Assembly (NCBI RefSeq): GCF_019550795.1
Contig: NZ_CP080545.1
Location: forward strand, 1,507,501-1,571,500
Length of the DNA: 64,000 nucleotides
Source of the DNA: Paenibacillus sp. sptzw28
GTDB taxonomy: Bacteria; Bacillota; Bacilli; Paenibacillales; Paenibacillaceae
Direction: 5' to 3'
The notes under the pieces are model-generated. The model saw only the letters and a program-made list of their open reading frames with translations, was not told the origin of the DNA and did not search any database. Of the stretch, positions 1-64,000 are shown in pieces. How positions within the stretch are numbered: the stretch's first letter is position 1; the number at the start of each line of letters is the position of its first letter. The translations under genes and the position numbers were made by a program.

Positions 1-299
1 AGGAATGCGGCAACAAGATGGAAGTCCGGCGGGCGGCTGTTACGAATGCAGACGGCGCCGGACTGCTTATAACAGGTTTGCCGGTGTTTGAGCTGAATGC
101 CCTCCCGTATACTCCGTTTGAACTCGAAGCGCACGACCATGTGTATAAGCTGCCGGAGAGCGACAAGACGGTAATCCGCATCAATCACAGGCAAATGGGC
201 GTTGGCGGTGACGATAGCTGGGGCGCGCTTCCTCACCAGCAGTATTTGCTGCAGGCGAACAAGCCGTATGCATTTGGATTCACGATTAAAGGTATCTGA
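1..299 (+). CDS. beta-galactosidase, C-terminal end (partial)
   Basis: The reading frame enters from the left edge, open from base 3, and stops with TGA at 297-299. The visible 98 residues carry the closing signature of the GH2 beta-galactosidase small-chain domain: an ECGNK-DVR-like start, then GVGGDDSWG and an H-QYLL segment near the end. In the family this domain completes the LacZ-type enzyme that hydrolyses beta-galactosides. The catalytic barrel lies outside the window, so substrate and full length cannot be judged. A terminator hairpin follows immediately, so this is the last gene of its transcript. Confidence 0.8.
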   Translation, partial: ECGNKMEVRRAAVTNADGAGLLITGLPVFELNALPYTPFELEAHDHVYKLPESDKTVIRINHRQMGVGGDDSWGALPHQQYLLQANKPYAFGFTIKGI

Positions 300-312
300 T
301 GGAGTGAAAATC

Positions 313-356
313 AAAGACGGTTTTGCTTTCAGCTTAAGCTGGGCAAAGCCGTCTTT
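313..356 (+). terminator. rho-independent terminator after beta-galactosidase
   Basis: Arms AAAGACGGtTTTGC and GGCAAAGCCGTCTTT pair around a short loop 14 bases after the stop codon and run into a T-rich tail. Confidence 0.7.
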
Positions 357-441
357 ATCTTCAGTCAGATGCCTCGGCAGGGCACCGGGGATGAGTTGGC
401 AGCTTTGAATTTTATCAGCCCGGATAGAACGCAAGCGCAAC

Positions 442-481
442 AAAAAAAGCAAACCGAAGCATTAGCTCCGAACGGTCTGCT
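442..481 (-). terminator. rho-independent terminator for the efflux adaptor gene
   Basis: Read on the minus strand, AGCAGACCG pairs with CGGTTTGCT and is followed by seven T residues, just past the stop of the gene at 499. Confidence 0.65.
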
Positions 482-498
482 TATTTATATTGATATTA

Positions 499-1545
499 CT
501 AGTTATCTATAATGACCTTCTGGCCTTCTTCCAGGCCTTTGATTACTTCGACTTCCGTTGTTGTTGTCAGTCCTGCCTGTACGTCAAGCTCTTTCACGCG
601 GCCGCCCTCCAGAACTTGTACGGTGGTCCGGCCCAGAAAGGAGCGCAAGCTGGCCCGCGGGATGATAAGCACATTGTCCCTCTTCTCGATAAACAGCTTG
701 ATATCGGCTGTTTCGCCTATTTTAAGCGCCGGCCTGGGCTGGTTAAGCGAAATGATAAGAGATTTCGCATTCTGCCTTTGAATCTTCTCATCAGTGGTTT
801 TCGGCGCGGTGGACGGGGTCTGTGCGACTTTCCCTTTATATAATTTGTCGTCGATTTCGACCTCTACGTCCGTACCCTGCTTGACAGCGGCAATATTCCG
901 AATATCCGTTGACTCATAAATAAGATTGACCGTGTTCGGGTCGGAGATGACTGCAATGTTTACATTAGCGGCTACCGGCTCGCTCGGGTCGAGTGTGTTA
1001 ACATACGTTACGACGCCGTTAATGGGCGATAGCAATAACGATTTCCGGTATTGCTTCTCCAACGAATCAAGAACAAGCTTCTCCCGGTCCAGATCGATTT
1101 GAGAGAGGCGAAGGTCGGTTTTGCCGGCCGCTTTCGATATGGCCCCTGTATACCTGATTTGCTTCTGCTCTACGGCAAGCCGCTGGAGCTTTATGCGAGT
1201 GGTGAGATCCCCTGTATCAAGCTCGGCGATAGGCGAACCGGCTTTTACGGAATCACCTTCCTGAACGAACATTTTTTTTACCCGGCCGCCGGACTCGGAG
1301 AACGAGACGGATGCGTTGCTGCCGGATACAGCCGTTGCTACAGCTTTTAAGTACTTTTCGATATTTCCTTTTCTTACCGGAGTAGTTTCGTAGGATTCCT
1401 CTTTCTTCTGCTGGACAGGCGGCTGAAGCGTTTCTTCTTCTTCCGGAAGAAGCGAGCATCCGCTGAGCAAACAAACGGCCAAGCATGCCGCCGCGGCGCG
1501 ACGGACAAAAGAACGCTGAAAATGAGTATGATGAATAATCCGCAA
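499..1545 (-). CDS. RND/HlyD-type efflux periplasmic-adaptor-like lipoprotein
   Basis: A 348-residue membrane-fusion-type protein. It has a lipoprotein signal (LLSGC lipobox about 25 residues in), then an adaptor fold: a biotinyl-lipoyl-like hairpin (VQEGDSVKAGSPIAELDTGDL), a helical stretch, the second lipoyl half (SPINGVVTYVN) and a beta-barrel domain ending in GLEEGQKVIIDN. In Gram-positives such adaptors work with MacB-like or other ABC exporters. The chosen start is TTG at 1545 because GGGGGG sits 7 bases upstream. In-frame ATG codons further up lack a good ribosome binding site and would lengthen the signal peptide unusually. The gene is divergent from the ABC exporter at 1762; whether they work together is inference. 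Confidence 0.75.
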   Translation of the reverse strand: MRIIHHTHFQRSFVRRAAAACLAVCLLSGCSLLPEEEETLQPPVQQKKEESYETTPVRKGNIEKYLKAVATAVSGSNASVSFSESGGRVKKMFVQEGDSVKAGSPIAELDTGDLTTRIKLQRLAVEQKQIRYTGAISKAAGKTDLRLSQIDLDREKLVLDSLEKQYRKSLLLSPINGVVTYVNTLDPSEPVAANVNIAVISDPNTVNLIYESTDIRNIAAVKQGTDVEVEIDDKLYKGKVAQTPSTAPKTTDEKIQRQNAKSLIISLNQPRPALKIGETADIKLFIEKRDNVLIIPRASLRSFLGRTTVQVLEGGRVKELDVQAGLTTTTEVEVIKGLEEGQKVIIDN

Positions 1546-1761
1546 TTGTTTTCCCCCCATAAATCCGCACATTCGGACAAGACAAGCCATATGCCTATCC
1601 AAAGCATAACGGTCAAATAAAGGAGTGTCAACGTTTTCATTTCCAGTTATTAGAGGGATGGCATTTTGAATTGCACAATCAACCGAAAGATGTTAGTTTT
1701 AGGAAAAACCTGCCCTGAATGCAGGGCTCCGGATTGAAACATCGTATTAGGAGGTTCTCCC

Positions 1762-3486
1762 GTGCTGCGTCGGTTTGTTTCTTATTATAACCCTTACAAA
1801 AAGCTGTTTCTACTTGATTTCGGATGCGCAGTTATGGCTGCCCTCATCGAGCTAAGCTTCCCAATGGCGGTCCAGTGGATGGTCGATAATCTGCTTCCCT
1901 CCCGCAATTGGCCGCTGATCGTTTGGGCGGGAATCGGGCTGCTCGCCTTATATTTGTTCAGTATGGGGCTGCAGTTTATCGTCAATTACTGGGGCCACAA
2001 GCTCGGCATCAATATAGAGACGGACATGCGCCAGCAGCTGTTCACTCATGTTCAGAAGCTCTCGTTCCGGTTCTTCGATAATCATAAAACCGGGCACCTG
2101 ATGTCAAGAATGACGAATGATTTGTTTGAAATCGGGGAAATGGCCCATCATGGTCCCGAGGATCTGTTCATTGCGCTTATGACGTTTGCGGGCGCATTCG
2201 GCATCATGTGGACGGTGAACAGCCAGCTTGCCCTGATTACGTTTCTGGTGGTACCCGTTCTGGTCTGGATTATCGTTTTCTTCAACATGCGGCTCAGCAA
2301 AGCGGCGACAGGCATGTTTGAGCGGATCGCGGATGTGAACAGCAGGGTGGAAGACAGCGTCTCGGGCATTCGCGTCGTACAGTCTTTTACGAATGAAGAC
2401 TATGAGCTGCGCCGTTTTCGGGAAAACAACCACCGGTTCAGATTATCCAAGCTGCAGTCTTATCTTGCAATTTCCTACAGCTCCTCTTCGATCTATATGC
2501 TGACAAGGCTCATCTCTCTGATCGTCCTCATTTGCGGCGCTTGGTATACGTATCAGGGCCAGCTTACGAACGGACAGCTGGTCGCATTTCTTTTGTATGT
2601 GAATATTTTTCTTAAACCGATCGATAAGATCAATACGCTTATGGAGTCTTATCCCAAAGGGATGGCCGGCTTCAAGCGTTTCTGCGAGCTGCTGGATACG
2701 GAGCCTGATGTGAAGGATGCGCCTGGAGCAATCGAAGCGAGCCCGCTGCGCGGCGATATTACGTTCAAGGATGTAAAATTCAGCTATGAAGGACATTCTG
2801 ATGTGCTGACGGGCGTCAACCTCAGCATTCGTTCCGGCGAAACGATCGCTCTGGTAGGACCCTCGGGGGCCGGGAAATCGACGCTGTGCAGTCTTATTCC
2901 GCGGTTCTATGAGGTGGACGGAGGAGATATAGAGATCGACGGCCGCAATATCCGCAGCATGACGATGCGCTCGCTTCGCTCTCAAATCGGTATTGTGCAG
3001 CAGGATGTATTTCTGTTCGCCGGCACGATTCGCGACAATATTGCATACGGCAAGCTCGGCGCAAGCGAGGAAGATATCAGAGATGCGGCGGGCAGAGCGC
3101 ATCTGCTTGAGATGATCGACGCACTTCCGGATGGATTGGATACCGTAATCGGCGAGCGGGGGCTGAAGCTGTCGGGCGGTCAGCGGCAGAGGCTTGCGAT
3201 CGCCCGCATGTTTTTGAAAAATCCTCCGATTCTCATACTTGACGAAGCGACATCGGCGCTCGATACGGAGACGGAGTCGATTATCCAGCAGGCGCTGGCC
3301 GAGCTTGCACACAACAGGACTACGCTGATTATTGCTCACAGACTGGCGACAATCCGCCATGCGGACCGGATTATCGTTGTTGCAGAAGACGGAATCGCCG
3401 AGTCCGGCAAGCATGATGAGCTGCTTGCGGCCGGCGGCATATACGCCAGACTTCACCGTTCCCAGTTCGGAGCGGTCGCGACGTAA
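1762..3486 (+). CDS. ABC exporter half-transporter (MsbA/YknU-like)
   Basis: 574 residues, usual length for a fused membrane-ATPase half-transporter. Six membrane helices fill residues 1-300. The ATPase domain follows with Walker A GPSGAGKST at about 366-374, signature LSGGQ at 480, Walker B LILDEA at 491 and the switch histidine in IIAHR at 526. Proteins of this type form homo- or heterodimers that extrude lipids, peptides or drugs; no partner half lies beside it, so a homodimer is likely. The start is GTG with AGGAGG 7 bases upstream. The substrate cannot be read from sequence. Confidence 0.85.
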   Translation: MLRRFVSYYNPYKKLFLLDFGCAVMAALIELSFPMAVQWMVDNLLPSRNWPLIVWAGIGLLALYLFSMGLQFIVNYWGHKLGINIETDMRQQLFTHVQKLSFRFFDNHKTGHLMSRMTNDLFEIGEMAHHGPEDLFIALMTFAGAFGIMWTVNSQLALITFLVVPVLVWIIVFFNMRLSKAATGMFERIADVNSRVEDSVSGIRVVQSFTNEDYELRRFRENNHRFRLSKLQSYLAISYSSSSIYMLTRLISLIVLICGAWYTYQGQLTNGQLVAFLLYVNIFLKPIDKINTLMESYPKGMAGFKRFCELLDTEPDVKDAPGAIEASPLRGDITFKDVKFSYEGHSDVLTGVNLSIRSGETIALVGPSGAGKSTLCSLIPRFYEVDGGDIEIDGRNIRSMTMRSLRSQIGIVQQDVFLFAGTIRDNIAYGKLGASEEDIRDAAGRAHLLEMIDALPDGLDTVIGERGLKLSGGQRQRLAIARMFLKNPPILILDEATSALDTETESIIQQALAELAHNRTTLIIAHRLATIRHADRIIVVAEDGIAESGKHDELLAAGGIYARLHRSQFGAVAT

Positions 3487-3640
3487 GCGGCTGACGGCGC
3501 CCGTATATAGCGACACTGTGAAAATGGCAGCAGCGCGGCCAAAGAATCGTTGTCACCGTTGGCATGATATGCTATCGTTGCAGTAGATTTTTGAGGCAGG
3601 AGCTTATTGGCAAGTGTCATGAAAGAGAGGCGATAAAGAT

Positions 3641-4867
3641 ATGGCAACAACGGCAACGGCACGTTCGGCCGCGGTTCAAGCCGGAACGATCTATGCAATT
3701 TTATATGCGATCAGCTCGGTACATTTGCTTAATGATACAATGCAGGCGGTTGTGTCGGCGCTCTTTCCGGTTTTGAAGAAATCGCTCGAGCTGTCATATG
3801 CGCAGATCGGCTGGATCGCTTTTGCTCTCAATATGACCTCCTCGGTGATGCAGCCGCTTGTCGGATATATCTCGGATAAACGGCCTGCTCCATGGATGCT
3901 GCCTGTGGGTATGGGGATGAGCCTCATCGGCATGGCCGGGCTGGCGTTTGCGCCTGGCTTCTGGCCTGTCATGCTCGCGGTCGTCTTCATCGGACTTGGC
4001 TCGGCGGTGTTTCATCCCGAGGGTTCACGGGTCGTTTACTTTGCGGCCGGCGGCAGGCGCGGACTGGCACAGTCGATCTATCAGGTTGGCGGCAATGCAG
4101 GCAGCTCGCTTGCTCCCCTCATGACGATATTCATATTCGTGCCCCTCGGACAGCCGGGCGCAATATGGGGGACGCTGCTCGCGGCTGCGGCAATAATCGT
4201 ACTGCTGCGGGTCGTGCCTTGGTACCGGAACCAGCTCGCCCTGTATGGGAAGCCGGTCAAACGGGCCGCGAATACGGTTTCGAGCGCGCTCGCCAAACGC
4301 GAACGGTCAGTCGTCGTTTTTGCATTAACGATTCTGATTTTGCTGGTGTTTGCACGGTCATGGTATTTCAGCGGGATATCGACCTTCTACCAATTTTATT
4401 TGGAAAATAGCTACGGGTTATCCATTCGCGCGGCACAGGTGCCGATCTTTCTCTTTATGGCTGCCGGCGTCCTGGGAACCTTCTTCGGAGGCGTTCTGGC
4501 AGACCGCTTCGGCCGTAAGAAGATGATTATGTTTTCAGTCGGCGGGGCAGCGCCTTTCGCGCTCCTGCTTCCGCACGTGCCTCTATTCTGGGTTTATCCG
4601 ATCACCGTCGTTCTCGGATTTATTCTGCTCTCCGGCTTCTCTGTGAGCGTTGTCTATGCCCAAGAGCTGATTCCCGGCAAGGTTGGAATGGCATCGGGAC
4701 TCATTACCGGCCTGGCATTTGGCATGGGAGCTCTCGGAGCGGTTGTGTTAGGCAAGGCTGCCGAGATTTGGGGACTTGCCGACGTTATGATTTACTCTAG
4801 CATTCTTCCGCTGCTCGGGTTTCTATCGATTCTGCTGCCCCCGGACCGGCGCGAAGCCTCATTTTAA
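3641..4867 (+). CDS. MFS transporter, fosmidomycin-resistance (Fsr) type
   Basis: 408 residues with about twelve membrane helices. The N-terminal stretch HLLNDTMQAVVSALFPVLKK and the following Q-GWIAFALNMTSSVMQPLVGY region match the Fsr subgroup of major facilitator pumps, which export fosmidomycin and related compounds in other bacteria. The DRFGRKK loop between helices in the second half is the usual MFS motif. Start ATG has GAGAGG about 10 bases upstream. Real substrates may differ from those of named relatives. Confidence 0.75.
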   Translation: MATTATARSAAVQAGTIYAILYAISSVHLLNDTMQAVVSALFPVLKKSLELSYAQIGWIAFALNMTSSVMQPLVGYISDKRPAPWMLPVGMGMSLIGMAGLAFAPGFWPVMLAVVFIGLGSAVFHPEGSRVVYFAAGGRRGLAQSIYQVGGNAGSSLAPLMTIFIFVPLGQPGAIWGTLLAAAAIIVLLRVVPWYRNQLALYGKPVKRAANTVSSALAKRERSVVVFALTILILLVFARSWYFSGISTFYQFYLENSYGLSIRAAQVPIFLFMAAGVLGTFFGGVLADRFGRKKMIMFSVGGAAPFALLLPHVPLFWVYPITVVLGFILLSGFSVSVVYAQELIPGKVGMASGLITGLAFGMGALGAVVLGKAAEIWGLADVMIYSSILPLLGFLSILLPPDRREASF

Positions 4868-4946
4868 AATAACTAGTGACTTAATTATCAATTTTAAGTA
4901 TATTTTAGGTAGCAGATTGATTTTCCTTGAAAAGGAAGCTGTCAGA

Positions 4947-5636
4947 ATGGAGTTTACGAAATTTATAGTCTTCACGCTCGTTTCTTCAATTGAATACGCA
5001 GCGATTCTCATTTTCATATTTACATTATTCAGAATCAAGTACCGCTGGTATGCATACCATATGATCTTTGTATGCGTATCATTGTCTTACCTGTCTTTTA
5101 CGATGAGAGAAGACCAGTTGGCGGCATTATCTCCGTTTGTTCAACTCGGAGTGCTTGTTATTCTAATGTGGTTGTTGTTTCAAATTCACTTGGGATACTC
5201 GGTGTTTATATCTTTTATCGGTTACTTTGCTTATGGATTGCTGCAGGGTTTTATCATGCTTTTGGCCCGCGTTTTTGTGAATAATCTGGAACCTTTTACA
5301 ATGAAAATGTACTTAGTAGCTTTAATAACGAGCTCTGTGGCTATTGTGATCAGCTATTATATTAAACGGAAGAATTGGGGATATTCGTTCGTCCCCAACA
5401 GTGACGAGCTCGAGATATCGTCGATGAAAAAGAAAGAGCTGTTTACGTTATTGTTGGTGTTATTATTCTTATTGTTTGGTGTCGGCATTGTGTATTACGC
5501 GTATTATTTCACGGTAGAACATGGAAGTGCGATCAGTTTCATATCGGCAATTATTGTATTAATCGTTGAGACGTCATTATTGATCTATGCGGCAAACAAA
5601 AAAGAAAAAGTTAAGGTTGGGGCCAATGATGATTGA
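4947..5636 (+). CDS. agr-associated polytopic membrane protein (AgrC sensor-domain-like, no kinase)
   Basis: 229 residues with about six or seven hydrophobic helices and a short charged loop (SDELEISSMKKKE) before the last pair. It resembles in size and layout the membrane input domain of AgrC-type receptors, but the gene stops where a histidine kinase would begin: no H, N or G box is present. The start is ATG at 4947 with AAAAGGAAG upstream. Its stop overlaps the agrB start. The inference from position is that it senses or handles the AgrD product; a helper role in peptide export is equally possible. Confidence 0.55.
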   Translation: MEFTKFIVFTLVSSIEYAAILIFIFTLFRIKYRWYAYHMIFVCVSLSYLSFTMREDQLAALSPFVQLGVLVILMWLLFQIHLGYSVFISFIGYFAYGLLQGFIMLLARVFVNNLEPFTMKMYLVALITSSVAIVISYYIKRKNWGYSFVPNSDELEISSMKKKELFTLLLVLLFLLFGVGIVYYAYYFTVEHGSAISFISAIIVLIVETSLLIYAANKKEKVKVGANDD

Positions 5637-6153
5637 ATCGTTCGCTGAAAGGGCTGCAATATCGTTAAAAGAGATCAACCCCGAGAAAACAACAAGCGTT
5701 GAAATAATGAAGTATGGAATCATTATGTCATTCAATGGTTTCTCGGTAGCGGGTCTCTCACTCCTTGGCGGCTGGCTGGGGGGGCATTTCACAGAAACTT
5801 TATACACACTTGTAGCATTCGGCATATTCAGATTTTTCTCCGGAGGATTTCACTTTGAATCCGCCTTGAAATGCATCATCTTCTCAACTACCCTAATGAT
5901 AGCGCTTCCGTATATACCTGTTTACGGAAATTGGACTTTAATACTGACTGCAGCAAGTCTGGTATTGACTGCCATCTTGGCGCCATCGGGGATTGAGAAC
6001 CAGACCAGAATTCCCGAGAAATATTTTCCGTTGTTAAAAGTGATATCGATTCTGATCGTTATCTCTAATTTTTTCCTTGTTTCCTCCTTATTGGCAAAAA
6101 TTCTCTTTACACAATCTATCTTACTTGTTAAATTAAAGGGGGTGAAAAAATGA
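5626..6153 (+). CDS. agrB: AgrB-family peptide-processing membrane endopeptidase
   Basis: 175 residues, typical AgrB size, with several membrane helices. The catalytic pair is visible: H76 in SGGFHFES and C83 in ALKC, seven residues apart as in Staphylococcus AgrB (H77/C84). AgrB cleaves the C-terminal tail of AgrD and closes the lactone or thiolactone ring. The start is the ATGATG at 5626/5629, overlapping the stop of the upstream membrane protein, with AAGGTTGGGG as ribosome binding site. The stop overlaps the agrD start, so the operon is translationally coupled. Confidence 0.88.
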   Translation: MMIESFAERAAISLKEINPEKTTSVEIMKYGIIMSFNGFSVAGLSLLGGWLGGHFTETLYTLVAFGIFRFFSGGFHFESALKCIIFSTTLMIALPYIPVYGNWTLILTAASLVLTAILAPSGIENQTRIPEKYFPLLKVISILIVISNFFLVSSLLAKILFTQSILLVKLKGVKK

Positions 6154-6284
6154 AGATAAAACAACTGTTCGTCATGGTTGTATCGGGAGCCTTGTTTCTG
6201 GTTGCTTTCAGCTCGGTCTGTGTTGCTTCCCCATGGTGGTCTCATCGGCCTACAGCTCCCGAAGGTTTATTAAAGAAGCGATAA
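6150..6284 (+). CDS. agrD: AgrD-like cyclic lactone autoinducer propeptide
   Basis: A 44-residue ORF with a very strong site (AAAGGGGGTGAAAAA before ATG), overlapping the agrB stop. It has a short basic start, a hydrophobic leader (FVMVVSGALFLVAFSSV) and the tail ASPWWSHRPTAPEGLLKKR. The HRPTAPEGL part fits the conserved -EPxxPxxL tail of AgrD peptides. Aligned on that tail, the ring position held by Cys in Listeria (CFMFV then YEPKSP) is Ser here (SPWWS then HRPTAP). The only Cys lies three residues earlier (VCVAS). The likely product is therefore a five-membered Ser lactone; a Cys ring cannot be excluded. Confidence 0.8.
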   Translation: MKIKQLFVMVVSGALFLVAFSSVCVASPWWSHRPTAPEGLLKKR

Positions 6285-6297
6285 AGGTTGTTATGTG

Positions 6298-6666
6298 ATG
6301 GAGCATAAGCACATCCCTGTCTTAAGAAGCGATAAAAGCATATATTGGTTGAATATCGAAGATATATGCTATTCTTCTATGGATGGGAAGCGAATTGCAT
6401 TTCATACAAAGACTGAAACCTTCTATCAAATTAACAACTTTGATGAATTGCTCAGGCTTTTGACTCCGGACGCAGGCTTCGAGAAGCTTGATCGTTCAGT
6501 CGTCGTTAAAATGGACAATGTCACGTATTTCGATTCCGATTACGGCGTTGTATATTTTGACAAGACGGTTGAAAAACGGTCGAAATTTGCAACGGTTGCC
6601 ACGGGTTACATTCAAAAAGTAAAAAAGTTGATTGGACTTACAAAGAACGCCAGCAATAATTTATAG
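6298..6666 (+). CDS. stand-alone LytTR DNA-binding regulator
   Basis: 122 residues made almost wholly of a LytTR domain: an N-terminal beta-rich segment with INIEDI-like SIYWLNIEDICYSSMDGKRI, then F-KLDRSVVVKMDNV, which corresponds to the usual F-RVHRS-IVNL region. AgrA-type regulators carry a receiver domain in front of this; here it is missing. It follows agrD by 13 bases with AAAGG upstream (a GTG at 6295 is a possible alternative start), so it is the last gene of the agr operon and probably its transcriptional output. A terminator follows at 6683. Confidence 0.75.
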   Translation: MEHKHIPVLRSDKSIYWLNIEDICYSSMDGKRIAFHTKTETFYQINNFDELLRLLTPDAGFEKLDRSVVVKMDNVTYFDSDYGVVYFDKTVEKRSKFATVATGYIQKVKKLIGLTKNASNNL

Positions 6667-6682
6667 TCAGCCTGATAGAACG

Positions 6683-6713
6683 GACGATTGTGAAATCTGC
6701 AATCGTCTTTTTT
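6683..6713 (+). terminator. terminator of the agr operon
   Basis: GACGATTG and CAATCGTC form a perfect 8-bp stem followed by six T residues, 16 bases after the LytTR stop. Confidence 0.85.
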
Positions 6714-6813
6714 GTGCGGTAAAGGTCATTTTCTTGTCCAATGGATATAAAAAAGACGATAACCAAGATCCATGATTTCCGAGGCTCCGGTTATCGCCGT
6801 GAATTTAACTATT

Positions 6814-7896
6814 CTATAAATACAACGGTTGTACGCATACCGGCTTGGACACCGTTATGCTCTTGCCTGTATATTCTAACATTCCTGTATTTTTATGGAC
6901 CCGAAACGTCACGATATTGTTCGTGTCCCGGTTAGCGGCAATAAGGTAATTACCGGCCGGCGTGAGAGCGAAATGCCTCGGATGCGCGCCCTGAACAGAA
7001 ACGTGGTCAACAAGCGTAAGCTTGCCGGATGCGGGATCAATTGAATAGATAACGATGCTGTCGTGCCCGCGATTGGAACCGTATAGAAATTTGCCGTCCC
7101 TGGAAACCGTTATCTCCGCACACGTATTTTCTCCATCGAAGCCCTCAGGGAGCGTGGAGACCGTCTCGAGGCTGGTCAATTGCCCTGAATCGGCATCGTA
7201 GGCGAAAGCCGTCACGGTCGAGTCAATTTCGTTGATGACGTAAGAGAATAAGCCGTCCGGGCGAAAAACCAGATGCCTCGGTCCCGCTCCCGGATGAGTG
7301 CTTATACTTCCGTGAGGACTGAGCTTTCCGGCGGCCGCATCGATCGTATAGGTATTAATCCGGTCCAGTCCCAAATCCTGGATGAATAGGTATTTGCCGT
7401 CCGGACTGAAGAATGACGAGTGCGGATGCGGACGGTCCTGACGCTCGGGGTTGGCGCCATGTCCTTCGTACTGCTCGGTGTCCAGAAGCTTGCCGATCCG
7501 GCCATCATCCATCAGGGTGACCAGGCCGGCCATACCGCCATGATAGCTTGCAACGATCAGGAAGCGGCTGTCCGAATCCCGTTGTATATGGCAGGTCGGC
7601 GCAGCCACGGTGTCGGCTCTGCTCAGAAAACGAAGAGTCCCTGCGGCAGGATCGATAGCGAAAGCGGCGGCTTGTCCGATTTTCTTGCCCTCTGAGTTGG
7701 CGCCTTCCGATATCGCATACAGCTTAAGATTGCGGTCATCCACATTAAGAAAGGTCGGGTTTTTAAGGCCGGCAAATTGATCCGTAAGTGTTAATTCTCC
7801 CGTGTTCTCATCGAAGGCGTAAACATGCACCCCATTTTCCTCCGGCTCCGCGTACGAGCCCGCAAATATGAACAAACGCTGTTGTTTATCAGTCAC
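6814..7896 (-). CDS. lactonase family protein (6-phosphogluconolactonase type, seven-bladed propeller)
   Basis: 360 residues of repeated beta-propeller blades. Family features include GSYAEPEENGVHVYAFDENTG at the start, HPHSSFFSPDGKYLFIQDLGLDRI in the middle, GAGPRHLVFRPDG and GAHPRHFALTPAGNYLIAANRDTN near the end. Bacillus YkgB of this family hydrolyses 6-phosphogluconolactone in the pentose phosphate pathway. No signal peptide, so cytoplasmic. Start is GTG at 7896 with AGGAGG upstream. Some family members act on other lactones or muconate, so the exact substrate is inference. Confidence 0.82.
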   Translation of the reverse strand: MTDKQQRLFIFAGSYAEPEENGVHVYAFDENTGELTLTDQFAGLKNPTFLNVDDRNLKLYAISEGANSEGKKIGQAAAFAIDPAAGTLRFLSRADTVAAPTCHIQRDSDSRFLIVASYHGGMAGLVTLMDDGRIGKLLDTEQYEGHGANPERQDRPHPHSSFFSPDGKYLFIQDLGLDRINTYTIDAAAGKLSPHGSISTHPGAGPRHLVFRPDGLFSYVINEIDSTVTAFAYDADSGQLTSLETVSTLPEGFDGENTCAEITVSRDGKFLYGSNRGHDSIVIYSIDPASGKLTLVDHVSVQGAHPRHFALTPAGNYLIAANRDTNNIVTFRVHKNTGMLEYTGKSITVSKPVCVQPLYL

Positions 7897-8200
7897 TCGG
7901 CTTCCTCCTATTAATAACGATTAATTATAATTATAGAGTTATACCGCTTCATAAACAAATTGAAGAATACAGTTAACCGGTGCTTCGGCTTTCTCCCTCT
8001 TTGCCCCTCTCAATTGCTTCAACCGCCAGCCGCCAAGCGTATAAATGCCCTCATCCCCCCTCTCGGTCACATATTTATATTTTTAAACCATTTTAAGGAG
8101 ATTCAATTCACGGACCTTGAACAAACGGTGCATTGTGGCGTATTCTATAGATAGAACGAAGATTCAAATTATCATATTAATCAAGGAGTGTGCATGAAGA
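7897..8200 (+). other. intergenic region with a weak promoter
   Basis: No coding sequence supported. A weak sigma-A-like promoter for the next gene is possible: TTGAAC at 8117 and TATTCT at 8141, 18 bases apart. Confidence 0.3.
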
Positions 8201-8386
8201 ATGGCTAAAACGAAAGCCCGCAGAAAACTGGAAAAACGGCTGCAGCAGGGTGCTTTGGACCCAAGAATGCATCGGGGCAGCTGGAATGGCGTCAAACCCG
8301 TAACGAAGATTAAACAGGATAAAAGAAAGTACGCGTATCTGAAAAATGGCGATGATCGAATCTTTAAAGCAGCTGAGGCAGCTTAA
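8201..8386 (+). CDS. small basic conserved protein, unknown function
   Basis: 61 residues, rich in Lys and Arg (KTKARRKLEKRLQQG at the start), with ATG 13 bases after AAGGAGTG. It has no membrane segment or cysteine pair. The composition would suit a nucleic-acid- or ribosome-associated peptide, but I do not recognise a named family. It is monocistronic with its own terminator, whose first arm lies inside the last codons. Confidence 0.65.
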   Translation: MAKTKARRKLEKRLQQGALDPRMHRGSWNGVKPVTKIKQDKRKYAYLKNGDDRIFKAAEAA

Positions 8387-8410
8387 AGTTTGGATCATCG
8401 CCATTTTTTT
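8342..8410 (+). terminator. terminator with its 5' arm inside the coding sequence
   Basis: AAAAATGGCGATGATC (8342-8357) is perfectly complementary to GATCATCGCCATTTTT (8392-8407), which continues as T's. The loop of about 34 bases holds the stop codon and a smaller AGCAGCTGAGGCAGCT-type fold. Translating ribosomes would cover the first arm. Confidence 0.75.
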
Positions 8411-8509
8411 ATTTGCCGCGGCTTACAAATTATTTACATAAATCAGGAAGCCGTTTAATAATATTCCTCTATCCTAGCAATGTATCTTATTGATAGAGGA
8501 GGAAACATT

Positions 8510-11500
8510 TTGAAATCTCGTTTTGCAAAAGTCGGATTGGCTTTTCTCGCTTATGCACTCTTGTTCACAACCGTATTTGGTTCTCTCTTGACACCGGTAT
8601 ATGCGGAAGACGGTAGAATCACGGTCGGTGCGGCGATCGCAAATAACAGCGGTACCGCAACGGTTGAGGGGTATGTAGTGGCGCATACGACAGGAACGAA
8701 TGCGTACGATTTCGAAGCCCCATTCGGTAACGATTATAACCTCGCGCTGGCGGATGCTCCCGGTGAGCGGGATACAGCGCACATGCTGCCGGTTCAAATT
8801 CCCGCGTCGTTCAGGGCCGAGTATGGGCTGCAAACGAACCCTCAGCTTATCGGCAGCAAGATCCGGGTAACCGGCACGCTATCCGCGTATTACACGGTTC
8901 CGGGCATCAAGAGTCCGACAGCGTTCGAGACGGCAGCGCCATCGGATCCGAACCCGAATGAACCTGAGCTGTTGACGATTGCCGAGGCTAAAGCGCGAAT
9001 CGGTCAAACCGTCATAGTGGAAGGCGTCGTTACGGCCGACAACGCCGCAATCGGCGGAGGTAAGCTGTCGACCTATATTCAGGATGCGACAGGCGGAATC
9101 AATGTGTTCCAGGTTGACCCGTTCGATCTGCATGAAGGCGACCTCGTTCGCCTTACGGGTAAGATTGCCGAATATAAAGGCTTGACGGAAATTATGCCTG
9201 CGGCAGTCAGCGGCATAGAGGTGCTTGAGTCTGGCAAGCCGCTCCCTGCTCCGGAGGCAGCTTCCATTGGAACGCTCAGCGAAGCGCTTGAAGGGCGTTT
9301 GGTTAAGCTGAAGGGCTTCATTCAGCAGGTTCCAGGGAGCCCGGCAGGCGGCGGCTACAATATCTCTCTGATCGACAGCGATTTTAAAGGTACGACGCTG
9401 CGCGTCATGGAAGGATCAATTCCGGTCTCGGATATACAGCCCGGCAAATGGTACGAAATTACCGCGATCGTCAGCCAATACGACAGCTACCAGCTTATTC
9501 CGCGCAAAGCGTCGGATCTCGTTATGCTTGATCCTCAGCCTCCGGCTCCATCCGCTGCCGGAGAGTACGATTCGGTCGTGGAGAGCGTCGTTGACGGAGA
9601 CACGATTCATTTGCAAACTCCGGTGCTCGGGGTAACGAAGGTCCGTTTTCTCAATGTGGACACACCGGAGACGTATCATACCGTGCATAACGAGCTGGAT
9701 CAGAACCAGCTGGATCACGGAAATGCGGCTAAGGCGCACCTCAATACGCTGCTTCGCCCAGGCGACCAGGTAACGCTGAAAGTAGGGCAAGAGGCGACCG
9801 ACGATTATGGCCGCTTGCTGGCGCAGGTCATCCGCAAATCGGACGGGATGAATGTGAATCTGCAAATGGTTCGCGACGGGTTCGCCGTCACCTACTTCAT
9901 ATGGCCAATCAGTGACGATTTCGAGCTGTTCTCGCAAGCCGTTAAGGAAGCTAAGTCCGCAGGGCTTGGCATATGGAGTGCCTCGAACCCGCTGCTTGAG
10001 CTGCCATTTGTATTCCGCGCGAGGGAGCAGGGGAAGGGTTTGCTCCGTTATGTCGGCAATTACGCGACCAAACGTTATGTCGCACCGGAAGACTGGGGGA
10101 AAGTTCCAGTGGAGTCGCGCATCTTCTTTGCCTCCGAGCAGGAAGCCCAGGCTAACGGCTATGCCCCCGAACAACCGGGCTCTAAGGAACCGATTCATGT
10201 TCAGCTTCTTGGCGTGAACGACTTTCACGGCAAGATTGACGTGACAGGCACAGTCTCCGGCAAGCCGGGCGTCAATTACGGCCGCGCCGATTACCTCGCC
10301 GCTTATTTGCGGCAGCGGGAAGCGGGCAACCCGAACACATTGATCATCCACGCAGGCGACATGGTCGGCGCAAGCTCACCTGTATCGGCACTGCTGCAGG
10401 ATGAACCGACGGTTGATATCATGGAATCGATCGGCTTCGATGTTGGCGTTCCCGGCAATCATGAATTCGACGAAGGTACGGCGGAGATGCTTCGTCTCGT
10501 CCATGGAGGACAGCATCCTAACGGAACGCCGGGCTACGATGGAATGAATTTCCCGGTGGTGCTGGCCAATGTGGAATTCAAGTCGAACGGACAGCTTGTT
10601 CTTCCGCCTTATGCGTTGAAGGAAGTAGGCGGCGTCAAAATCGGTTTTATCGGAGTCGTAACTACGGAAACGCCGTCCATCGTTATGCCTGAGGGCATCG
10701 CCGATATCCGGTTCACGGACGAGGCGGAGGCGGTGAATAAATATGTGCCCGAGCTGCAGGCGCAGGGTGTCGAAGCGATTGTCGTGCTTGCCCATGTACC
10801 GGGTGAACAGGACGGAATATCCGCCAAAGGCGATATTGCCGATCTTGCGATGAAGGTGAGCGACGCGGTTGACGTTATTTATGCAGGTCACAACCACGTA
10901 AAGGTCAATGCTGTTGTGGACAACAAGCTGATCGTTCAGTCCTGGGAATACGGCAAGGCCTTCTCCGATGTCGATTTGGACATTGATCCGGTCACGCGCG
11001 ATATCATCGGCAAATCAGCCGAGATCGTGGACGTCATCCAATCCGAGATTACGCCGGACCCGGCCGTAGCGGCCATTATTCAGCATTATAAAGACGTTGT
11101 CGCTCCGAAAGTGAATGAAGTGATCGGAACAAACGACCTTGCGCTCAGCAATAGTTATCCGACCAAAGACATATTTGGCGACAATGGTCTCGGCAATCTG
11201 ATCGCAGACGGCATGAGAGCTGGGATGAACAGCGATTTTGCCTTGATGAACGGCGGCGGTGTCCGGGATGACCTGGATGTAGGACCAATTACTTGGGGCG
11301 AGATGTTCAATATTCAGCCGTTTGGCAACACCCTTGTTAGAATTGAGGTCACCGGCGCACAGTTCGTCGATATCTTGAACGCGATGATCAGCCCGCAATA
11401 TGGCCCGGATTCTTTTATTGCAGGAGCGAGGTACACTTGGAATACGTCGACAAACAAAGTCGAACGGCTGACGCTGGATAACGGTGAGCCGATCAATCCT

Positions 11501-12193
11501 GCCGCAGTCTATACGCTGACGGTGAATAACTTCATGTACAGCCAGACGACGTCTAAATATAAACTCCTCGGGCAGTATGGCCGGAACGTAACGCAAGGTC
11601 CTGAGGATATTACAGCTTCCGTTGACTACATCAAGAGCCTTACGAGTCCGGTTCATTATGCGGCAGCGGAAGGCCGAATCAGCAGCGACGTTGCAGCTCC
11701 TGTCATCAACGCTCCGGAAGAGTGGAGCATCTACACCTACGATAAGCTGCAGCTGAATATTGAGGCTGCCGATGCGGGAAGCGGACTGGGGCAGCTCACA
11801 GTTATGCTTGACGGAAAGCCTGTCAATCCGGCGACTGAGATCGCACCGCTCACGCTTGAGCCCGGCGATTACACGGTAGAGGTCAAGGCGTTCGATAAAG
11901 TAGGGAACGAGGCGACCAAGTCCATACCGCTTCACGTGATAATGGACCTCCACCATCTGGATGAGCTCGTCCTTGCCGGAATTAATGCCGGCAAAATTAG
12001 CCACGCAGGCACGATTAATGTTCTAATGAACCAGGCCCGGATTGCGCAAAAAATTGCTCTGCACAATGCCAAAGTCATCCAAATGCAGCTGATGCAAAAT
12101 TTCGTGAAAGCCCAGTCCGGCAAAAAAATCGAAGCCGCCTTCGCTGAGCTGCTCATTCGAAATATCTCTTATGCCATCACACAGATGAAATGA
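8510..12193 (+). CDS. yhcR: YhcR-like secreted nuclease / 5'-nucleotidase
   Basis: 1227 residues with a signal peptide ending in PVYAED. Domains in order: an N-terminal YhcR-type segment and two OB-like segments (about 40-340); a thermonuclease domain from about 352 (VVDGDTIHLQ, VRFLNVDTPET, DDYGRLLAQV); a calcineurin-like metallophosphatase from about 562 (GVNDFHGKID, HAGDMVGAS, GNHEFDEG, AGHNHVK); a 5'-nucleotidase C-terminal domain (NGGGVRDDL, FGNTLVRIEVTG); and an Ig-like plus helical tail. Bacillus subtilis YhcR has the same order and degrades DNA and RNA at the cell surface. This protein lacks an LPxT-type sorting signal at its end, unlike YhcR, so it may be released. Start TTG follows GAGGAGGAAACAT; an upstream ATG at 8480 has no such site. 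Confidence 0.88.
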   Translation: MKSRFAKVGLAFLAYALLFTTVFGSLLTPVYAEDGRITVGAAIANNSGTATVEGYVVAHTTGTNAYDFEAPFGNDYNLALADAPGERDTAHMLPVQIPASFRAEYGLQTNPQLIGSKIRVTGTLSAYYTVPGIKSPTAFETAAPSDPNPNEPELLTIAEAKARIGQTVIVEGVVTADNAAIGGGKLSTYIQDATGGINVFQVDPFDLHEGDLVRLTGKIAEYKGLTEIMPAAVSGIEVLESGKPLPAPEAASIGTLSEALEGRLVKLKGFIQQVPGSPAGGGYNISLIDSDFKGTTLRVMEGSIPVSDIQPGKWYEITAIVSQYDSYQLIPRKASDLVMLDPQPPAPSAAGEYDSVVESVVDGDTIHLQTPVLGVTKVRFLNVDTPETYHTVHNELDQNQLDHGNAAKAHLNTLLRPGDQVTLKVGQEATDDYGRLLAQVIRKSDGMNVNLQMVRDGFAVTYFIWPISDDFELFSQAVKEAKSAGLGIWSASNPLLELPFVFRAREQGKGLLRYVGNYATKRYVAPEDWGKVPVESRIFFASEQEAQANGYAPEQPGSKEPIHVQLLGVNDFHGKIDVTGTVSGKPGVNYGRADYLAAYLRQREAGNPNTLIIHAGDMVGASSPVSALLQDEPTVDIMESIGFDVGVPGNHEFDEGTAEMLRLVHGGQHPNGTPGYDGMNFPVVLANVEFKSNGQLVLPPYALKEVGGVKIGFIGVVTTETPSIVMPEGIADIRFTDEAEAVNKYVPELQAQGVEAIVVLAHVPGEQDGISAKGDIADLAMKVSDAVDVIYAGHNHVKVNAVVDNKLIVQSWEYGKAFSDVDLDIDPVTRDIIGKSAEIVDVIQSEITPDPAVAAIIQHYKDVVAPKVNEVIGTNDLALSNSYPTKDIFGDNGLGNLIADGMRAGMNSDFALMNGGGVRDDLDVGPITWGEMFNIQPFGNTLVRIEVTGAQFVDILNAMISPQYGPDSFIAGARYTWNTSTNKVERLTLDNGEPINPAAVYTLTVNNFMYSQTTSKYKLLGQYGRNVTQGPEDITASVDYIKSLTSPVHYAAAEGRISSDVAAPVINAPEEWSIYTYDKLQLNIEAADAGSGLGQLTVMLDGKPVNPATEIAPLTLEPGDYTVEVKAFDKVGNEATKSIPLHVIMDLHHLDELVLAGINAGKISHAGTINVLMNQARIAQKIALHNAKVIQMQLMQNFVKAQSGKKIEAAFAELLIRNISYAITQMK

Positions 12194-12211
12194 AGGTACA
12201 GTGAATATTAT

Positions 12212-12245
12212 GCCTCTGTCCGAAATGGACAGAGGCTTTGTTTTT
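12212..12245 (+). terminator. terminator after the YhcR-like gene
   Basis: GCCTCTGTCC and GGACAGAGGC make a perfect 10-bp stem with a 5-base loop, followed by TTTGTTTTT. Confidence 0.9.
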
Positions 12246-12325
12246 CAGAAATATATTTGAAATTAAACAAACAAAATGGTATTATGTCTATTAAATTAAT
12301 AAACGTGATATGGAGTTGTTTGTTT

Positions 12326-13090
12326 ATGGATGTTTCCGAATACTTTTACAGCGCATCACTGGCTGATTTGAAGCAGGGGTTTGTTTACGATGCTGCGACC
12401 GAGAGCTATTACTGTCTCGTATGCGGAGATAAGTTTGAGGATGGAGAAGTTTACCCGTTTGAAAAACGTTATTTCGAAGCCCGCAAATATATCCGTTATC
12501 ATGTGGAGCATGCTCACGGTTCCATGCTGGAGTATTTGCTGGGGCTAGACAAGAAGGCAGCCGGTCTAACCGACCTGCAGAAGCAGCTCATCAGCGCCTT
12601 CGCATTGGGCATGAGCGATACGGATATTGTGAAGCTCACAGGAGCAGGCAGCGCTTCGACGATCCGCAATCATCGTTTCGCGCTGAAGGAGAAAGCGAAG
12701 CAGGCCAAACTATTCCTTGCGATAATGGAGATGATGGACGGCGCTCTTCCGAGCGGTGCCAGATTTGTGCCGATTCACCGGATTGCGCCTCAGGTAGATG
12801 AGAGATATGCACTTACTCAGGACGAGTACAGCGCTTTGCTGTCCAAATATATGCCTCAGGGACCGGAGGGGCCGCTTACCGGATTTCCCCGCAAGGAAAA
12901 GAGAAAACTGGCGCTTCTCAGGCATATTGCGAAGAGCTTCAAGAAAGGCCGCAAATATAAGGAACGTGAGGTCAACGAGATTCTGCAGCGGTTTATGACG
13001 GATGAATATGTCACCCTCCGGCGGTATCTGATAGATTACGGTTTCTTAAACCGGGAAAGCGACGGCAGCGTCTATTGGCTTAACGTTTAG
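12326..13090 (+). CDS. DUF2087-domain transcriptional regulator
   Basis: 254 residues. An N-terminal zinc-ribbon-like part (YYCLVCGDKF with later YHVEHAH) is followed by a LuxR-like helix-turn-helix (LTDLQKQLISAFALGMSDTDIVKLTG, then STIRNHRF) and a C-terminal DUF2087 domain from about residue 160 (LTGFPRKEKRKLALLRHIAKSF, EVNEILQRF-DEYVTLRRYLIDYGFLNR, ending GSVYWL). DUF2087 proteins are usually annotated as regulators, with unknown signal. The start is ATG at 12326; an in-frame ATG 69 bases earlier is less well placed. The GIY-YIG-like gene follows 32 bases later, probably in one transcript. Confidence 0.78.
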   Translation: MDVSEYFYSASLADLKQGFVYDAATESYYCLVCGDKFEDGEVYPFEKRYFEARKYIRYHVEHAHGSMLEYLLGLDKKAAGLTDLQKQLISAFALGMSDTDIVKLTGAGSASTIRNHRFALKEKAKQAKLFLAIMEMMDGALPSGARFVPIHRIAPQVDERYALTQDEYSALLSKYMPQGPEGPLTGFPRKEKRKLALLRHIAKSFKKGRKYKEREVNEILQRFMTDEYVTLRRYLIDYGFLNRESDGSVYWLNV

Positions 13091-13122
13091 AGCTTGGCAG
13101 CATTAGAGGAGGAATGTTTCAG

Positions 13123-13539
13123 ATGGACAGAAGAAAAGAATTGCAAAATGAATACGCGATGCAGAAGCGCGAAATGGGTGTGTTTGCAATCACGAACCGG
13201 CTCAGCGGCAAACGCTATATCGCTTACTCGTCAACGCTCGATTCCGCGGAGAAACGTGAGCGGTTCATGCTGAACTTAGGCTCGCACCGCAACTCCGCGC
13301 TGCAAGCGGACTGGAAACGCGACGGCGAAGCACAGTTTGAATTTGAAATTCTTGAGACATTGAAGCTGGGCGATGAAGTCCGCAAGGATTACAAAGATAT
13401 CGGGCTTCAGAATGAGGGCGGACTGCGCAGTAGTGTGATATTATCTTATAGGGATAATCTTAAAAAAATGGAAATAAAATGGTTGGAGAAGCTTCGGCCA
13501 TACGAGCCTGCAGGCTACAACAAGCCTCCGAAGCTGTAA
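13123..13539 (+). CDS. degenerate GIY-YIG nuclease-fold protein
   Basis: 138 residues. The fold signature is present but altered: MGVFAITNRLSGKRYIAYSS stands where GIY and YIG motifs normally sit, so GIY is GVF and YIG is YIA. The downstream GSHRNSALQADWKRDGEAQFEFEILE segment is typical of the GIY-YIG family with a conserved late glutamate. Loss of the YIG glycine may reduce nuclease activity. AGAGGAGG lies 8 bases before ATG 13123; the ATG at 13114 is too close to it. It is probably co-transcribed with the DUF2087 regulator, a pairing also remembered from other Paenibacillus genomes but not checked here. Confidence 0.65.
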   Translation: MDRRKELQNEYAMQKREMGVFAITNRLSGKRYIAYSSTLDSAEKRERFMLNLGSHRNSALQADWKRDGEAQFEFEILETLKLGDEVRKDYKDIGLQNEGGLRSSVILSYRDNLKKMEIKWLEKLRPYEPAGYNKPPKL

Positions 13540-13597
13540 GCATGCAGGCTGCAGCAGCCCTTGAGGGTTGAATATTTTACAATGAGGGGTGCCGGAA

Positions 13598-14869
13598 ATG
13601 TCCACAAATACCGCAGCTGCCGCTTCCAGCGGCCATGTGCTGCGCAACCGTTTTTTTCAAACGGTGTTATTATCCAACATACTCCTGCAAATCGGAATTT
13701 GGGTACGCAACTTTGCCATTCTCTTATATGTGACCGACAAAACGGGAAATGATCCTATCGCTGTTTCTCTCATATCTGTAGCCGAATTTGCGCCGATCTT
13801 CGTTTTCTCGTTTATAGGCGGTACATTCGCCGACCGTTGGCGTCCGAAGCGGACAATGATTTGGTGCGATTTCCTGTCGGCCGTATCCGTCTTCGTTGTG
13901 CTGCTGACCATTACCTTTGCGGCGTGGGAGGCCGTATATTTGGCAACCTTCGTATCGGCGATATTATCCCAGTTCTCCCAGCCTTCTGTTATGAAGCTCT
14001 TCAAGCAGAATATTGCGCCTGAGCAGCTGCAGAGTGCGATGGCGATTTTCCAGTCACTTATTGCAGTCTTTATGGTTGTCGGGCCGTCGCTCGGCGTTAT
14101 TGTTTACCAGAATTTCGATATCTTACCTTCGATCGCTGTCATGGGCGTAGCTTTTCTGTTATCTGCGCTTGTTCTCTTCCGGCTGCCTGACGATGCTCCG
14201 GTGAATCGGGATGAACAGGTCGAGAAGCACATCGTCCGTGAAATGAAAGAGGGTTTGCAGTACGTCCTGCGCAATCCGGTGCTGCGCACGCTTTGCGGCG
14301 TTTTTGCACTGGCAGGCTTGGCCGTCGGCATCGCCCAAACGCTCGGATTGTTCATTGTTACGGAGCGGCTTGGCAAGCCGAAGGAGTTTCTCCAATTCAT
14401 CATGATGGTGAACGGCGCTGCAATGCTTGTAGGCGGCGCGGCATCAATGGCAATCTCGAAGAAGGTTTCTCCGCAAAAAATGCTGGCCGCCGGAATGCTT
14501 TGCAGCGCGTTATGCACAGTCGCAATCGGTTATTCGCAAAGCGTTCCATTAACGCTGGTTATGCAATTTGTGAATGGTTTATCCTTTCCGATCATCCAGA
14601 TCGCCATCAGCACGATGATGCTCAGCTGGTCGGATCAAGCCTATGTAGGACGGGTGAACGGAGTGCTCAGTCCGATGTTTGTCGGCGCGATGGTGATCAT
14701 GATGGCAGCAGCCGGTCCTCTGATGAAAGTGATGCCGCTTGTAACGATCTACGCCGTATCCGGTGCATTGATGTTTGCCGGCATGTTGATGGTGGTTCCG
14801 ATCTTCAAGCACAAGGCGCCCGAGGCCGCGGCGCAGCAGCCGTCGCCTTCGGGAATGGGCGCCCATTAA
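13598..14869 (+). CDS. MFS transporter, macrolide-efflux/DHA3 type
   Basis: 423 residues with twelve predicted membrane helices. The opening FFQTVLLSNILLQIGIWVRNFAILLYVTD and the GGTFADRWRPKRTMIWCD loop are typical of the DHA3 group that includes Mef macrolide pumps and Bacillus YfmI-like exporters. Start is ATG at 13598 with AGGGG 8 bases upstream; GTG at 13589 overlaps that site. It follows the GIY-YIG-like gene by 58 bases without a clear terminator, so read-through is possible. The substrate is unknown. Confidence 0.75.
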   Translation: MSTNTAAAASSGHVLRNRFFQTVLLSNILLQIGIWVRNFAILLYVTDKTGNDPIAVSLISVAEFAPIFVFSFIGGTFADRWRPKRTMIWCDFLSAVSVFVVLLTITFAAWEAVYLATFVSAILSQFSQPSVMKLFKQNIAPEQLQSAMAIFQSLIAVFMVVGPSLGVIVYQNFDILPSIAVMGVAFLLSALVLFRLPDDAPVNRDEQVEKHIVREMKEGLQYVLRNPVLRTLCGVFALAGLAVGIAQTLGLFIVTERLGKPKEFLQFIMMVNGAAMLVGGAASMAISKKVSPQKMLAAGMLCSALCTVAIGYSQSVPLTLVMQFVNGLSFPIIQIAISTMMLSWSDQAYVGRVNGVLSPMFVGAMVIMMAAAGPLMKVMPLVTIYAVSGALMFAGMLMVVPIFKHKAPEAAAQQPSPSGMGAH

Positions 14870-15284
14870 GTGGAATGGGTAAAGAATTCATGAGTAAACG
14901 GATATGAGCAGCAAGCTCAGGCAATTGCGTCAGATGAAGAGGAGATTATCCCGAAGCCGTTATCTTTTCTCTGACGTAATTGGCGGTCCGTGATACTCGA
15001 GTTCCACTTTAATGAGAACGTACGGCAATCCGTTTTCCCAAGCTTACCTCCACATTGTGATTATACATATTGTAATCTATGTGGGAATTTATTACATGTC
15101 TATACAAAATGTATACATTCAAGCCTCGTATACCGGCATAATGCCGAGTGATACGGGGCTTTTTGATTTTTAAATAAATTTGTTCATTCTTTCCCATGAC
15201 TCACCAGATTCATTATATAATCGTGGAAAATAAGTTAGGGAACCTTTTTCATGCTTATTCGTCTACTTTTGCGAGGTGAACCTT
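14870..15284 (+). other. intergenic region before the sigma operon
   Basis: No gene seen. It contains an imperfect dyad at about 15049-15084 (CCACATTGTGATTA facing TAATCTATGTGG) and the terminator at 15121. The dyad could be an operator, but nothing ties it to a regulator. Confidence 0.35.
15121..15166 (+). terminator. rho-independent terminator upstream of the ECF operon
   Basis: AAGCCTCGTAT and ATACGGGGCTT pair (one G-T) around an inner CGGCAT/ATGCCG fold, followed by a T-rich tail. It would stop transcripts from the MFS side. Confidence 0.75.
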
Positions 15285-15851
15285 TTGCAGTTCGATTACT
15301 TGAAACATGTAACAGACGGCTTGGACCGTCATGCCGTGCTGGATGAGCTCATGCACGCTTACGGCAAAGACGTTTGGAATTTCGCCTTCTTCATGACTCA
15401 TCGGAGAGAGCTGGCCGACGATATTACCCAGGATGTATTCGTCAAGGTGTTCGAACACTTATACGATTTCCGGGGGCAATCGTCTGTCAAAACATGGCTG
15501 CTGGCCATCACCCGCAACACGGCGCGCGACGTGCTGCGGTCTGCCTGGATCCGCCGTGTTACGCTGATGCCTGTAAGCCGACAAGAAACGCAGTCTCACC
15601 CTTCTGCGGAGCGCGAGACGATCGATAAGCTCATGACCGAGCAGGTGTGGGCGGTCGTCTTGAAGCTGCCGCGGAAGCTGCGGGAGGTTCTGCTGCTGAG
15701 CAGTCATCACGGCCTTGCGATGAAAGAGATAGCGGACATGCTTGGGGTATCGATCGGTACGGTAAAATCGCGGCTTCACCGTGCAAGAGCAGCGGTAAAT
15801 CGCAATCTGTCCGAGGATGCGCGGATAACCGGGGAGGAAAAGTGGACATGA
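15285..15851 (+). CDS. ECF-type RNA polymerase sigma factor
   Basis: 188 residues, usual ECF length. Region 2 is at HAYGKDVWNFAFFMTHRRELADDITQDVFVKVFEHLYDFRGQSSVKTWLLAITRN-like sequence (about residues 25-80), and region 4 is at LPRKLREVLLLSSHHGLAMKEIADMLGVSIGTVKSRLHRAR (about 130-170). Start TTG follows GAGGTG by 6 bases; GTG at 15276 lies inside that site. Its stop overlaps the next start as ATGA, so sigma and membrane partner are translationally coupled, the classic layout of a sigma/anti-sigma pair. Confidence 0.9.
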   Translation: MQFDYLKHVTDGLDRHAVLDELMHAYGKDVWNFAFFMTHRRELADDITQDVFVKVFEHLYDFRGQSSVKTWLLAITRNTARDVLRSAWIRRVTLMPVSRQETQSHPSAERETIDKLMTEQVWAVVLKLPRKLREVLLLSSHHGLAMKEIADMLGVSIGTVKSRLHRARAAVNRNLSEDARITGEEKWT

Positions 15852-17389
15852 ATGATCCGGTAAACGAATGGGAGCGCCGGCTGGCCGGAAGACCCCCGAT
15901 CAAGAACGGGTTCACCTCAGACCTTGAACGCAAAGTGAGGGAACGTATTCGAATGAAACAAACAAATAGAACAGCGACGTTCCGGGCTGTCGCAGCGCTA
16001 TTGAGCGTTGTGATTTTGCTCGGCTGCGGCTGGTGGTTCCGGGTTGATTTGAAGGAATTGCTTCAGCCCAAGAAGAAGGAAGACAATCTCGCTGCTATTT
16101 TTAATGACCCGTTGGCGGATAAGGAAGCAACACTAAACGTCCAACTATTGACTATTGGTGATTTTAATCAAATTAAGAAACCGTTTATCATTCGGCATCC
16201 GTCTGTCACGATTAATACATTCATGATCTCACCAGAAACAGCTTACACACCGGATAAGTTTCTTGAGGCGATCGATAAGGGGAAACCCGATCTTCTTATG
16301 CTTCCTTTGGGGATGTATATGAGGTTAGCAGCAGAAGGAAAGCTAAAGCCGCTCGACCCGCTAATCAAGAAAAATAATTTTGACTTGGGGGAGCTTCACC
16401 AACCCCTTGTTGATCTGCTTCGTTCAGCAGGCGGAGGAGAGTTATATGGTCTGACTAATCAGTTTAATTCCACCGTTCTTTACGTTAATGAGGATTTGTT
16501 TGAGAAACATAAGATACCCATACCCGAAGAAGGTGCAACTCTTGATGAAATATTAAAGACGGCCGCCCGCTTCGAAGGAACAGGCGTGTATGGGCTTACC
16601 TCTTATAGGAGGGATAATCCGTCCCAACTAGCGGCTTTAATCGGCCAATCGACTGGTATGCAAGCTGTGTCCTTGACGAGGGAAGGCGTTAAAGCTACGG
16701 TTCAAACCGACGGCTGGAAGCGGGTGTGGCAGGAAGTTGCGGACGGCAATAAAAAGGGATGGATTGGGCAATCACCACCGCTTGATTGGAGCAAGGGCAG
16801 TATTTTAATGACCGACATATTTAAATCCGATCTGTTCGCTTCAGGTAAAGCAGCCATGATTATTGAAGACAATAACTATTACGGCAGTCTTCTTGACTAT
16901 GAAAAAACGACAAAAAAACAAATGAATTGGATGACATTACCTTACCGCATCGATCCGGCGGCTACGAACCAAGCGGATTATTTGAATACCATGTTTGTTT
17001 ATGCCATTAATGCTCAAACATCCGACACCGAGGCGGCTTGGGAATTGCTGCGGTTTATTGCAGGTCCGGAGACAGCGTCTCGATTTGACCAAGGGCAGAT
17101 GAATTCGAAAATGATATTATCCCGAGCCGGTGCGATGAAATCGGAGCCTTCAGAGAAGTGGGGAGCATTTTATAAAATGGAGGTTGACCCTCAGCAGGTC
17201 ATAGCAAATATAAAAAAACAGGAAGATAAACGTTACCAGGAAGCCTATCAGCAGTTCATGCAGCTTAGCGGTGAGCATATGAAGGCGGTTATCAAAGGCT
17301 CGGAGACGGTCGATCAAGCACTGGAGAAGATACAGGCTGGACTTGATGCATCACTCCTTAAGATAAATAATGAGGAGAAGAAACAATGA
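15848..17389 (+). CDS. membrane-anchored solute-binding protein, candidate anti-sigma factor
   Basis: 513 residues. A cytoplasmic head of about 42 residues (NEWERRLAGRPPIKNGFTSDLERKVRERI) resembles the short amphipathic sigma-binding heads of Bacillales anti-sigma factors but has no zinc HxxxCxxC motif. One membrane helix follows (about 43-64), then an outside domain with the features of family 1 extracellular solute-binding proteins (NSTVLYVNEDLFEKHKIPIP, DEILKTAARF, AAWELLRFIAGPE). There is no lipobox: it is anchored by the helix with the head inside. By position it is the partner of the ECF sigma factor. The inference is that ligand on the outer domain controls sigma release. Confidence 0.65.
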   Translation: MNDPVNEWERRLAGRPPIKNGFTSDLERKVRERIRMKQTNRTATFRAVAALLSVVILLGCGWWFRVDLKELLQPKKKEDNLAAIFNDPLADKEATLNVQLLTIGDFNQIKKPFIIRHPSVTINTFMISPETAYTPDKFLEAIDKGKPDLLMLPLGMYMRLAAEGKLKPLDPLIKKNNFDLGELHQPLVDLLRSAGGGELYGLTNQFNSTVLYVNEDLFEKHKIPIPEEGATLDEILKTAARFEGTGVYGLTSYRRDNPSQLAALIGQSTGMQAVSLTREGVKATVQTDGWKRVWQEVADGNKKGWIGQSPPLDWSKGSILMTDIFKSDLFASGKAAMIIEDNNYYGSLLDYEKTTKKQMNWMTLPYRIDPAATNQADYLNTMFVYAINAQTSDTEAAWELLRFIAGPETASRFDQGQMNSKMILSRAGAMKSEPSEKWGAFYKMEVDPQQVIANIKKQEDKRYQEAYQQFMQLSGEHMKAVIKGSETVDQALEKIQAGLDASLLKINNEEKKQ

Positions 17390-18744
17390 GAGATTGCACA
17401 AAAATAGCATTTTTATTCATTTCTTTGGTTCTTCTGTTTGTTGTTACTGCAGGGTGTTCCCCAAATGAGGAACCATCACAAGGGGATAAGGTTCTTAGAA
17501 TTGCCGTTGACTCAAAAGGGGAATATGACTATAAATACCGGGACTATGTCGAAGCGGCATTTCCCGGGCTGAAAGTTGAACTTATTGAATTAGAGGAGGA
17601 CTATAAGCCGAGGTTAAGCATTCAAGAATTTATGAAAAAAATCGAAACGGAAAAGCCGGACCTAATACTCACGTCTTCTTACCGATATGTACAGCTTGCT
17701 GAAAAGGGTCTTGTGGCGGATTTGTCCGTCCGGCTTGCGGAAAGCGGTATGACAGAGGATGACTTCTATCCGGGCATGATAGAATGGGTGAAGCAGGCAA
17801 GCGGAGGAAGGCTTAGCGGCATTGCACCGTTCTTCCAGTCCAGCGTTCTCTATTATAATGAGACTTTATTCAAGAAGTATGGAATTGAACTCCCTCACGA
17901 CGGAATGACGCTTGAGGAAGTGATAGAGCTGGCCAGCCGGTTTACTTCGGGCGGTGGCAGCAAGGACGGCATAGTCGGCATGCATCAACCCTTTTCCAAT
18001 CTGCCCTATAATGTTCTCTCACAATTTGCCATGAGTGAAGGCATCCGGGATGTGACTTTTTCCCGCGGCAAGGTCAGCATGGATACTCCGCTCTGGCGCC
18101 ATATTATTGAAACGGTAATCAATCTATACGAATCGGGAACTTTATCCACGAAGGAAGTTAAAGGGAAAATGATTAACGGGGTATTGACGTTCGATAAGGA
18201 AGCCACTGAACAAGCGAATCTGTTCGAACAGGGGAAAGCAGCCATGAGTATCGGTTATTATGGCATTTCGTATAACACAGAGAAGTTCAAAACCGGGTAC
18301 GTCGAACCACCCGTCAGTTCGAAGGACCGTCTGAGCAGCAGCAACATTTATATTTTTAATATAATGGCGATCGGTGCGGAGGCGAAGAATGCGGAGACGG
18401 CTTGGGATGTGATTCGTTTCATGACCAGTGATCATATGGCAAAAATCCAATCGAAATTGAGTTCGGACACGGCAAGTTCAGGCTTTCCAACCCGGAAGTC
18501 GTACCTTAACTATGTGCAGGATCCTATAATTGGACGCCTTTTTCAGCTAAAGCCTGTTTACTCAACGGCTGAACCGGAAATTGAGACTGTTTACGATGGA
18601 AGGAAGTTCTATCTTTTGTTCGAAGAGTTGGTGAATAAGGAAATGGCCGCTGCCATCAAGGGAGAGAAATCGGTTGATGAGATAATCAAAACGATTCAGA
18701 AGGATGGTCAAGCGCTCCTTGATGCAGCGAAGAAAACAAAATAA
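17386..18744 (+). CDS. family 1 extracellular solute-binding lipoprotein
   Basis: 452 residues with a lipoprotein signal (lipobox VTAGC at about 21-25) and a solute-binding fold (SSVLYYNETLFKKYGIELP, LEEVIELASRF, TAWDVIRFM). It overlaps the upstream gene by ATGA. The outer domain is clearly related to that of the preceding membrane-anchored protein, suggesting duplication. No ABC permease or ATPase is next to it, so it more likely feeds a sensor role or a distant transporter. The ligand is unknown; family relatives bind sugars or oligosaccharides. Confidence 0.75.
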   Translation: MRDCTKIAFLFISLVLLFVVTAGCSPNEEPSQGDKVLRIAVDSKGEYDYKYRDYVEAAFPGLKVELIELEEDYKPRLSIQEFMKKIETEKPDLILTSSYRYVQLAEKGLVADLSVRLAESGMTEDDFYPGMIEWVKQASGGRLSGIAPFFQSSVLYYNETLFKKYGIELPHDGMTLEEVIELASRFTSGGGSKDGIVGMHQPFSNLPYNVLSQFAMSEGIRDVTFSRGKVSMDTPLWRHIIETVINLYESGTLSTKEVKGKMINGVLTFDKEATEQANLFEQGKAAMSIGYYGISYNTEKFKTGYVEPPVSSKDRLSSSNIYIFNIMAIGAEAKNAETAWDVIRFMTSDHMAKIQSKLSSDTASSGFPTRKSYLNYVQDPIIGRLFQLKPVYSTAEPEIETVYDGRKFYLLFEELVNKEMAAAIKGEKSVDEIIKTIQKDGQALLDAAKKTK

Positions 18745-18947
18745 AGGGATTACCGGGAAGCTTGCTTCCACAATATTTCATAATAAATCGCGGTGTGGTA
18801 TATTGGAGGAAAGAAAAACACAAAATGCAAAAGGAGCCGGCTGCAACCGACTCCTTGCGCGAGTAGCCGCTTTTAAGAGCGGAGGCTGGAAAAAGGGTAA
18901 TGATCAGGAAATAGACCGGTACCTTTGGCGAGGGCGGTCTATTTTTT
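18745..18947 (+). ncRNA. candidate antitoxin RNA convergent with the holin-like toxin
   Basis: The stretch has no ORF but strong RNA structure: AAGGAG-C-CGG facing CCG-A-CTCCTT near 18830, a GCCGC/GCGG fold after it, and a terminator with six T's at 18909-18947 whose stem lies over the toxin stop codon. A weak extended -10 (TGGTATATT) is present near 18795. In TxpA/RatA-like systems the antitoxin RNA runs convergently and overlaps the toxin 3' end exactly in this way. The RNA start is not determined. Confidence 0.45.
18909..18947. terminator. shared terminator hairpin of the toxin/antitoxin pair
   Basis: AAATAGACCG pairs with CGGTCTATTT. On the plus strand it runs into six T's. On the minus strand the hairpin begins at the toxin stop codon. 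Confidence 0.75.
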
Positions 18948-19022
18948 CTTGAGGTAAGTAAGCAAAGCGAGAATGAACATGCCGAACATGAACATTAACG
19001 TCAACGCGTCTTGTACCTCCAC
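18939..19022 (-). CDS. putative holin-like type I toxin
   Basis: A 27-residue hydrophobic peptide, starting GTG (MEVQDALTLMFMFGMF) and ending LLTYLKKK. This is the pattern of the Firmicute holin-like toxin (Hol-Tox) family: an acidic start, one membrane helix, a lysine tail. The ribosome site GGGAGG is 7 bases upstream and is trapped in a CTCCC-ttcc-GGGAG hairpin (19031-19044). An 11-base sequence at the 5' end of the message (19053-19063) is complementary to its 3' end (18928-18938), a long-range pairing known from type I toxin mRNAs. Confidence 0.8.
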   Translation of the reverse strand: MEVQDALTLMFMFGMFILALLTYLKKK

Positions 19023-19161
19023 AGCATCACCTCCCTTCCGGGAGACTAGCCAACCGCCCTCGCAAGCCATTCTATCGCACTTTGATTATACAGGAACGTA
19101 TGTTCCTATGTCCATTGTTAGTTGGGACAACTTGGATTTCTTCAAGTTGTCCTTATTTATG

Positions 19162-20322
19162 TCACGCCCCGCCTTTGATCTTGGTAAAGAAGCGGCTGAT
19201 AGCGTAATAAGCCGCTCCGCGAACGGCGGATTGCTCGCTCAGCTCCGCAAACAGAATGCGCAGCCGCTCGCGGTGGTAAGAGAGTGTGCGGCGGTCGACC
19301 GCTTCGCGGACGGCAGCGCCGATCCAGGCTTCCGCGCGGCTCATCCGGTTCCCGATAATGACAACGTCGGGGTTGAAAACGTTGACGATATTGGCGATTC
19401 CCGCGCCAAGGCATTCTCCGATCTGCCGGAATAACGCGATGATTCGTTGATCGCCAGCCTCTGCGGCCGCTAGCAGCGATTCCAGATCGGCAAATCCAAG
19501 CGGAGCGGCCGCTTCGAGCAGCGCGTTCTCCGAAGCGTACAGCTCCCAGCAGCCCAGATTGCCGCAGCGGCATGGCTTTCCGTTCATCTCGATAGAAAGA
19601 TGACCCAGCTCGCCGGAGAACCCGGAGGCCCCTTTATACAACTCTTTACCCAAAATAATACCCGTCCCGATCCCAATGCCGACGCTCACGTAGATTTGAT
19701 GTGGAATGCCGCGCCCGGCTCCGTATTTCTGCTCCCCCTGTGCGCCTGCATTTGCTTCGTTGTCGATGGTTACCGGCACGCTGAAGCGTTCCTCGATCAT
19801 GGATTCCAGCGGTACCTGAGTCCAACCCAGATTGGGTGCGAACAATACATCCCCCCGGTCATTTACGATGCCCGGCACGCCGATGCCGATTCCAACCAGC
19901 CCGTAAGGACTATCCGGCATCGCCGCGATTAATGTTTCTATACATTCGGTTAATATAGGCAGAACATCCTGGGCCGCTTGGGCCTTAAGAGTGAGCTCAC
20001 GGCTGGTAACGACGGTCCCTTCCAGATCCGTCAGAACTCCCCGGATGTAGTTAACGCCGAGATCAATGCCGATCGCATATCCGGAACTGCGGTTGAACAG
20101 CAGCATTACCGGCTTGCGGCCGCCGCTGGATTCGCCCGGGCCGATCTCGATAACCAGATGGCTGTCGATCAGATCCTGAACCAGACTCGACACCGTCGCT
20201 TTGTTCAGTCCGGTGAATTCGGATATTTGCGCCCGGGATAGCGGAGCCGACTTCAGCACCGACTCCAGCACAATGGCAGTATTTATTTTTTTAATCATAG
20301 TGAGATCGCCGGTCGGCCTCAT
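19162..20322 (-). CDS. xylR: xylose repressor XylR (ROK family)
   Basis: 386 residues. An N-terminal winged helix-turn-helix (LSRAQISEFTGLNKATVSSLVQDLI, about residues 30-55) precedes a ROK sugar-sensing domain with GIDLGVNYIRGVLTDL, VTIDNEANAGAQGE, GIGIGTGIILG and the zinc motif CRCGNLGCWE. XylR binds xylO and releases it on xylose. Start ATG 20322 has AGGAG about 11 bases upstream; the earlier ATG at 20343 has no site. An operator lies 150 bases upstream, implying self-control, and the target genes xylA and xylB lie just beyond. Confidence 0.9.
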   Translation of the reverse strand: MRPTGDLTMIKKINTAIVLESVLKSAPLSRAQISEFTGLNKATVSSLVQDLIDSHLVIEIGPGESSGGRKPVMLLFNRSSGYAIGIDLGVNYIRGVLTDLEGTVVTSRELTLKAQAAQDVLPILTECIETLIAAMPDSPYGLVGIGIGVPGIVNDRGDVLFAPNLGWTQVPLESMIEERFSVPVTIDNEANAGAQGEQKYGAGRGIPHQIYVSVGIGIGTGIILGKELYKGASGFSGELGHLSIEMNGKPCRCGNLGCWELYASENALLEAAAPLGFADLESLLAAAEAGDQRIIALFRQIGECLGAGIANIVNVFNPDVVIIGNRMSRAEAWIGAAVREAVDRRTLSYHRERLRILFAELSEQSAVRGAAYYAISRFFTKIKGGA

Positions 20323-20474
20323 AGGTTTGGTGGCTCCTGTCATGATGGTTTCGAGCTTACATATATCAATTGGACCAAGAACGTCCTATCGTTTCGTTTG
20401 TCGGAAGGCCGGCGGGTTAATCGCCAGTTCACATTGTAACATGCTTTACCTCAAAACTAGTTTACCACATTTAC

Positions 20475-20499
20475 TTAGTTTGTTTAATGGACAAACAAA
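20475..20499. promoter_or_regulatory. xylO operator upstream of xylR
   Basis: TTAGTTTGTTTAA then TGGACAAACAAA form an imperfect dyad matching the Bacillus xylO pattern. It differs from the xylA copy at one base. Confidence 0.85.
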
Positions 20500-20579
20500 C
20501 ACGATGGTGAAAGTGCAAGATCAAACGCAGCAAAGCATTATGGTCCCTTTCAGATAGCGTGTGACCAACCACAATAAAA

Positions 20580-20634
20580 TTATCCCATAATAAATAAAAG
20601 CTGCTGTTTCAGCAGCTGTTCATTTATGGGATAA
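20580..20634 (-). terminator. double-stem terminator after the 20696 gene
   Basis: Perfect outer arms TTATCCCATAA/TTATGGGATAA enclose a perfect inner hairpin AGCTGCTG/CAGCAGCT. On the minus strand the inner hairpin is followed by TTTTATTTATT, placing it after the gene at 20696-21136. Confidence 0.75.
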
Positions 20635-20695
20635 CTTTACAGTATCCGATATTATAAAATAGTTTCTTGTCCAATCAGCTATAGGAAATTTTATA

Positions 20696-21136
20696 TCAAT
20701 CATCGCAATAAGCAACAGCATTGAAGCTCTCCGGGCCGACCCGGGTCAGGGTCGAACCAAGATTAGCAATACCACGGATAAACGCGGTATAGACGAGTAG
20801 ATTGGACGGAGGCGGAGGTACATTATAATCCGATCCCGTAACGGTAAAAACGCGCATGAGGGGCCCCGGATTGTCCCCCTCACTAAAGATTGCGTTATAA
20901 ACCTGCGGATCTGTTGACCGCGTTCCACGTACAACAAATATTTCCACAACTGCATCCGATGCCGCCGAAATATTAATCGTTGCAGTCGCCGTGAATTGGA
21001 CGCGAATGATTCCAACGGGGTTGATGCAGTCAAGACCTACTTGAGCGAAAAGTTCCGGATCCATTCCAAAAGTATCCGAAATCGAAGAGCTGAAACTTGC
21101 ATTTTGCGAAGTTCTGGCGTCTAGTAAACGTGCCAT
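20696..21136 (-). CDS. conserved beta-rich protein, possible spore-surface protein
   Basis: 146 residues, Ser/Thr/Asn-rich and beta-rich, without signal peptide or membrane helix. The beginning MARLLDARTSQNASFSSS and the later VQFTATATINISA and AFIRGIANLGSTLTRVGPESFNAVAYCDD stretches are suggestive of small spore-coat or exosporium jelly-roll proteins of Bacillales (such as ExsC-like), but this is a weak resemblance. AGGGAGA lies about 12 bases before ATG. It sits alone between xylR and xylA, with its own terminator, so it is probably not part of xylose metabolism. Confidence 0.45.
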   Translation of the reverse strand: MARLLDARTSQNASFSSSISDTFGMDPELFAQVGLDCINPVGIIRVQFTATATINISAASDAVVEIFVVRGTRSTDPQVYNAIFSEGDNPGPLMRVFTVTGSDYNVPPPPSNLLVYTAFIRGIANLGSTLTRVGPESFNAVAYCDD

Positions 21137-21301
21137 CGACAGTTCAGTCTCCCTATGTCACTAGTTATGTTATGTAGACAGGCCAAGAGGTGCTTGGACA
21201 AATGCAGTAATGTTAATAAATCGATTGAACGAGCCCTGCTTGTCTCCCATCGGATGAAGCAGCCCGTCTTGTAAATTTTTCACCGGCACCCTCAATAACC
21301 C

Positions 21302-21326
21302 TTAGTTTGTTTAATAGACAAACAAA
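21302..21326. promoter_or_regulatory. xylO operator of xylAB
   Basis: TTAGTTTGTTTAA then TAGACAAACAAA, the second copy of the XylR dyad. The candidate -35 box TAGACA (21315-21320) is inside it, so bound XylR would block polymerase. Confidence 0.88.
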
Positions 21327-21344
21327 GTTATTTTATGCTATGCT
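21315..21344 (+). promoter_or_regulatory. candidate xylAB promoter
   Basis: -35 TAGACA and -10 TATGCT are separated by 18 bases and overlap the operator on the left. Confidence 0.5.
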
Positions 21345-21360
21345 TGTTGCAGGGCGCTGC

Positions 21361-21376
21361 AAGGAAACGTTTACAT
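21361..21376 (+). promoter_or_regulatory. cre site for CcpA
   Basis: AAGGAAACGTTTACAT matches the cre consensus WTGNAARCGNWWWCAW at 15 of 16 positions. It lies between the promoter and xylA, so CcpA would act as a roadblock when glucose is present. Confidence 0.75.
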
Positions 21377-21435
21377 TTATGCGTCGATATCATCATTTTT
21401 ACCATTCCATTCCATTCAAGGAGGCCGTTTATTAA

Positions 21436-22749
21436 ATGACTTATTTTAAAAATGTCGGCAAAATCGCCTACGAAGGAAAAGGCTCGGACAATCCGCTTGC
21501 ATTCAAGCATTATAACCCAAAAGAGACCGTACTCGGCAAAACGATGGAGGAGCATCTTCGTTTCGCTGTCGCATACTGGCATACATTTACAGGCTCCGGC
21601 TCGGATCCGTTCGGCGTTGGAACAGCTGTCCGCGCATGGGACCGCCCGGACGCAATGGATCAGGCTAAAGCCCGTGTCGAAGCGAATTTTGAATTCCTCG
21701 AGAAGATCGGCATTCCTTACTACTGCTTCCATGACCGCGATATCGCCCCTGAAGGCGAGACGCTGCAGCAAACGAACAAGAACCTTGATATTATCGTCGA
21801 TATGCTGGAATCCAACATGAAGTCATCGGGCGCGAAGCTGCTGTGGAACACAGCCAATATGTTCACGAACCCGCGTTTCGTTCACGGCGCAGGCACGACG
21901 TCCAATGCGGAAGTCTATGCTTACGCCGGCGCGCAGCTGAAGAAAAGCCTTGAAATCGGCAAACGCCTCGGCGCTGAGAACTACGTGTTCTGGGGCGGCC
22001 GCGAAGGCTACGAAACGCTGCTTAACACGGATATGGCGCTTGAGCTCGACAACCTGGCACGCCTGTTCCATATGGCGATCGCTTATTCGAAGGAAATCGG
22101 ATTCGGCGCTCAATTCCTAATCGAGCCGAAGCCGAAGGAGCCGTCGAAGCATCAGTATGATTTTGACGCTGCAACCACCATTGCATTCCTGCAAAAATAC
22201 GACTTGAAAGAGTACTTCAAGCTGAACCTCGAAGCCAACCATGCGACGCTGGCAGGCCATACGTTTGAGCACGAAATCCGCGTTGCTGCAATCAACGGCA
22301 TGCTCGGATCGCTTGATGCGAACCAAGGCGATCTGCTGCTCGGATGGGATACCGACGAATTCCCGACCGACCTGTACGCAACGACGCTGACGATGTACGA
22401 AGTGCTGAAAGCCGGCGGAATCGGCAAAGGCGGCGTCAACTTCGACGCGAAGGTGCGCCGCGGTTCGTTCGAGGACGAGGACCTCTTCCTCGCGCACATC
22501 GCTGGTATGGACAGCTATGCATGGGGACTTAAAGCGGCTGCCAAGCTGATCGAAGACAAGGTTCTTGACAACATTGTGGACAACCGCTACCGCAGCTTCC
22601 GGGACGGCATCGGCGCGGAGATCGTTTCCGGCAAAGCGACGCTGCAATCCTTGGAGCAGTACGCCCTGCAGAACAACCCGATCAAAAACGAATCCGGCCG
22701 TCAAGAGCGCATCAAATTGCTGCTCAGCGAAGTTATTTTCAGCGTATAA
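21436..22749 (+). CDS. xylA: xylose isomerase
   Basis: 437 residues, class II length. It converts D-xylose to D-xylulose in the cytoplasm using two divalent metals. All key residues are visible: H99 and D102 (YCFHDRD), E230 and K232 (LIEPKPKEP), E266 and H269 (LNLEANHA), D294 (GSLDANQGD), D305/D307 (GWDTDEFP) and D337 (NFDAKVRR). AGGAGG lies about 10 bases before ATG. Control is by the xylO and cre sites upstream. xylB follows 19 bases after the stop. Confidence 0.97.
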
Positions 22750-22768
22750 AAAGGAGGTCCGTTTTCAA

Positions 22769-24265
22769 ATGTCTTATGTCATTGGGATCGACCTTGGAAC
22801 AAGCGCGGTGAAGGCGCTGCTCCTCGACAGGAGCGGCGCGGTTCTCGCGGAAGCGACGCGCAGCTACCCGCTCTTTCACGAGCATACGGGCTGGAGCGAG
22901 CAGCGTCCGGACGACTGGGTTGAAGGAACGCTGGAAGCGGTTCGCGAGCTCGTGCAGTCATCCGGAGCAGCCGCCGATGCGATCGAAGGCATCAGCTTCT
23001 CCGGCCAGATGCACGGTCTTGTACTGCTCGACTCGGCAGGAAACCCGGTGCGCAGCGCGATCCTATGGAACGATACGCGTACAACGGCGGAATGCCGCGA
23101 GATCGAGCAGACGCTCGGCGCAGGACTTCTGAGCATCACCCGCAATCCGGCGCTCGAAGGCTTCACGCTTCCGAAGATTCTATGGGTACGCAAGAATGAA
23201 CCGGAGCTCTTCGCGCAAGCGGAGCTGTTCCTGCTGCCGAAGGATTATGTGCGCTACCGGCTGACCGGCGCGCTGCATATGGATTATTCCGACGCTGCAG
23301 GCACGCTGCTGCTGGACGTTGCGGCCAAATCGTGGAGCGGCAACGTTCTTGCCTCCTTCGGACTGCCTGAATCATTCTGTCCGCCGCTTATCGAATCGCA
23401 CGGCCAAGTAGGCACACTGCTGCCGGAGCAAGCGATACGAACAGGCCTGTCGCCGTCGACAAAAGTATTCGCAGGCGGTGCGGACAATGCGTGCGGCGCG
23501 ATCGGCGCCGGAATACTGAAGGACGGCCTGACGATGTGCAGCATCGGCACGTCGGGCGTTATTCTCTCCTATGAGCAGGGAAGCGGCAGCGACTATGCGG
23601 GGAAGGTGCACTTCTTCAACCACGGCAAGGAGGACGCCTTCTATGCTATGGGCGTCACTTTGGCGGCCGGCTACAGTCTCAGCTGGTTCAAGAACACGTT
23701 TGCCAAGGGCGAGTCGTTCGATGATCTGCTTGCCGGCGTTGGGGATGTTCGTCCAGGCGCGAACGGCCTGCTGTTCACGCCGTATATCGTTGGCGAACGG
23801 ACGCCGCATGCCGACGCGGTCATCCGCGGGAGCTTTATCGGCATTGACGGCTCGCACGAACGGGTTCATTTTGCCCGGGCGGTAATGGAAGGCATCACGT
23901 TCTCGCTCAATGAATCCGTCGATCTGTTCCGCCAAGCCGGCAAGACGGTCGATACGATCGTTTCCATCGGCGGCGGCGCTCAAAATCCGGTCTGGCTGCA
24001 AATGCAGGCCGATATATTTGGTGCCGACGTCGTTGCGCTCGAGAACGAGCAGGGACCCGGGCTTGGCGCCGCCATGCTTGCAGCTCACGGCTGCGGCTGG
24101 TTTGACAGTCTGGATGAATGCGCGGACAGTTTCGTGAAGCGCGCTTCCGTCTATAAGCCGCAGCCTGCGGCAGTGGATGCTTATGCAGGGCTGTTCCGGG
24201 TCTATCAGGATGTTTATGGACAAACAAAGGGACTGAACGAGGCGCTTAAGTCTTTCAGAGGTTAA
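22769..24265 (+). CDS. xylB: xylulokinase
   Basis: 498 residues, FGGY carbohydrate kinase. It phosphorylates D-xylulose to xylulose 5-phosphate for the pentose phosphate pathway. Visible motifs: the ATP-binding start GIDLGTSAVKALL, substrate loop GQMHGLV, GGADNACGAIGAG in the hinge and the second ATP motif GGGAQNPVWLQMQADIFG. Start ATG has AAAAAGGAGG upstream; the reading frame is open further up inside xylA but that part is only overlap. A partial XylR-like sequence occurs near its 3' end (24211-24228). Confidence 0.96.
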   Translation: MSYVIGIDLGTSAVKALLLDRSGAVLAEATRSYPLFHEHTGWSEQRPDDWVEGTLEAVRELVQSSGAAADAIEGISFSGQMHGLVLLDSAGNPVRSAILWNDTRTTAECREIEQTLGAGLLSITRNPALEGFTLPKILWVRKNEPELFAQAELFLLPKDYVRYRLTGALHMDYSDAAGTLLLDVAAKSWSGNVLASFGLPESFCPPLIESHGQVGTLLPEQAIRTGLSPSTKVFAGGADNACGAIGAGILKDGLTMCSIGTSGVILSYEQGSGSDYAGKVHFFNHGKEDAFYAMGVTLAAGYSLSWFKNTFAKGESFDDLLAGVGDVRPGANGLLFTPYIVGERTPHADAVIRGSFIGIDGSHERVHFARAVMEGITFSLNESVDLFRQAGKTVDTIVSIGGGAQNPVWLQMQADIFGADVVALENEQGPGLGAAMLAAHGCGWFDSLDECADSFVKRASVYKPQPAAVDAYAGLFRVYQDVYGQTKGLNEALKSFRG

Positions 24266-24308
24266 TATCTACCGGTTTCGCATGAAATCCAGAGTACTGG
24301 CTATTATC

Positions 24309-24348
24309 AGCCGCTTCTTTCGCTTAAGTCGAAGGGGGCGGCTTTGTT
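24309..24348 (+). terminator. terminator of xylAB
   Basis: AGCCGCTTCTTTCG and CGAAGGGGGCGGCT pair (with G-T pairs) around CTTAAGT, followed by TTGTTACTT. Confidence 0.75.
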
Positions 24349-24434
24349 ACTTCAAAAGCAACTTATTCTCATTTTCCTTCGTATACATGATGTGATTATA
24401 TGGACAGGTTCAGCATCCAAGTGGAGGGATCGAG

Positions 24435-25136
24435 ATGAACGTCTTAAGCGTAGACATCCGGAATGCAGGGTATGAAGAAAGCAAGCCCGTCATCCGCGAT
24501 GTCTCTTTTTCGGTAAAAGCAGGCGAGCTTGTCGGATTGATAGGTCCAAACGGCGCGGGCAAAAGCACGACGATAAAGTCTCTGCTTGGACTTCTCCGCC
24601 ATGTCGACGGGACGATTGTATTCGAAGGCGAATACAAACGATATGCCTATGTCCCCGAGCAGCCGGTGCTTTATGAATATATGACACTCTGGGAGCACCT
24701 TCAGCTTGCGGCGGCGGCGTACGGCCTCGATGAGCAGACCTTTCTCCGCCGGGCGGAGCTGATGCTCGACCGGTTCCGTCTTACCGAGGAGCGTCATCGC
24801 CTCCCGACCGGCTTCTCCAAGGGCATGCAGCAAAAGATGATGCTGATTATCGGGTTCCTCCTTCAGCCGGACATATATGTCGTCGATGAACCGTTCGTCG
24901 GCCTTGACCCGAGAGCGACGCGCGACTTCCTCGAGCTGCTTGAAGCGGAACGCCGCCGCGGCGCAGGTGTGCTTATGTGTACGCATGTGCTCGATACTGC
25001 AGAGAGGATATGCGACAGGTTCATTCTGATCAACGGCGGATCGGTTGTCGCCCAAGGAACGATGGAGGAAGTCAGAGCTCAGGCTGGATGTGAAACGGAT
25101 GCGCTGTTAACCGATTGCTTCTATGCGCTCACTTAA
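24435..25136 (+). CDS. ecsA: ABC transporter ATPase EcsA
   Basis: 233 residues. Walker A is GPNGAGKST (about 37-45), Walker B YVVDEPFVGLD, H-switch CTHVLD. The signature is FSKGM instead of LSGGQ, characteristic of EcsA. Together with EcsB it forms a transporter needed in Bacillus for secretion, RasP-dependent membrane proteolysis and competence. Start ATG with GGAGGGATCGAG upstream. ecsB follows 13 bases later, so the two form an operon. ecsC is not adjacent. Confidence 0.85.
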   Translation: MNVLSVDIRNAGYEESKPVIRDVSFSVKAGELVGLIGPNGAGKSTTIKSLLGLLRHVDGTIVFEGEYKRYAYVPEQPVLYEYMTLWEHLQLAAAAYGLDEQTFLRRAELMLDRFRLTEERHRLPTGFSKGMQQKMMLIIGFLLQPDIYVVDEPFVGLDPRATRDFLELLEAERRRGAGVLMCTHVLDTAERICDRFILINGGSVVAQGTMEEVRAQAGCETDALLTDCFYALT

Positions 25137-25149
25137 GGGAGGATAACTT

Positions 25150-26445
25150 GTGGTATCGACACATTTGACTCATCTGGGTTCGAAGGCTGATGCCGCCGGC
25201 CGCTGGACGGCAGGAGGACTGTTCCGCCGCAGGGTGGCGCGATTTTGGAGAGAGCAATGGGGCGTATGGCGAACCGCGCTCGACTGGACAGTGTGGCTGT
25301 ATATTCTGATCCCGGCACTCTGGATCGGCGGCGGCCTGTATGCGGGTCTATGGAACAGTCCGCCATCATGGCTAACCGAGCTGCCGTTATGGGCGGGAGA
25401 GCGAATATCGCTGATTGTTGTATTAATCGGCAGGCTGCGTACATTTGCGGAAGATGCCGACGTGCTTTTTCTGCTGCAAAAGAAAGAATGGGTCCGCAGC
25501 CTTACGCTGCGCGGATTGGGCTATACGTCGGTCATACTGGCCTTCATGGCATCGATCGTTTATGCACTGCTGCTTCCGTTTCTGGTCGCCATTCACCATC
25601 TGTCTGCCGGATCGATTATAGCGTTGTGGGGCTATACAGTCGAGTGGGCGATTATTGGAGCGATTTGGCGAAATCTCATTGACGGCCGCTACCGCGGCTG
25701 GCGTAAAATCGTTTGGAAGACCGCCGCTGCCGCGCTGCTTACGGTTACCTATGTTGTTCCCGGTGTAGTAACCGGGACGGGATGGGACCAGCTGCTGCTG
25801 CCGATTGTCGTCGGAGCTGCGGCAATTGCAATTCTTACGCGTATGAAGCTGCGGGCGCGCGACACGTTCGATTCCGACGTTCAGCTGGAGCACCGGGCTC
25901 GCCTCGCAAGCACGGAGCTTCTACTGACAGGTGTCATCGCGCGTAAACCGCGGGTGAAGCTTAATCGCCCGATGCTGCTGCGCGAATCTAACCGGTTATT
26001 CAAGTCGTTTGACGATAAGACGATATTGGCTGAGACTGTCCTGAAGACTTTCGTACGGCGGCTGTCGCTGCTGCGTGTCTGGCTGAGCTTTACCGGTGCT
26101 TCCATCATGGCGGTTTCATTGTCTCCGGCAGGACTTAAGCTGACGATTGTTTTCGTGTTTCCGATTTTGCTCGCTATCTGGGTGCAGTCCCACTTTCGCA
26201 ATGTTGCCGGAGAAGCGTTCGTCAAGCAGTTCACCTGGTCCGATCAAGCCTTGAAGGAAGCTTCAGAAAGGGCGCGCTATTGGCTTGTTGTCCCTGCCGT
26301 GGTTCTGCTGAGTGTTACTTCAGGGCTGCAGATTTATGGAATACCGGGAATAGTGATTGCAGCCCCGGCCCTGGCGATATGGTTTGTAGTAAATAAGTTT
26401 CTTTCCGATATCATGATGCTGAGCTTGCGCAAAGAAAGACGTTGA
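25150..26445 (+). CDS. ecsB: ABC transporter permease EcsB
   Basis: 431 residues with six or more membrane helices in two blocks separated by a long central cytoplasmic part. The family marker is the start FRRRVARFWREQWGVWRTALDW followed by FAEDADVLFLLQKK. GTG start with GGGAGG 7 bases upstream. It is the membrane partner of EcsA; the transported substrate is not firmly known in the family. Confidence 0.83.
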   Translation: MVSTHLTHLGSKADAAGRWTAGGLFRRRVARFWREQWGVWRTALDWTVWLYILIPALWIGGGLYAGLWNSPPSWLTELPLWAGERISLIVVLIGRLRTFAEDADVLFLLQKKEWVRSLTLRGLGYTSVILAFMASIVYALLLPFLVAIHHLSAGSIIALWGYTVEWAIIGAIWRNLIDGRYRGWRKIVWKTAAAALLTVTYVVPGVVTGTGWDQLLLPIVVGAAAIAILTRMKLRARDTFDSDVQLEHRARLASTELLLTGVIARKPRVKLNRPMLLRESNRLFKSFDDKTILAETVLKTFVRRLSLLRVWLSFTGASIMAVSLSPAGLKLTIVFVFPILLAIWVQSHFRNVAGEAFVKQFTWSDQALKEASERARYWLVVPAVVLLSVTSGLQIYGIPGIVIAAPALAIWFVVNKFLSDIMMLSLRKERR

Positions 26446-26528
26446 CCAAGGGGGCGCATTATCTCTGCATGTGAAGGGCATTCTATAAGGTGATTGCTAT
26501 ATTTTACCCGGAAAAGGAATGTGTCCCT

Positions 26529-26984
26529 ATGCAAAACGATACCGCTCTGCTCTTCCAATTCCCTGATGAGGCCGCCGCTGCGCTTGCCTCGGATACGATG
26601 CAGGAGCTCGGTTACGACCCGGTGATTCGGCAAAATCGAGAGGTGCATATTCACCTCCACGGGAGCGACTTGACATCCGCGCTGGAAATCGCCCAGGCGC
26701 TCGGGGGACAGCTAGCCGTAAATTCGCCTATAGGTGATAATGCAGCGTTTAATATCGTCTATGATATGGATGCGATTCGAATTCCCGCCCACGTGGTCAA
26801 CGAAGACTGGGTCGCACGTGAAGAACGTCCGGACCAGCCGTTTGATGGCGCCCCCTTAACCGATGGTGCGTCTTATAACGACCCTCATCAACTAACGAGC
26901 AGGGACGAGGGCGCGCGGGACGAGACGGCATTCATTCCGGACGCCGGCGATTACAATCATTTCTCAGGCGATGTCCATACTTGA
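26529..26984 (+). CDS. conserved acidic protein, unknown function
   Basis: 151 residues. The N-terminal half (ALLFQFPDEAAAALASDTMQELGYDPVI, then VHIHLHGSDLTSALEIAQALGG) has an alpha-beta, ACT- or metal-binding-like pattern with a HIHLH cluster. The C-terminal half is acidic and disordered (RDEGARDETAFIPDAGDYNHF). ATG 26529 is preceded by AAAAGGAA. It follows ecsB by 83 bases. I do not recognise the family. Confidence 0.6.
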   Translation: MQNDTALLFQFPDEAAAALASDTMQELGYDPVIRQNREVHIHLHGSDLTSALEIAQALGGQLAVNSPIGDNAAFNIVYDMDAIRIPAHVVNEDWVAREERPDQPFDGAPLTDGASYNDPHQLTSRDEGARDETAFIPDAGDYNHFSGDVHT

Positions 26985-27085
26985 ATCAAGAATGAATAAG
27001 ACAACGTCCGCTATTCATACCGCAACTTTCGTTTGGCATAAGACGTCAAATGAGAAAGACGTTATAGAAAGCGGGAGTGGATGAA

Positions 27086-28531
27086 ATGAAGATCAGGATG
27101 GTTTGTGATCGTTCACAACTAAGGCTGACAGCCGCTTTGGCACTGTCAGCCTTAGTTGTGTTTGCAGCCGGGTGTGAGTCGGAAGCGGATAAGAAAGAAA
27201 AACTTGTCTTGGAAGCGTCTCAAGTTATGGATAAACTGCCGGAGGAAACGGCGGAAAAGTCACAGGCTGTTGCACCACAAATGGAACCTGCATCAGAGGC
27301 AGAACCCAATTTGTACGCAGCGGCGGGAAGCCCGGTTCAACCGGATGAACAGACGAAAACGGAGATTATCTATGACGCGGCGGAATGGACATACGACCAG
27401 TTACGAGCAATCGTCGCCAAGGAATTTGATCATTTCGTTTATATATCAGGTAAGGAGTCGGTTGCGGAGTTCGCGGTTATTAATGACGAGGAGGTGCTTG
27501 TGAAATATGAACAAGAAGAAATGGAAGCGGTAACTGCCACAATTCGGCGGTATAACCTTAAGAAAGGAACCTCAGTCGTTTTATGGACCGGAAAAGGACG
27601 CACGGCGATGAAATACAACGTGCGAACGAGGCTAATTGAGCTTACGGATCGGCCGGTTCAAACGGAGCATATCATTAATTATACTTTGTCCCCAGAAACA
27701 GGGAAGCTGGACCGGAATCCGGAACTCGAGCTTGCTGCGGGCAGCCGCTGGACGCTTTACAGAGTAAACGGTGAACCGGGCATTTGGGCAAAATCAAATG
27801 ACGGTAAAACGAAGCTTCATCTTACCGATAAGCCCGAAGATCACTCGCCGCTGTGGATCCCGGGTACTGAATCGTTTATTTATCTCCATCAAACGGGCCG
27901 CAGTCTTGGTGACGGACTTGGCTCCGAATTCGCTCTAGCCCGCTATGACCTCTCTAAACGCTCGATGACCCTGCTGCCTTTTGACCACGGCTATATCAGA
28001 ATCATCGGTTGGACCGATCATGGCCGTAAGCTGCTAATTGACCGTACCTTGAATGAAGGGTCCGACCGCAATTACACAAACCCGGCGCTAATTGATTTGA
28101 CTCATAACAAAGAGAGACAGCTTCTTCCCGACGGTATGGGGGCGTATGACTTGAGCTACAATGGAGCACTCGGTGAATTTTTAGTATCCATTCCAAAATA
28201 TACAGCCGTATACGGATCTGATGGACATATTCGCTCGCTGTTTCCGGATGATCGGGAACGGAGTGACTTGGCCACAGCTTTCCGCTCTTTCTCGCCGGAC
28301 GGCCGACGGTTAGCTTATGTTTCAGGAACGGTTGCTTACTCGGACCGTGATGCTACGCCTGGCAGCCGTATTATTTTGTCAGATTCAGACGGCAGTGACC
28401 AGCGTTATGCAACGAGGGAATTTATGCGAGTTGAGCAGTTGACGTGGTCGCCTACCGGCCAAAGCCTGACCGCTCTCGTTCATGATGATAAAGGCGGCAC
28501 GTTCATAGTCACGAAGAAAATACCGAAATAA
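27086..28531 (+). CDS. secreted propeller-type lipoprotein
   Basis: 481 residues. A lipoprotein signal ends with VFAAGC, followed by a Lys/Glu-rich linker and, from about residue 110, beta-propeller-like repeats with TolB/WD-type turns (GKTKLHLTDKPEDHSPLWIPG, FRSFSPDGRRLAYVSG, ILSDSDGSDQRY, QLTWSPTGQSLTALV). It may bind a peptidoglycan or protein partner on the membrane outer face; no enzyme motif is seen. ATG 27086 has GGGAG 8 bases upstream. The signal-peptide codons carry a perfect 18-bp inverted repeat (27114-27160). Confidence 0.65.
   Translation: MKIRMVCDRSQLRLTAALALSALVVFAAGCESEADKKEKLVLEASQVMDKLPEETAEKSQAVAPQMEPASEAEPNLYAAAGSPVQPDEQTKTEIIYDAAEWTYDQLRAIVAKEFDHFVYISGKESVAEFAVINDEEVLVKYEQEEMEAVTATIRRYNLKKGTSVVLWTGKGRTAMKYNVRTRLIELTDRPVQTEHIINYTLSPETGKLDRNPELELAAGSRWTLYRVNGEPGIWAKSNDGKTKLHLTDKPEDHSPLWIPGTESFIYLHQTGRSLGDGLGSEFALARYDLSKRSMTLLPFDHGYIRIIGWTDHGRKLLIDRTLNEGSDRNYTNPALIDLTHNKERQLLPDGMGAYDLSYNGALGEFLVSIPKYTAVYGSDGHIRSLFPDDRERSDLATAFRSFSPDGRRLAYVSGTVAYSDRDATPGSRIILSDSDGSDQRYATREFMRVEQLTWSPTGQSLTALVHDDKGGTFIVTKKIPK
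27114..27160 (+). repeat. perfect 18-bp inverted repeat inside a signal-peptide coding region
   Basis: CACAACTAAGGCTGACAG (27114-27131) and its exact complement (27143-27160) with an 11-base loop. It lies 28 bases into the lipoprotein gene and would form a very stable mRNA hairpin. Confidence 0.9.
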
Positions 28532-28643
28532 AGATACCTTTTCTCGTATACCATAAACACGCGATTCACGTTATGATCTGCGGTGTGTTAATATAAGTGA
28601 AATTAATACCGCAATTCAAATAATTGTTGTAAGGTGCGACGAC

Positions 28644-29306
28644 ATGGACTGGAACGAGTTTTTGGACCCTATTATACTATCTGTAAAAGTTTCTATCGCC
28701 TCCAGTGTCTTCGTTTTCATCCTGTCCATATGGACGGCGCGCTGGATGGCAAAAGCGCGGTTTACCGGAAAGAACGTTGTAGAAACGGTATTGCTGCTGC
28801 CGCTTGTGCTGCCGCCTACGGTAGTCGGCTTTCTTTTGCTTGTCGTACTCGGAAGACGCAGCTGGATCGGCGAAGCATTCGAATGGTTGTTTTACGGACC
28901 GATTGTATTTACATGGGGGGCCGCAGTTGTTGCGGCTGTTATTGTCGCTTTTCCGCTCGCTTACCGGACAATGCGAGCGGGCTTCGAATCGGTGGACAAG
29001 GAACTCGAGGATTCGGCAAGATCGTATGGCGCTTCCGAATGGCAGGTGTTCCGCTATATTACAGCTCCACTAACAGTCAGAACCCTGACTGCCGGGTTTA
29101 TTCTGGGGTTTGCCCGCGGACTTGGTGAATTCGGCGCCACTTTAATGATTGCCGGCAATATTCCGGGCAGGACACAAACTATTCCGACTGCTATTTATGT
29201 TGCGGTGGACGGCGGCAATATGGAGCTTGCCTGGGCATGGGCGGCGGTCATGGTGCTGCTCTCGTTCGTTATGCTGCTCTGGGCCAACAGGTTTATAAGA
29301 GATTAG
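28644..29306 (+). CDS. modB: molybdate ABC transporter permease
   Basis: 220 residues, five membrane helices. The ModB signature is clear: VLPPTVVGFLLLVVLGRRSWIG in the middle and the cytoplasmic ATPase-docking loop EDSARSYGASEWQVFRYITAPLT followed by GFARGLGEFGATLMIAGNIPG. It imports molybdate with ModA and an ATPase. The binding protein modA is 5.3 kb downstream and no modC is in the window. Start ATG has AAGGTG upstream. It converges with the flavoprotein gene, with only 5 bases between stops. Confidence 0.9.
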   Translation: MDWNEFLDPIILSVKVSIASSVFVFILSIWTARWMAKARFTGKNVVETVLLLPLVLPPTVVGFLLLVVLGRRSWIGEAFEWLFYGPIVFTWGAAVVAAVIVAFPLAYRTMRAGFESVDKELEDSARSYGASEWQVFRYITAPLTVRTLTAGFILGFARGLGEFGATLMIAGNIPGRTQTIPTAIYVAVDGGNMELAWAWAAVMVLLSFVMLLWANRFIRD

Positions 29307-29311
29307 ATGTG

Positions 29312-30586
29312 TTACCGCGCTTTATCATGAAGCATTTCCGCGGCGCTCTTGCCCGCAGTATATCCCGTAGTGAAGGCCGCCGTTATATTGTAGCCACCTG
29401 TATAGCCGTGGATATCCAGGATTTCACCGCAGAAGAACAGTCCTCGCGTAATCTTCGACTGCATCGTGCCAGGCTGGACTTCTTTTAAATTCACTCCTCC
29501 TCCCGTAACAAAAGCTTCTTCTATGGACAACGTACCGGAGATATTGACGGGGAAGCCCTTCAGCAGCGCAGCCATATCCGACCATGGCTGTTTGGGAATA
29601 TTGTCAAAGGTGGTTTCCCCGCTTAGCCCCGATTTCTTTAATATGATTGGAATCATTCGTTCAGGGAGCAGTGCTTTCAAGACATTTTTAACAGCCCGCT
29701 TCGGTTCGTTCTTAGCGAGATTGAGGGATTCGGTAGCGAGCTCGTCTGCCGGCTTTTGCGGAAATAAATCAATTGTAGCCTTGACTGAATTGACCTCAAA
29801 CTGTTTGAGGATCTTGACCACGAACTGGCTGCAGCGAAGCGCAATCGGTCCTGATAGACCGAAGTGCGTAAATATAAGATCCCCATCATGTTCGATCACT
29901 TTCTTCCCTTTCGGATTCCATACCGACAGACTGACGTCCCGCAGCGACAGCCCCTGCAGCTCTTTGCTCTGAATGAACGCGTCCCGGGATACGAGAGGGA
30001 CCTCCGTCGGATAGAGCTCGGTTATGGTATGGCCGGCCTGCACAGCCCATGGGTAACCGTCCCCGGTGGACCCGGTATGGGGCACCGACTTGCCCCCGGT
30101 GGCAATGATGACAGCGGTGCTTGAAATCCGTTCGCCCGAACGAAGCCGCACGCCTTGTACCTCGCCCTCGCCGAGCAGCAGCCCCGCAACCGGCTTGTTT
30201 ACCAGCATTTCCACACCGGCCGATTTGGCTTTCCGTATTAGCGCATCTACTACCGTTTTCGCCTTATCAGACACCGGGAACATCCGTCCCCTGTCTTCTT
30301 CCTTCAGCCTAATTCCGATATTTTCGAAGAAAGCTATAATATCGCGGTTGTTGAAATTCGCAAGCGCGCTATGCAGAAACCGGCCATTGCCGGGAATGTT
30401 CCTTATAAGCTCGTCGATCTCTTTGGCATTCGTTACATTGCATCTGCCGCCTCCGGAGATGCCGAGCTTTCGCCCCAGCTTGTCCCCTTTATCGATCAGC
30501 AGCGTGCGCGCTCCGTATTGTGCGGCTGCGATCGAGGCCATCAGCCCGGAAGGGCCTCCGCCAATGATAATAACATCGTAATTCAT
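29312..30586 (-). CDS. HI0933/YhiN-family flavoprotein
   Basis: 424 residues. An N-terminal FAD site (IIIGGGPSGLMASIAAAQYG), the family hallmark KLGISGGGRCNVTN, an ATGGKSVPHTGSTGDGY loop in the middle, and a closing GEILDIHGYTGGYNITAAFTTG FAD motif. These are NAD(P)/FAD-dependent oxidoreductases related to BaiN, with unsettled physiological substrates. GAGGAG lies 5 bases before ATG. Confidence 0.88.
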   Translation of the reverse strand: MNYDVIIIGGGPSGLMASIAAAQYGARTLLIDKGDKLGRKLGISGGGRCNVTNAKEIDELIRNIPGNGRFLHSALANFNNRDIIAFFENIGIRLKEEDRGRMFPVSDKAKTVVDALIRKAKSAGVEMLVNKPVAGLLLGEGEVQGVRLRSGERISSTAVIIATGGKSVPHTGSTGDGYPWAVQAGHTITELYPTEVPLVSRDAFIQSKELQGLSLRDVSLSVWNPKGKKVIEHDGDLIFTHFGLSGPIALRCSQFVVKILKQFEVNSVKATIDLFPQKPADELATESLNLAKNEPKRAVKNVLKALLPERMIPIILKKSGLSGETTFDNIPKQPWSDMAALLKGFPVNISGTLSIEEAFVTGGGVNLKEVQPGTMQSKITRGLFFCGEILDIHGYTGGYNITAAFTTGYTAGKSAAEMLHDKAR

Positions 30587-30839
30587 GTAATCTCCTCTTT
30601 AAATGTTCAGTGTTTCTTTCGTTATTCATCATACTATCCAGTTCAAGGGCCGTCTACTCCGGGCGATCACTCACTCTGCCCGGGGGTTCGGATAAACCGC
30701 GCCGCGCCTTCAGAGTTCTTGTTTTTTTACCAGATTTTGTCGAATTAGATGATTGTAAATTTTAAACACATATGATTTAATCGGATTGAACAGCTGTAAA
30801 AGTGAAGATAACACAAGGAAAAGGGGGGAAATTAGATAC

Positions 30840-32528
30840 TTGTGGAAGCAAATGTTATTACAGGTTATTGTCGCCTTACTGCCGTTATTTGTCTTTCAAA
30901 TCTGGTATGACCGGTCGAAGAGCAGGAAAGGTATTGCATTTTATATTGCCATTATATGCGGTTTTTCCATGCTGCTGGGGATCGCGGCTTCATCTGATAT
31001 AAATGGATACGATCTGGATTTTCGTTTCGCTCCGTTTATTGTCGGGTCCTTGTACGGGGGCGTGCCGACAGCTGCCTTGCTTACAATTGTATATATCGTT
31101 TCCCGGCTTGCAACAATTCATGGGATGTGGGAATGGCTGGAGCTTGCAGGCGTTTTGTTCTTTTTCGTTCCGGTGCTGTTAAGCTCGATCAAACCGTTTC
31201 AGGAGTCCTTACGCAAACGAAAGTATCGCATTGTGCTGGGGTTAACCTTGACTATGCTGATCCCAGTGAGCGGCTCACTCATGGGATACCTGGTTTCCAG
31301 TGGAGCGGGTATCTCCCCCGCGAATGTCTACTATGCCGCCGCCCACCTAAGTGCTTATATGGTTACAATCATGGTTTTAATTAAACTGACCGAAGATTAT
31401 ATTGAAAAACTGAGGCTGGCTTACAGGCTTCATAAAGTGTCCAATAATTACCGGATAGAAGTGGAGAAGCTTCAGCAATTTATTGAAGAGACGCCACTCG
31501 GCGTTATTTTCGTCAATCAGTCCGGCATCATTACTCAAATTAACGAAATGGCCATACATATTCTTAGGCATAAGCTGTCCGGTAAAGACCGTGTGAGATT
31601 AATCGGGGAGCCGTTTACCGGTTTGTACGACAATGTCGAGACGGATACGCTGGGCAGGCTGCTTTACCGGGCGCTGGGCGGGCATCAAACATCAAGCGAA
31701 CTCGTTCAGGAACAAGGGAAAATTTATATGGAGACAGGGATTTGCGTTCGAGACATGCAAAATAACGACATTATCGGAGCCGCGATAATCGCCCATGACA
31801 TTACCGAGCTTAACCGGCTGCGCGATGAGATCGGACGGATGGAGCGGCTTAGCCTCGTCGGGCAAATGGCAGCCAGCATTACTCACGAAATCCGCAATCC
31901 GATGGCTGTCATACGCGGATTCGTGCAGCTCATGCGTGAGCGGAGTCCCGAGCATCATCAACAATATTTCCAGATTGTAATGGAAGAGCTGGACCGCGCC
32001 AACAGCATTATTGACGATTTTCTGTCGCTGGCGCAAGACCGCATACTCGAGAAGGAAAGCTGCTCTCTTCAAAGCCTTATCAACGACCTGTTCCCACTTC
32101 TAGTGGCGGATGCCAACATGCGAGGCTTGACGATCGAGCTTAACCTCGACGACAGGCTGCCGCCGCTCATGCTTAATGAGAAAGAAATGAAGCAGCTTAT
32201 CTTGAATCTGGCGCGAAACGGAATGGAGGCTATGGACCAGAACGGTGTACTTCAAATAGCCACCTCCTTTAACCATGGTGTGGCGGAGCTTCGAGTCAAG
32301 GATAACGGCTGCGGTATCCCGAAGGAAAAGCTGGAACGATTGTTCGAGCCTTTCTATACGACCAAATCCCGCGGAACAGGTCTTGGTCTCCCGCTCTGCC
32401 TGAGCATTGTGGAGCGGCATGGCGGTCAAATCCGTGTTGAATCCGCGGAGGGCCAGGGAACTACCTTTATCGTCAGCTTTGAGCCCGGGCCAAGCGTAAG
32501 CGGAGTTGCAGCGGCGCTGGAAGAGTAG
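30840..32528 (+). CDS. sporulation-type histidine kinase (KinB-like)
   Basis: 562 residues. Five or six membrane helices (about 1-200) are arranged like the 5TM-5TMR input module of KinB/KinD. Then come a coiled region, a PAS domain (IEETPLGVIFVNQSGIITQINE, about 225-330), HisKA with the phosphoryl histidine in ITHEIRNPMAVIRGFV, and HATPase with N box LNLARNGMEAM, DNGCGIP and GTGLGLPLC. Such kinases feed the Spo0A phosphorelay. No response regulator is adjacent, which fits. The start is TTG after AAGGGGGG; ATG three codons later is an alternative. Confidence 0.82.
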   Translation: MWKQMLLQVIVALLPLFVFQIWYDRSKSRKGIAFYIAIICGFSMLLGIAASSDINGYDLDFRFAPFIVGSLYGGVPTAALLTIVYIVSRLATIHGMWEWLELAGVLFFFVPVLLSSIKPFQESLRKRKYRIVLGLTLTMLIPVSGSLMGYLVSSGAGISPANVYYAAAHLSAYMVTIMVLIKLTEDYIEKLRLAYRLHKVSNNYRIEVEKLQQFIEETPLGVIFVNQSGIITQINEMAIHILRHKLSGKDRVRLIGEPFTGLYDNVETDTLGRLLYRALGGHQTSSELVQEQGKIYMETGICVRDMQNNDIIGAAIIAHDITELNRLRDEIGRMERLSLVGQMAASITHEIRNPMAVIRGFVQLMRERSPEHHQQYFQIVMEELDRANSIIDDFLSLAQDRILEKESCSLQSLINDLFPLLVADANMRGLTIELNLDDRLPPLMLNEKEMKQLILNLARNGMEAMDQNGVLQIATSFNHGVAELRVKDNGCGIPKEKLERLFEPFYTTKSRGTGLGLPLCLSIVERHGGQIRVESAEGQGTTFIVSFEPGPSVSGVAAALEE

Positions 32529-32556
32529 GTATACCTGAGCAATTACGGGATAGATA

Positions 32557-32593
32557 ACCTCCTTAGCGCGCATACTAGCGCTTAGAAGGAGGT
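32557..32593 (+). promoter_or_regulatory. hairpin sequestering a ribosome binding site
   Basis: ACCTCCTT (32557-32564) pairs with AAGGAGGT (32586-32593), the ribosome site of the next small gene; AGCGC and GCGCT extend the stem inside. It could act as a terminator-like end for the kinase gene or as a translational switch. Confidence 0.6.
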
Positions 32594-32600
32594 GCGGGCA

Positions 32601-32753
32601 TTGGTAAACACTCAGAACGGAAAAGCCGAAGAGCAGCAAGAGGCTGCTGCTATACCGTACGCTGAAGAAAAACGGGATTCGCAATACGACAAAGCGCCTG
32701 AATCGGAAGGCTATCACAAGAAATTGGATGGCCCCAACCGTCCTTCAGTCTAG
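32601..32753 (+). CDS. small hydrophilic protein, 50 residues
   Basis: TTG start 7 bases after a near-perfect AAGGAGGTG site. The peptide is highly charged, with runs such as KAEEQQEAAAIPYAEEKRD and an ending KKLDGPNRPSV. It has no membrane segment. It precedes the DUF3905-like gene by 47 bases and probably shares its transcript. The composition resembles small sporulation-associated proteins; the function is unknown. Confidence 0.6.
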   Translation: MVNTQNGKAEEQQEAAAIPYAEEKRDSQYDKAPESEGYHKKLDGPNRPSV

Positions 32754-32800
32754 AAGCACAAATCAATGCGAAGATTAGTTTCTCCGGAGGTGCCGTAGAA

Positions 32801-33184
32801 ATGGATTCGAATTTTAACAGCCCGGAAGACAAAGCGGGAGCGGATGATCCGGACCTTGATCCGTATGAAATCAATTTTCTTCCGCGTTTCCGCAGCGGCA
32901 GAGGCCCAAGGGGGCCGTTTGTGAACAGCAGCGGCGTATTGATCGGGGACCATATTTACGAGTCTCCGGATTCGCCCCTCAGCAATTGGACCGAAGAGAC
33001 CGACCCCGCCGTGATGGCCGGCAGCGAATGGGTTCACCCCTATAAGGACATCGGATTTCTGACGAGCGAGAACCTTGATTATTTCGAGAAAGGCATAGCG
33101 CCGCAGGGCGGCATTTTTATGCATCAGGACAAGGATGTGGCATACCGCGCAGGTGAAGACGCTCATGGCGAAGAGAGTCGGTAG
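32801..33184 (+). CDS. DUF3905-like protein
   Basis: 127 residues, hydrophilic. The central and C-terminal parts (SEWVHPYKDIGFLTSENLDYFEKG, then GGIFMHQDKDVAYRAGED) match what I recall of DUF3905, a Bacillales family found in spore formers. ATG is preceded by CCGGAGGTG. No catalytic motif. The assignment rests on memory of family motifs. Confidence 0.6.
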   Translation: MDSNFNSPEDKAGADDPDLDPYEINFLPRFRSGRGPRGPFVNSSGVLIGDHIYESPDSPLSNWTEETDPAVMAGSEWVHPYKDIGFLTSENLDYFEKGIAPQGGIFMHQDKDVAYRAGEDAHGEESR

Positions 33185-33197
33185 CCCGGTATTTATA

Positions 33198-33233
33198 AGC
33201 GGCAGGAGGATATGCCTCCTGCTGCTTTTTCTT
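33198..33233 (+). terminator. terminator after DUF3905-like gene
   Basis: AGCGGCAGGAGG and CCTCCTGCTGCT pair closely with a 5-base loop and run into TTTTTCTTTT. Confidence 0.85.
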
Positions 33234-33295
33234 TTGCTTTCAATTTCCTGCGGCGTTATAATGGTAAGAAACGACGTTACAAGGAGTGATTGAAC

Positions 33296-33730
33296 ATGTC
33301 AATGTCTTTTGAACGATACATGCTCGATATGGTGCAGCCGATGCGCGACGAACTGACTAGGCTTGGAATCGAGGAGCTGCGTACGCCTGAAGACGTGGAA
33401 GCCAAGCTGTCGAATACAAAAGGAACGGCGCTTGTCGTCGTTAACTCCGTGTGCGGATGTGCGGCCGGTCAATGCCGTCCTGGTGTGGCGCACGCGCTGC
33501 AGAATGATTTGACACCTGATCATCTATATACTGTTTTTGCCGGTCAAGATAAAGAAGCTACAGCCAAGGCCCGTGAATATTTTGCCCCTTACCCGCCTTC
33601 TTCGCCGTCGATTGCGCTGATGAAAGACGGAGAACTCGTTCATTTTATCGAACGTCATCAAATTGAAAACCGTTCGGCAGCAGATATCTCGGCAGACTTG
33701 ATCTCCGCCTTCGAACGGTTTTGCCGATAA
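33296..33730 (+). CDS. bacilliredoxin BrxA/BrxB family
   Basis: 144 residues. The family CGC active site is at residues 53-55 (NSVCGCAAGQCRPG) in a thioredoxin-like fold. Bacilliredoxins remove bacillithiol from oxidised protein cysteines. ATG 33296 has AAGGAGTG 7 bases upstream; a TTG two codons earlier is too close. nadE follows 11 bases later, so the two are co-transcribed, pairing redox repair with NAD supply. Confidence 0.92.
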   Translation: MSMSFERYMLDMVQPMRDELTRLGIEELRTPEDVEAKLSNTKGTALVVVNSVCGCAAGQCRPGVAHALQNDLTPDHLYTVFAGQDKEATAKAREYFAPYPPSSPSIALMKDGELVHFIERHQIENRSAADISADLISAFERFCR

Positions 33731-33741
33731 GAGGTGATCGG

Positions 33742-34551
33742 ATGAGCTTGCAGCAGGAAATTATCGAGCGGCTTGGGGTAAAGCCGGAGATTGACCCGAA
33801 CGAGGAAATTCGCAGACGGGTCGATTTTCTTAAGGAATATGTGCTGAAGTCCGGTACCACCGGCCTGCTTATCGCCATCAGCGGAGGAATCGACAGCGCA
33901 GTCGCTACCGGCCTGTGCAAGAAAGCGACGGATGAGCTATCAGCCGAGACCGGCAAGGAATACATGACGCTCGGTGTGTTTCTGCCTTACGGCGAACAGG
34001 CTGACATCGCTCACAGTTACGAAGTGGCTGAAGCATTCAACCTGAAGCATCGTATGGAGCTGGATATTAAGGAAGCCGTGGATGAGATCGCGCTGGAGGT
34101 CGAGTACGGCTTGAAAATGATCGGGATGTCGCGTCATATCAGCCGCGGCAGCAAGGGCAACGTCAAAGCCCGCACCCGGATGGTCATGCAGTACGCGCTC
34201 TCCTTTGACCTTAATTTACTTGTTGTGGGAACTGATCATGCGTCCGAAGCGGTCACCGGCTTCTATACGAAGTGGGGGGACGGAGCGGTGGACATTACGC
34301 CGCTCACCTCGCTTAACAAGCGGCAGGTACGGCAGCTTGCGGCGGTGCTCGGGGTGCCGCAGAGCGTGCGCGACAAGGCGCCTACGGCCGGCCTCTGGGA
34401 AGGCCAAACCGACGAAAGCGAGCTTGGCATAACGTACGACGACAACAGCGCTTACCTTGAAGGGAAGACTGTAAGCGACGAGGCCCGCGAGAAGCTGGAG
34501 CGGCAGTATTTGAAGACGGTGCACAAGCGCGAACCGATTCCCGGCATTTAA
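33742..34551 (+). CDS. nadE: ammonia-dependent NAD synthetase
   Basis: 269 residues, the short ammonia-dependent form. The ATP-pyrophosphatase P-loop SGGIDS is at 47-52 and the later GTDHASEAVTGFYTKWGDG, DITPLTSLNKRQVRQLA and PTAGLWEGQTDESELG motifs are all intact. It amidates deamido-NAD to NAD. ATG 33742 with AAGAGGTGAT upstream. A terminator follows. Confidence 0.96.
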   Translation: MSLQQEIIERLGVKPEIDPNEEIRRRVDFLKEYVLKSGTTGLLIAISGGIDSAVATGLCKKATDELSAETGKEYMTLGVFLPYGEQADIAHSYEVAEAFNLKHRMELDIKEAVDEIALEVEYGLKMIGMSRHISRGSKGNVKARTRMVMQYALSFDLNLLVVGTDHASEAVTGFYTKWGDGAVDITPLTSLNKRQVRQLAAVLGVPQSVRDKAPTAGLWEGQTDESELGITYDDNSAYLEGKTVSDEAREKLERQYLKTVHKREPIPGI

Positions 34552-34574
34552 CCGGGTTAGAATTAAGCAATCGA

Positions 34575-34614
34575 AACGCCCTACGCCCTATCGCAAAAGG
34601 TGCAGGGCGTTTTT
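34575..34614 (+). terminator. terminator after nadE
   Basis: AACGCCCT pairs with AGGGCGTT, followed by TTT, in a hairpin 23 bases after the stop. Confidence 0.75.
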
Positions 34615-34668
34615 CCCGTGATTGGGAGAGAATATAAAACTAAAACTTATATGGAGATGGGAGAGGAA

Positions 34669-35457
34669 ATGCAGACTGTAAGCAAATTTTTCGGAAAATG
34701 GATGCGATTGGTATTGTTCTTGGCTGTCCTCTGCATGTCCTTGAGCGCGTGCGGGGGCAATCGGGAATCCGCTGGGACGGAGATCGTCATATCGGCGGCC
34801 GCTAGCTTAAAGGATGCGCTCACAGCAATTGAAACCAAATTCCAGCAGAGCCATCCCGGAACTCACCTCGTATTCAATTTCGGATCCTCGGGCACCCTTC
34901 AGAAGCAAATCGAGGAGGGTGCGCCTGTCGACCTGTTCATCTCTGCCGGCCAGAAGCAGATCGACGAGCTGAACAAGCAGAAGCTGATCGAGGGAAGCGG
35001 CATTATTTTGAGGAACCAGCTTGTCTTGATAGTACCTAAGTCGGCGGCTGGGCCGCTCGGGGATATAAAGACGCTAAGCGGACAGGCCTTCAAGAAAATC
35101 GCTGTCGGGGAGCCTGCTACAGTCCCTGCCGGAGCCTATACGCAGCAGTCATTGGAATCCTACGGCATGTGGGAATCGCTGAAGAGCAAGCTCGTGTATG
35201 CAAAGGATGTCCGCCAGGTTCTGACCTATGTGGAAACGGGCAATGCCGACGCCGGTTTCGTATACAGGACCGATGCGCTGACCTCCGATAAAGTCGCAAT
35301 CGCAATGCCGATTCCTCCGGATAAGCATAAACCGATTGTTTACGTCGCATCTGTTGTCAAGCAGTCCAAGCATGCGGATGCGGCCGGAGAGGTGCTGAAC
35401 TACCTGAAGAGCGAGGAAGCGCGGGCGGTGTTTGCCGGCTTCGGCTTTACGCAATAG
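34669..35457 (+). CDS. modA: molybdate-binding lipoprotein
   Basis: 262 residues. A lipoprotein signal (SLSAC) leads to a ModA fold: AAASLKDALTAIETKFQQ, FNFGSSGTLQKQIEEGAPVDLFISAGQ, GEPATVPAGAY and the closing ADAGFVYRTDA. Serines in the SLKD and GSSG loops and the late tyrosine are the usual oxyanion ligands. GGGAG is 5 bases before ATG 34669; ATG 34651 is possible. It stands alone, 5.3 kb from modB. Confidence 0.88.
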   Translation: MQTVSKFFGKWMRLVLFLAVLCMSLSACGGNRESAGTEIVISAAASLKDALTAIETKFQQSHPGTHLVFNFGSSGTLQKQIEEGAPVDLFISAGQKQIDELNKQKLIEGSGIILRNQLVLIVPKSAAGPLGDIKTLSGQAFKKIAVGEPATVPAGAYTQQSLESYGMWESLKSKLVYAKDVRQVLTYVETGNADAGFVYRTDALTSDKVAIAMPIPPDKHKPIVYVASVVKQSKHADAAGEVLNYLKSEEARAVFAGFGFTQ

Positions 35458-35494
35458 TACGGCGATTTTATTAGCAATTAAGGCAGGTGTAGCC

Positions 35495-35887
35495 ATGATT
35501 ATCGGCATCGGGCACGATATAACATCGCTTGCGCGGGTAGGTACGCTGCTGGAAGGCAGAACCGGTTCCCGGTTCATGGAGCGAATATTGGCGGAGGGCG
35601 AGCTGGCGATTGCTTCCGATATCAGCGGGATACGTCTGGTTGAGTTTGTTGCCGGCCGGTTCGCCGCTAAGGAAGCGGTGTCCAAGGCGTTCGGCTGCGG
35701 CATAGGAGACAAGCTCTCTTTTCACGATATCAATGTCTGCAGGGGGGCGCTTGGCAAACCGGAGTGTCGGTTGTCCGGCGGAGCCTGGGAGAGACTCGGA
35801 CTTGATGCGGAATATACCGCCATCCATGTTACCATCACGCACGATCAGTCGCTTGCATCCGCGTTCGTCATTGTGGAGAAGCTGTAA
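35495..35887 (+). CDS. acpS: holo-[acyl-carrier-protein] synthase
   Basis: 130 residues, usual AcpS size. The metal and CoA site residues are visible: D8 in GIGHDIT and E in RFAAKEAVSKAFG. The enzyme transfers phosphopantetheine to acyl carrier protein. The normal HAS motif near the C-terminus reads THDQSLASAFV, with serine and alanine kept. AAGGCAGGTG lies upstream of ATG. Confidence 0.93.
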   Translation: MIIGIGHDITSLARVGTLLEGRTGSRFMERILAEGELAIASDISGIRLVEFVAGRFAAKEAVSKAFGCGIGDKLSFHDINVCRGALGKPECRLSGGAWERLGLDAEYTAIHVTITHDQSLASAFVIVEKL

Positions 35888-35966
35888 GACTGCTGCTTGC
35901 GGCTTATATTGCAGTCACCTTTTGCCCATACTTGGAATAAAACAATCCAAGGAGAAGGGAAAGGCG

Positions 35967-36200
35967 ATGATGACAACGATGGTTTACAGTTCCGGGCAAA
36001 AAACAAGGCGATTCGCGAGCGGCCAGTTCGTGCCGTTTGACGGCATGTATTCTGATGTGTGGGGCGGACTCCTTCCGCTGCTTCAGGGAGAGCTTTTCCC
36101 GTCGCACCGGGAAATGGGCGATTCCAAGTGGAGCTATACCGGGCCGCTCTCATCCGGCCTGCCGGATTCTCACCCGCTCAGAAGCATGAAACGGCCATAA
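35967..36200 (+). CDS. small conserved protein, weakly YjzC-like
   Basis: 77 residues with GAAGGGAAAGG upstream of ATG. The pattern SGQKTRRFASGQFVPFDGMY followed by L-L-GELFP and a W recalls the YjzC small-protein family (GQ, G--P-DG-Y, L--GE-FP, W), but the match is loose. No membrane helix. Confidence 0.5.
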   Translation: MMTTMVYSSGQKTRRFASGQFVPFDGMYSDVWGGLLPLLQGELFPSHREMGDSKWSYTGPLSSGLPDSHPLRSMKRP

Positions 36201-36290
36201 GCTGATTTAATAACTACCTATATCTAAAGCTTGAAGATAGATTCCACGTTTCCGGAGCCCGCGCCGCTTTGCGCAGGTTCTTTTTTTTAT

Positions 36291-36641
36291 TTATTTCTTA
36301 TCGCCCAGCCAGTTCGTCAGCTGCTCGATTTGCATGGCCGTCAGTCTAGATTGAAAAGCGGGCATGCTGCCGCCGCCTTCTTCGATCTGCCGTTTGATTT
36401 GCTCCTTCGTCAGCCGTCCGCCGACATGCTGCAAATCCGTGGAAGGCCCCATCCGGCCCTGCAGCTCGGCGCCATGGCACGATATACAATTGGCTTTGAA
36501 GACCTCAACGACTTCTGCCGGGCCCTCAAGCGTTGACGACGACGATCCGCATGCCGCAAGCAGTATGAGTAACACGGTCGTAACAGGAATACATACAAGA
36601 AGTCGGATGGGTATGTTTGTTTGAAGTATCGATTTGTTCAT
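36291..36641 (-). CDS. membrane-anchored cytochrome c (c-551 type)
   Basis: 116 residues. A lipoprotein signal (LLAAC, Cys31) precedes one cytochrome c domain with heme motif CISCH (52-56) and the likely axial methionine M93 in GGSMPAF. Such small lipocytochromes carry electrons between the quinol oxidising complex and cytochrome oxidase on the outer face of the membrane in Bacillales (CccB-like). GGAAGGAGC precedes ATG. It is divergent from the AraC-type regulator. Confidence 0.87.
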   Translation of the reverse strand: MNKSILQTNIPIRLLVCIPVTTVLLILLAACGSSSSTLEGPAEVVEVFKANCISCHGAELQGRMGPSTDLQHVGGRLTKEQIKRQIEEGGGSMPAFQSRLTAMQIEQLTNWLGDKK

Positions 36642-36805
36642 GAAGTATTCGAAGCTCCTTCCTTGAGCAATTGTGAAATGGATATTTCAAGTATAAAGGG
36701 CCTGGGAACCGGATTGCAAACCTCTCTGCCGCCTATCCTTTTGACCTGATAGTACGTATAATAAGTAATAGTGTCAGATAACATCACGATGATTGGGAGC
36801 CCGCA

Positions 36806-37666
36806 ATGAAACCTACATACAAGACGATCATCCGGAACTACTTTCACCGCTTTCAGGCTGATGTGACAATGACCGCTTATTCGCAAACCAAACCGGGCAT
36901 GCACGAGGATCAGTCGCCTGATTTCTACCGTTTCTGGTTCATTCATGAAGGGGAAGGAATTCTTAAACTGAACGGTCAATGCTATGAACTGAAGCCGGGC
37001 CGGTTGTATTTGCTGCCGCCGGGAGCTATGCAATCGTTCTGTTCGGGACAGGAGCTTTCAATCGGCATCTATTGGTGCCATTTCTACGCGGATATCGGAG
37101 ATATGCATTTGTTCGAGCTGCTTCAGCTTCCGGTGTTTGTTGAGCCTGATCACGGGCAGCAGGTAACCGATTTATTTGAAAATATGATTAAAGCCTTCCG
37201 GTCGTCAGCACTCACGAGGGAGCTGCGTCTAAGAGCGGGACTACTGGAAATTTTAGCATGTTATCTGGAATTTTGCGATATGCGGGAGCAGACTCTTCAG
37301 CAGTTTGAATCATTGGAAAACATCGACCGCGTACTGGAATATATCGATCTCCATCTGTCGGAGAATCTCGTGGTGGAAGATTTGGCGAAGCTGGCGTTTC
37401 TGCATCCGAATTATTTTATCGGCTTTTTCAAAAATGTCGTCGGCTGTTCTCCGATTCAGTATGTCAATATAAGGCGGATGGAGGAGGCGAAAAGGCTGCT
37501 GGAGGAAACGGCGGCCGCCGTGTCCGATGTTGCCCGGCAGGTCGGTATGCAGAATCATTACTTATCCCGGTTGTTCAAGCGGCATATCGGGCTGACGCCC
37601 AGCCGATACCGGCAAATTTACCGGGCGGCGCAATGCGGCGCGGAAGAAGGGGGAAGCGGGTTATGA
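36806..37666 (+). CDS. AraC-family transcriptional regulator
   Basis: 286 residues. An N-terminal cupin sugar-binding-like domain (WFIHEGEGILKLNGQCYELKPGRLYLLPPG) and a C-terminal double helix-turn-helix (about 175-275: LVVEDLAKLAFLHPNYFIGFFKNVVG, then VSDVARQVGMQNHYLSRLFKRHIGLTPSRYR). GGGAG is 7 bases before ATG. Its stop overlaps the mutY start by ATGA, an unusual pairing for a DNA repair gene. The effector is unknown. Confidence 0.88.
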   Translation: MKPTYKTIIRNYFHRFQADVTMTAYSQTKPGMHEDQSPDFYRFWFIHEGEGILKLNGQCYELKPGRLYLLPPGAMQSFCSGQELSIGIYWCHFYADIGDMHLFELLQLPVFVEPDHGQQVTDLFENMIKAFRSSALTRELRLRAGLLEILACYLEFCDMREQTLQQFESLENIDRVLEYIDLHLSENLVVEDLAKLAFLHPNYFIGFFKNVVGCSPIQYVNIRRMEEAKRLLEETAAAVSDVARQVGMQNHYLSRLFKRHIGLTPSRYRQIYRAAQCGAEEGGSGL

Positions 37667-39162
37667 CAACGGAAGCCGCCGGTTATTTCAGCAGGGAGCT
37701 GCTGAGCTGGTATCTTGAGAATAAACGGACCCTGCCATGGAGAATGAACCGCGATCCTTATCGGATCTGGGTATCGGAAGTGATGCTTCAGCAGACGCGG
37801 GTTGATACGGTCATCCCTTATTATGAGCGGTTCATGGAGAAGTTTCCGACCGCGGCCGCCCTTGCGGAAGCGCCGGAGGCCGAGGTGCTCAAATGCTGGG
37901 AGGGGCTCGGCTATTATTCACGCGCCCGTAATTTGCAGGCGGGAGCGGGCGAGGTGGTCAGCCGTCACGGCGGGACCGTCCCGGATGATAAGGAAGCGGT
38001 CTCAGCTCTAAGAGGCATAGGGCCTTATACGGCCGGGGCTATCATGAGTATTGCCTTTAACCGGCCGGAACCGGCGGTGGACGGCAATGTGATGCGCGTA
38101 CTCTCCCGGTACTTCTGCCTGGAGGACGATATTGCCAAGCCGTCTACCAGGGTTAAGATCGAGAAGCTTGCCGCATCGCTTATCCCCGAAGGGTCAGCCG
38201 GCGATTTCAACCAAGGCCTGATGGAGCTCGGCGCGCTTGTATGTACGCCGAAATCACCGGGCTGCCTTACATGCCCGGTGATGGCGCATTGCGAAGGGCG
38301 GATGGCAGGCAAGGAGCACACGCTGCCTGTCAAGACGAAGGCCAAGCCGCCGCGGCCGGAGACGCGGCTTGCAGCGCTCGTTGTCGGCACCGGCGAGCAT
38401 GCCGGGAAGGTGCTTGTCCGCCAGCGGCAGGAAAGCGGCCTGCTCGCACGGATGTGGGAGCTGCCGCACGTGGAGGGGCCTCTGCCCGGCGGCGGCACGG
38501 CGGTGAAACCGCGAAGGCGTGGACGGGGAGCTGCTCCCGGCCCGTTCTTATCGGTCGGCGAGAGCCTGCCGGCGCCGCGGGGCGGCATACCGCTGCGCTC
38601 GCCGGACAGCGCTGCCACGGCAGAAGGCGACGGCACGCTGCTTCCAGTGCAGATCGGAGGAGGCGATGTCCCGCTGCAAGCTGCAGCCGGGCACCCGCTC
38701 CACCATGGCTCGCAGCAGCATATCGGCGGACCTCCGCTGCCGCTTCACGCGGTGCAGTCGGACATGCTGTGCAGGGGGCTCTACGAGCAGGACGGCCTTC
38801 TTGTCAGGCCGGCCGGTTGGTGGGGCGAAGCCGAGCACGTATTTAGTCATATTGTGTGGAATGTTCAAGTCTATCGGGCGGAATTCGGCTTCTGGTTGGC
38901 GGATGCTGCGGCTCTTGAGGAGCAAGAGCTCGCAGCGTCACCGGGTGCTTCATTGACTTACGGAAACCTGATGGCAGCGGAGGAGCGATCCTTGTATTCC
39001 ATAACCGGAGAAGCTAACCGCCGTGACGGCCTTGGCGGACTGCCGCCGAATTATCGGTGGATAGGGCCGGAACAGATGCGTGAGCTCGCATTTCCGAATG
39101 TTTTTCTGCGTTTGCTGCGGGACTACTGGGATTCGGTAACTTTCGGATTGGGGGATGAGTAA
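37663..39162 (+). CDS. mutY: A/G-specific adenine glycosylase with a long insertion
   Basis: 499 residues, about 130 more than usual. The catalytic part is complete: E39 in SEVMLQQTRV, helix-hairpin-helix LRGIGPYTAGAI, catalytic D140 in AVDGNVMR, and the [4Fe-4S] ligands C194, C201, C204 and C210. MutY removes A mispaired with 8-oxoG. The C-terminal NUDIX-like recognition domain (LVRQRQESGLLARMWELPHVEG ... EHVFSHIVWNV) is interrupted by about 110 residues of low-complexity Gly/Pro/Arg sequence (about 272-385). No frameshift is needed to read it through. Start overlaps the araC-type gene. Confidence 0.88.
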   Translation: MTTEAAGYFSRELLSWYLENKRTLPWRMNRDPYRIWVSEVMLQQTRVDTVIPYYERFMEKFPTAAALAEAPEAEVLKCWEGLGYYSRARNLQAGAGEVVSRHGGTVPDDKEAVSALRGIGPYTAGAIMSIAFNRPEPAVDGNVMRVLSRYFCLEDDIAKPSTRVKIEKLAASLIPEGSAGDFNQGLMELGALVCTPKSPGCLTCPVMAHCEGRMAGKEHTLPVKTKAKPPRPETRLAALVVGTGEHAGKVLVRQRQESGLLARMWELPHVEGPLPGGGTAVKPRRRGRGAAPGPFLSVGESLPAPRGGIPLRSPDSAATAEGDGTLLPVQIGGGDVPLQAAAGHPLHHGSQQHIGGPPLPLHAVQSDMLCRGLYEQDGLLVRPAGWWGEAEHVFSHIVWNVQVYRAEFGFWLADAAALEEQELAASPGASLTYGNLMAAEERSLYSITGEANRRDGLGGLPPNYRWIGPEQMRELAFPNVFLRLLRDYWDSVTFGLGDE

Positions 39163-39163
39163 A

Positions 39164-39796
39164 ATGGCAGGCATGCTTGAGAGGCTTATGAAGGAGAAGA
39201 TAGTCGCTATCTTTCGCAATATAGAAGACCGTCATGCGGACCAGGCTGCAGAGGCTCTTCTGGCCGGCGGCATCACGATGATGGAGATTACCATGAACAC
39301 GGAAGGCGCTCTTGGAATGATCAACCGCTGGCGGGAGAAATATGGGGAGCAGGCGGCAATCGGCGCCGGAACGGTTCTTGATCTTCAAATGGCGAAGGAG
39401 GCGGTTGCAGCCGGAGCGCAGTATCTTATCTCGCCTAATCTGGACGAGACGGTTGTGGATTACGGCCTTAAGAACGGCGTTTCCGTATGGCCGGGCGTCA
39501 TGACGCCGACTGAAATCGTACGCGCCTGGAAGGCGGGCGCCGATGCGGTGAAGGTGTTCCCGATGGGTACTCTCGGCTTGAAATATCTGGCGGAAATTAA
39601 AGCTCCTCTTGATAAGATACCGATGATGGCTACCGGCGGTGTCGACCTCGATAATATCGCCCATTACTTCCAAGCCGGCGCTTGCTCGGTAGGTATGGGC
39701 AGCAAGCTTGTGAATTTGGATTGGGTGCGCAGCGGCCGTTTCGACCTGCTCACAGATCGGGCGCGGCAGTTCGCGGAAGCGGTAAAATCGCTGTAG
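39164..39796 (+). CDS. KDPG/KHG aldolase
   Basis: 210 residues, class I aldolase barrel. The general-base glutamate is in MMEITMNTEGA and the Schiff-base lysine in DAVKVFPMG; GAGTVLD and ATGGVDLDN are phosphate and substrate loops. It cleaves 2-keto-3-deoxy-6-phosphogluconate or 4-hydroxy-2-oxoglutarate to pyruvate. The GGGGG site just inside the mutY end favours ATG 39164; ATG 39155 overlaps that site. No kdgK or dehydratase is near. Confidence 0.87.
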   Translation: MAGMLERLMKEKIVAIFRNIEDRHADQAAEALLAGGITMMEITMNTEGALGMINRWREKYGEQAAIGAGTVLDLQMAKEAVAAGAQYLISPNLDETVVDYGLKNGVSVWPGVMTPTEIVRAWKAGADAVKVFPMGTLGLKYLAEIKAPLDKIPMMATGGVDLDNIAHYFQAGACSVGMGSKLVNLDWVRSGRFDLLTDRARQFAEAVKSL

Positions 39797-39810
39797 GCGG
39801 TGACTTCATC

Positions 39811-40683
39811 ATGATTATAGGATTGACGATAGGTGCGGCGGTTGTCGCGCCTCTTTTATTACTTATCTGGTCTATTGGCGCGCGGGCGCAGCAGCCTAGA
39901 AAGCTTGCGAATGTAGTTGAACCTGACGGCCCCTTCACATCCATTGTCTTCGGCAGTAAGGGGTCAATAATACAGGGCTGGCTGATATTCCCGGCTTCGG
40001 ACATTGTGCGGCCGCCTCTGGTTGTGATTGCACACGGATGGGGATCGAACCGGTCGCGTGTCCTTAGATATTCGCAGCCGCTGCTTGAAGCCGGCTTTGC
40101 TGTTCTGCTCTACGATGCCCGCAGCCATGGAGACAGCGGTACGATAAAAGCGCCTTCTGCGCTCATGTTTCGCGATGATATTGAAGCCGCGGTTACGGCA
40201 GCCCGTTCTCTGCCGGGCATCGACCCGGAACGTATCGCCGTACTTGGCCACTCACTCGGAGGTTTCGGTACGCTCCTGGCGCTTGCCCGGGGACTCCCGG
40301 TCAAAGCGGTTATCACCGATTCGATGCCGGCTAAATTCGAGACGATGCTGAAGGCGGAGCTTAAGCGCAAGAAGCTGCCTTTCTTTCCTCTTGGTTATCT
40401 CATTCCGCCAATATGGCTGCTTCGCTCAGGAATAACGCCTAGCGAATACAGAGCAGCCCAAATTCCGTTTGCCCTTGAGGCGAATGAAGCCGGAGCGCGC
40501 GTGCCGGTCTTGATGATTCACGCGAATGAAGACAGCTTCATACCTGCCGATGATTTACGGGCTCTCGCCAGGGAGCGTCACATCGATACGCTGTTTGTTA
40601 ATGGAAACGGCCACAGCATGTCCGAGCAGGATCCAGCTTTCTGGAGGCGCGTCATTCCTTTCCTGAATGAACATCTGCTATAG
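39811..40683 (+). CDS. membrane-anchored alpha/beta hydrolase
   Basis: 290 residues. An N-terminal membrane helix (about 1-22) is followed by an alpha/beta hydrolase: oxyanion loop IAHGWGSN, nucleophile serine in GHSLGG, acid in ANEDSFIP and histidine in GNGHSMS. Similar proteins are annotated as lipases, esterases or dienelactone hydrolase-like; the substrate is unknown. It starts 14 bases after the aldolase, so araC-type gene, mutY, aldolase and hydrolase form one run. Confidence 0.8.
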   Translation: MIIGLTIGAAVVAPLLLLIWSIGARAQQPRKLANVVEPDGPFTSIVFGSKGSIIQGWLIFPASDIVRPPLVVIAHGWGSNRSRVLRYSQPLLEAGFAVLLYDARSHGDSGTIKAPSALMFRDDIEAAVTAARSLPGIDPERIAVLGHSLGGFGTLLALARGLPVKAVITDSMPAKFETMLKAELKRKKLPFFPLGYLIPPIWLLRSGITPSEYRAAQIPFALEANEAGARVPVLMIHANEDSFIPADDLRALARERHIDTLFVNGNGHSMSEQDPAFWRRVIPFLNEHLL

Positions 40684-40694
40684 AAAACAAAGAG

Positions 40695-40715
40695 GCCTGC
40701 GGCATATCCGCAGGC
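40695..40715 (+). terminator. hairpin after the hydrolase gene
   Basis: GCCTGCGG and CCGCAGGC form a perfect stem 11 bases past the stop, but no T-run follows, so termination would be weak. Confidence 0.45.
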
Positions 40716-40849
40716 AACAAGAGAGAATATATAATAAAGGGGGGTCATGTTTTCATTATAAAAAGGTTTTATGAAAGGAACATGAAGGAAATATTACAGT
40801 TTCATTACAAAAGCTGATTCTTAAAGATCTTTAATGTAGTTTGGTGAGG

Positions 40850-40887
40850 GAAAATAAAGTTCTTTAATTGAAAATAAAGTTCTTTAA
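40850..40887 (+). repeat. two 18-bp direct repeats
   Basis: GAAAATAAAGTTCTTTAA occurs at 40850 and 40870, 20 bases apart. Related AAATAAAGT units lie at 41301-41354. Confidence 0.75.
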
Positions 40888-40914
40888 CGGATGCATAAAA
40901 GTAAAAGGACGGAG

Positions 40915-41120
40915 ATGATGTTCATCGACGAAGGGTTCGGCTCGCTCGACGAAGATTCCCTCACAAAGCAATTGCTGCTGCTTTAATCGATCTGCAAAGC
41001 GCTGGCCGGATGATCGGTGTGATTTCACAAGTCAACGAACTGAAACAAGCGTTCCCTGCCGTCCTGGAAGTGACCAAAACGAAGGAAGGCTACAGCCGGA
41101 TAAGGATTGTAGTAAAGTAG
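40915..41120 (+). pseudogene. sbcC: sbcC (exonuclease subunit) C-terminal remnant
   Basis: The first frame reads MFIDEGFGSLDEDSLTK, the Walker B region of SbcC, then breaks. The next frame resumes with AIAALIDL-like AIAAALIDLQSAGRMIGVIS and runs to VVK and stop at 41118-41120. A frameshift near 40965 joins the two. Only about 70 of the more than 1000 normal residues remain. No intact sbcC is in the window. Neighbouring repeats suggest transposition-related decay. Confidence 0.75.
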
Positions 41121-41189
41121 AATATAATCGCGATCAATTTAGAACACTGTGTGCCTCAGTCGTTATTAATGAACCAATAAATTCAGTAT

Positions 41190-41219
41190 AAGCCGGTATA
41201 CGCTACCGGCTTAATTTTC
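41190..41219 (+). terminator. terminator-like hairpin after the sbcC remnant
   Basis: AAGCCGGTA and TACCGGCTT form a perfect 9-bp stem followed by AATTTT. Confidence 0.65.
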
Positions 41220-41300
41220 GTTCCCTATTTCGTTCAATTGATACATTTCTAAGGAAGCAGGGGATGGTCCCAGCTTTTTTTGCATAATAATGTTCGATGA

Positions 41301-41354
41301 GAATAAAGTTTTAGACCGAAATAAAGTGTTACACTGAGAAATAAAGTGTTAGAC
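41301..41354 (+). repeat. three tandemly spaced GAAATAAAGTGTTAGAC repeats
   Basis: Units start at 41301, 41318 and 41338. The spacing and repetition are like transposase-binding ends of IS21, Tn7 or Mu-like elements. No transposase is nearby. Confidence 0.65.
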
Positions 41355-41368
41355 TCACGCGGCGCCGC

Positions 41369-41383
41369 TAAACTAACTGGCAG
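41369..41383 (+). repeat. cassette repeat A (right half)
   Basis: TAAACTAACTGGCAG, the right-end motif of the repeat family, with no left half. It marks the left edge of the cassette-like array. Confidence 0.7.
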
Positions 41384-41478
41384 TTATGCGTTACCAATCC
41401 CTTATAGCTTACGTATAAGATGTAAATGGAAATTGCATATTGAAACCGTTGAATAACTTATTTGCTGACATTCCCTAA

Positions 41479-41787
41479 TTGAAGAAAGAGGAAGTGGAGA
41501 ACATTTATAGAGTAAAAACGAAGTGGAAAATAATGATGACAGTTTTTACTGCCCTGCTTATATTTGCTATCTTTATTTGGTTTTCGAAAACGACGGTTAC
41601 CTACGAATATGCAACAATTGTTGAGAAAACACAAAACTCAATTTCCTTAGAAAATGAAAGTGGGCGGAAAGCGAGCGTATCAACATCTTTGAATATTAGT
41701 GATTTAATTGCGGTTGGAGAGAAGTATTGGGTTAAATATGAGAAAAAGAGATGGCAATTACCGAGCTTAATATCAATTGAGCATTGA
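41479..41787 (+). CDS. small single-pass membrane protein
   Basis: 102 residues with one membrane helix (about 16-33, MMTVFTALLIFAIFIWF) and an outside beta-rich tail (ATIVEKTQNSISLENESGRKASVS). The start is the TTG at 41479, with no strong ribosome site directly before it; the internal AGAGGAAGTGGAG would serve a start further down. Its TGA stop is inside the following repeat. Family unknown. It is the first unit of the cassette-like array. Confidence 0.55.
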   Translation: MKKEEVENIYRVKTKWKIMMTVFTALLIFAIFIWFSKTTVTYEYATIVEKTQNSISLENESGRKASVSTSLNISDLIAVGEKYWVKYEKKRWQLPSLISIEH

Positions 41788-41855
41788 ACTAACGGGAGTG
41801 GAATGAAGCAGATTGCATCGGTAGTCTGCTTTTTTTTCATTGAACTAACTGGCAG
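41782..41855 (+). repeat. cassette repeat B (complete)
   Basis: Left motif TTGAACTAACGG, hairpin AAGCAGA/TCTGCTT followed by eight T's, right motif TTGAACTAACTGGCAG. It is nearly identical to repeat C across the three-gene cassette, apart from a 6-base deletion. It can also act as a terminator for the gene at 41479. Confidence 0.88.
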
Positions 41856-41901
41856 GATAACGTGGCGGATGATGTATCGTATTTCGGCCTTTTTTCGGAT
41901 G

Positions 41902-41929
41902 AAAAAAGCCCTTCCTTGTTAGGGAAGGG
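41902..41929 (-). terminator. terminator of the MFS/oxidoreductase operon
   Basis: On the minus strand CCCTTCC pairs with GGAAGGG, followed by CTTTTTT. Confidence 0.8.
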
Positions 41930-41955
41930 TAATCTAGAATGTACTTTTGCTATCA

Positions 41956-43365
41956 TCAAGCGTCTGCCATTGGTTTATCGTCCGTTCCGGCGTTGCGTAT
42001 GAATAGTCCCGCGCAGGCGCCTATGACCGCAACAACCAGGATGACGGTAAAAGCATCTCGAAATGCTTGCAGCCATGCATCCGGCAAAGAAGCGGATTTC
42101 GCATAAATATCCAGCCTGCTTGTCAGAACGGTCGTCATGCCTGACACCGCAAAGGAGACCATGACTTGCTGTATGGAGCCCGTTAGAGAAGTAACGCGGC
42201 CGACCAAAGACTTCGGAGCGGCCTTCATTAAATAAGTTTGAAGAGGCATCATGCAAAGCCCTGCGCTTGCACCAAGCAGCACAATCGCCAACAAGAGCAT
42301 CCCGTTTCCTGTATCTGGTTCGATTCGGTATAATACGAACATTGCAAAGGCTAAACAGGATGTGCCGGCAACGGCCAGCCAACGCACGCCGAAATTATCG
42401 AACAACCTTCCGGAGAACTGCATTACGATCCCCAAAGCAACCGCGTAGGGAATCATAAAGGAGCCGGCTTCAAACGCTCCGAAGTCATTCACAACCTGAA
42501 GAAATTGCGGAATGAGATACAAGGTTCCAAAAAATGCGAACTGCGCGATTCCTAGCACTAGACTTCCTTGTGCGAAATGACCTGACCTGTAGACGCGCAG
42601 CTCTAGCAGAGGGTTAGACCGGCGCAGCTGGGTGACCACAAGCAAAAACAATGCCATTCCGCCTGTAGCCAATCCCCCAATGGCCCCCCAAGAACTCCCC
42701 TCACTCGCACTGATGCCGTATGACAAGCTGACGAAAGTAAGCGGGGCAAGAAGAAATCCCGCCAAATCCAGTTCCGCCGCGGCTTGGCTCTTAATCCTTG
42801 GAAGGTGGTGGATACCGGTGTACAAGCCGAAGATGCAAACCGGGATATTCATAAGAAATATCCACTGCCATCCAACAGAGTCCGCCAGATAACCTGAGAA
42901 AGCCGGACCAAGCGCAGGAGCGAGCAAGATAGGTATGCTTACCTTTGCCATCAATCTTCCGACTTGGCCTGGAGGACTCAATCGATAAATATAGGCGAAT
43001 CCGATGGGGGCAATCATGCCCCCGCCCAGCCCCTGTACGATGCGGAATAGGATTAGCTGCTCGATTCCTGAGGCCACCGCGCATAATAAAGAACCCGCGG
43101 CAAACCATCCGATCGCCAAGAGAAAGATCCGCTTCGCGCCATACCGGTCGGACAGCCAACCGGCAAGCGGAATCACGGCAGCTTGTGCAAGCACATACCC
43201 TGTTACCGTCCAATGAACGGTATTATAAGTACTGTGGAATTCTTTGATTAGTCGGGGAAGCATCACATTCATGACCGTATGGTCCAGATAGACAATGAAC
43301 ATCGCGGTCATTATGGCGGATAGTGATCCGGTCATCCTCCTTGCCGCTGTGGCACTCCCCGGCAT
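41956..43365 (-). CDS. MFS multidrug transporter, EmrB/QacA (DHA2) type
   Basis: 469 residues, fourteen predicted helices. Motifs: VYLDHTVMNVMLPRLIKEFH at the first helix, WLSDRYGAKRIFL loop, RIVQGLGGGMIAP and GPAFSGYLADSVGWQWIFLMNIPV, all classic of DHA2 proton antiporters. GAGGAG is 10 bases before ATG 43365; a TTG 30 bases upstream overlaps the next gene. It is second in a minus-strand operon behind the NADP-binding gene and divergent from a TetR repressor, an arrangement typical of drug-inducible pumps. Confidence 0.88.
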   Translation of the reverse strand: MPGSATAARRMTGSLSAIMTAMFIVYLDHTVMNVMLPRLIKEFHSTYNTVHWTVTGYVLAQAAVIPLAGWLSDRYGAKRIFLLAIGWFAAGSLLCAVASGIEQLILFRIVQGLGGGMIAPIGFAYIYRLSPPGQVGRLMAKVSIPILLAPALGPAFSGYLADSVGWQWIFLMNIPVCIFGLYTGIHHLPRIKSQAAAELDLAGFLLAPLTFVSLSYGISASEGSSWGAIGGLATGGMALFLLVVTQLRRSNPLLELRVYRSGHFAQGSLVLGIAQFAFFGTLYLIPQFLQVVNDFGAFEAGSFMIPYAVALGIVMQFSGRLFDNFGVRWLAVAGTSCLAFAMFVLYRIEPDTGNGMLLLAIVLLGASAGLCMMPLQTYLMKAAPKSLVGRVTSLTGSIQQVMVSFAVSGMTTVLTSRLDIYAKSASLPDAWLQAFRDAFTVILVVAVIGACAGLFIRNAGTDDKPMADA

Positions 43366-43384
43366 GTCTGCAGGTCTCCTCGGC

Positions 43385-44032
43385 TTAACCGACAATTTTA
43401 ACGTTGAAATTCATATGGCCGCGTCCCTGATAAATTCTGGAGGATAGAGCCAATAGCATTTCGGTGCCGCGCGCGGAGCTGATGTCCCCGAGATCGATGA
43501 CGCTTTCCCAGCCGAACGATTCCTTCAAGAGGGCAGTGACGATCCGCTTGGCGTCCGCATCATTGCCGCTGACAAATAGGTCATGTTGACCGTCGGCCAC
43601 GCTTTGGGGATTGACCATTATCGCGGATGAAACGGTATTCAGCGTCTTCACCACTTTGGTATCCGGGAAAGCGCGCTGGATCTGCTCGCCAAGGGAATCC
43701 GTGTTGGCTACGGCCAAGGTAAGCTCGCCGTTCGAGAAATCCAGTGGAAGAGCTATGTCTACCAAAACTTTGCCTTGCAGCGCTCGGCTGCCGACTTCGG
43801 ACAATGCTTCGAGAGAAGCAGTACCAGGGGTTGCATTAAAGACAATGTCGCCGTGAACGGCGGCTTCCTGTACGGTGCCGACGCTTACTTTCTCATCTTG
43901 TTGTTGTTGCTCCAGCCAAGCGTTCAGCTTATCTGGGTTTCTCGCACCTAATTTCACGTCGTGTCCCGCTTTGGCGAGTGAGCGGCCTAACATTTGCGCT
44001 GCATTGCCCGAGCCGATAAATCCAATTTTCAT
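43385..44032 (-). CDS. NADP-binding F420-reductase-like oxidoreductase
   Basis: 215 residues. An N-terminal Rossmann motif GFIGSGNAAQMLGRSLAKAGH, then LGARNPDKL for NADP phosphate, FNATPGTA and LVDIALPLDFSNG. Such NADPH-dependent F420-reductase-like proteins are common beside TetR genes in bacteria lacking F420; the substrate is not known. ATG 44032 is chosen because AGGAGGGG lies 7 bases upstream; ATG 44038 abuts it. Confidence 0.78.
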   Translation of the reverse strand: MKIGFIGSGNAAQMLGRSLAKAGHDVKLGARNPDKLNAWLEQQQQDEKVSVGTVQEAAVHGDIVFNATPGTASLEALSEVGSRALQGKVLVDIALPLDFSNGELTLAVANTDSLGEQIQRAFPDTKVVKTLNTVSSAIMVNPQSVADGQHDLFVSGNDADAKRIVTALLKESFGWESVIDLGDISSARGTEMLLALSSRIYQGRGHMNFNVKIVG

Positions 44033-44048
44033 TTCCATCCCCTCCTAA

Positions 44049-44068
44049 TATACATACAGGTTAGTATA
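44049..44068. promoter_or_regulatory. TetR-type operator 1
   Basis: TATAC-N10-GTATA dyad in the divergent region, close to the oxidoreductase gene. Confidence 0.7.
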
Positions 44069-44075
44069 CTTACAA

Positions 44076-44104
44076 TTGACAGTATACATACCGATCTGTA
44101 TAAT
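44076..44104 (+). promoter_or_regulatory. consensus promoter of the tetR-type gene
   Basis: TTGACA and TATAAT, both perfect, separated by exactly 17 bases. Operator 2 lies over the spacer and -10 box. Confidence 0.85.
44083..44102. promoter_or_regulatory. TetR-type operator 2
   Basis: A second TATAC-N10-GTATA dyad, overlapping the promoter spacer, implying autorepression. Confidence 0.72.
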
Positions 44105-44130
44105 GTCAATCATAAGAGGTGAGCGTAAAT

Positions 44131-44712
44131 ATGAGTAGAACAGCCGGGAATAAATCAGCAGCCCGTGAGCAGCTGCTGCATACGGCAAGCAGGCTGTTTT
44201 TCGAAAGAGGCTTCCACGCTGTTGGAGTCGACACGATCGTTGCCGAATCAGGCATTACGAAGATGACGATGTATAAACATTTTCCGTCTAAAGATCATTT
44301 AATCGTTGAAATATTGGAGCGGTCGAGCGAGATCTATTGGGATTGGTTCGAGAGCGTGATTCAAGGCATCTCGGAACCACAGGGACAGCTTACCGCGATT
44401 TTCGATGCCGTTGCCAAAGGGCATTCGAACTCCCCGAGATCGACCTACTGTCTCTATCAGAATGTGGCCGTCGAGTTCCCGGATCCCGAACATATTGCGA
44501 ACCAAGCGGCTGTCGTGCACAAACAATCCATCGTGAATCGTTTGCAAGCCATCTGCGAACGGGCAGGCTTGAAGTCCCCCGATACGCTGGCTAGACAGCT
44601 GTTTGTGCTGCTGGAAGGATTCTGCATATCTTCCCGGTTCTTCGGTGCGGACAGTCCTGCGGCGGACGTCGTTCTTGCGGCCAAGGCTTTGGTTGATATG
44701 CATCGCCAATGA
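44131..44712 (+). CDS. TetR-family repressor
   Basis: 193 residues. The N-terminal helix-turn-helix is typical (LLHTASRLFFERGFHAVGVDTIVAESGITKMTMYKHFPSKDHLI, about residues 12-55); the rest is a helical ligand domain with a YCLYQN segment. AAGAGGTGAG is 8 bases before ATG 44131. It is divergent from the oxidoreductase and MFS genes and likely represses both and itself through the two operators. Confidence 0.9.
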   Translation: MSRTAGNKSAAREQLLHTASRLFFERGFHAVGVDTIVAESGITKMTMYKHFPSKDHLIVEILERSSEIYWDWFESVIQGISEPQGQLTAIFDAVAKGHSNSPRSTYCLYQNVAVEFPDPEHIANQAAVVHKQSIVNRLQAICERAGLKSPDTLARQLFVLLEGFCISSRFFGADSPAADVVLAAKALVDMHRQ

Positions 44713-44884
44713 AACAAGCGAACCGCAAGAGAGCCAGTATTGTAGACGACCATTACTGGATCTTCTTGTTAATACGCACTGGCGTATTAGCGGGGAGCAC
44801 TTGGATAACCAAATCATCAACTTGAGAAGATGGGTTGAGTCGGAAATAATATGAAAAGCAGTGTCCCTAGAGAACAACGCAGTA
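44713..44884 (+). other. spacer with small inverted repeats
   Basis: Holds TAATACGC/GCGTATTA near 44770 and CCAGTA/TACTGG near 44735. No gene seen. Confidence 0.4.
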
Positions 44885-44964
44885 CATTGAAGTAACGGAG
44901 ACGATAGTGGAATGAAGCAGATTGCATCGGCAGTCTGCTTTTTTTTCATTGAAGTAACGGGCAG
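44885..44964 (+). repeat. cassette repeat C (complete)
   Basis: Left motif TTGAAGTAACGGAGACGATAG (from 44887), hairpin AAGCAGA/TCTGCTT with T-run, right motif TTGAAGTAACGGGCAG (44949-44964). Both ends carry GAAG where both ends of copy B carry GAAC. Confidence 0.88.
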
Positions 44965-45072
44965 CATAGTTTAACAATTTAATGAAAAGGATTTTCCCCA
45001 TGACATGTGAAATCTAATAGTTACAAGTCATGATCGAGAAGTTATTGCTCGTCGAGCTGAAAAGGAGGAGAC

Positions 45073-46551
45073 ATGGGAGTAAAGTTTGCCAATATTCAAG
45101 TCAGGAACCTTGATCCTACCCACGTTCAAACACATATGCCAGATTGTATTGTTAGGGTAATGTCTGAAGGTTGGACGACAGTGTTGCGGGAAGATTTTCA
45201 GATTGGTGAAGTCGAACGAGAAGCTCATAGATTATCAAAACAAATAAATAACGTAGTGCTGTCTGTGGGTTACTACGACGACGATGTATTGGCTCTTCAC
45301 TTGTTCCACAAAGGGAAGATGATCTCTTCGGATATTTCCAATGACGCGTGTGGATATCTTGCAAAACGCGGAAATCCAGCACGTTTTCAACAAAGCCTTG
45401 AGTTGGACCTCAAAGATGCTTCGCTTTTAAAGGAAGTTTTTCAATGCGAGCATTTGAAGGAGAAAGTTGCGCTATTGGAGCATCTACTGGGTGTTCCACT
45501 ATGGATACACTATGATGACGTCGAACTATCGGAGAATAAATTAATAAAAAGACAGTTCGATAAGTCCGTAGTTCAAGATTACTGTGCTGAATCAAAGGCT
45601 AAACGCCAAATAATAAATAAAACCAAGGCATACCTTGTAACAGAATTTGAAGGAATGCCGATATGTAACACAGCTACTTCGTCAGTTGTAAAACTGCCCT
45701 ATTCCGAGGGTCGCTATCTCGTTGATGATCCTGATAATTTTGAATTGCAGACCGATGGGACTCTGATTCGTACAATACAAGAGACTGTTGATGAGAATAG
45801 ATACCTTCATCTTAAACTTCGTGATGGTGCTAGCCTTTATTCAACCTATGGTTCAAAGCAAGTCCTGTTTGAGTGTGATGTGGCAGGTGAAAAGAAGTGG
45901 GAGTTTGAGGTGGGGTACTTAAAAGTACCCCCTACATTCCACCTAAATGCGTTTTACATGCACATGCAAAAAGAGAATGAAATGCCCCTAGTTGTAAAAA
46001 TAAATCGGCAGGGGAAGATTGAATCTAGTTTAAAGCTGGATACAAGAGGTGGCTGTCATTGGAGGAATTTCTTATTTGATAGTGATAATCGCATTTATTA
46101 CTGCTGTACTCAAGAAGAAAATGGTCAGAACCGAACTCGTATTTACTGTCTGAGTCAACAACTTGAGATCCTGGATCAGCTCGAAATTGATGATACGAGT
46201 TTTGATTCAATAATGGATAAAAAATCCCATGTTATTTATTTATATATTTTTGATAAGAAATTAATTAAGATTGACCTTCGACCATTTCGGATAAGCACTA
46301 GTAGGAAGTGTACCGATTTCCTTAGTTTTTTGCATGTTGATCGTAGCAGAAATGTCTATATTCAAACAGGAGAAAGCACATTGGAAGTTAGGAATTCCGA
46401 TCTAGAGATTCTCTCCCGTCACAAGTTGAAGGGACAAATATTTAATAGACTATTGAATGAACAAGACAGAGCCTTCTTTGCCACTTGGAATGGTCAACAA
46501 TGGGATGCAGGCAAGGAACAAAGTAAGATTAGACTTTACGAAATATTTTAA
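45073..46551 (+). CDS. large protein of unknown function with a propeller-like C-terminal half
   Basis: 492 residues, AAAGGAGGAG before ATG. The N-terminal 180 residues are alpha-beta with charged helices (REDFQIGEVEREAHRLSKQ; DDDVLALHLFHKGKMISSD). From about 210 on there is a series of beta-strand repeats (KVPPTFHLNAFYMHM, HWRNFLFDSDNRIYYC, FLHVDRSRNVYIQTG) resembling propeller blades. There is no signal peptide or catalytic motif I recognise. It is a single-gene cassette of clearly lower GC than the flanking core genes. Confidence 0.6.
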   Translation: MGVKFANIQVRNLDPTHVQTHMPDCIVRVMSEGWTTVLREDFQIGEVEREAHRLSKQINNVVLSVGYYDDDVLALHLFHKGKMISSDISNDACGYLAKRGNPARFQQSLELDLKDASLLKEVFQCEHLKEKVALLEHLLGVPLWIHYDDVELSENKLIKRQFDKSVVQDYCAESKAKRQIINKTKAYLVTEFEGMPICNTATSSVVKLPYSEGRYLVDDPDNFELQTDGTLIRTIQETVDENRYLHLKLRDGASLYSTYGSKQVLFECDVAGEKKWEFEVGYLKVPPTFHLNAFYMHMQKENEMPLVVKINRQGKIESSLKLDTRGGCHWRNFLFDSDNRIYYCCTQEENGQNRTRIYCLSQQLEILDQLEIDDTSFDSIMDKKSHVIYLYIFDKKLIKIDLRPFRISTSRKCTDFLSFLHVDRSRNVYIQTGESTLEVRNSDLEILSRHKLKGQIFNRLLNEQDRAFFATWNGQQWDAGKEQSKIRLYEIF

Positions 46552-46561
46552 GGGGAATTTT

Positions 46562-46583
46562 CTGAACTAACGGAAACGATAGC
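46562..46583 (+). repeat. cassette repeat D (left half)
   Basis: CTGAACTAACGGAAACGATA then GC, 10 bases after the preceding stop. A GATAG/CTATC pairing continues rightwards to about 46613, but a canonical right motif is absent. Confidence 0.75.
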
Positions 46584-46756
46584 CCAACAATGGATTACAC
46601 GCAATTGGTCTATCAGTTTTATAAAACCTCTTAACCGCACTGTTCCTGTTCAATGCGAATTATCCATAGATTGATCCTTCAACAAGTGTCATGTCGGTAA
46701 TATTTCCCTTATCCGGTGCCGATATATTCTTTATAACCATCGGAGGGGCGAATTTC

Positions 46757-47501
46757 ATGGCAAAGAGACGAAGACGTAAGAAAAAAGAGGATCCTGTTGC
46801 AGCACACTTGTCATGTTATTGATGTTAGGAGCATTTATTGCAACTTTTTCGGCTACGAAATCACTTGGGGTGGCCGGATTTGCCGCAGGAATGGTTTTCG
46901 CTGCTGGTCTTGGCATCGTGTTCTTCATCGGAATGCTTAAAGCTGAGCGACTAAGGCTATCGGGCATAGCTGAGGTCGACAAAATGGACGGTCATAAATT
47001 CGAGCATTATCTCGGTCACTTGTTCCGTTCCCAGGGTTACCATGCAGAAGTCACACAGGCTGCTGGTGATTTCGGAGTAGATCTTCTCCTTAAGAAACAA
47101 GGAAAGAAGATCGCCGTACAAGCCAAACGGTACAAGGGGAATGTCGGACTTGAGGCAGTTCAGCAGGTACAGGCTGGAAAGGCACATTATGGAGCATCAG
47201 AAGCGTGGGTAGTCACAAACAATGACTATACCGATCAAGCTTACACACTTGCTAAATCGAATGGCGTTCGATTAATCGCCAGAAACGAGCTAATTGAATT
47301 GATGCTTAAGATAAAAACGCCAAAGAAACCAGCGTCGTCATCAAAAGGGGCTACGGCCAAACAAACCGCAGCGCTTTCGTCAAAGCAAGATAGTATATGC
47401 GATGTTTGTGGCGGTACCATATGATTATAAGGAAGAGCACCAAGGGCGAGGTCTATGCGTGCTCGAACTTCCCTGGATGTAAGAATATCCAAGCAATTTG
47501 A
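46757..47501 (+). pseudogene. Mrr-like restriction endonuclease with topoisomerase-type zinc finger, two frameshifts
   Basis: A well-placed start (GGAGGGG, ATG 46757) begins MAKRRRRKKKEDPVAA and stops 21 codons in. The next frame opens at 46813 with two membrane helices and an Mrr catalytic domain (MDGHKFEHYLGHLFRSQGY, GDFGVDLLL-KQGKKIAVQAKRYKG: the D-QAK nuclease motif). That frame ends in CDVCGGTI; the third frame, from 47421, completes the zinc finger as IIRKSTKGEVYAC-FPGC. Two small indels thus break one gene of about 248 codons. The 46813-47424 stretch could still be translated, but ATG 46813 lacks a ribosome site. Confidence 0.78.
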
Positions 47502-47632
47502 TATAACCCCGCAGGGATGCCATTTCCTGTGGGCATTTGTTTATCTTGAAGACGTGACTACGGGAGCTACCGGGGAACGACAGTGCAGCGATGGATCCGA
47601 TCCATCGCCTTTAATGCGTTACTCTCTGACCA

Positions 47633-47699
47633 TTGAACAAACGGATACTATAGCTCAACAATCACAAGAACGAGGCTGCCGGCATAGATCGGCAGCCTC
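47633..47699 (+). repeat. cassette repeat E (left half and hairpin)
   Basis: Left motif TTGAACAAACGGATACTATA then GC, and a perfect hairpin GAGGCTGCCG/CGGCAGCCTC (47672-47699). No right motif; the next gene's ribosome site follows directly. Confidence 0.82.
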
Positions 47700-47722
47700 T
47701 GTAATTGGAAAGGAGACTCCAA

Positions 47723-48091
47723 ATGTCGAAGGAAAAGCAAGAGTTACTTTTCGAAAGTTTAAAGGGGATAAAGGATACTTGGGTAGATTTTTCAGTAAAT
47801 AGTTTTAATCCTCAATCAAGAATAACGTGGGCTGACTCCAATGAAGCATATAAATTGCTACAAGAAAAGTTGAAATCAGAGGACGACCTTAATGCCATTT
47901 CTATAATACAAAACGAACTTGTAGAGGCTGTTATTTATAGGATTATGGAACTTATTGATGGGTATAGTGATTTGAAATATTCTGTGGATTTGATTGATAA
48001 GGATACTAAAAAATCTTTAAGGGAGGTTGGAGAATTGCATGATGGTTTTATGAACTATTTATATGAACATGAGGGGAAAAATACAAAGTGA
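47723..48091 (+). CDS. small acidic helical protein, unknown
   Basis: 122 residues with AAAGGAGA 7 bases before ATG. Mostly helical and charged (SNEAYKLLQEKLKSEDDLNAISIIQNEL; SVDLIDKDTKKSLREVGELHDGF). Size and charge resemble polymorphic-toxin immunity proteins, but no toxin is beside it. One-gene cassette between repeats E and F. Confidence 0.6.
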   Translation: MSKEKQELLFESLKGIKDTWVDFSVNSFNPQSRITWADSNEAYKLLQEKLKSEDDLNAISIIQNELVEAVIYRIMELIDGYSDLKYSVDLIDKDTKKSLREVGELHDGFMNYLYEHEGKNTK

Positions 48092-48094
48092 ACA

Positions 48095-48116
48095 CTGAAC
48101 TAACGGAGACGAGAGC
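48095..48116 (+). repeat. cassette repeat F (left half)
   Basis: CTGAACTAACGGAGACGAGA then GC, 3 bases after the preceding stop codon. Confidence 0.75.
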
Positions 48117-48218
48117 ATAATGACTTTCACAACAAAGCTACCTTAGAGATGGTCGACAGTTCTGTTTCTCTTGGGGCTCAATTTAAAGAATGGGGAAAAT
48201 GTCCACATAGGAGGAAAG

Positions 48219-48776
48219 ATGAAGTTCATACTTATATTCGGTCCTCAGGCTGTAGGGAAGATGACAGTGGGTCACGAACTTGAGAAAATCACGTCTTTGA
48301 AGTTGTTTCACAACCATCAGACAATTGAGCTACTTCATCCTTATTTTGGCTTCGGACCTGAAATGTGGCGGTTGTCCGATCTATTTCGCAAGGAAATCTT
48401 TGAGCAGATGTCTCAAAGTAATAGCGTGGGATTCATGTTCACATACGTTTGGGGGTTTGATTTACCAGGCGACTGGGAATTTGTCGAACAAATTTGTGGC
48501 ATCTTTGAATCCAAGGGGCATGAGGTATGCTTTGTGGAGCTCGAGGCTGATTTAGAGGAAAGACTTGCGCGCAACAAGTCCCCGCATCGCTTGCACCATA
48601 AGCCGACTAAGCGTAACGTCGAACGATCAGAAAAGGATTTAATTCAAACTATGGAGAATCATCGGTTGAACTCGTTACCCGGTGAGATCACGAGGAAAAA
48701 CTACATTCGAATTAAAACTACAAAACGAACACCAGCAGAAACGGCACAATTGATTAAAGAGCGATTCCAGATCTAG
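48219..48776 (+). CDS. P-loop kinase-like protein (AAA/shikimate-kinase type)
   Basis: 185 residues. Walker A is GPQAVGKMTVG at residues 8-18; a DD/ED-type lid with an RLARNKSPHR-like arginine-rich segment follows at about 115-130. The layout is like small nucleoside or sugar kinases found on mobile cassettes. AGGAGGAAAG before ATG 48219. The substrate cannot be assigned. Confidence 0.7.
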   Translation: MKFILIFGPQAVGKMTVGHELEKITSLKLFHNHQTIELLHPYFGFGPEMWRLSDLFRKEIFEQMSQSNSVGFMFTYVWGFDLPGDWEFVEQICGIFESKGHEVCFVELEADLEERLARNKSPHRLHHKPTKRNVERSEKDLIQTMENHRLNSLPGEITRKNYIRIKTTKRTPAETAQLIKERFQI

Positions 48777-48780
48777 ATCA

Positions 48781-48866
48781 TTAAGCTAAAGGGTACAATA
48801 GAGGAATAATTATGACTGGTACAGGCGCCGCGGAGACTTGCTCCTGATCGTTGAAGTAACTGGCAG
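48781..48866 (+). repeat. cassette repeat G (diverged left, intact right)
   Basis: Right motif TTGAAGTAACTGGCAG (48851-48866) is intact. A diverged left motif TTAAGCTAAAGGGTACAATA lies at 48781, with a CAGG/CCTG hairpin between them. Confidence 0.7.
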
Positions 48867-48927
48867 TAAAATGGATAAAGAAAGAGTTTACATGCGAAAA
48901 AATCTACTGTATGTTAGGGGGGTAAAT

Positions 48928-48963
48928 ATGGAATATGGGGAGGATAATTCTAATGGGTATTAA
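48928..48963 (+). CDS. possible 11-residue leader peptide
   Basis: ATG with a strong AGGGGGG site upstream reads MEYGEDNSNGY and stops inside the first codons of the VOC gene. Translation of it would run ribosomes onto the next start, so it may couple or modulate the VOC gene. Confidence 0.35.
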   Translation: MEYGEDNSNGY

Positions 48964-49330
48964 AACTGTTATTCATCATCAAGTACCTGTTTCTCATTTA
49001 GAAAATGCTGCACAATGGTATGTGAATATTCTTGGATTTGAACTTGAAAGACCGATAAATTCTGAATCAAAAATGGCTTTTTTACATCTCCCTGATAGAG
49101 GAGCAGCCGTCCATCTAATTCAAACAGATGATAAAACCCGTCTACGCATTTCCACTGAAGATAAAGACAATTATATCATTGGATTCTATTGTGAGAATAT
49201 TAGCGAGCTGCAACAAAAACTAACCGATAGTGGTTCCCCAGCGACACTTGAAGATGCTGGTGGGTGTGGCTGGTGGCTCTATTTTTGCGACATTGACGGA
49301 AATCGGTATTTCGCCGCTGAGGATAAATAA
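48953..49330 (+). CDS. VOC (glyoxalase/bleomycin-resistance fold) protein
   Basis: 125 residues, one VOC repeat pair: VIHHQVPVSHLENAAQWYVNILGFEL at the start, AAVHLIQ in the middle and WLYFCDIDGNRYFAAE at the end. Members bind metals or antibiotics or isomerise small molecules; which applies here is unknown. GGGGAGGA is 8 bases before ATG 48953. One-gene cassette between repeats G and H. Confidence 0.85.
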   Translation: MGIKTVIHHQVPVSHLENAAQWYVNILGFELERPINSESKMAFLHLPDRGAAVHLIQTDDKTRLRISTEDKDNYIIGFYCENISELQQKLTDSGSPATLEDAGGCGWWLYFCDIDGNRYFAAEDK

Positions 49331-49348
49331 ATCTACATATTATCCTTG

Positions 49349-49422
49349 TTCAATTAACGGATAACGATAGCTCCATGACGAAGGCTGCTGGATGATCGGC
49401 AGCCTGCTCAACTGACTGGCAA
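49349..49422 (+). repeat. cassette repeat H (complete)
   Basis: Left motif TTCAATTAACGGATAACGAT then AGC, hairpin AGGCTGC/GCAGCCT (49382-49405), right motif CTCAACTGACTGGCAA. Confidence 0.85.
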
Positions 49423-49454
49423 AAATGATTTCAGTTACTATTCGGGGGTGTACT

Positions 49455-50057
49455 ATGGAATTAATTGAGTCGATGCGTGATTCTTTTTGTGTCGATGACC
49501 GTTATGACCATTTTAAATACGTTTTACAACAGGTAAAGATCGGTGGACTATTTTTAGAATTTGGCGTGAGAGACGGGGATTCAATTAATTATATCGCTAA
49601 TATTATATCTCCACATATCATATATGGTTTTGATTCGTTTGAGGGATTGCCTGAAACTTGGGAAAGGAAAAGGGATGGTTCACTAAATTATGAAGCAGGA
49701 ACTTTCTCCGTGGAGAAAATACCCGAGGTACGAGCTAATGTGGTTTTAATAAAGGGGTGGTTTAGCGACACGTTACCAATATTTAATGAAATCGAAAAGA
49801 TTGCTTTCATCAATATAGATTCTGACTTATATAGTTCTGCTAGGACGATTCTAACTGTTCTAAATGAACAGATTGTAAATGGATCAATTCTGTACTTTGA
49901 TGAAATTACGGGATGGGGGAATTTACATGAACAATACGACAATTGGCAAAATGGAGAATATAAAGCCTTAAAAGAATGGCTTAAGGATTACGGAAGGGAA
50001 GTGGAACCTGTATCGCGAAATAATCGATATGGTGCCGCTGTAAGGGTGATACGATAA
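49455..50057 (+). CDS. TylF/MycF-like SAM-dependent methyltransferase
   Basis: 200 residues. The SAM-binding region is FLEFGVRDGDSINYIAN, followed by GFDSFEGLPETWERK and the metal-binding FINIDSDLYSSARTIL and LYFDEITGWGN motifs seen in TylF/MycF O-methyltransferases of macrolide synthesis. Here it stands alone, so it may modify a sugar or small molecule outside antibiotic synthesis. GGGGGTG precedes ATG 49455. One-gene cassette between repeats H and I. Confidence 0.8.
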   Translation: MELIESMRDSFCVDDRYDHFKYVLQQVKIGGLFLEFGVRDGDSINYIANIISPHIIYGFDSFEGLPETWERKRDGSLNYEAGTFSVEKIPEVRANVVLIKGWFSDTLPIFNEIEKIAFINIDSDLYSSARTILTVLNEQIVNGSILYFDEITGWGNLHEQYDNWQNGEYKALKEWLKDYGREVEPVSRNNRYGAAVRVIR

Positions 50058-50136
50058 TTACGCTAACGGATACCGATAGCTCCATAGGACAGGCTGCCGT
50101 CATGATTGATCGGCAGCCTGCTTAACTATCGGGCAA
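50058..50136 (+). repeat. cassette repeat I (complete, best palindrome)
   Basis: It starts at the base after the methyltransferase stop. Outer arms CCGATAG (50073) and CTATCGG (50126) enclose a perfect AGGCTGCCG/CGGCAGCCT hairpin. Right motif CTTAACTATCGGGCAA ends the array. Confidence 0.88.
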
Positions 50137-50344
50137 GATTGCGTAATATTAGGAAATTTCATAAGTGCGAAGCAGCTGGTAAATAAACGGGGAGTGTTCC
50201 ATTGATGGCTACGATTCTAAGCTACAGCAACTCTTTCATGAACCGATCAAACGGGTCACCTATCTCGATCCGAGTCTGTAAAATAGATTGTGTAAACTCC
50301 TAAACCTATTACAATGGAAGTAGAAGAAAGGTTGGGGAGAACAC
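50137..50344 (+). other. junction between array and IS256 remnant
   Basis: A short open stretch reads DGYDSKLQQLFHEPIKRVT to TAA near 50281. It may be the tail of a lost gene; I do not recognise it. Confidence 0.3.
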
Positions 50345-50500
50345 ATGGGATTATGGACGAAACAGCAACTCCGGCAGTTCATCAAGGAGAATAAATTGGT
50401 CTCGGCGCAGGATGCACAGAATGCGTTGAAAGAGCTGTTTGCCGAAACGCTGCAGGAGATGCTGGAAGCCGAGATGGATGAACATCTGGGCTATGAGAAG
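50345..50500 (+). pseudogene. IS256-family transposase, N-terminal fragment
   Basis: The first 52 codons read like a Mutator/IS256 transposase start (QNALKELFAETLQEMLEAEMDEHLGYEK), with GGTTGGGGAGAAC before ATG. Beyond LGYEKH the sequence no longer matches and soon stops; the DDE catalytic part is gone. It marks past transposition at the right edge of the cassette array. Confidence 0.8.
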
Positions 50501-51334
50501 CACGTTAGCTCAGTGGCGCCTGCCACCAGTCAGTCGTCTAAGACCTTTGAATTTGGATCCCCCAGCTCGTTCAGTCGGGCTGACCAAGCGAACGACCGGT
50601 TCTAAGTCGGGCAGTAGCGGCCCGGCCAAGATCCCTTAGGTTCCATTGGTCAGCGCTTCCTCCTTTGCGTTCCGTAGCCTTTTTGAAAGCAGGAACTGGA
50701 AGAAGGTACGTTTGGTTCTGTTGGTTTCAAAACTAGAGTTGTCTACCAGATTTAAGGCGCTCAGCACGATGCATCTTGTAAATTGCTCAATTGTAAGAAG
50801 CAGTGAATTAACAACAGAAGTACTCAAGAAATTTTATCTGAGCTGCAAAAAATATGTCTGACCTTTTCACATAATAGTGCATTTGGATAAATGTGTAATC
50901 ACGTGATTACAGACTTTCTCTGGAATACAGCCTTGATATCGGGAAAAGGGTGCATGTATAACCAAAAATGATCGAAAATAGTCCGCAGGGGCTTCAGTAC
51001 CTGAAATAACGTACAATACAATTGTAATAAATAGTAAATTATGGAAGTATTGTGGGAGAAATATACAACGGTTACAAGTAACAATGAAACTACATCGATG
51101 ATATTGCTTCTGTCAATAGAAAAGCAACAGGAACTGTATCGGTAGATTATATGGGGGTGAAAGCTTGACTTAATAAATCAATAACTTTATGTATCTGACT
51201 ATAGAAAAGCAGTTAACCTGAAATAAGGGATTCAAACCAGCCAGTTTGCAATAGAAAAAAGTGGAGTTAATTAATTACACAAAGATTAATGGCAAACTGT
51301 CTAGCTTTTATAATAAAATATAAGGTGGGGGACA
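50501..51334 (+). other. AT-rich non-coding stretch
   Basis: No gene supported. It includes a perfect 16-bp palindrome GTAATCACGTGATTAC at 50895-50910 and scattered short frames without ribosome sites. Confidence 0.5.
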
Positions 51335-52444
51335 ATGAAAAAAATCTTTTGTTTCTTTTTGATTATTTCACTGTGCGTATTCGTACAGCCAATCTCGCTG
51401 GTCAGTGCATTGAAAGAAAATATTAGCGCGAATGAAGCAGAGGAAGTTGTGTCTAAATTTATTAGAGAAGTGGACCTGTTGGGGTGGGATAATGCTGCAG
51501 TGCAATTCAAAGCAGATTTGTACGATTCCGAAGATGTTCATCTTGGATTCTTGTTTTATTTGTTATCTGGTTCAAACGTCATTGGATACGTAATTACCTC
51601 ATCTTCAACTGATAGGGAGCCGGTGTTAGAATTCGGCGAAACAATGAATCAGGTGGTTGATGAACATATAAAAGGTTCTAAGAAATTGCATTATCTTGGA
51701 GCTTCACAATACGTTTTTGCTAGCAACAAAAGTGAATTATACGAAATAATAGCTAAAAGGCACGGAAATAATAAACAAATCAAGCCAATTGAACGTGATG
51801 CATCAAACAAAGAAAAATGGAACAGATATTTAGAATCAAGTAATCAAATTGCTTCAGCCGCAACAACATTGGCCACCAATTTAGAATTAGCAGTACCAAG
51901 GATTTGGCAAAGGACAAGTGGCGTTGATTACCCTGGATCTGCCTGTGGGCCAACCACAGCGGCAATGATATCAAATTTCTTAAAAGGTATTGAAGGACAC
52001 CCGATTAGAGGAACTGCTGAATATGGAACAGTGGATAAATTTATTGATCATCTTTATTATGAACTTAATGCAACTCAGTTTGGTACCTCTATGCCAGATT
52101 GGCGTCAAGGTTTCTATTTTCATCTGAACCATAATTATACTCCAACTGGTTGGGGAGTTGGCTCTATGAGAGCCACGGACCCACTAGGAGGCTGGGAAAA
52201 ATACCGTGAAAGAATTAGTGCGCATAGACCGGTTGCTTTGAGATTTGATTTTTGGACCTCTGAAGGCGTTGAGGCAAGTTACCATTTTGTCGCGGGAAAT
52301 GGGATTAAAAATGTCTCTGGAGTAAACTATTTTGGTTATAAAGACCCAGATGGTGGACAGTATAATACTGGAACTCACTGGGCAAGTTGGACGGTTAACG
52401 ATCAGGATATGGATATGGGCTATCCCGTTTGGAATTGGGACTAA
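51335..52444 (+). CDS. secreted C39-like cysteine peptidase
   Basis: 369 residues. A signal peptide (about 1-25) is followed by a propeptide-like region of about 150 residues and a papain-fold C39-type domain with Cys204 in GSACGPTTAAM, His317 in SYHFVAGNG and Asp338 in YKDPDGG. It has no membrane or ABC part, unlike bacteriocin-processing C39 exporters. GGTGGGGG lies before ATG. The following small membrane protein is separated by a hairpin. Likely an extracellular protease or peptidoglycan-peptide hydrolase; the target is unknown. Confidence 0.75.
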   Translation: MKKIFCFFLIISLCVFVQPISLVSALKENISANEAEEVVSKFIREVDLLGWDNAAVQFKADLYDSEDVHLGFLFYLLSGSNVIGYVITSSSTDREPVLEFGETMNQVVDEHIKGSKKLHYLGASQYVFASNKSELYEIIAKRHGNNKQIKPIERDASNKEKWNRYLESSNQIASAATTLATNLELAVPRIWQRTSGVDYPGSACGPTTAAMISNFLKGIEGHPIRGTAEYGTVDKFIDHLYYELNATQFGTSMPDWRQGFYFHLNHNYTPTGWGVGSMRATDPLGGWEKYRERISAHRPVALRFDFWTSEGVEASYHFVAGNGIKNVSGVNYFGYKDPDGGQYNTGTHWASWTVNDQDMDMGYPVWNWD

Positions 52445-52452
52445 AATTCACT

Positions 52453-52490
52453 AACTGCTGAAACGTATTTTATGTTTCGGCAGTTTAAAT
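52453..52490 (+). terminator. terminator after the C39-like gene
   Basis: AACTGCTGAAAC and GTTTCGGCAGTT pair, followed by TAAATATATT; the T-run is weak. Confidence 0.6.
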
Positions 52491-52506
52491 ATATTGGGAG
52501 GGTTAT

Positions 52507-52965
52507 ATGAACAGAAGAACCGTAGTGTTACTATTCACCCTTTCCTCAATCCTTTCAATTGCTTCTATATTCTTAATATCAGCTTTCACGGTGTCCCCAG
52601 ATAAGATTTCAGGCAATGGAAATTTGGGGCTCATTTTTCTACCTGTATATTGTATCTTTTTAATCGCGTCGATGACATTTGGGTTTTTATTATTAAGACG
52701 AATTAAGATACATGCAATTTTGCCTATAATAGCTTTATTTATGCTGGTTTTCAGTACGATACAAGAATTTCGTCTTATTAAGCACCGCATTCAGGCGGTT
52801 GGTGGTGGGATTGATGAGCCTAACTCTAAGATATATCGGTTGAATTGGATTAATCAGTATACAAATGATATTTGGGCAAATGGTTACATTTGGTTAATTG
52901 CCATTTCACTCATAGTTTTAATTGCTTACTTATTTAAACGACAAAAGAACGAATTCTCCATATAA
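52507..52965 (+). CDS. four-helix membrane protein, unknown
   Basis: 152 residues with four hydrophobic helices (about 5-27, 40-62, 68-86 and 125-145) and an outside loop after the third (HRIQAVGGGIDEPNSKIYRLNW). GGGAGGG precedes ATG. It follows the C39-like gene; the pairing could mean an immunity or partner role, but that is a guess. Confidence 0.6.
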   Translation: MNRRTVVLLFTLSSILSIASIFLISAFTVSPDKISGNGNLGLIFLPVYCIFLIASMTFGFLLLRRIKIHAILPIIALFMLVFSTIQEFRLIKHRIQAVGGGIDEPNSKIYRLNWINQYTNDIWANGYIWLIAISLIVLIAYLFKRQKNEFSI

Positions 52966-53004
52966 TCCACTTCTTAATCATGCGAAAATGTAGGATATTA
53001 TTGG

Positions 53005-53047
53005 TGCTTAACATTGACGAGTACGTTAATGTTAAGCATTTTTTTAT
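53005..53047 (+). terminator. strong terminator
   Basis: TGCTTAACATT and AATGTTAAGCA pair around a GACG-agta-CGTT core, followed by seven T's. Confidence 0.85.
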
Positions 53048-53136
53048 TTTCTGCCCCCACCTTTATAACTTCAACTCAGCGCATAAAGAGTAGATATGTA
53101 TAACGTGTATAATTATTCATTTTGTGCTTTTCGGTA

Positions 53137-53261
53137 TTCTCATTAATTGTGAAAATCGGTAGGGTTTAATCTCTTTTTATCAGTAAGCCTTTCTCATTAA
53201 TTCTGAAAATGCCCTTTGATAAATCAATGGTTATTGCTGTATTTTTCTCATCAATTATGAC
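53137..53261 (+). repeat. three degenerate repeats with about 53-base period
   Basis: TTCTCATTAATTNTGAAAAT-like units start near 53137, 53191 and 53244. The surrounding 53048-53409 has no gene. Confidence 0.55.
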
Positions 53262-53409
53262 CTTTTTCAAAGTTAATGTCTTAAAATTACTATTTTACGC
53301 GCCCCAGCTCTTACCATCCAAATAAAAATAAGGAAATGGCCAGCTGAAGCTTCAGGCGATCACGAAAGCGGGATGGTGCGGCCTCGTTATTGGGTTTTTG
53401 TTTTTGATA

Positions 53410-53630
53410 CTAGCGGATCCTAAACTCACACGGCCGTACCGTGAGCTCACCGTCACTGATATAAAAAGGATGCCAATTACCATTAATTTTGACTGATCCG
53501 TTCTTGATCTCTTCGATGACTCCACCATAATCGACGATTTTACCTTCCATCCAGACGGAAACTGATGTGCAGTTATGCATAGCTGCTTCGATATGGGCCT
53601 GCGTTGAAAGAATAAAGCCTGTTTAAACAT
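53410..53630 (-). pseudogene. small conserved protein broken by a one-base deletion
   Basis: With GGAGG before it, ATG 53630 reads MFK and then leaves frame. Restoring one A in the AAA run gives a 73-codon gene, MFKTGFILSTQAHIE at the start and VSVWMEGKIVDYGGVIEEI, INGNWHPFYISDGELTVRPCEFRIR onward to TAG at 53410. The restored sequence looks like a genuine small beta-rich protein; I cannot name the family. The gene as it stands would give only an unrelated frame of 94 codons. Confidence 0.6.
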
Positions 53631-53943
53631 AATCATCCTCCTTCAGATCAATTTCGACATTTAGGAAGGGTAATCCTTCCTGTTTGTGGTCACACCCAAC
53701 ACCGACTATTGCTCATGGCTGCTATGCTGTATTATTCCAATAAACGGCTGCGTCAGAGTACGGGGATCATACGTCTGTAAAGGGGAAGCAGCATCTTCCC
53801 CGGGAAGGTTGACCGATGAGGATAGCGAAGGCAAAACCGCTATCAGGATTTCATTTCATGAGTTGCTACATGAACTTATTGCATTGCCATGACACCATGG
53901 TTTATGTTAACTTAGAAATACTAATGTGAAGGAGGTGAGGTAG
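53631..53943 (+). other. intergenic region with a hairpin
   Basis: No gene supported. Contains GGGGAAG-cagcat-CTTCCCC near 53779-53798. Confidence 0.4.
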
Positions 53944-54087
53944 GTGAATCTCGAAATGGTCAACAACCGTATTAGCCAGCTACCGATTGCTACGGCTGGC
54001 ATTGTTCATGTATTTTTCGCGAACGGGATCAGTCTGTCCAATTACGATAATATGTTTGAACCATTCGCGAGAAGACGCCTACCTTAA
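53944..54087 (+). CDS. leader ORF upstream of ABC-F gene
   Basis: 47 codons starting GTG after AAGGAGGTGAGG, reading MNLEMVNNRISQLPIATAGI at first and ending EPFARRRLP. A stable stem inside it pairs TTCGCGAACGG (54016) with CCATTCGCGAG (54061). It lies 26 bases before a terminator and 103 before the ABC-F gene. Antibiotic-responsive ABC-F genes are often controlled by such leaders, in which a stalled ribosome prevents the terminator forming. Whether the peptide itself does anything else is unknown. Confidence 0.55.
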   Translation: MNLEMVNNRISQLPIATAGIVHVFFANGISLSNYDNMFEPFARRRLP

Positions 54088-54112
54088 CCACAACGGATAG
54101 CATTATCATCCT

Positions 54113-54146
54113 GAGGGTCGCGGGCTTGTTGCTGCGGCTCTTTTTT
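54113..54146 (+). terminator. attenuator-type terminator before the ABC-F gene
   Basis: GAG-ggt-CGC faces GCG-g-CTC with six T's at 54141-54146, between leader and ABC-F start. Confidence 0.65.
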
Positions 54147-54189
54147 GTGCATTCAAGTTAGGGTCTTCATCTAACAGGAGGCTCTTAAA

Positions 54190-56175
54190 ATGATAATAGT
54201 TAACGCTCAACAGATAAAAAAATACCATGCAGCAAACCTTGTTTTGGACGGGGTAACGCTTCAACTCCAAGACAGTGAGAAGGTCGGCCTGATCGGCCGC
54301 AACGGCAGCGGAAAATCGACTCTGCTCCGGTTAATTTCGGGCCATGAGCCGGTAGATGAAGGTATGCTGACCATCAAGAAGGATTTGACAATCGGCTATT
54401 TGCCTCAAATTCCTGCCGAGTTCGAGGAACTACCCGTATACGAGGTGCTCGCCTATGGTTATCGGGAACTGATGGTCACCAAGCAGGAAATGTCGGTCCT
54501 CGAGCAGCAGATGTGCAGTTCTGAGGCCGCGGCCAATCCCGAAATGATGGAGCGGCTGCTAAAGACGTATGCGTTGGTTCAAGAGCGGTTTGAATTAGGC
54601 GGCGGCTATGAGATGGATACGGTGATTGATCAAGTAGCGAGCGGCTTGCAAATTAATCGAAACAACGATCAGAGGATTTTTGGCAGCTTGTCCGGAGGAG
54701 AGAAGACACGTATTGTTCTGGCATCCCAATTGGTTATCCGTCCCGACTTGCTGCTGTTAGATGAGCCGACGAATCACCTTGATCTAAAGGGTATAGAGTG
54801 GCTGGAGCAGTTTCTCCAGCATTATCACGGTGCATGTGTCATAGTATCGCATGATCGTTATTTTCTCGATGCCGTCGGCACGAAAATGATCGAACTGGAG
54901 GACGGGGAGGCTTATACGTATCTCACCAACTACACCGGTTATATGAAGGAGAAGGAAGAGCGTCTTTTACAACAGTTCGCTCAGTTCCAAGAGCAGCAGA
55001 AAGTGATGAAAAAAATGAAAGAAACGATCCGTCAGCTGGAGGAATGGGGGCGCATTGGAGGTAATGAGAAATTTTTCAAACGGGCAGCCTCGATTCGAAA
55101 AGCATTGGAGAGGATGGAGGCGGTAAAGCGTCCTGTCCTGGAGCGGAAAACGGCAGATTTCGAGTTGTCCCCCCTTGATCGTTCTTGTCGTAAGGTGATC
55201 GCATTCGAAGGCGTGACGAAGCAAATCGGGGAATCTGTGATTTTGAATGGAGCGGAAGGAAGCCTGCTATATGGCGAGAAGGTCATGCTGCTCGGGGATA
55301 ACGGATCGGGGAAAACGACGCTTTTCAAGTTGCTTCTTGGCGTGATTGAACCGGATACAGGTAAGGTGGAGCAAGGGGCGCGTGTGGAAATCGGTTATTT
55401 GGCTCAGCAGGAGCCGGTGAGGGATAATAAGCTCACGGTACTGGAATATTTCCGCACCGAGGGAGGATTGGAGGAAGGCGAAGCGCGAAGCGTGCTTGCA
55501 AAATATTTGTTCTATGGCGCTGACGTATTTAAGCCGCTGCAAATGCTCTCCGGCGGTGAATGGTCACGTCTACGGCTAGCGTTGCTTGTGAGGCGCAAGC
55601 CGAATTTGCTTCTGCTGGATGAGCCGACGAATCATCTCGACATGGCTTCACGCGAAGCATTGGAAGAGGCGCTGGAGGATTTTCCCGGAACAGTACTGGC
55701 GATTTCCCATGACCGATATTTTATTAATCGTCTGGCGGAGCGCGTTTGGGAGCTAAAGGAAGGTAGGATTACCACGTATCTCGGTAATTACGATGATTTT
55801 AAGGAGAAGCGTGGAGAAAGGTCGTCGCAAGAGAGTATATCGGTAAGTGGTACAGGTGATACAATTTCGGCAACTCATATGAGTACGCTGCAGCAGACAG
55901 AAAAGAAGAAAGCCAAGAAGGCATCTGATCGGCATCAACCAGAAGCAAAAGCGGCTCAAAGCAGTGACTTGGCAAGCCAAAACGAGCGGAGACGTGAGCA
56001 GTTGGAACTTGAGATTGCTGTACTGGAAGCGGAGCTGGCTCGTGCCGATGAAGAACTGTGCCGTCTAGATAGTATTGGCGACACTGTCCAGCTTGAAGCA
56101 ATGTGGCGTAAGCGGGAAGAGGAGCAATCACAGCTTGATGCGCTTCTGGAATTGTGGATGGAGCTGCCGAGCTGA
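54190..56175 (+). CDS. ABC-F ribosome-associated ATPase
   Basis: 661 residues, two ATPase domains and no membrane helices. First domain: Walker A GRNGSGKST (36-44), LSGGEKTR, LLLLDEPTNHLD. Linker of about 80 residues with long helices (QFAQFQEQQKVMKKMKETIRQ). Second domain: GDNGSGKTT, LSGGEWSRLR, LLLLDEPTNHLD. C-terminal coiled coil, rich in Lys and Glu. ABC-F proteins of this shape rescue stalled ribosomes or displace antibiotics (VmlR, LsaA, MsrE). The attenuator upstream supports a resistance role, but the antibiotic class cannot be read from sequence. ATG is preceded by AGGAGG. Confidence 0.88.
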   Translation: MIIVNAQQIKKYHAANLVLDGVTLQLQDSEKVGLIGRNGSGKSTLLRLISGHEPVDEGMLTIKKDLTIGYLPQIPAEFEELPVYEVLAYGYRELMVTKQEMSVLEQQMCSSEAAANPEMMERLLKTYALVQERFELGGGYEMDTVIDQVASGLQINRNNDQRIFGSLSGGEKTRIVLASQLVIRPDLLLLDEPTNHLDLKGIEWLEQFLQHYHGACVIVSHDRYFLDAVGTKMIELEDGEAYTYLTNYTGYMKEKEERLLQQFAQFQEQQKVMKKMKETIRQLEEWGRIGGNEKFFKRAASIRKALERMEAVKRPVLERKTADFELSPLDRSCRKVIAFEGVTKQIGESVILNGAEGSLLYGEKVMLLGDNGSGKTTLFKLLLGVIEPDTGKVEQGARVEIGYLAQQEPVRDNKLTVLEYFRTEGGLEEGEARSVLAKYLFYGADVFKPLQMLSGGEWSRLRLALLVRRKPNLLLLDEPTNHLDMASREALEEALEDFPGTVLAISHDRYFINRLAERVWELKEGRITTYLGNYDDFKEKRGERSSQESISVSGTGDTISATHMSTLQQTEKKKAKKASDRHQPEAKAAQSSDLASQNERRREQLELEIAVLEAELARADEELCRLDSIGDTVQLEAMWRKREEEQSQLDALLELWMELPS

Positions 56176-56677
56176 TGATGTGAACTAAGTGGCTTTAATA
56201 TATCAATTCTCACAGATTGATTGGGCAGTATAACTAAGAGTTAGTCTCTGATGGCGAGACCAACTCTACAAACAACCTATATGCTACCTGTTTCTAACTG
56301 CAAAATTCGGATCACCTCACGAATTGGAAAAAATCGTACGTTAACAGTGATCCTGTTAGATTGAAACCCAGGTGTCAGAGAAATCATGGATTGATCCTAG
56401 TCTGACGCGCTGAGTGATCCCGGTAGACGGCCGATATTGTATATCGCGGAAGGAGCCACTTGACGCCGCAATATGTAATTCCGAATAGTCTCTCGGCGTG
56501 GGATGGGTTTGGGGATTCTCTCACACTTGAACGCTTCCTATTCATGACGGTTAAACACTAAAAAAATGCTATATCCGTATAAGATAGCACCAGAAAGTAT
56601 AAAAAAGACAACTATTATAGATAGATTCTCATAGTACCGTAAATTCATCGACTCTATAATCGAAAGTAGAAGACAAC
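56176..56677 (+). other. non-coding stretch between ABC-F gene and RHS remnant
   Basis: No gene supported; short frames on the minus strand lack ribosome sites. Confidence 0.45.
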
Positions 56678-57420
56678 AAATACGGTGATGGGTTGCTTTG
56701 GGAACGAATGGTGAAAGGGCAGACAACCCGCTATTATTGGGATGGAGATCAAATTATTGCGGAAGGAAAAGTGAATGCACAGCTCGTGGACAATACTTCG
56801 GCTTCCGTCCAATATACCGGTACATGGTTTGATACGAACATGGCAGGAGACTACAACGGAACTACTAAGGCCAGCGTTAAGGCAAACGACAGCGTTCAAT
56901 TCAGCTTTGCGGGAAGTTCAATTTCAGTCGCCATGCGTAAAGGCCCAGGTGGAGGCATGTATGATATTGTCCTGGACGGTGTAACAGTAGTTTCAAACGG
57001 AGATACGTACAGTGCCAATCGATATTTTCAGTCTGCTGTTTATTCAAACAGCAACTTAACAAATGGGTCTCATAATTGTGAAAGGTACGAAACATCCATC
57101 AGCAACCGATTATGGAGTAAATCTTGATTATTTTGCCTACGGTGGTGGTTCGGCATCCTTTAAAGCCCGATATATCCGCGGCCAAGGGCTTGTCGCTCGG
57201 GAAGATAGCCTAGGCAAAGCATACTATGTCAAAAACGGTCACGGTGACGTAGTTAACCTCATGGATCGTACTGGAATGACTAAATTGAACCAGTACAACT
57301 ATGATATCTTTGGGAATATCACTTCGCAAACAGAGAACATCCCGCAGCCCTTTAAATACTCGGGTGAAATGCAGGATGACACAACAGATCTGCAGTATTT
57401 ACGTGCAATTCTGCAAATGA
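56678..57420 (+). pseudogene. RHS-repeat protein fragment
   Basis: The stretch opens in mid-protein with KYGDGLLWERMVKGQTTRYYWDGDQIIAEG, a typical RHS/YD repeat. A galactose-binding-like insert follows (TGTWFDTNMAGDYNG, GPGGGMYDIVLDG). A frameshift near 57065 changes frame, after which RYIRGQGLVARED, GDVVNLMDRTG and DIFGNITSQTE-PFKYSGEMQDDTTDLQYLRA lead up to the RHS core. There it ends: the usual RYYDP continuation is missing. It has neither start nor finish, so it is a remnant of a large WapA/RHS toxin. Confidence 0.8.
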
Positions 57421-57421
57421 C

Positions 57422-57676
57422 TTGACTAAGAATCTTGAGGATGCAGGGTGGACGAAAACAGTTGAGCCAGGCGGCAAAAAGAGTGGGGACGCAACCATAT
57501 TTGTTGACCCAGCAACTGGTACAAAGGTTCGGATACATGCAACTCCAGGAGAAGGTACACCATACTTTAGGGTTCAAAACAAAAGTGGGGGCTACCTAAA
57601 TGACAATGGAGTGTTTCCAAGTAATGCAACAAAACAAGAACTTAGAGACCAAACTCATTTCTACTTCGGGAAGTAG
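57422..57676 (+). pseudogene. RHS-associated toxin tip (orphan)
   Basis: 84 codons open from TTG 57422 (NSAND precedes it in frame) and read LTKNLEDAGWTKTVEPGGKK, TIFVDPATGTKVRIHATPG, ending RDQTHFYFGK. The shape (D--GTKVRIH, ELRDQTH) is like RNase-type polymorphic toxin C-terminal domains. It is out of frame with the RHS fragment, which lacks the expected core end, so a deletion appears to have joined them. It is followed 8 bases later by a probable immunity gene. The activity class is not proven. Confidence 0.6.
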
Positions 57677-57684
57677 GTGGAACA

Positions 57685-58095
57685 ATGCAACTGGCTTCAA
57701 ATATTCATGAAGTGCTAGATAACTTTGATTTTACAGATAGTATCGTTACCGATATTAGATGGGAAAACAGTTTGCTTGATTTAACATTAGTTGTTGATTA
57801 CTATTGGGACCTTCAGGAAGGTCGTTCTGAGACTAGACAGCTAAAGTTGAAATTTGCACATTGCGTAAAAGCTGATTTTCAGATAAAAAAGGATATATTG
57901 CCTTTATCAGAAGAAATGATGATGAATACTGATAGTTGCTATACCATCGTGCTTTTCAAGGTAAATGATGAAAGTGAACTACTGAGACAATACAGGCTTA
58001 AGGGATTAAAGCATATTGAATTATTTACTCTTGATTACTCCAAACCGTGGTTGTCTATCCTATGTAACGACGTGTCCATTGAAGAAGTTAAATAA
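57685..58095 (+). CDS. probable immunity protein to the RHS toxin tip
   Basis: 136 residues, acidic, no signal peptide. Starts with ATG after GTAGGTGG, 8 bases after the toxin frame. It has an alternating strand pattern (TDIRWENSLLDLTLVVDYYWD; KHIELFTLDYSKPWLSILCND), usual for immunity proteins encoded immediately after RHS or Cdi tips. It appears intact although the toxin is not. Confidence 0.62.
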   Translation: MQLASNIHEVLDNFDFTDSIVTDIRWENSLLDLTLVVDYYWDLQEGRSETRQLKLKFAHCVKADFQIKKDILPLSEEMMMNTDSCYTIVLFKVNDESELLRQYRLKGLKHIELFTLDYSKPWLSILCNDVSIEEVK

Positions 58096-58104
58096 TGTTT
58101 CAGA

Positions 58105-58138
58105 GACCTTGAGGGACTTATCCTTCAAGGTCTTTTGT
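58105..58138 (+). terminator. terminator after immunity gene
   Basis: GACCTTGAGGGA and TCCTTCAAGGTC pair around CTTA, followed by TTTTGTTTT. Confidence 0.85.
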
Positions 58139-58180
58139 TTTCAGTGATGATTCAAAGGGATACCGACCCCTCCTGTCGGG

Positions 58181-58281
58181 TGACAAGAACTTCGTCCCAA
58201 TGAAGGCCGCGTAAATCGCGGGCTTTTTTATTTATGGGATCAAGTTCTTGTCATTTTGCGTTGACAAGAACTTGATCCCAT
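58181..58281. repeat. palindromic element with direct copy and terminator hairpin
   Basis: Perfect 20-bp arms ATGGGATCAAGTTCTTGTCA (58234-58253) and its complement (58262-58281) with an 8-base loop. A direct copy of the right arm with two changes lies at 58181-58199, and GGCCGCG-taaat-CGCGGGC with a T-run lies between (58205-58227). It looks like paired ends of a small mobile element or a compound terminator. The 58282-58576 stretch after it has no gene. Confidence 0.75.
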
Positions 58282-58576
58282 TCCCGACGCTACGTAGTTT
58301 CGTCGTATGTCATTCATGAGCTGGTTCCATTGACCTGAAAGCGAAATTTCCATGAACATCAAAGGTTTTCCAGATTTGCAGCATATATCGCCATAGTTAG
58401 AACAGGAGGGGGGGCAGGGATATGAAGTTGTACATTTTTAAGATTGGGTCGAGGGGTCGATCTCATAAGCAAAACGGCATTGCGACCAGATCAAATAAAA
58501 AACTGATCACATTAATTTGGAACATGTTTAACGAGAAAGTGAGCATTCTTGAGTAGATAAGTCAATGTTTTCTCAT

Positions 58577-59152
58577 TCACCTTTCCTTTGTATGTGAATT
58601 GATCGGCACACCTTCCCTGCTTCTCAGGAAGACTCTCAAGACAATCAATAACGTAACAATCAGACAAGTGGTCACATACCATCCGAAGATCCAGACATTT
58701 CTACTATCCGTTCCCGAGCCAAGGCCATGTACCATGGCCAGTAGAAAAACAGGGTAAGCCAGCATATGAATAGACCGCCATAGCCCATTGCTCATGAACG
58801 CCTTGAAATCGGTTGTTACGATCACTAATACCACGCCATAGAACGCGATTGTGCCGAGCCCGTTCCAAATGGGATCTTTGCCTGCGCTGAATGGAATGGC
58901 GATCCCCTTCCACGTGAAAGGCACATACGTGTCAATTAGAAGAAAAATGATATGTCCGAGAATTAGAATCAATCCCGCATTGGTTGCAGTGGAGTGCCAT
59001 TTGTAAACCAGCGCTTTGCGTTTTCCTTTCAAGAAAGGCATCGAGTAAATCAAACCGAGGGAGACTCCCATAAACAGTAATGAATACGATGCAAGTCCGA
59101 GTACACGGATAATTTGCCATGTCGGCATATCAAGCAATAGAGCTTGTATCAT
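58577..59152 (-). CDS. ferric-reductase-like transmembrane protein
   Basis: 191 residues with five to six helices and histidines in helices (KWHSTATNAG, ILGHIIFLL, WRSIHMLAY, AMVHGLG) arranged as in the heme-b-binding domain of ferric reductases and MsrQ/YedZ proteins. It lacks an NAD(P)H or FAD domain. It overlaps the end of apbE by 23 bases, so the two are coupled. Such small cytochrome b proteins pass electrons across the membrane to a flavin or metal partner outside; here FMN-carrying partners are suggested by ApbE. Confidence 0.75.
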   Translation of the reverse strand: MIQALLLDMPTWQIIRVLGLASYSLLFMGVSLGLIYSMPFLKGKRKALVYKWHSTATNAGLILILGHIIFLLIDTYVPFTWKGIAIPFSAGKDPIWNGLGTIAFYGVVLVIVTTDFKAFMSNGLWRSIHMLAYPVFLLAMVHGLGSGTDSRNVWIFGWYVTTCLIVTLLIVLRVFLRSREGVPINSHTKER

Positions 59153-60152
59153 GGATAATCACTCCTGACACGCCACTCCAGCGGCGTTCCCACATGTTTA
59201 TTGTTCCTACATAATGAACCTCTTTGTTCTCAGTGACCATCAATGCTTGATTGCAGCGATCGGCACAGCTAATGAGCCACTCGATTCCCTTCTCAAGGCC
59301 TAACATACATAATACTTTGGCGAAAATATCGCATTCGACGGCTGTTCCGCCTACTACCGTACACTGAACGATATCGGATACGGCGGGCGCCATTGAACGC
59401 GGATCTATGAGATGATGTGCGGTACCTTGTTCGGTCATCCACCTTCTTCCGAGCATGCTGGATGTGGCCGCAGCGCAATTGTGAAGCTTTACAGACGCAA
59501 TGGTACTGTGAGTATCTCGCGGATCGGCGATTTCAATTTCCCAAGGATTCAGTGGGCTGCCACCCCATACACGCAGATCGCCTCCAGCGTTCAACATCCC
59601 GCTCTTAATTTTTTGACTCACTAAATGTCCTGTAAGCCTGTCGACCGACCAGCCCTTCACAATGCCGCCCAAATCGATTCTTGCACCATTCGCCAATCTG
59701 GCCGCTCTCATTCCGGTATTGAGCTCAAGCGCCTCGTTCTTTTTTTGCAATGCGGTCGTCAGTCGCGACGGTGTTATACATTCCTTATTCATTTGGTCAT
59801 AACTGGTATTGTATCCCCAATCCTCCAAGGCTCGTAAAATGAAAGGTTCAAACATCCCTTCAGTTAACCTTCTATACTCCGAAACCATCAGCAGCACTTC
59901 CTGCATCGTATAGCTGATAAACATAGGTTTTCCTGCCGAACGATTAAGCCGGCAAAGCTCGCTTTCCGGACGAAAACGACTGAAAGTATCCTCTACAAAT
60001 CCGAACCATTTCCGGACGTCGTTGACCCAGGCGTATGGTTCGCCTGCTTCCATGGCTTCAGTTTGAAAGCCGAGCGCCGTCTCAATTTGTGTATTCATCC
60101 CGTAAAAACGGTCATAGACCCATTTTCCGTCCTTATCGTCGGTCTTCATCAT
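59130..60152 (-). CDS. apbE: FAD:protein FMN transferase (ApbE)
   Basis: 340 residues. ApbE features: MNTQIE near the start, EDTFSRFRPESELCRLN, LDLGGIVKGW-like RIDLGGIVKGWSVDRL, and the flavin loop GGDLRVWGG; HHLIDPRS and D in AVECDIFAKVL complete the metal/FAD site. The enzyme attaches FMN covalently to Ser/Thr of target proteins, often extracellular. No lipobox was seen, so location is uncertain. Start ATG overlaps the stop of the preceding gene. No classical FMN-binding-domain protein is beside it. Confidence 0.85.
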   Translation of the reverse strand: MMKTDDKDGKWVYDRFYGMNTQIETALGFQTEAMEAGEPYAWVNDVRKWFGFVEDTFSRFRPESELCRLNRSAGKPMFISYTMQEVLLMVSEYRRLTEGMFEPFILRALEDWGYNTSYDQMNKECITPSRLTTALQKKNEALELNTGMRAARLANGARIDLGGIVKGWSVDRLTGHLVSQKIKSGMLNAGGDLRVWGGSPLNPWEIEIADPRDTHSTIASVKLHNCAAATSSMLGRRWMTEQGTAHHLIDPRSMAPAVSDIVQCTVVGGTAVECDIFAKVLCMLGLEKGIEWLISCADRCNQALMVTENKEVHYVGTINMWERRWSGVSGVIIHDTSSIA

Positions 60153-60529
60153 GAGTGCCTTGTCCTGACCCGGGTTCTATGCGCAGAGATATGCCCTTGC
60201 TGAGGAGTCTTTTGCTTTGCTGCTTGTTGTTTTGCAGGAGGTTTGACTGGTATCGGATTTGAGTCCTTGTTCTCCGCTCTATGCGCCTGTTGGGTCTCTT
60301 TTTGCGGAGCTGCAGCAGAAGGAACATATTGCTTGAATTCACTTATAACGGGATCCCGGTTGGACACGACCGGAGAGGGTGAAACCGATGAAGCTTCATT
60401 GTCCGTATTGAGAGTTGCCAAGGCCTGGGCCTGTGCGTTCTGTATTTGACTGAAAAGCATGACGGCAGACAGCGTACATCCTGCCCCGATGCCCCACTTC
60501 TTCACTTTTTTCTTGGTTAATTGTCGCAT
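60149..60529 (-). CDS. small exported Pro/Gln/Lys-rich protein
   Basis: 126 residues with a basic start, one hydrophobic segment ending AQA (about 10-35) and an outside, unstructured tail rich in Pro, Gln, Ala and Lys (PIPVKPPAKQQAAKQ). AAGGAGG is 9 bases before ATG 60529. It sits between the histidine kinase and apbE. It has no FMN-binding motif that I recognise; a spacer, anchor or substrate role for the reductase is only inference. Confidence 0.6.
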   Translation of the reverse strand: MRQLTKKKVKKWGIGAGCTLSAVMLFSQIQNAQAQALATLNTDNEASSVSPSPVVSNRDPVISEFKQYVPSAAAPQKETQQAHRAENKDSNPIPVKPPAKQQAAKQKTPQQGHISAHRTRVRTRHS

Positions 60530-60603
60530 GGTCGGTGTCCTCCTTCGTCTCTCAATCATCATACCGATTATTTATTTGAATATCATTGGAAGGCGCGTAT
60601 CAC

Positions 60604-61824
60604 TTATGCGGCTCTGAAGCGTAACTCAATAGTCGTTCCGCTCCCCAATGTGCTCGAGGCTTCAATTATGCCTTCATGAGCTTCCACAATCCATTTTGCA
60701 ATGGAAAGTCCCAAACCCGTCCCCGCGGCCATGCGGTTGCGAATTTTGTCCACGGTAAAAAAACGGTCGAAAATTCGCGGCAGATCCGTAATCCCTATGC
60801 CGATTCCGGAATCCTCGATAACAAGCCGCCACTCATTGCCTTTGCGATAACTTCGTACCGTAACGCCGCCTTCCTTAGTAAATTTCACTGCATTATCCAG
60901 CAGAATGACAAAGAGCTGATGCAGGCGCTCAAGGTCACCCATCATTTCCATATCAGAATCAATTGTCGTTCGAAGAAATATCCCCTTCATCTCAGCTACA
61001 ATCTGAAACTGCTGCACAACATGATTTATGATCGTATTCAACCGTAATGGTTGTTTCATCAGCTGCAGTTCATTTGAATCCGATCGTGCCAGCAGGAGCA
61101 GCTCGGAAACGAGTTTATTTATTCGTTTGGTTTCATCAATCATAACGGAGATGTTCACGCTTTCTTGTTCGATTGTATTCCCGGGATGCCTGAACAAACG
61201 TTCCAGATGGATTTGCAGTACGCTTAGCGGCGTGCGAAGCTCGTGTGATGCATCCGCAATAAATTGCTGCTGTCTGTCCCATGATTTCTGAATAGGGACC
61301 AATGATTTTTTGGCCAGAAAAAAACCGGCAATGAGGGATAGTCCGATGCTTCCCGCAACCAGGAGCCAAATGATAATCAGCATTTCGGAAAGTACTTTTG
61401 TCTCCGTTCTTAAATCATAAACGACCTGAAGACGCGTCCCGGTATCACCAATGGCAGATAAAGTACGAAAAGTGTCTCCGTTTGCATGTACAGTTTCCAA
61501 TGAATGATGGCCGTTATAGTTACGAAGCACCCGCAATTGTTCACTTGAGAGGGAAGCAGCCGGTATTTGCTTGATAAACCGGCCATTTGATCCCCAGTAG
61601 ATATAAGTTGACGGCGAAGGAGGCTGGTCATCGTTTGGGTCGCTATCGTCCTTCGATTTCATATGAGCTTCGAGATTCGTCAGCTCGCTCATAAGGGTAT
61701 TATCTGCCGAGCGATATAAACGGTAATGCATGTATGCATACAAGGTTGCACCAAAACAATTAAGCAGTAGGAAGAATACGAAGGCATTGAGTAAAACCAG
61801 ACGTAGGCGTGTCTTCTTAAGCAT
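60604..61824 (-). CDS. sensor histidine kinase (OmpR-partner type)
   Basis: 406 residues. Two membrane helices (about 10-30 and 140-165) flank an outside domain of about 110 residues; then HAMP-like region, HisKA with ADASHELRTPLSVLQ, and HATPase with NAVKF, DSGIGIG and GTGLGLSIAKW. Start ATG 61824 overlaps the regulator stop by 8 bases. The ligand is unknown; genes downstream suggest redox or iron control. Confidence 0.87.
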   Translation of the reverse strand: MLKKTRLRLVLLNAFVFFLLLNCFGATLYAYMHYRLYRSADNTLMSELTNLEAHMKSKDDSDPNDDQPPSPSTYIYWGSNGRFIKQIPAASLSSEQLRVLRNYNGHHSLETVHANGDTFRTLSAIGDTGTRLQVVYDLRTETKVLSEMLIIIWLLVAGSIGLSLIAGFFLAKKSLVPIQKSWDRQQQFIADASHELRTPLSVLQIHLERLFRHPGNTIEQESVNISVMIDETKRINKLVSELLLLARSDSNELQLMKQPLRLNTIINHVVQQFQIVAEMKGIFLRTTIDSDMEMMGDLERLHQLFVILLDNAVKFTKEGGVTVRSYRKGNEWRLVIEDSGIGIGITDLPRIFDRFFTVDKIRNRMAAGTGLGLSIAKWIVEAHEGIIEASSTLGSGTTIELRFRAA

Positions 61825-62500
61825 GACGGTCCACCGCTTTGAGCATGTAGCCGACACTGCGTATCGTTCGGATATATTCTTCGCAGCCAAAGGCGGCCAG
61901 CTTTTTTCGGATGTAATGGACGTAAAGATCCACCGCCGTTTCATTCGCTTCCGAGTAATATCCCCACACCCTGTTGAAAATTTGATCTCTCCTCAGGATT
62001 TGTTCTTTATTTTGAAGAAAATAGGCCAGCAGCTCATATTCTTTTGGAGTAAGCTTTAAAGCTTTGCCGGAACAGAAGCCATCATAACTGTGATGAGATA
62101 GTAAGAGGTCACCGTAGATAATCTCGGACACACCGAGGCCTTTGCTCCTTCTTAGCAATGCTCGAATTCGGGCCAATAATTCATCGATCGCAAAAGGCTT
62201 TACGAGGTAATCGTCGGCACCTGCATCCAGGCCCGCCACCCTCGATTCCACCGAATCCTTGGCGGTTAAGATCAACACTGGTGTTGCATCAGAATTGGCA
62301 CGGAGTTTACGTAAGATAGAAATACCGTCAATTTCCGGCAGCATGATATCTAAAATGATCGCGTCGTATTCGTTATGCTCGGCCATTAACTTGGCATCGA
62401 TACCGTTTTCAGCTTGATCCAAGTCGAACTCCTCATCAAAGAGAACAGTGCTCAGTACACTCAATAAATGTTTGTCGTCTTCTGCAACAAGCAGTCGCAT
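61817..62500 (-). CDS. OmpR/PhoB-type response regulator
   Basis: 227 residues. The receiver has acidic residues 8-9, phosphoryl D51 (ILDIMLPE), and K101 (LVKPF); the C-terminal winged helix reads LKLTPKEYELLAYFLQNKEQILRRDQIFNRVWGY and RTIRSVGYML. AGGAGG precedes ATG. First gene of the five-gene minus-strand operon ending with the ferric-reductase-like protein, which it probably regulates. Confidence 0.92.
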   Translation of the reverse strand: MRLLVAEDDKHLLSVLSTVLFDEEFDLDQAENGIDAKLMAEHNEYDAIILDIMLPEIDGISILRKLRANSDATPVLILTAKDSVESRVAGLDAGADDYLVKPFAIDELLARIRALLRRSKGLGVSEIIYGDLLLSHHSYDGFCSGKALKLTPKEYELLAYFLQNKEQILRRDQIFNRVWGYYSEANETAVDLYVHYIRKKLAAFGCEEYIRTIRSVGYMLKAVDRHA

Positions 62501-62839
62501 GGGTTTCCTCCTATATAATAGATGGATGGGATTATCTATATTGTAATTGATAATTATTAAAACAAAATTTGTGCGCCACGATACGTCAGGAATGTATTTC
62601 GAAAATACAGAAACCGCTTGTACGATGTACTGTTTTGTGGTTGAACATAGGAGTTAAAACATTTCATTCCCTGGGTAGAGTAAAATTTCTAGTGGTCGTG
62701 TCATTAGGAATATTTCTTGCGCTTTTTATTTTGATAAACATTTATGCGTTTTCATCTTGGTTAACACGAATCGTCTCCAATTTATGCTACGACCGAATAC
62801 AAAAGCCAAAAAAGAAACCGCCAATTTTTGTCACATGTT
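62501..62839 (+). other. intergenic region with a short hydrophobic frame
   Basis: A frame from about 62638 to 62859 encodes one membrane helix (KFLVVVSLGIFLALFILINI) but no recognisable domain and only a weak ribosome site. It may be the remnant of a membrane gene, cut where the phnC fragment begins. Confidence 0.35.
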
Positions 62840-63352
62840 CCAGGTATTCGTATCAATGACATTGAAGTTTGCAAGAAAAATCTTCAGAAGCTGCGCCGAA
62901 AGGTCGGATTCATTTTCCAAAATTTCAATGTCATCGGTAATTTGACGGTTAAGCAAAATGTTCTCATTGGCTTGCTTGGAACGAAGTCGTTTTGGTACAT
63001 TTTTTTTACGAAAGAAGAGAAAAAGAAGGCTGAGGAAGCCATTGAAATTGTTGGATTGAGGGAGAAAATGAACACTCGTGTGGACCAATTGAGTGGAGGA
63101 CAAAAACAGCGAGAGGGCATTGCCAGGGTGTTAGTACAGAATCCCGATGTTATTCTGGCAGACGAGCCGGTATCGAATCTGGACCCGGTGATGAGCCGAG
63201 AAATATTGGACATTCTTCAGCAGATCAATGAGACCAGGGGTACGGTGATCATTTGCAATCTGCATCAACTGGAATATGCAAACGCCTATGGCCACAGAAT
63301 TATCGGAATTCATGGCGGAAAGGTACAGTATGACGGGAAGCCTCGAACATGA
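62840..63352 (+). pseudogene. phnC: phosphonate ABC ATPase PhnC, truncated
   Basis: About 170 codons aligning with the middle and C-terminal part of PhnC: GIRINDIEVCKKNLQKLRRK, Q-loop VGFIFQNFNVIGNLTVKQNVL, LSGGQKQREGIARVL, Walker B VILADEPVSNLDP, H-loop CNLHQLEYA. The N-terminal 70 residues with Walker A are absent and the sequence joins unrelated DNA at about 62840. Without Walker A it cannot bind ATP normally. phnD and phnE are not in the window. Confidence 0.78.
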
Positions 63353-63367
63353 GGCATAGGTCGATTT

Positions 63368-63637
63368 TTGAACATGTGGAATGGGCTGAATACAGGGCTG
63401 GCGAAACTATTGCTATACGGCATGCACATGAATGACGAACATCGGAAAGCTGCACGTAGCGGCGGATTGAGAGGGGTGGGCATAACTCGTCAGTCGATCG
63501 CTAAAAAAATTATCATCTTCCTCCTCTTTAGAAGTAAGATTGAAAGGGAACTTCGGTTCGAAGACCTTCCTCTAAAAAGACTCTATAAAGTGCCTATCCC
63601 AATGCTTATCTTGAAAAACTGCGGTAATAAAAAATAG
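63368..63637 (+). other. ORF of uncertain status
   Basis: 89 codons from TTG with a Lys/Arg-rich body (HRKAARSGGLRGVG; IAKKIIIFLLFRSK). No ribosome site of note and no family recognised. It lies between a pseudogene and a kinase and may be non-functional. Confidence 0.3.
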
Positions 63638-63673
63638 CTCAAACAGGTTATTCCTACAGGTGAGGTGCTGCAA

Positions 63674-64000
63674 ATGCTCTTTTCTCTTCGCAATCAGATT
63701 GTCATCCTATTTACGGTGTTGCTGTTGATCCCGGTAAGCATATTGACTTTTGTGTTGACTGATAAAACCGAAGGGCTGGTTCGACACTCGATCGAAACCT
63801 CTACGGATCAAACGATCACACAATATGCAACTTATGTGAACAATCTCGCCATTCAGTTCAAGGACATGAGCAACCAGGTACTAAGCAGCTCCATCACACA
63901 GGATTATGTGATGACCAAAGATAATCCAATGTTGAGGGCCAAATTCAGGGAGTTCTTATCCTCCGTTTACTCGAACAACAGAAACAGCCTTTCAATTTCA
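63674..64000 (+). CDS. YesM-like sensor histidine kinase, N-terminal part (partial)
   Basis: 109 codons open to the right edge, AGGTGAGGTG before ATG. A membrane helix near the start (IVILFTVLLLIPVSILTFVLTD) and an outside region (ETSTDQTITQYATYVNNLAIQFKDMSNQVLSSS) match the input domain of two-component YesM-type kinases, which pair with AraC-type YesN regulators near sugar transporters. The kinase domain is outside the window. Confidence 0.72.
   Translation, partial: MLFSLRNQIVILFTVLLLIPVSILTFVLTDKTEGLVRHSIETSTDQTITQYATYVNNLAIQFKDMSNQVLSSSITQDYVMTKDNPMLRAKFREFLSSVYSNNRNSLSIS

Follow-up and report, generated by a model that had tools for sequence, protein, structure and literature searches.

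What kind of system links the short transcription units at 41,369–50,136 of the window (the whole 64,000-nt stretch of DNA that was analysed) to one repeat shared by all of them? The sequence-only reading had suggested that a Firmicute carries a site-specific cassette system, integron-like or of another kind, a proposal now supported by unit boundaries at the cores of the repeat and by a recombinase, IntD, encoded in such arrays. The window very probably holds a short cassette array of an integron-like site-specific recombination system of Paenibacillaceae; cassette movement and recombination as such we infer from sequence comparisons. This array is probably an integrase-less relic, since all that its own genome retains of the recombinase gene is a fragment.

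The repeat and the array in the window

The repeat copies lie where they had been described, alternating with genes, and all are on the + strand, including those adjoining the minus-strand MFS and oxidoreductase genes. The nine copies reported are present, but a tenth, degenerate LEFT copy had been overlooked. Likewise, left and right motifs do surround a hairpin, yet they are direct repeats of two related cores and not halves of a palindrome. A compound site consists of a LEFT core (consensus TTNARCTAAC-GGRNAC-GATAG), a variable hairpin and a RIGHT core (consensus CTAAC-KGGCAG). In a comparison of 240 sites, which had been selected with patterns containing these same motifs, CTAAC-6/7 nt-GATAG and CTAAC-KGGCAG recurred, with LEFT and RIGHT direct and not complementary. 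The parts of the array are as follows.

41368..41390, +, copy A: RIGHT core only (CTAACTGGCAG at 41373), array start
41479..41787, +, cassette 1: small protein, 102 aa, stop inside copy B; weak Sigma_reg_N match, below cut-off
41784..41860, +, copy B: truncated LEFT core, hairpin, RIGHT core (41840-41860)
41956..44712, cassette 2, atypical: MFS (-), oxidoreductase-like (-), TetR-like (+); names from the sequence-only reading and by eye
44887..44969, +, copy C: complete (LEFT core, hairpin, RIGHT core)
45073..46551, +, cassette 3: large unknown, 492 aa; weak Pfam matches only, below cut-off
46562..46582, +, copy D: LEFT core only
46813..47424, +, cassette 4: Mrr-like restriction endonuclease domain (PF04471, Pfam)
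47562..47621, +, additional degenerate site: LEFT core (2 mismatches; ~47562-47582) and hairpin
47633..47705, +, copy E: LEFT core and hairpin, RIGHT core not found
47705..48091, +, cassette 5: small unknown, 128 aa, no Pfam match
48095..48115, +, copy F: LEFT core only
48171..48776, +, cassette 6: 201 aa, P-loop-like motif by eye, no Pfam match
48778..48871, +, copy G: complete (degenerate LEFT, hairpin, RIGHT)
48935..49330, +, cassette 7: VOC/glyoxalase-like (PF00903, Pfam)
49349..49427, +, copy H: LEFT, hairpin, degenerate RIGHT
49425..50057, +, cassette 8: TylF-like methyltransferase (PF05711, Pfam)
50058..50141, +, copy I: LEFT, hairpin, degenerate RIGHT, array end

Copies B and C are 91% identical over 68 nt. 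Pfam supported the names given earlier to the Mrr-like, VOC and TylF-like methyltransferase genes, but matched nothing in the supposed P-loop kinase. The description as one-gene cassettes holds for most units but not for cassette 2, which is multi-gene. The stop codon noticed inside copy B is there, and over many loci stops cluster upstream of LEFT cores (298/620 at -60 to +30, 100/620 at -12 to +6).

With up to 2 mismatches, TTGAACTAACNG gave 32 matches on both strands of the window vs. 14.65 expected, a number that none of 100 shuffles reached, and GAACTAACGGANACGATAG with up to 3 mismatches gave 30 in the own genome vs. 5 for the reversed control. The repeats occur by the dozen in the own genome and throughout Paenibacillaceae; counts of 1–3 per genome are uninformative on presence or absence, because the reversed control gives 0–3. 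Rfam, searched at the gathering threshold over 144 kb from 5 sources, had no family matching the repeats. Alternation of LEFT and RIGHT is not strict: gene-length intervals were bounded as R-L (188), L-L (163), L-R (95) and R-R (91), and a strict arm followed only 215 of 839 LEFT cores. GGGCAG was the RIGHT spacer in 103/215 arms located without using the spacer. The hairpins fold better than shuffled sequence (163/235 scored below every one of 50 mononucleotide shuffles), T runs follow some of them, and hairpin subfamilies recur within the own genome. Covariation was tested in the inner arms of the site and none was seen; complementarity between the two flanks of one site did not exceed chance.

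Contents and exchange of cassettes

The arrays consist mostly of single-gene cassettes in one orientation. Among 419 intervals (median 729 bp) the longest ORF lay on the site strand in 341 and on the opposite strand in 58, while 20 had none of 60 aa; the site strand thus carries the longest ORF in 341 of the 399 intervals that have one. Two or more ORFs of 80 aa were present in 88/419. Cassette types include GNAT, NUDIX and methyltransferases; a test in one array covered 10 of its ~30 genes, picked by hand.

Comparisons between genomes show that cassettes, each made up of a gene and its following site, are shared as blocks whose breakpoints fall at cores. The clearest breakpoints lie at the RIGHT core, next to its KGGCAG spacer. 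For one cassette (X), homology in G210, G259 and G221 (94–96% identity) starts directly behind a RIGHT core. In G210 and G259, where the downstream site is kept, the homology stops precisely at the following RIGHT core, the shared unit including LEFT core and hairpin, and the flanks are unrelated between genomes. A filled/empty pair was found in Paenibacillus albidus (L249) and P. tyrfis (L254), with ~1.55 kb inserted at the RIGHT core, directly after AACTAAAGGGCAG; the pair comes from different species and both flanks are only 74% identical. Of 184 ends of homologous blocks, 68 lay within 60 bp of a core, vs. a random mean of 16.6 and maximum of 31 in 2000 draws, and the remaining 116 were away from cores. 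For this test, blocks overlapping transposases or IntD were dropped (740 reduced to 58), as were ends outside arrays, near contig ends or <30 bp from another end. Cassette boundaries, which had been named as the point to compare between genomes, coincide with the repeats in cassette X, in the filled/empty pair and at part of the homology ends.

Some breakpoints fall at LEFT cores instead, as for cassettes V and Y and the IntD copies in G081. In a GNAT pair homology begins ~50 bp from the core, and the G008 member is without a LEFT core. Among the window's own genes, cassette 6 has a relative in G073 (86%) whose match, 48105-48780, runs from the copy F core to the copy G edge, and a second one in G216 (88%). 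The relative of cassette 3 in G339 (74%) likewise has a LEFT core downstream; beside that of cassette 4 in G009 (79%) no core was seen within the 3.8 kb examined. Two window cassettes were spanned by none of 393 other genomes of the family among the matches listed (two candidate stretches per genome), so that an identical gene order with identical repeats in all relatives, named earlier as the outcome that would speak against the proposal, was not seen.

Alternatively, the repeated hairpin/terminator sequences could serve as substrates for ordinary homologous recombination that exchanges genes, with IntD a bystander. The sites are ~80 bp long and mutually similar, and their well-folding hairpins with occasional T runs fit such a role, but cassette X and the filled/empty pair break at the same RIGHT-core bases. 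Together with the recombinase data given below, this makes the explanation very unlikely.

Exchange of whole cassettes is the reading that we follow here. After reduction of 467 cassettes to 385 non-redundant ones, the start and end of the same cassette were complementary above chance (8/5000 shuffles; 19/5000 when shuffled within genome). The excess is weak, 5.34 vs. 5.13 pairs of 12, and for the 9 flank bases alone the values were 19 and 60/5000.

IntD, the likely recombinase

A look for a recombinase gene near larger arrays had been proposed, and one was found. Its product IntD, a XerC/D-like tyrosine recombinase of 280 aa that is not encoded in the 64-kb window, is likely the recombinase of the cassette system. 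Intact IntD is present, for instance, in Paenibacillus castaneae, P. soyae and Cohnella lupini. All 22 fetched loci that contain IntD have cores, 175 on the IntD strand and 13 on the opposite one (reversed controls, 8 and 4); L102, a fetched locus without IntD, stands outside the 22. In the named loci (best 80 of 178 relatives), 713 cores were on the same strand as IntD and 85 on the other (controls, 145 and 99). Leaving out, for a given side, loci with <200 bp on it, a LEFT core lay 60–140 bp upstream of IntD in 56/77 named loci, a stretch in which a RIGHT core never occurred without a LEFT one, and a RIGHT core lay within 120 bp behind IntD in 43/76. IntD stood between LEFT and RIGHT cores, the hairpin's place in other copies, in 35 of 73 named loci judged on both sides, and in 38/73 one or both cores were missing at the expected places. 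Around IntD in the fetched loci, the LEFT core was upstream in 16/22, the RIGHT behind in 12/22 and both in 10/22. That an integrase gene often sits inside a site, between its two cores, is not visible from the window alone.

This placement raises a further explanation, namely that the repeats are MITE-like LEFT-hairpin-RIGHT units, non-autonomous derivatives of a small IntD element inserting behind genes that are themselves immobile. Short copies would then carry the hairpin where longer ones carry IntD; two IntD copies in G081 have common sequence only from the LEFT core onward, and the recurrent hairpin subfamilies fit as well. Against it, cassette X and the filled/empty pair each comprise a gene together with its site, ends of homology cluster at cores, and the window's gene order was not met in the other genomes of the family among the matches listed. 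As a sole explanation it is weakened, and we hold it to be unlikely.

In a cassette system, IntD would bind the inverted arms of each core and recombine pairs of RIGHT cores, more rarely pairs of LEFT cores; cassettes would be excised as circles and reinserted in the same orientation. As IntD can lie inside a site, its gene could travel with an array or be lost, leaving arrays without IntD. G008, which has the most repeat matches of the genomes tabulated (33), gave no IntD at E 1e-40. The IntD fragment in the own genome has no core within ~7 kb upstream or ~9 kb downstream.

The residues R, K, H, R, H, Y, which we take to be the catalytic set, are invariant in 13 aligned IntDs; the presumed catalytic tyrosine is at position 264. 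By profile IntD is nearest to XerA, XerC and XerD (184–188 bits), but unlike these it is tied to cassette arrays, and it stays below their curated cut-offs (220–335 bits); a separate XerD gene in the own genome (L051, 371 bits) is above the cut-off. With the integron integrase profile TIGR02249 IntD scored 90.8 bits in two separate stretches (cut-off 265). Among structures, XerD (1a0p, 129 bits) and XerA were better matches than IntI4 (2a3v, 62 bits, one short piece).

A relative with 50% identity to IntD lies in a plasmid array with divergent cores of the same plan, and two family f13 loci show such cores too. These loci, and the presence of a recombinase gene in or beside arrays in dozens of genomes, also speak against homologous recombination with IntD as bystander. 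Near IntD relatives of the class, a generic core pattern gave 86 matches in 28 loci, vs. 34.3 in shuffles. Support for a wider distribution is only partial, because 10/28 loci had no match, palindromic matches count on both strands and some loci are from Paenibacillaceae.

Relation to known systems

Several features are shared with integrons: arrays of mostly one-gene cassettes in one orientation with each gene followed by a site, fixed points of exchange within that site with gene plus site as the unit, and a consistent strand of the sites, which is a feature of integrons and here is the G-rich strand in 38/39 loci. Integrase-less arrays also occur in both, named CALIN for integrons in the available text of PMC9024848. 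This common logic, and cassette types such as GNAT, NUDIX and methyltransferases, would suit a degenerated true integron (IntI with attC sites). However, the IntD scores are far from the integron-integrase cut-off and favour the XerD and XerA structures over IntI4, and the same genome has another, separate integron-like system, which possesses an integrase of its own and long attC-like sites. The attC consensus is RYYYAAC...GTTRRRY; as had been noted, the motifs do not fit it, and it is absent from the cores. Degeneration from a true integron is thus extremely improbable. Integrons have complementary R''/R' boxes and an integrase outside the array next to attI, whereas here two direct cores with CTAAC arms are found and IntD, XerC/D-like and not IntI, lies within arrays; an attI at a fixed place was not noticed in the loci looked at. 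Judged by integrase, sites and layout, the system is not an IntI integron.

In the own genome, three other recombinase genes were rejected as candidates. intA (1142 kb, truncated, beside an array) was found in this genome only among 22 genomes of the genus, the array loci examined contained no relative of intB (3187 kb, frameshifted), and intC (3817 kb) heads a different array with long attC-like sites.

We somewhat favour a broader reading, in which the system would be a Firmicute counterpart of the integron that evolved independently of IntI. Its integrase, often inside a site in the hairpin's place, would be a passenger along and between arrays. The system would span Paenibacillaceae and reach, in forms whose integrases and cores are divergent, the plasmids and chromosomes of Bacillaceae-type bacteria, some of its cassette gene families being common with the second integron-like system of the same family. 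Literature searches found no publication on the Paenibacillaceae cassette system. As far as the available text of the IntegronFinder 2.0 paper goes (PMC9024848), integrons are extremely rare in Firmicutes: a single complete one is listed, from Limnochorda pilosa, alongside a few CALIN. A widespread cassette system that uses a different integrase and site would give Gram-positive bacteria a gene-shuffling platform and offer a second case for learning which integron features are essential. It would be expected to escape integron-finding software based on IntI and attC. The cassettes are a reservoir of small genes, many without known function.

REP/MITE-type repeats have many dispersed copies with a hairpin. 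The repeats described here resemble them in this and as a possible non-autonomous form of an enzyme-bearing element, but differ in that the shared unit takes in the neighbouring gene. The pdif modules of Acinetobacter, as described in the accessible part of PMC6449649, are likewise small gene modules, with short core sites for tyrosine recombinases at their borders. By that description they depend on the Xer system and dif-like sites, whereas the arrays reported here encode a dedicated recombinase, have direct cores with a hairpin between LEFT and RIGHT, can reach tens of genes on chromosomes. Finally, insertion sequences abut the sites as they do in integrons: IS110-type elements adjoined sites in 25/30 cases vs. 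17.2 expected (a weak test), and IS1111-family members target attC, according to the available portion of PMC11187229.

The repeat family and the anatomy of its site

The repeats described in the sequence-only reading are indeed present in the window, at 41368-50141, with every copy on the + strand. A search of the strain's own genome with GAACTAACGGANACGATAG, allowing up to 3 mismatches, gave 30 matches vs. 5 with the reversed control. The matches were located at 0.98-1.06, 1.14-1.17, 1.55 (the window), 2.25, 3.19, 3.24-3.29, 4.56, 5.81, and 6.02 Mb, and isolated 3-mismatch matches lay at 4.32 and 4.96 Mb (one each). The window repeats are members of a genome-wide family. From 240 unique complete sites of this family we determined the following anatomy, listed from left to right:

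1, outer arm: aTTaAgCTAAC
2, LEFT spacer: 6 bases (74 sites) or 7 bases (166 sites), most frequently GGGACAC and GGGTAC
3, inner arm: GATAGtTcAAt
4, central region: median 41 nt
5, inner arm: gTT.AgCTAAC
6, RIGHT spacer: GGGCAG (187 sites) or TGGCAG (20 sites)
7, outer arm: aTAgtt.AA

Each core, LEFT or RIGHT, is an imperfect inverted repeat with a spacer of 6-7 bp at its centre, as is typical of tyrosine-recombinase cores. Because the original RIGHT-core pattern contained GGCAG, we recounted the RIGHT spacer in a search with arms only. A strict arm was found 33-125 nt downstream of the LEFT core in 215 of 839 cases, followed by GGGCAG in 103 and by TGGCAG in 11 of these 215; in the control region an arm occurred in 57/822, with GGGCAG next in 3. 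Of 235 sites, 163 had a central region that folded better than every one of 50 mononucleotide shuffles; stems varied in sequence from site to site, and no covariation was found between the inner arms of a site.

Forward GAACTAACGGANACGATAG matches in the own genome (n = 19) fell within 0.98-2.26 Mb, except for one at 6.02 Mb, and 10 of the 11 reverse matches within 3.18-5.81 Mb, the remaining one being the palindromic shadow of a forward match. The repeat orientation shifts with genome position, as expected if it followed replication. In 38 of 39 loci from several genomes, most cores were on the G-rich strand (the exception has 6 and 4 cores); since this skew was computed over the entire locus including genes, and cassette genes lie mostly on the site strand, leading-strand placement and gene orientation are not separable in this count.

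Cassette units shared between genomes

Some part of the window array was matched by 134 of 394 family genomes (own genome counted) at E 1e-15 or better. The same gene order in all relatives, an outcome that the sequence-only reading had set against a cassette system, was not observed: among the matches listed, best first (two candidate stretches scored in each of the 394 genomes), none outside the own genome spans two cassettes. The "kinase" cassette matched genome G073 at 86% over 48105-48780, i.e., from the copy F core to the copy G edge; G073 has a core at the start, with none found at the other end. The cassette with the 492-aa gene matched G339 at 74%, with a LEFT core behind it there too. 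No cores were found in the 3.6-3.8 kb examined beside window-cassette relatives in G216 and G009.

The mobile unit could be followed to the base in cassette X, common to G210 (genus g13) and to G259 and G221 (both genus g33) with 94-96% identity. Upstream, the three genomes are unrelated as far as the core TAACKGGCAG, and homology starts from the next base. In G210 and G259 it spans gene, LEFT core, and hairpin and stops at the next CTAACGGGCAG, beyond which the two are again unrelated; the G221 copy is without the downstream site. Likewise, Paenibacillus albidus (locus L249) carries, relative to P. tyrfis (L254), an extra segment of ~1.55 kb, comprising a 400-aa gene plus a site of its own, exactly at AACTAAAGGGCAG behind the gene for IntD, a XerC/D-like tyrosine recombinase. 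These are not close strains, as their flanks are only 74% identical. Cassette Z begins at a RIGHT core and cassette V at a LEFT core; the end of cassette Y is at the arm of a LEFT core. Boundaries were less clean for a GNAT cassette common to G000 and G008 (93% identity), in which homology begins ~50 bp inside and the LEFT core is missing in G008. Over 58 homologous blocks (non-IS only), 68 of 184 homology ends lay within 60 bp of a core, whereas 2000 random draws gave 16.6 on average and at most 31. Compared at the sequence level, the genomes demonstrate the sites, the shared cassette units, and their association with IntD.

Arrays, pairing of cassette ends, and IntD relatives

The G008 array holds ~30 LEFT cores across ~35 kb, interspersed with small genes that are mostly on the same strand; of 10 products that we picked from it, 8 had Pfam domains (GNAT, DinB, HTH, DUF3221, Schlafen AlbA, NUDIX, and two methyltransferases). 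In all loci analysed, RIGHT-to-LEFT intervals (n = 419) had a median of 729 bp. Their longest ORF was on the site strand in 341 and on the opposite strand in 58, while 20 had no ORF of 60 aa and 88 had more than one of 80 aa. Strict LEFT/RIGHT alternation is not kept, gene-length intervals being R-L in 188, L-L in 163, L-R in 95, and R-R in 91 cases. A similar leader (TTCCAATATGTGTTTAT...) opens several cassettes in L249, L254, L033, and the G008 array (L093), and is perhaps a common promoter or start region.

If a cassette circularises by start-end joining, the circle would bring its start and end flanks opposite one another. Across 385 non-redundant cassettes, pairing between a cassette's own start and its own end was 5.34 of 12 positions vs. 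5.13 by chance, an excess reached by 8/5000 shuffles (19/5000 when shuffled within genome); for the 9 flank bases alone the values were 19/5000 and 60/5000. No excess pairing was seen between the flanks on either side of a single site in an array (136 sites; 3680/5000 shuffles reach the value). This small effect may be taken as supportive, and only that, of the circle idea. Catalysis by IntD, circles, and the direction of movement are inferred.

At E 1e-50 the IntD profile matched 36 of the 398 class genomes (24 of 146 genera). A 250-kb plasmid filed as Arthrobacter citreus NEB 577 (CP053689.1), a record that we would guess to be a misnamed Bacillaceae, carries a 50% IntD relative within a small-gene array (10042-24187) whose divergent cores have the same plan, CTAAC-TGATGC-GTTAG and GGCAG-TTTAG. 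Cores of that plan also occur in two loci of family f13; in the short flanks examined, none were found in 10 of 28 loci of class-wide IntD relatives.

Comparison with integrons and neighbouring mobile elements

The Paenibacillaceae system works as integrons do, yet it fails three tested defining features (IntI, the attC consensus, and an integrase outside the array). A passage in PMC9024848 gives integrons as extremely rare in Firmicutes, and one in PMC8138268 describes their integrases as simple tyrosine recombinases that carry a specific insertion. No published description of the system was found among the listed papers on integrons or cassettes in Paenibacillus, Firmicutes, or Bacillota, covered as titles and abstract openings, with most subscription journals and bioRxiv outside this coverage.

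A second integron-like system lies at 3798.6-3818.5 kb of the own-genome contig C1 (L118 and L113), and also in L342 and L344. Its integrase gene, intC (381 aa), precedes ~20 cassettes, mostly of one gene each, whose sites are long and attC-like (TAACACCGTATTCACG ... CGTGAATACAAGAACGTTA). Pairing of own start and end was 9.4 of 12 (n = 20) vs. 7.9 for neighbours (n = 18). At E 1e-60, relatives occurred in 80 of the 245 family genomes, and visual inspection showed similar arrays in G266 and G170. Two gene families are represented among the cassettes of both systems: one is a GNAT gene (L113 in the intC array vs. L034; 61% aa identity over 186), the other a gene of 304 aa (L344 vs. L161; 61% over 304). 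Two more broken tyrosine recombinase genes, intA and intB, stand beside own-genome arrays (L036:5825-6556 and L038:6744-7959).

Transposase genes of IS110 type (assigned by eye) adjoin LEFT cores at C1:981-1058 kb (e.g., L034:326, L034:5334, and L034:15510) and at L038:9275. Their constant end (..CAGGAATG or ..AACCGAGG) abuts the core directly, with a weak adjacency statistic, and recalls IS1111-family insertions into integron attC sites. Tandem AATAAAGTNTTAGAC-like repeats, possibly a transposon end, occur at 40855-40890 and 41300-41355 of the window, immediately before copy A, and G259 has a comparable stretch ahead of its cassette X site. Right behind the array (50345-50605) is a truncated IS256-like transposase, named by eye, resembling a complete copy at L036:9283-10560. 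The window also contains an Rfam match to BsrG RNA at 18833-19079, minus strand.
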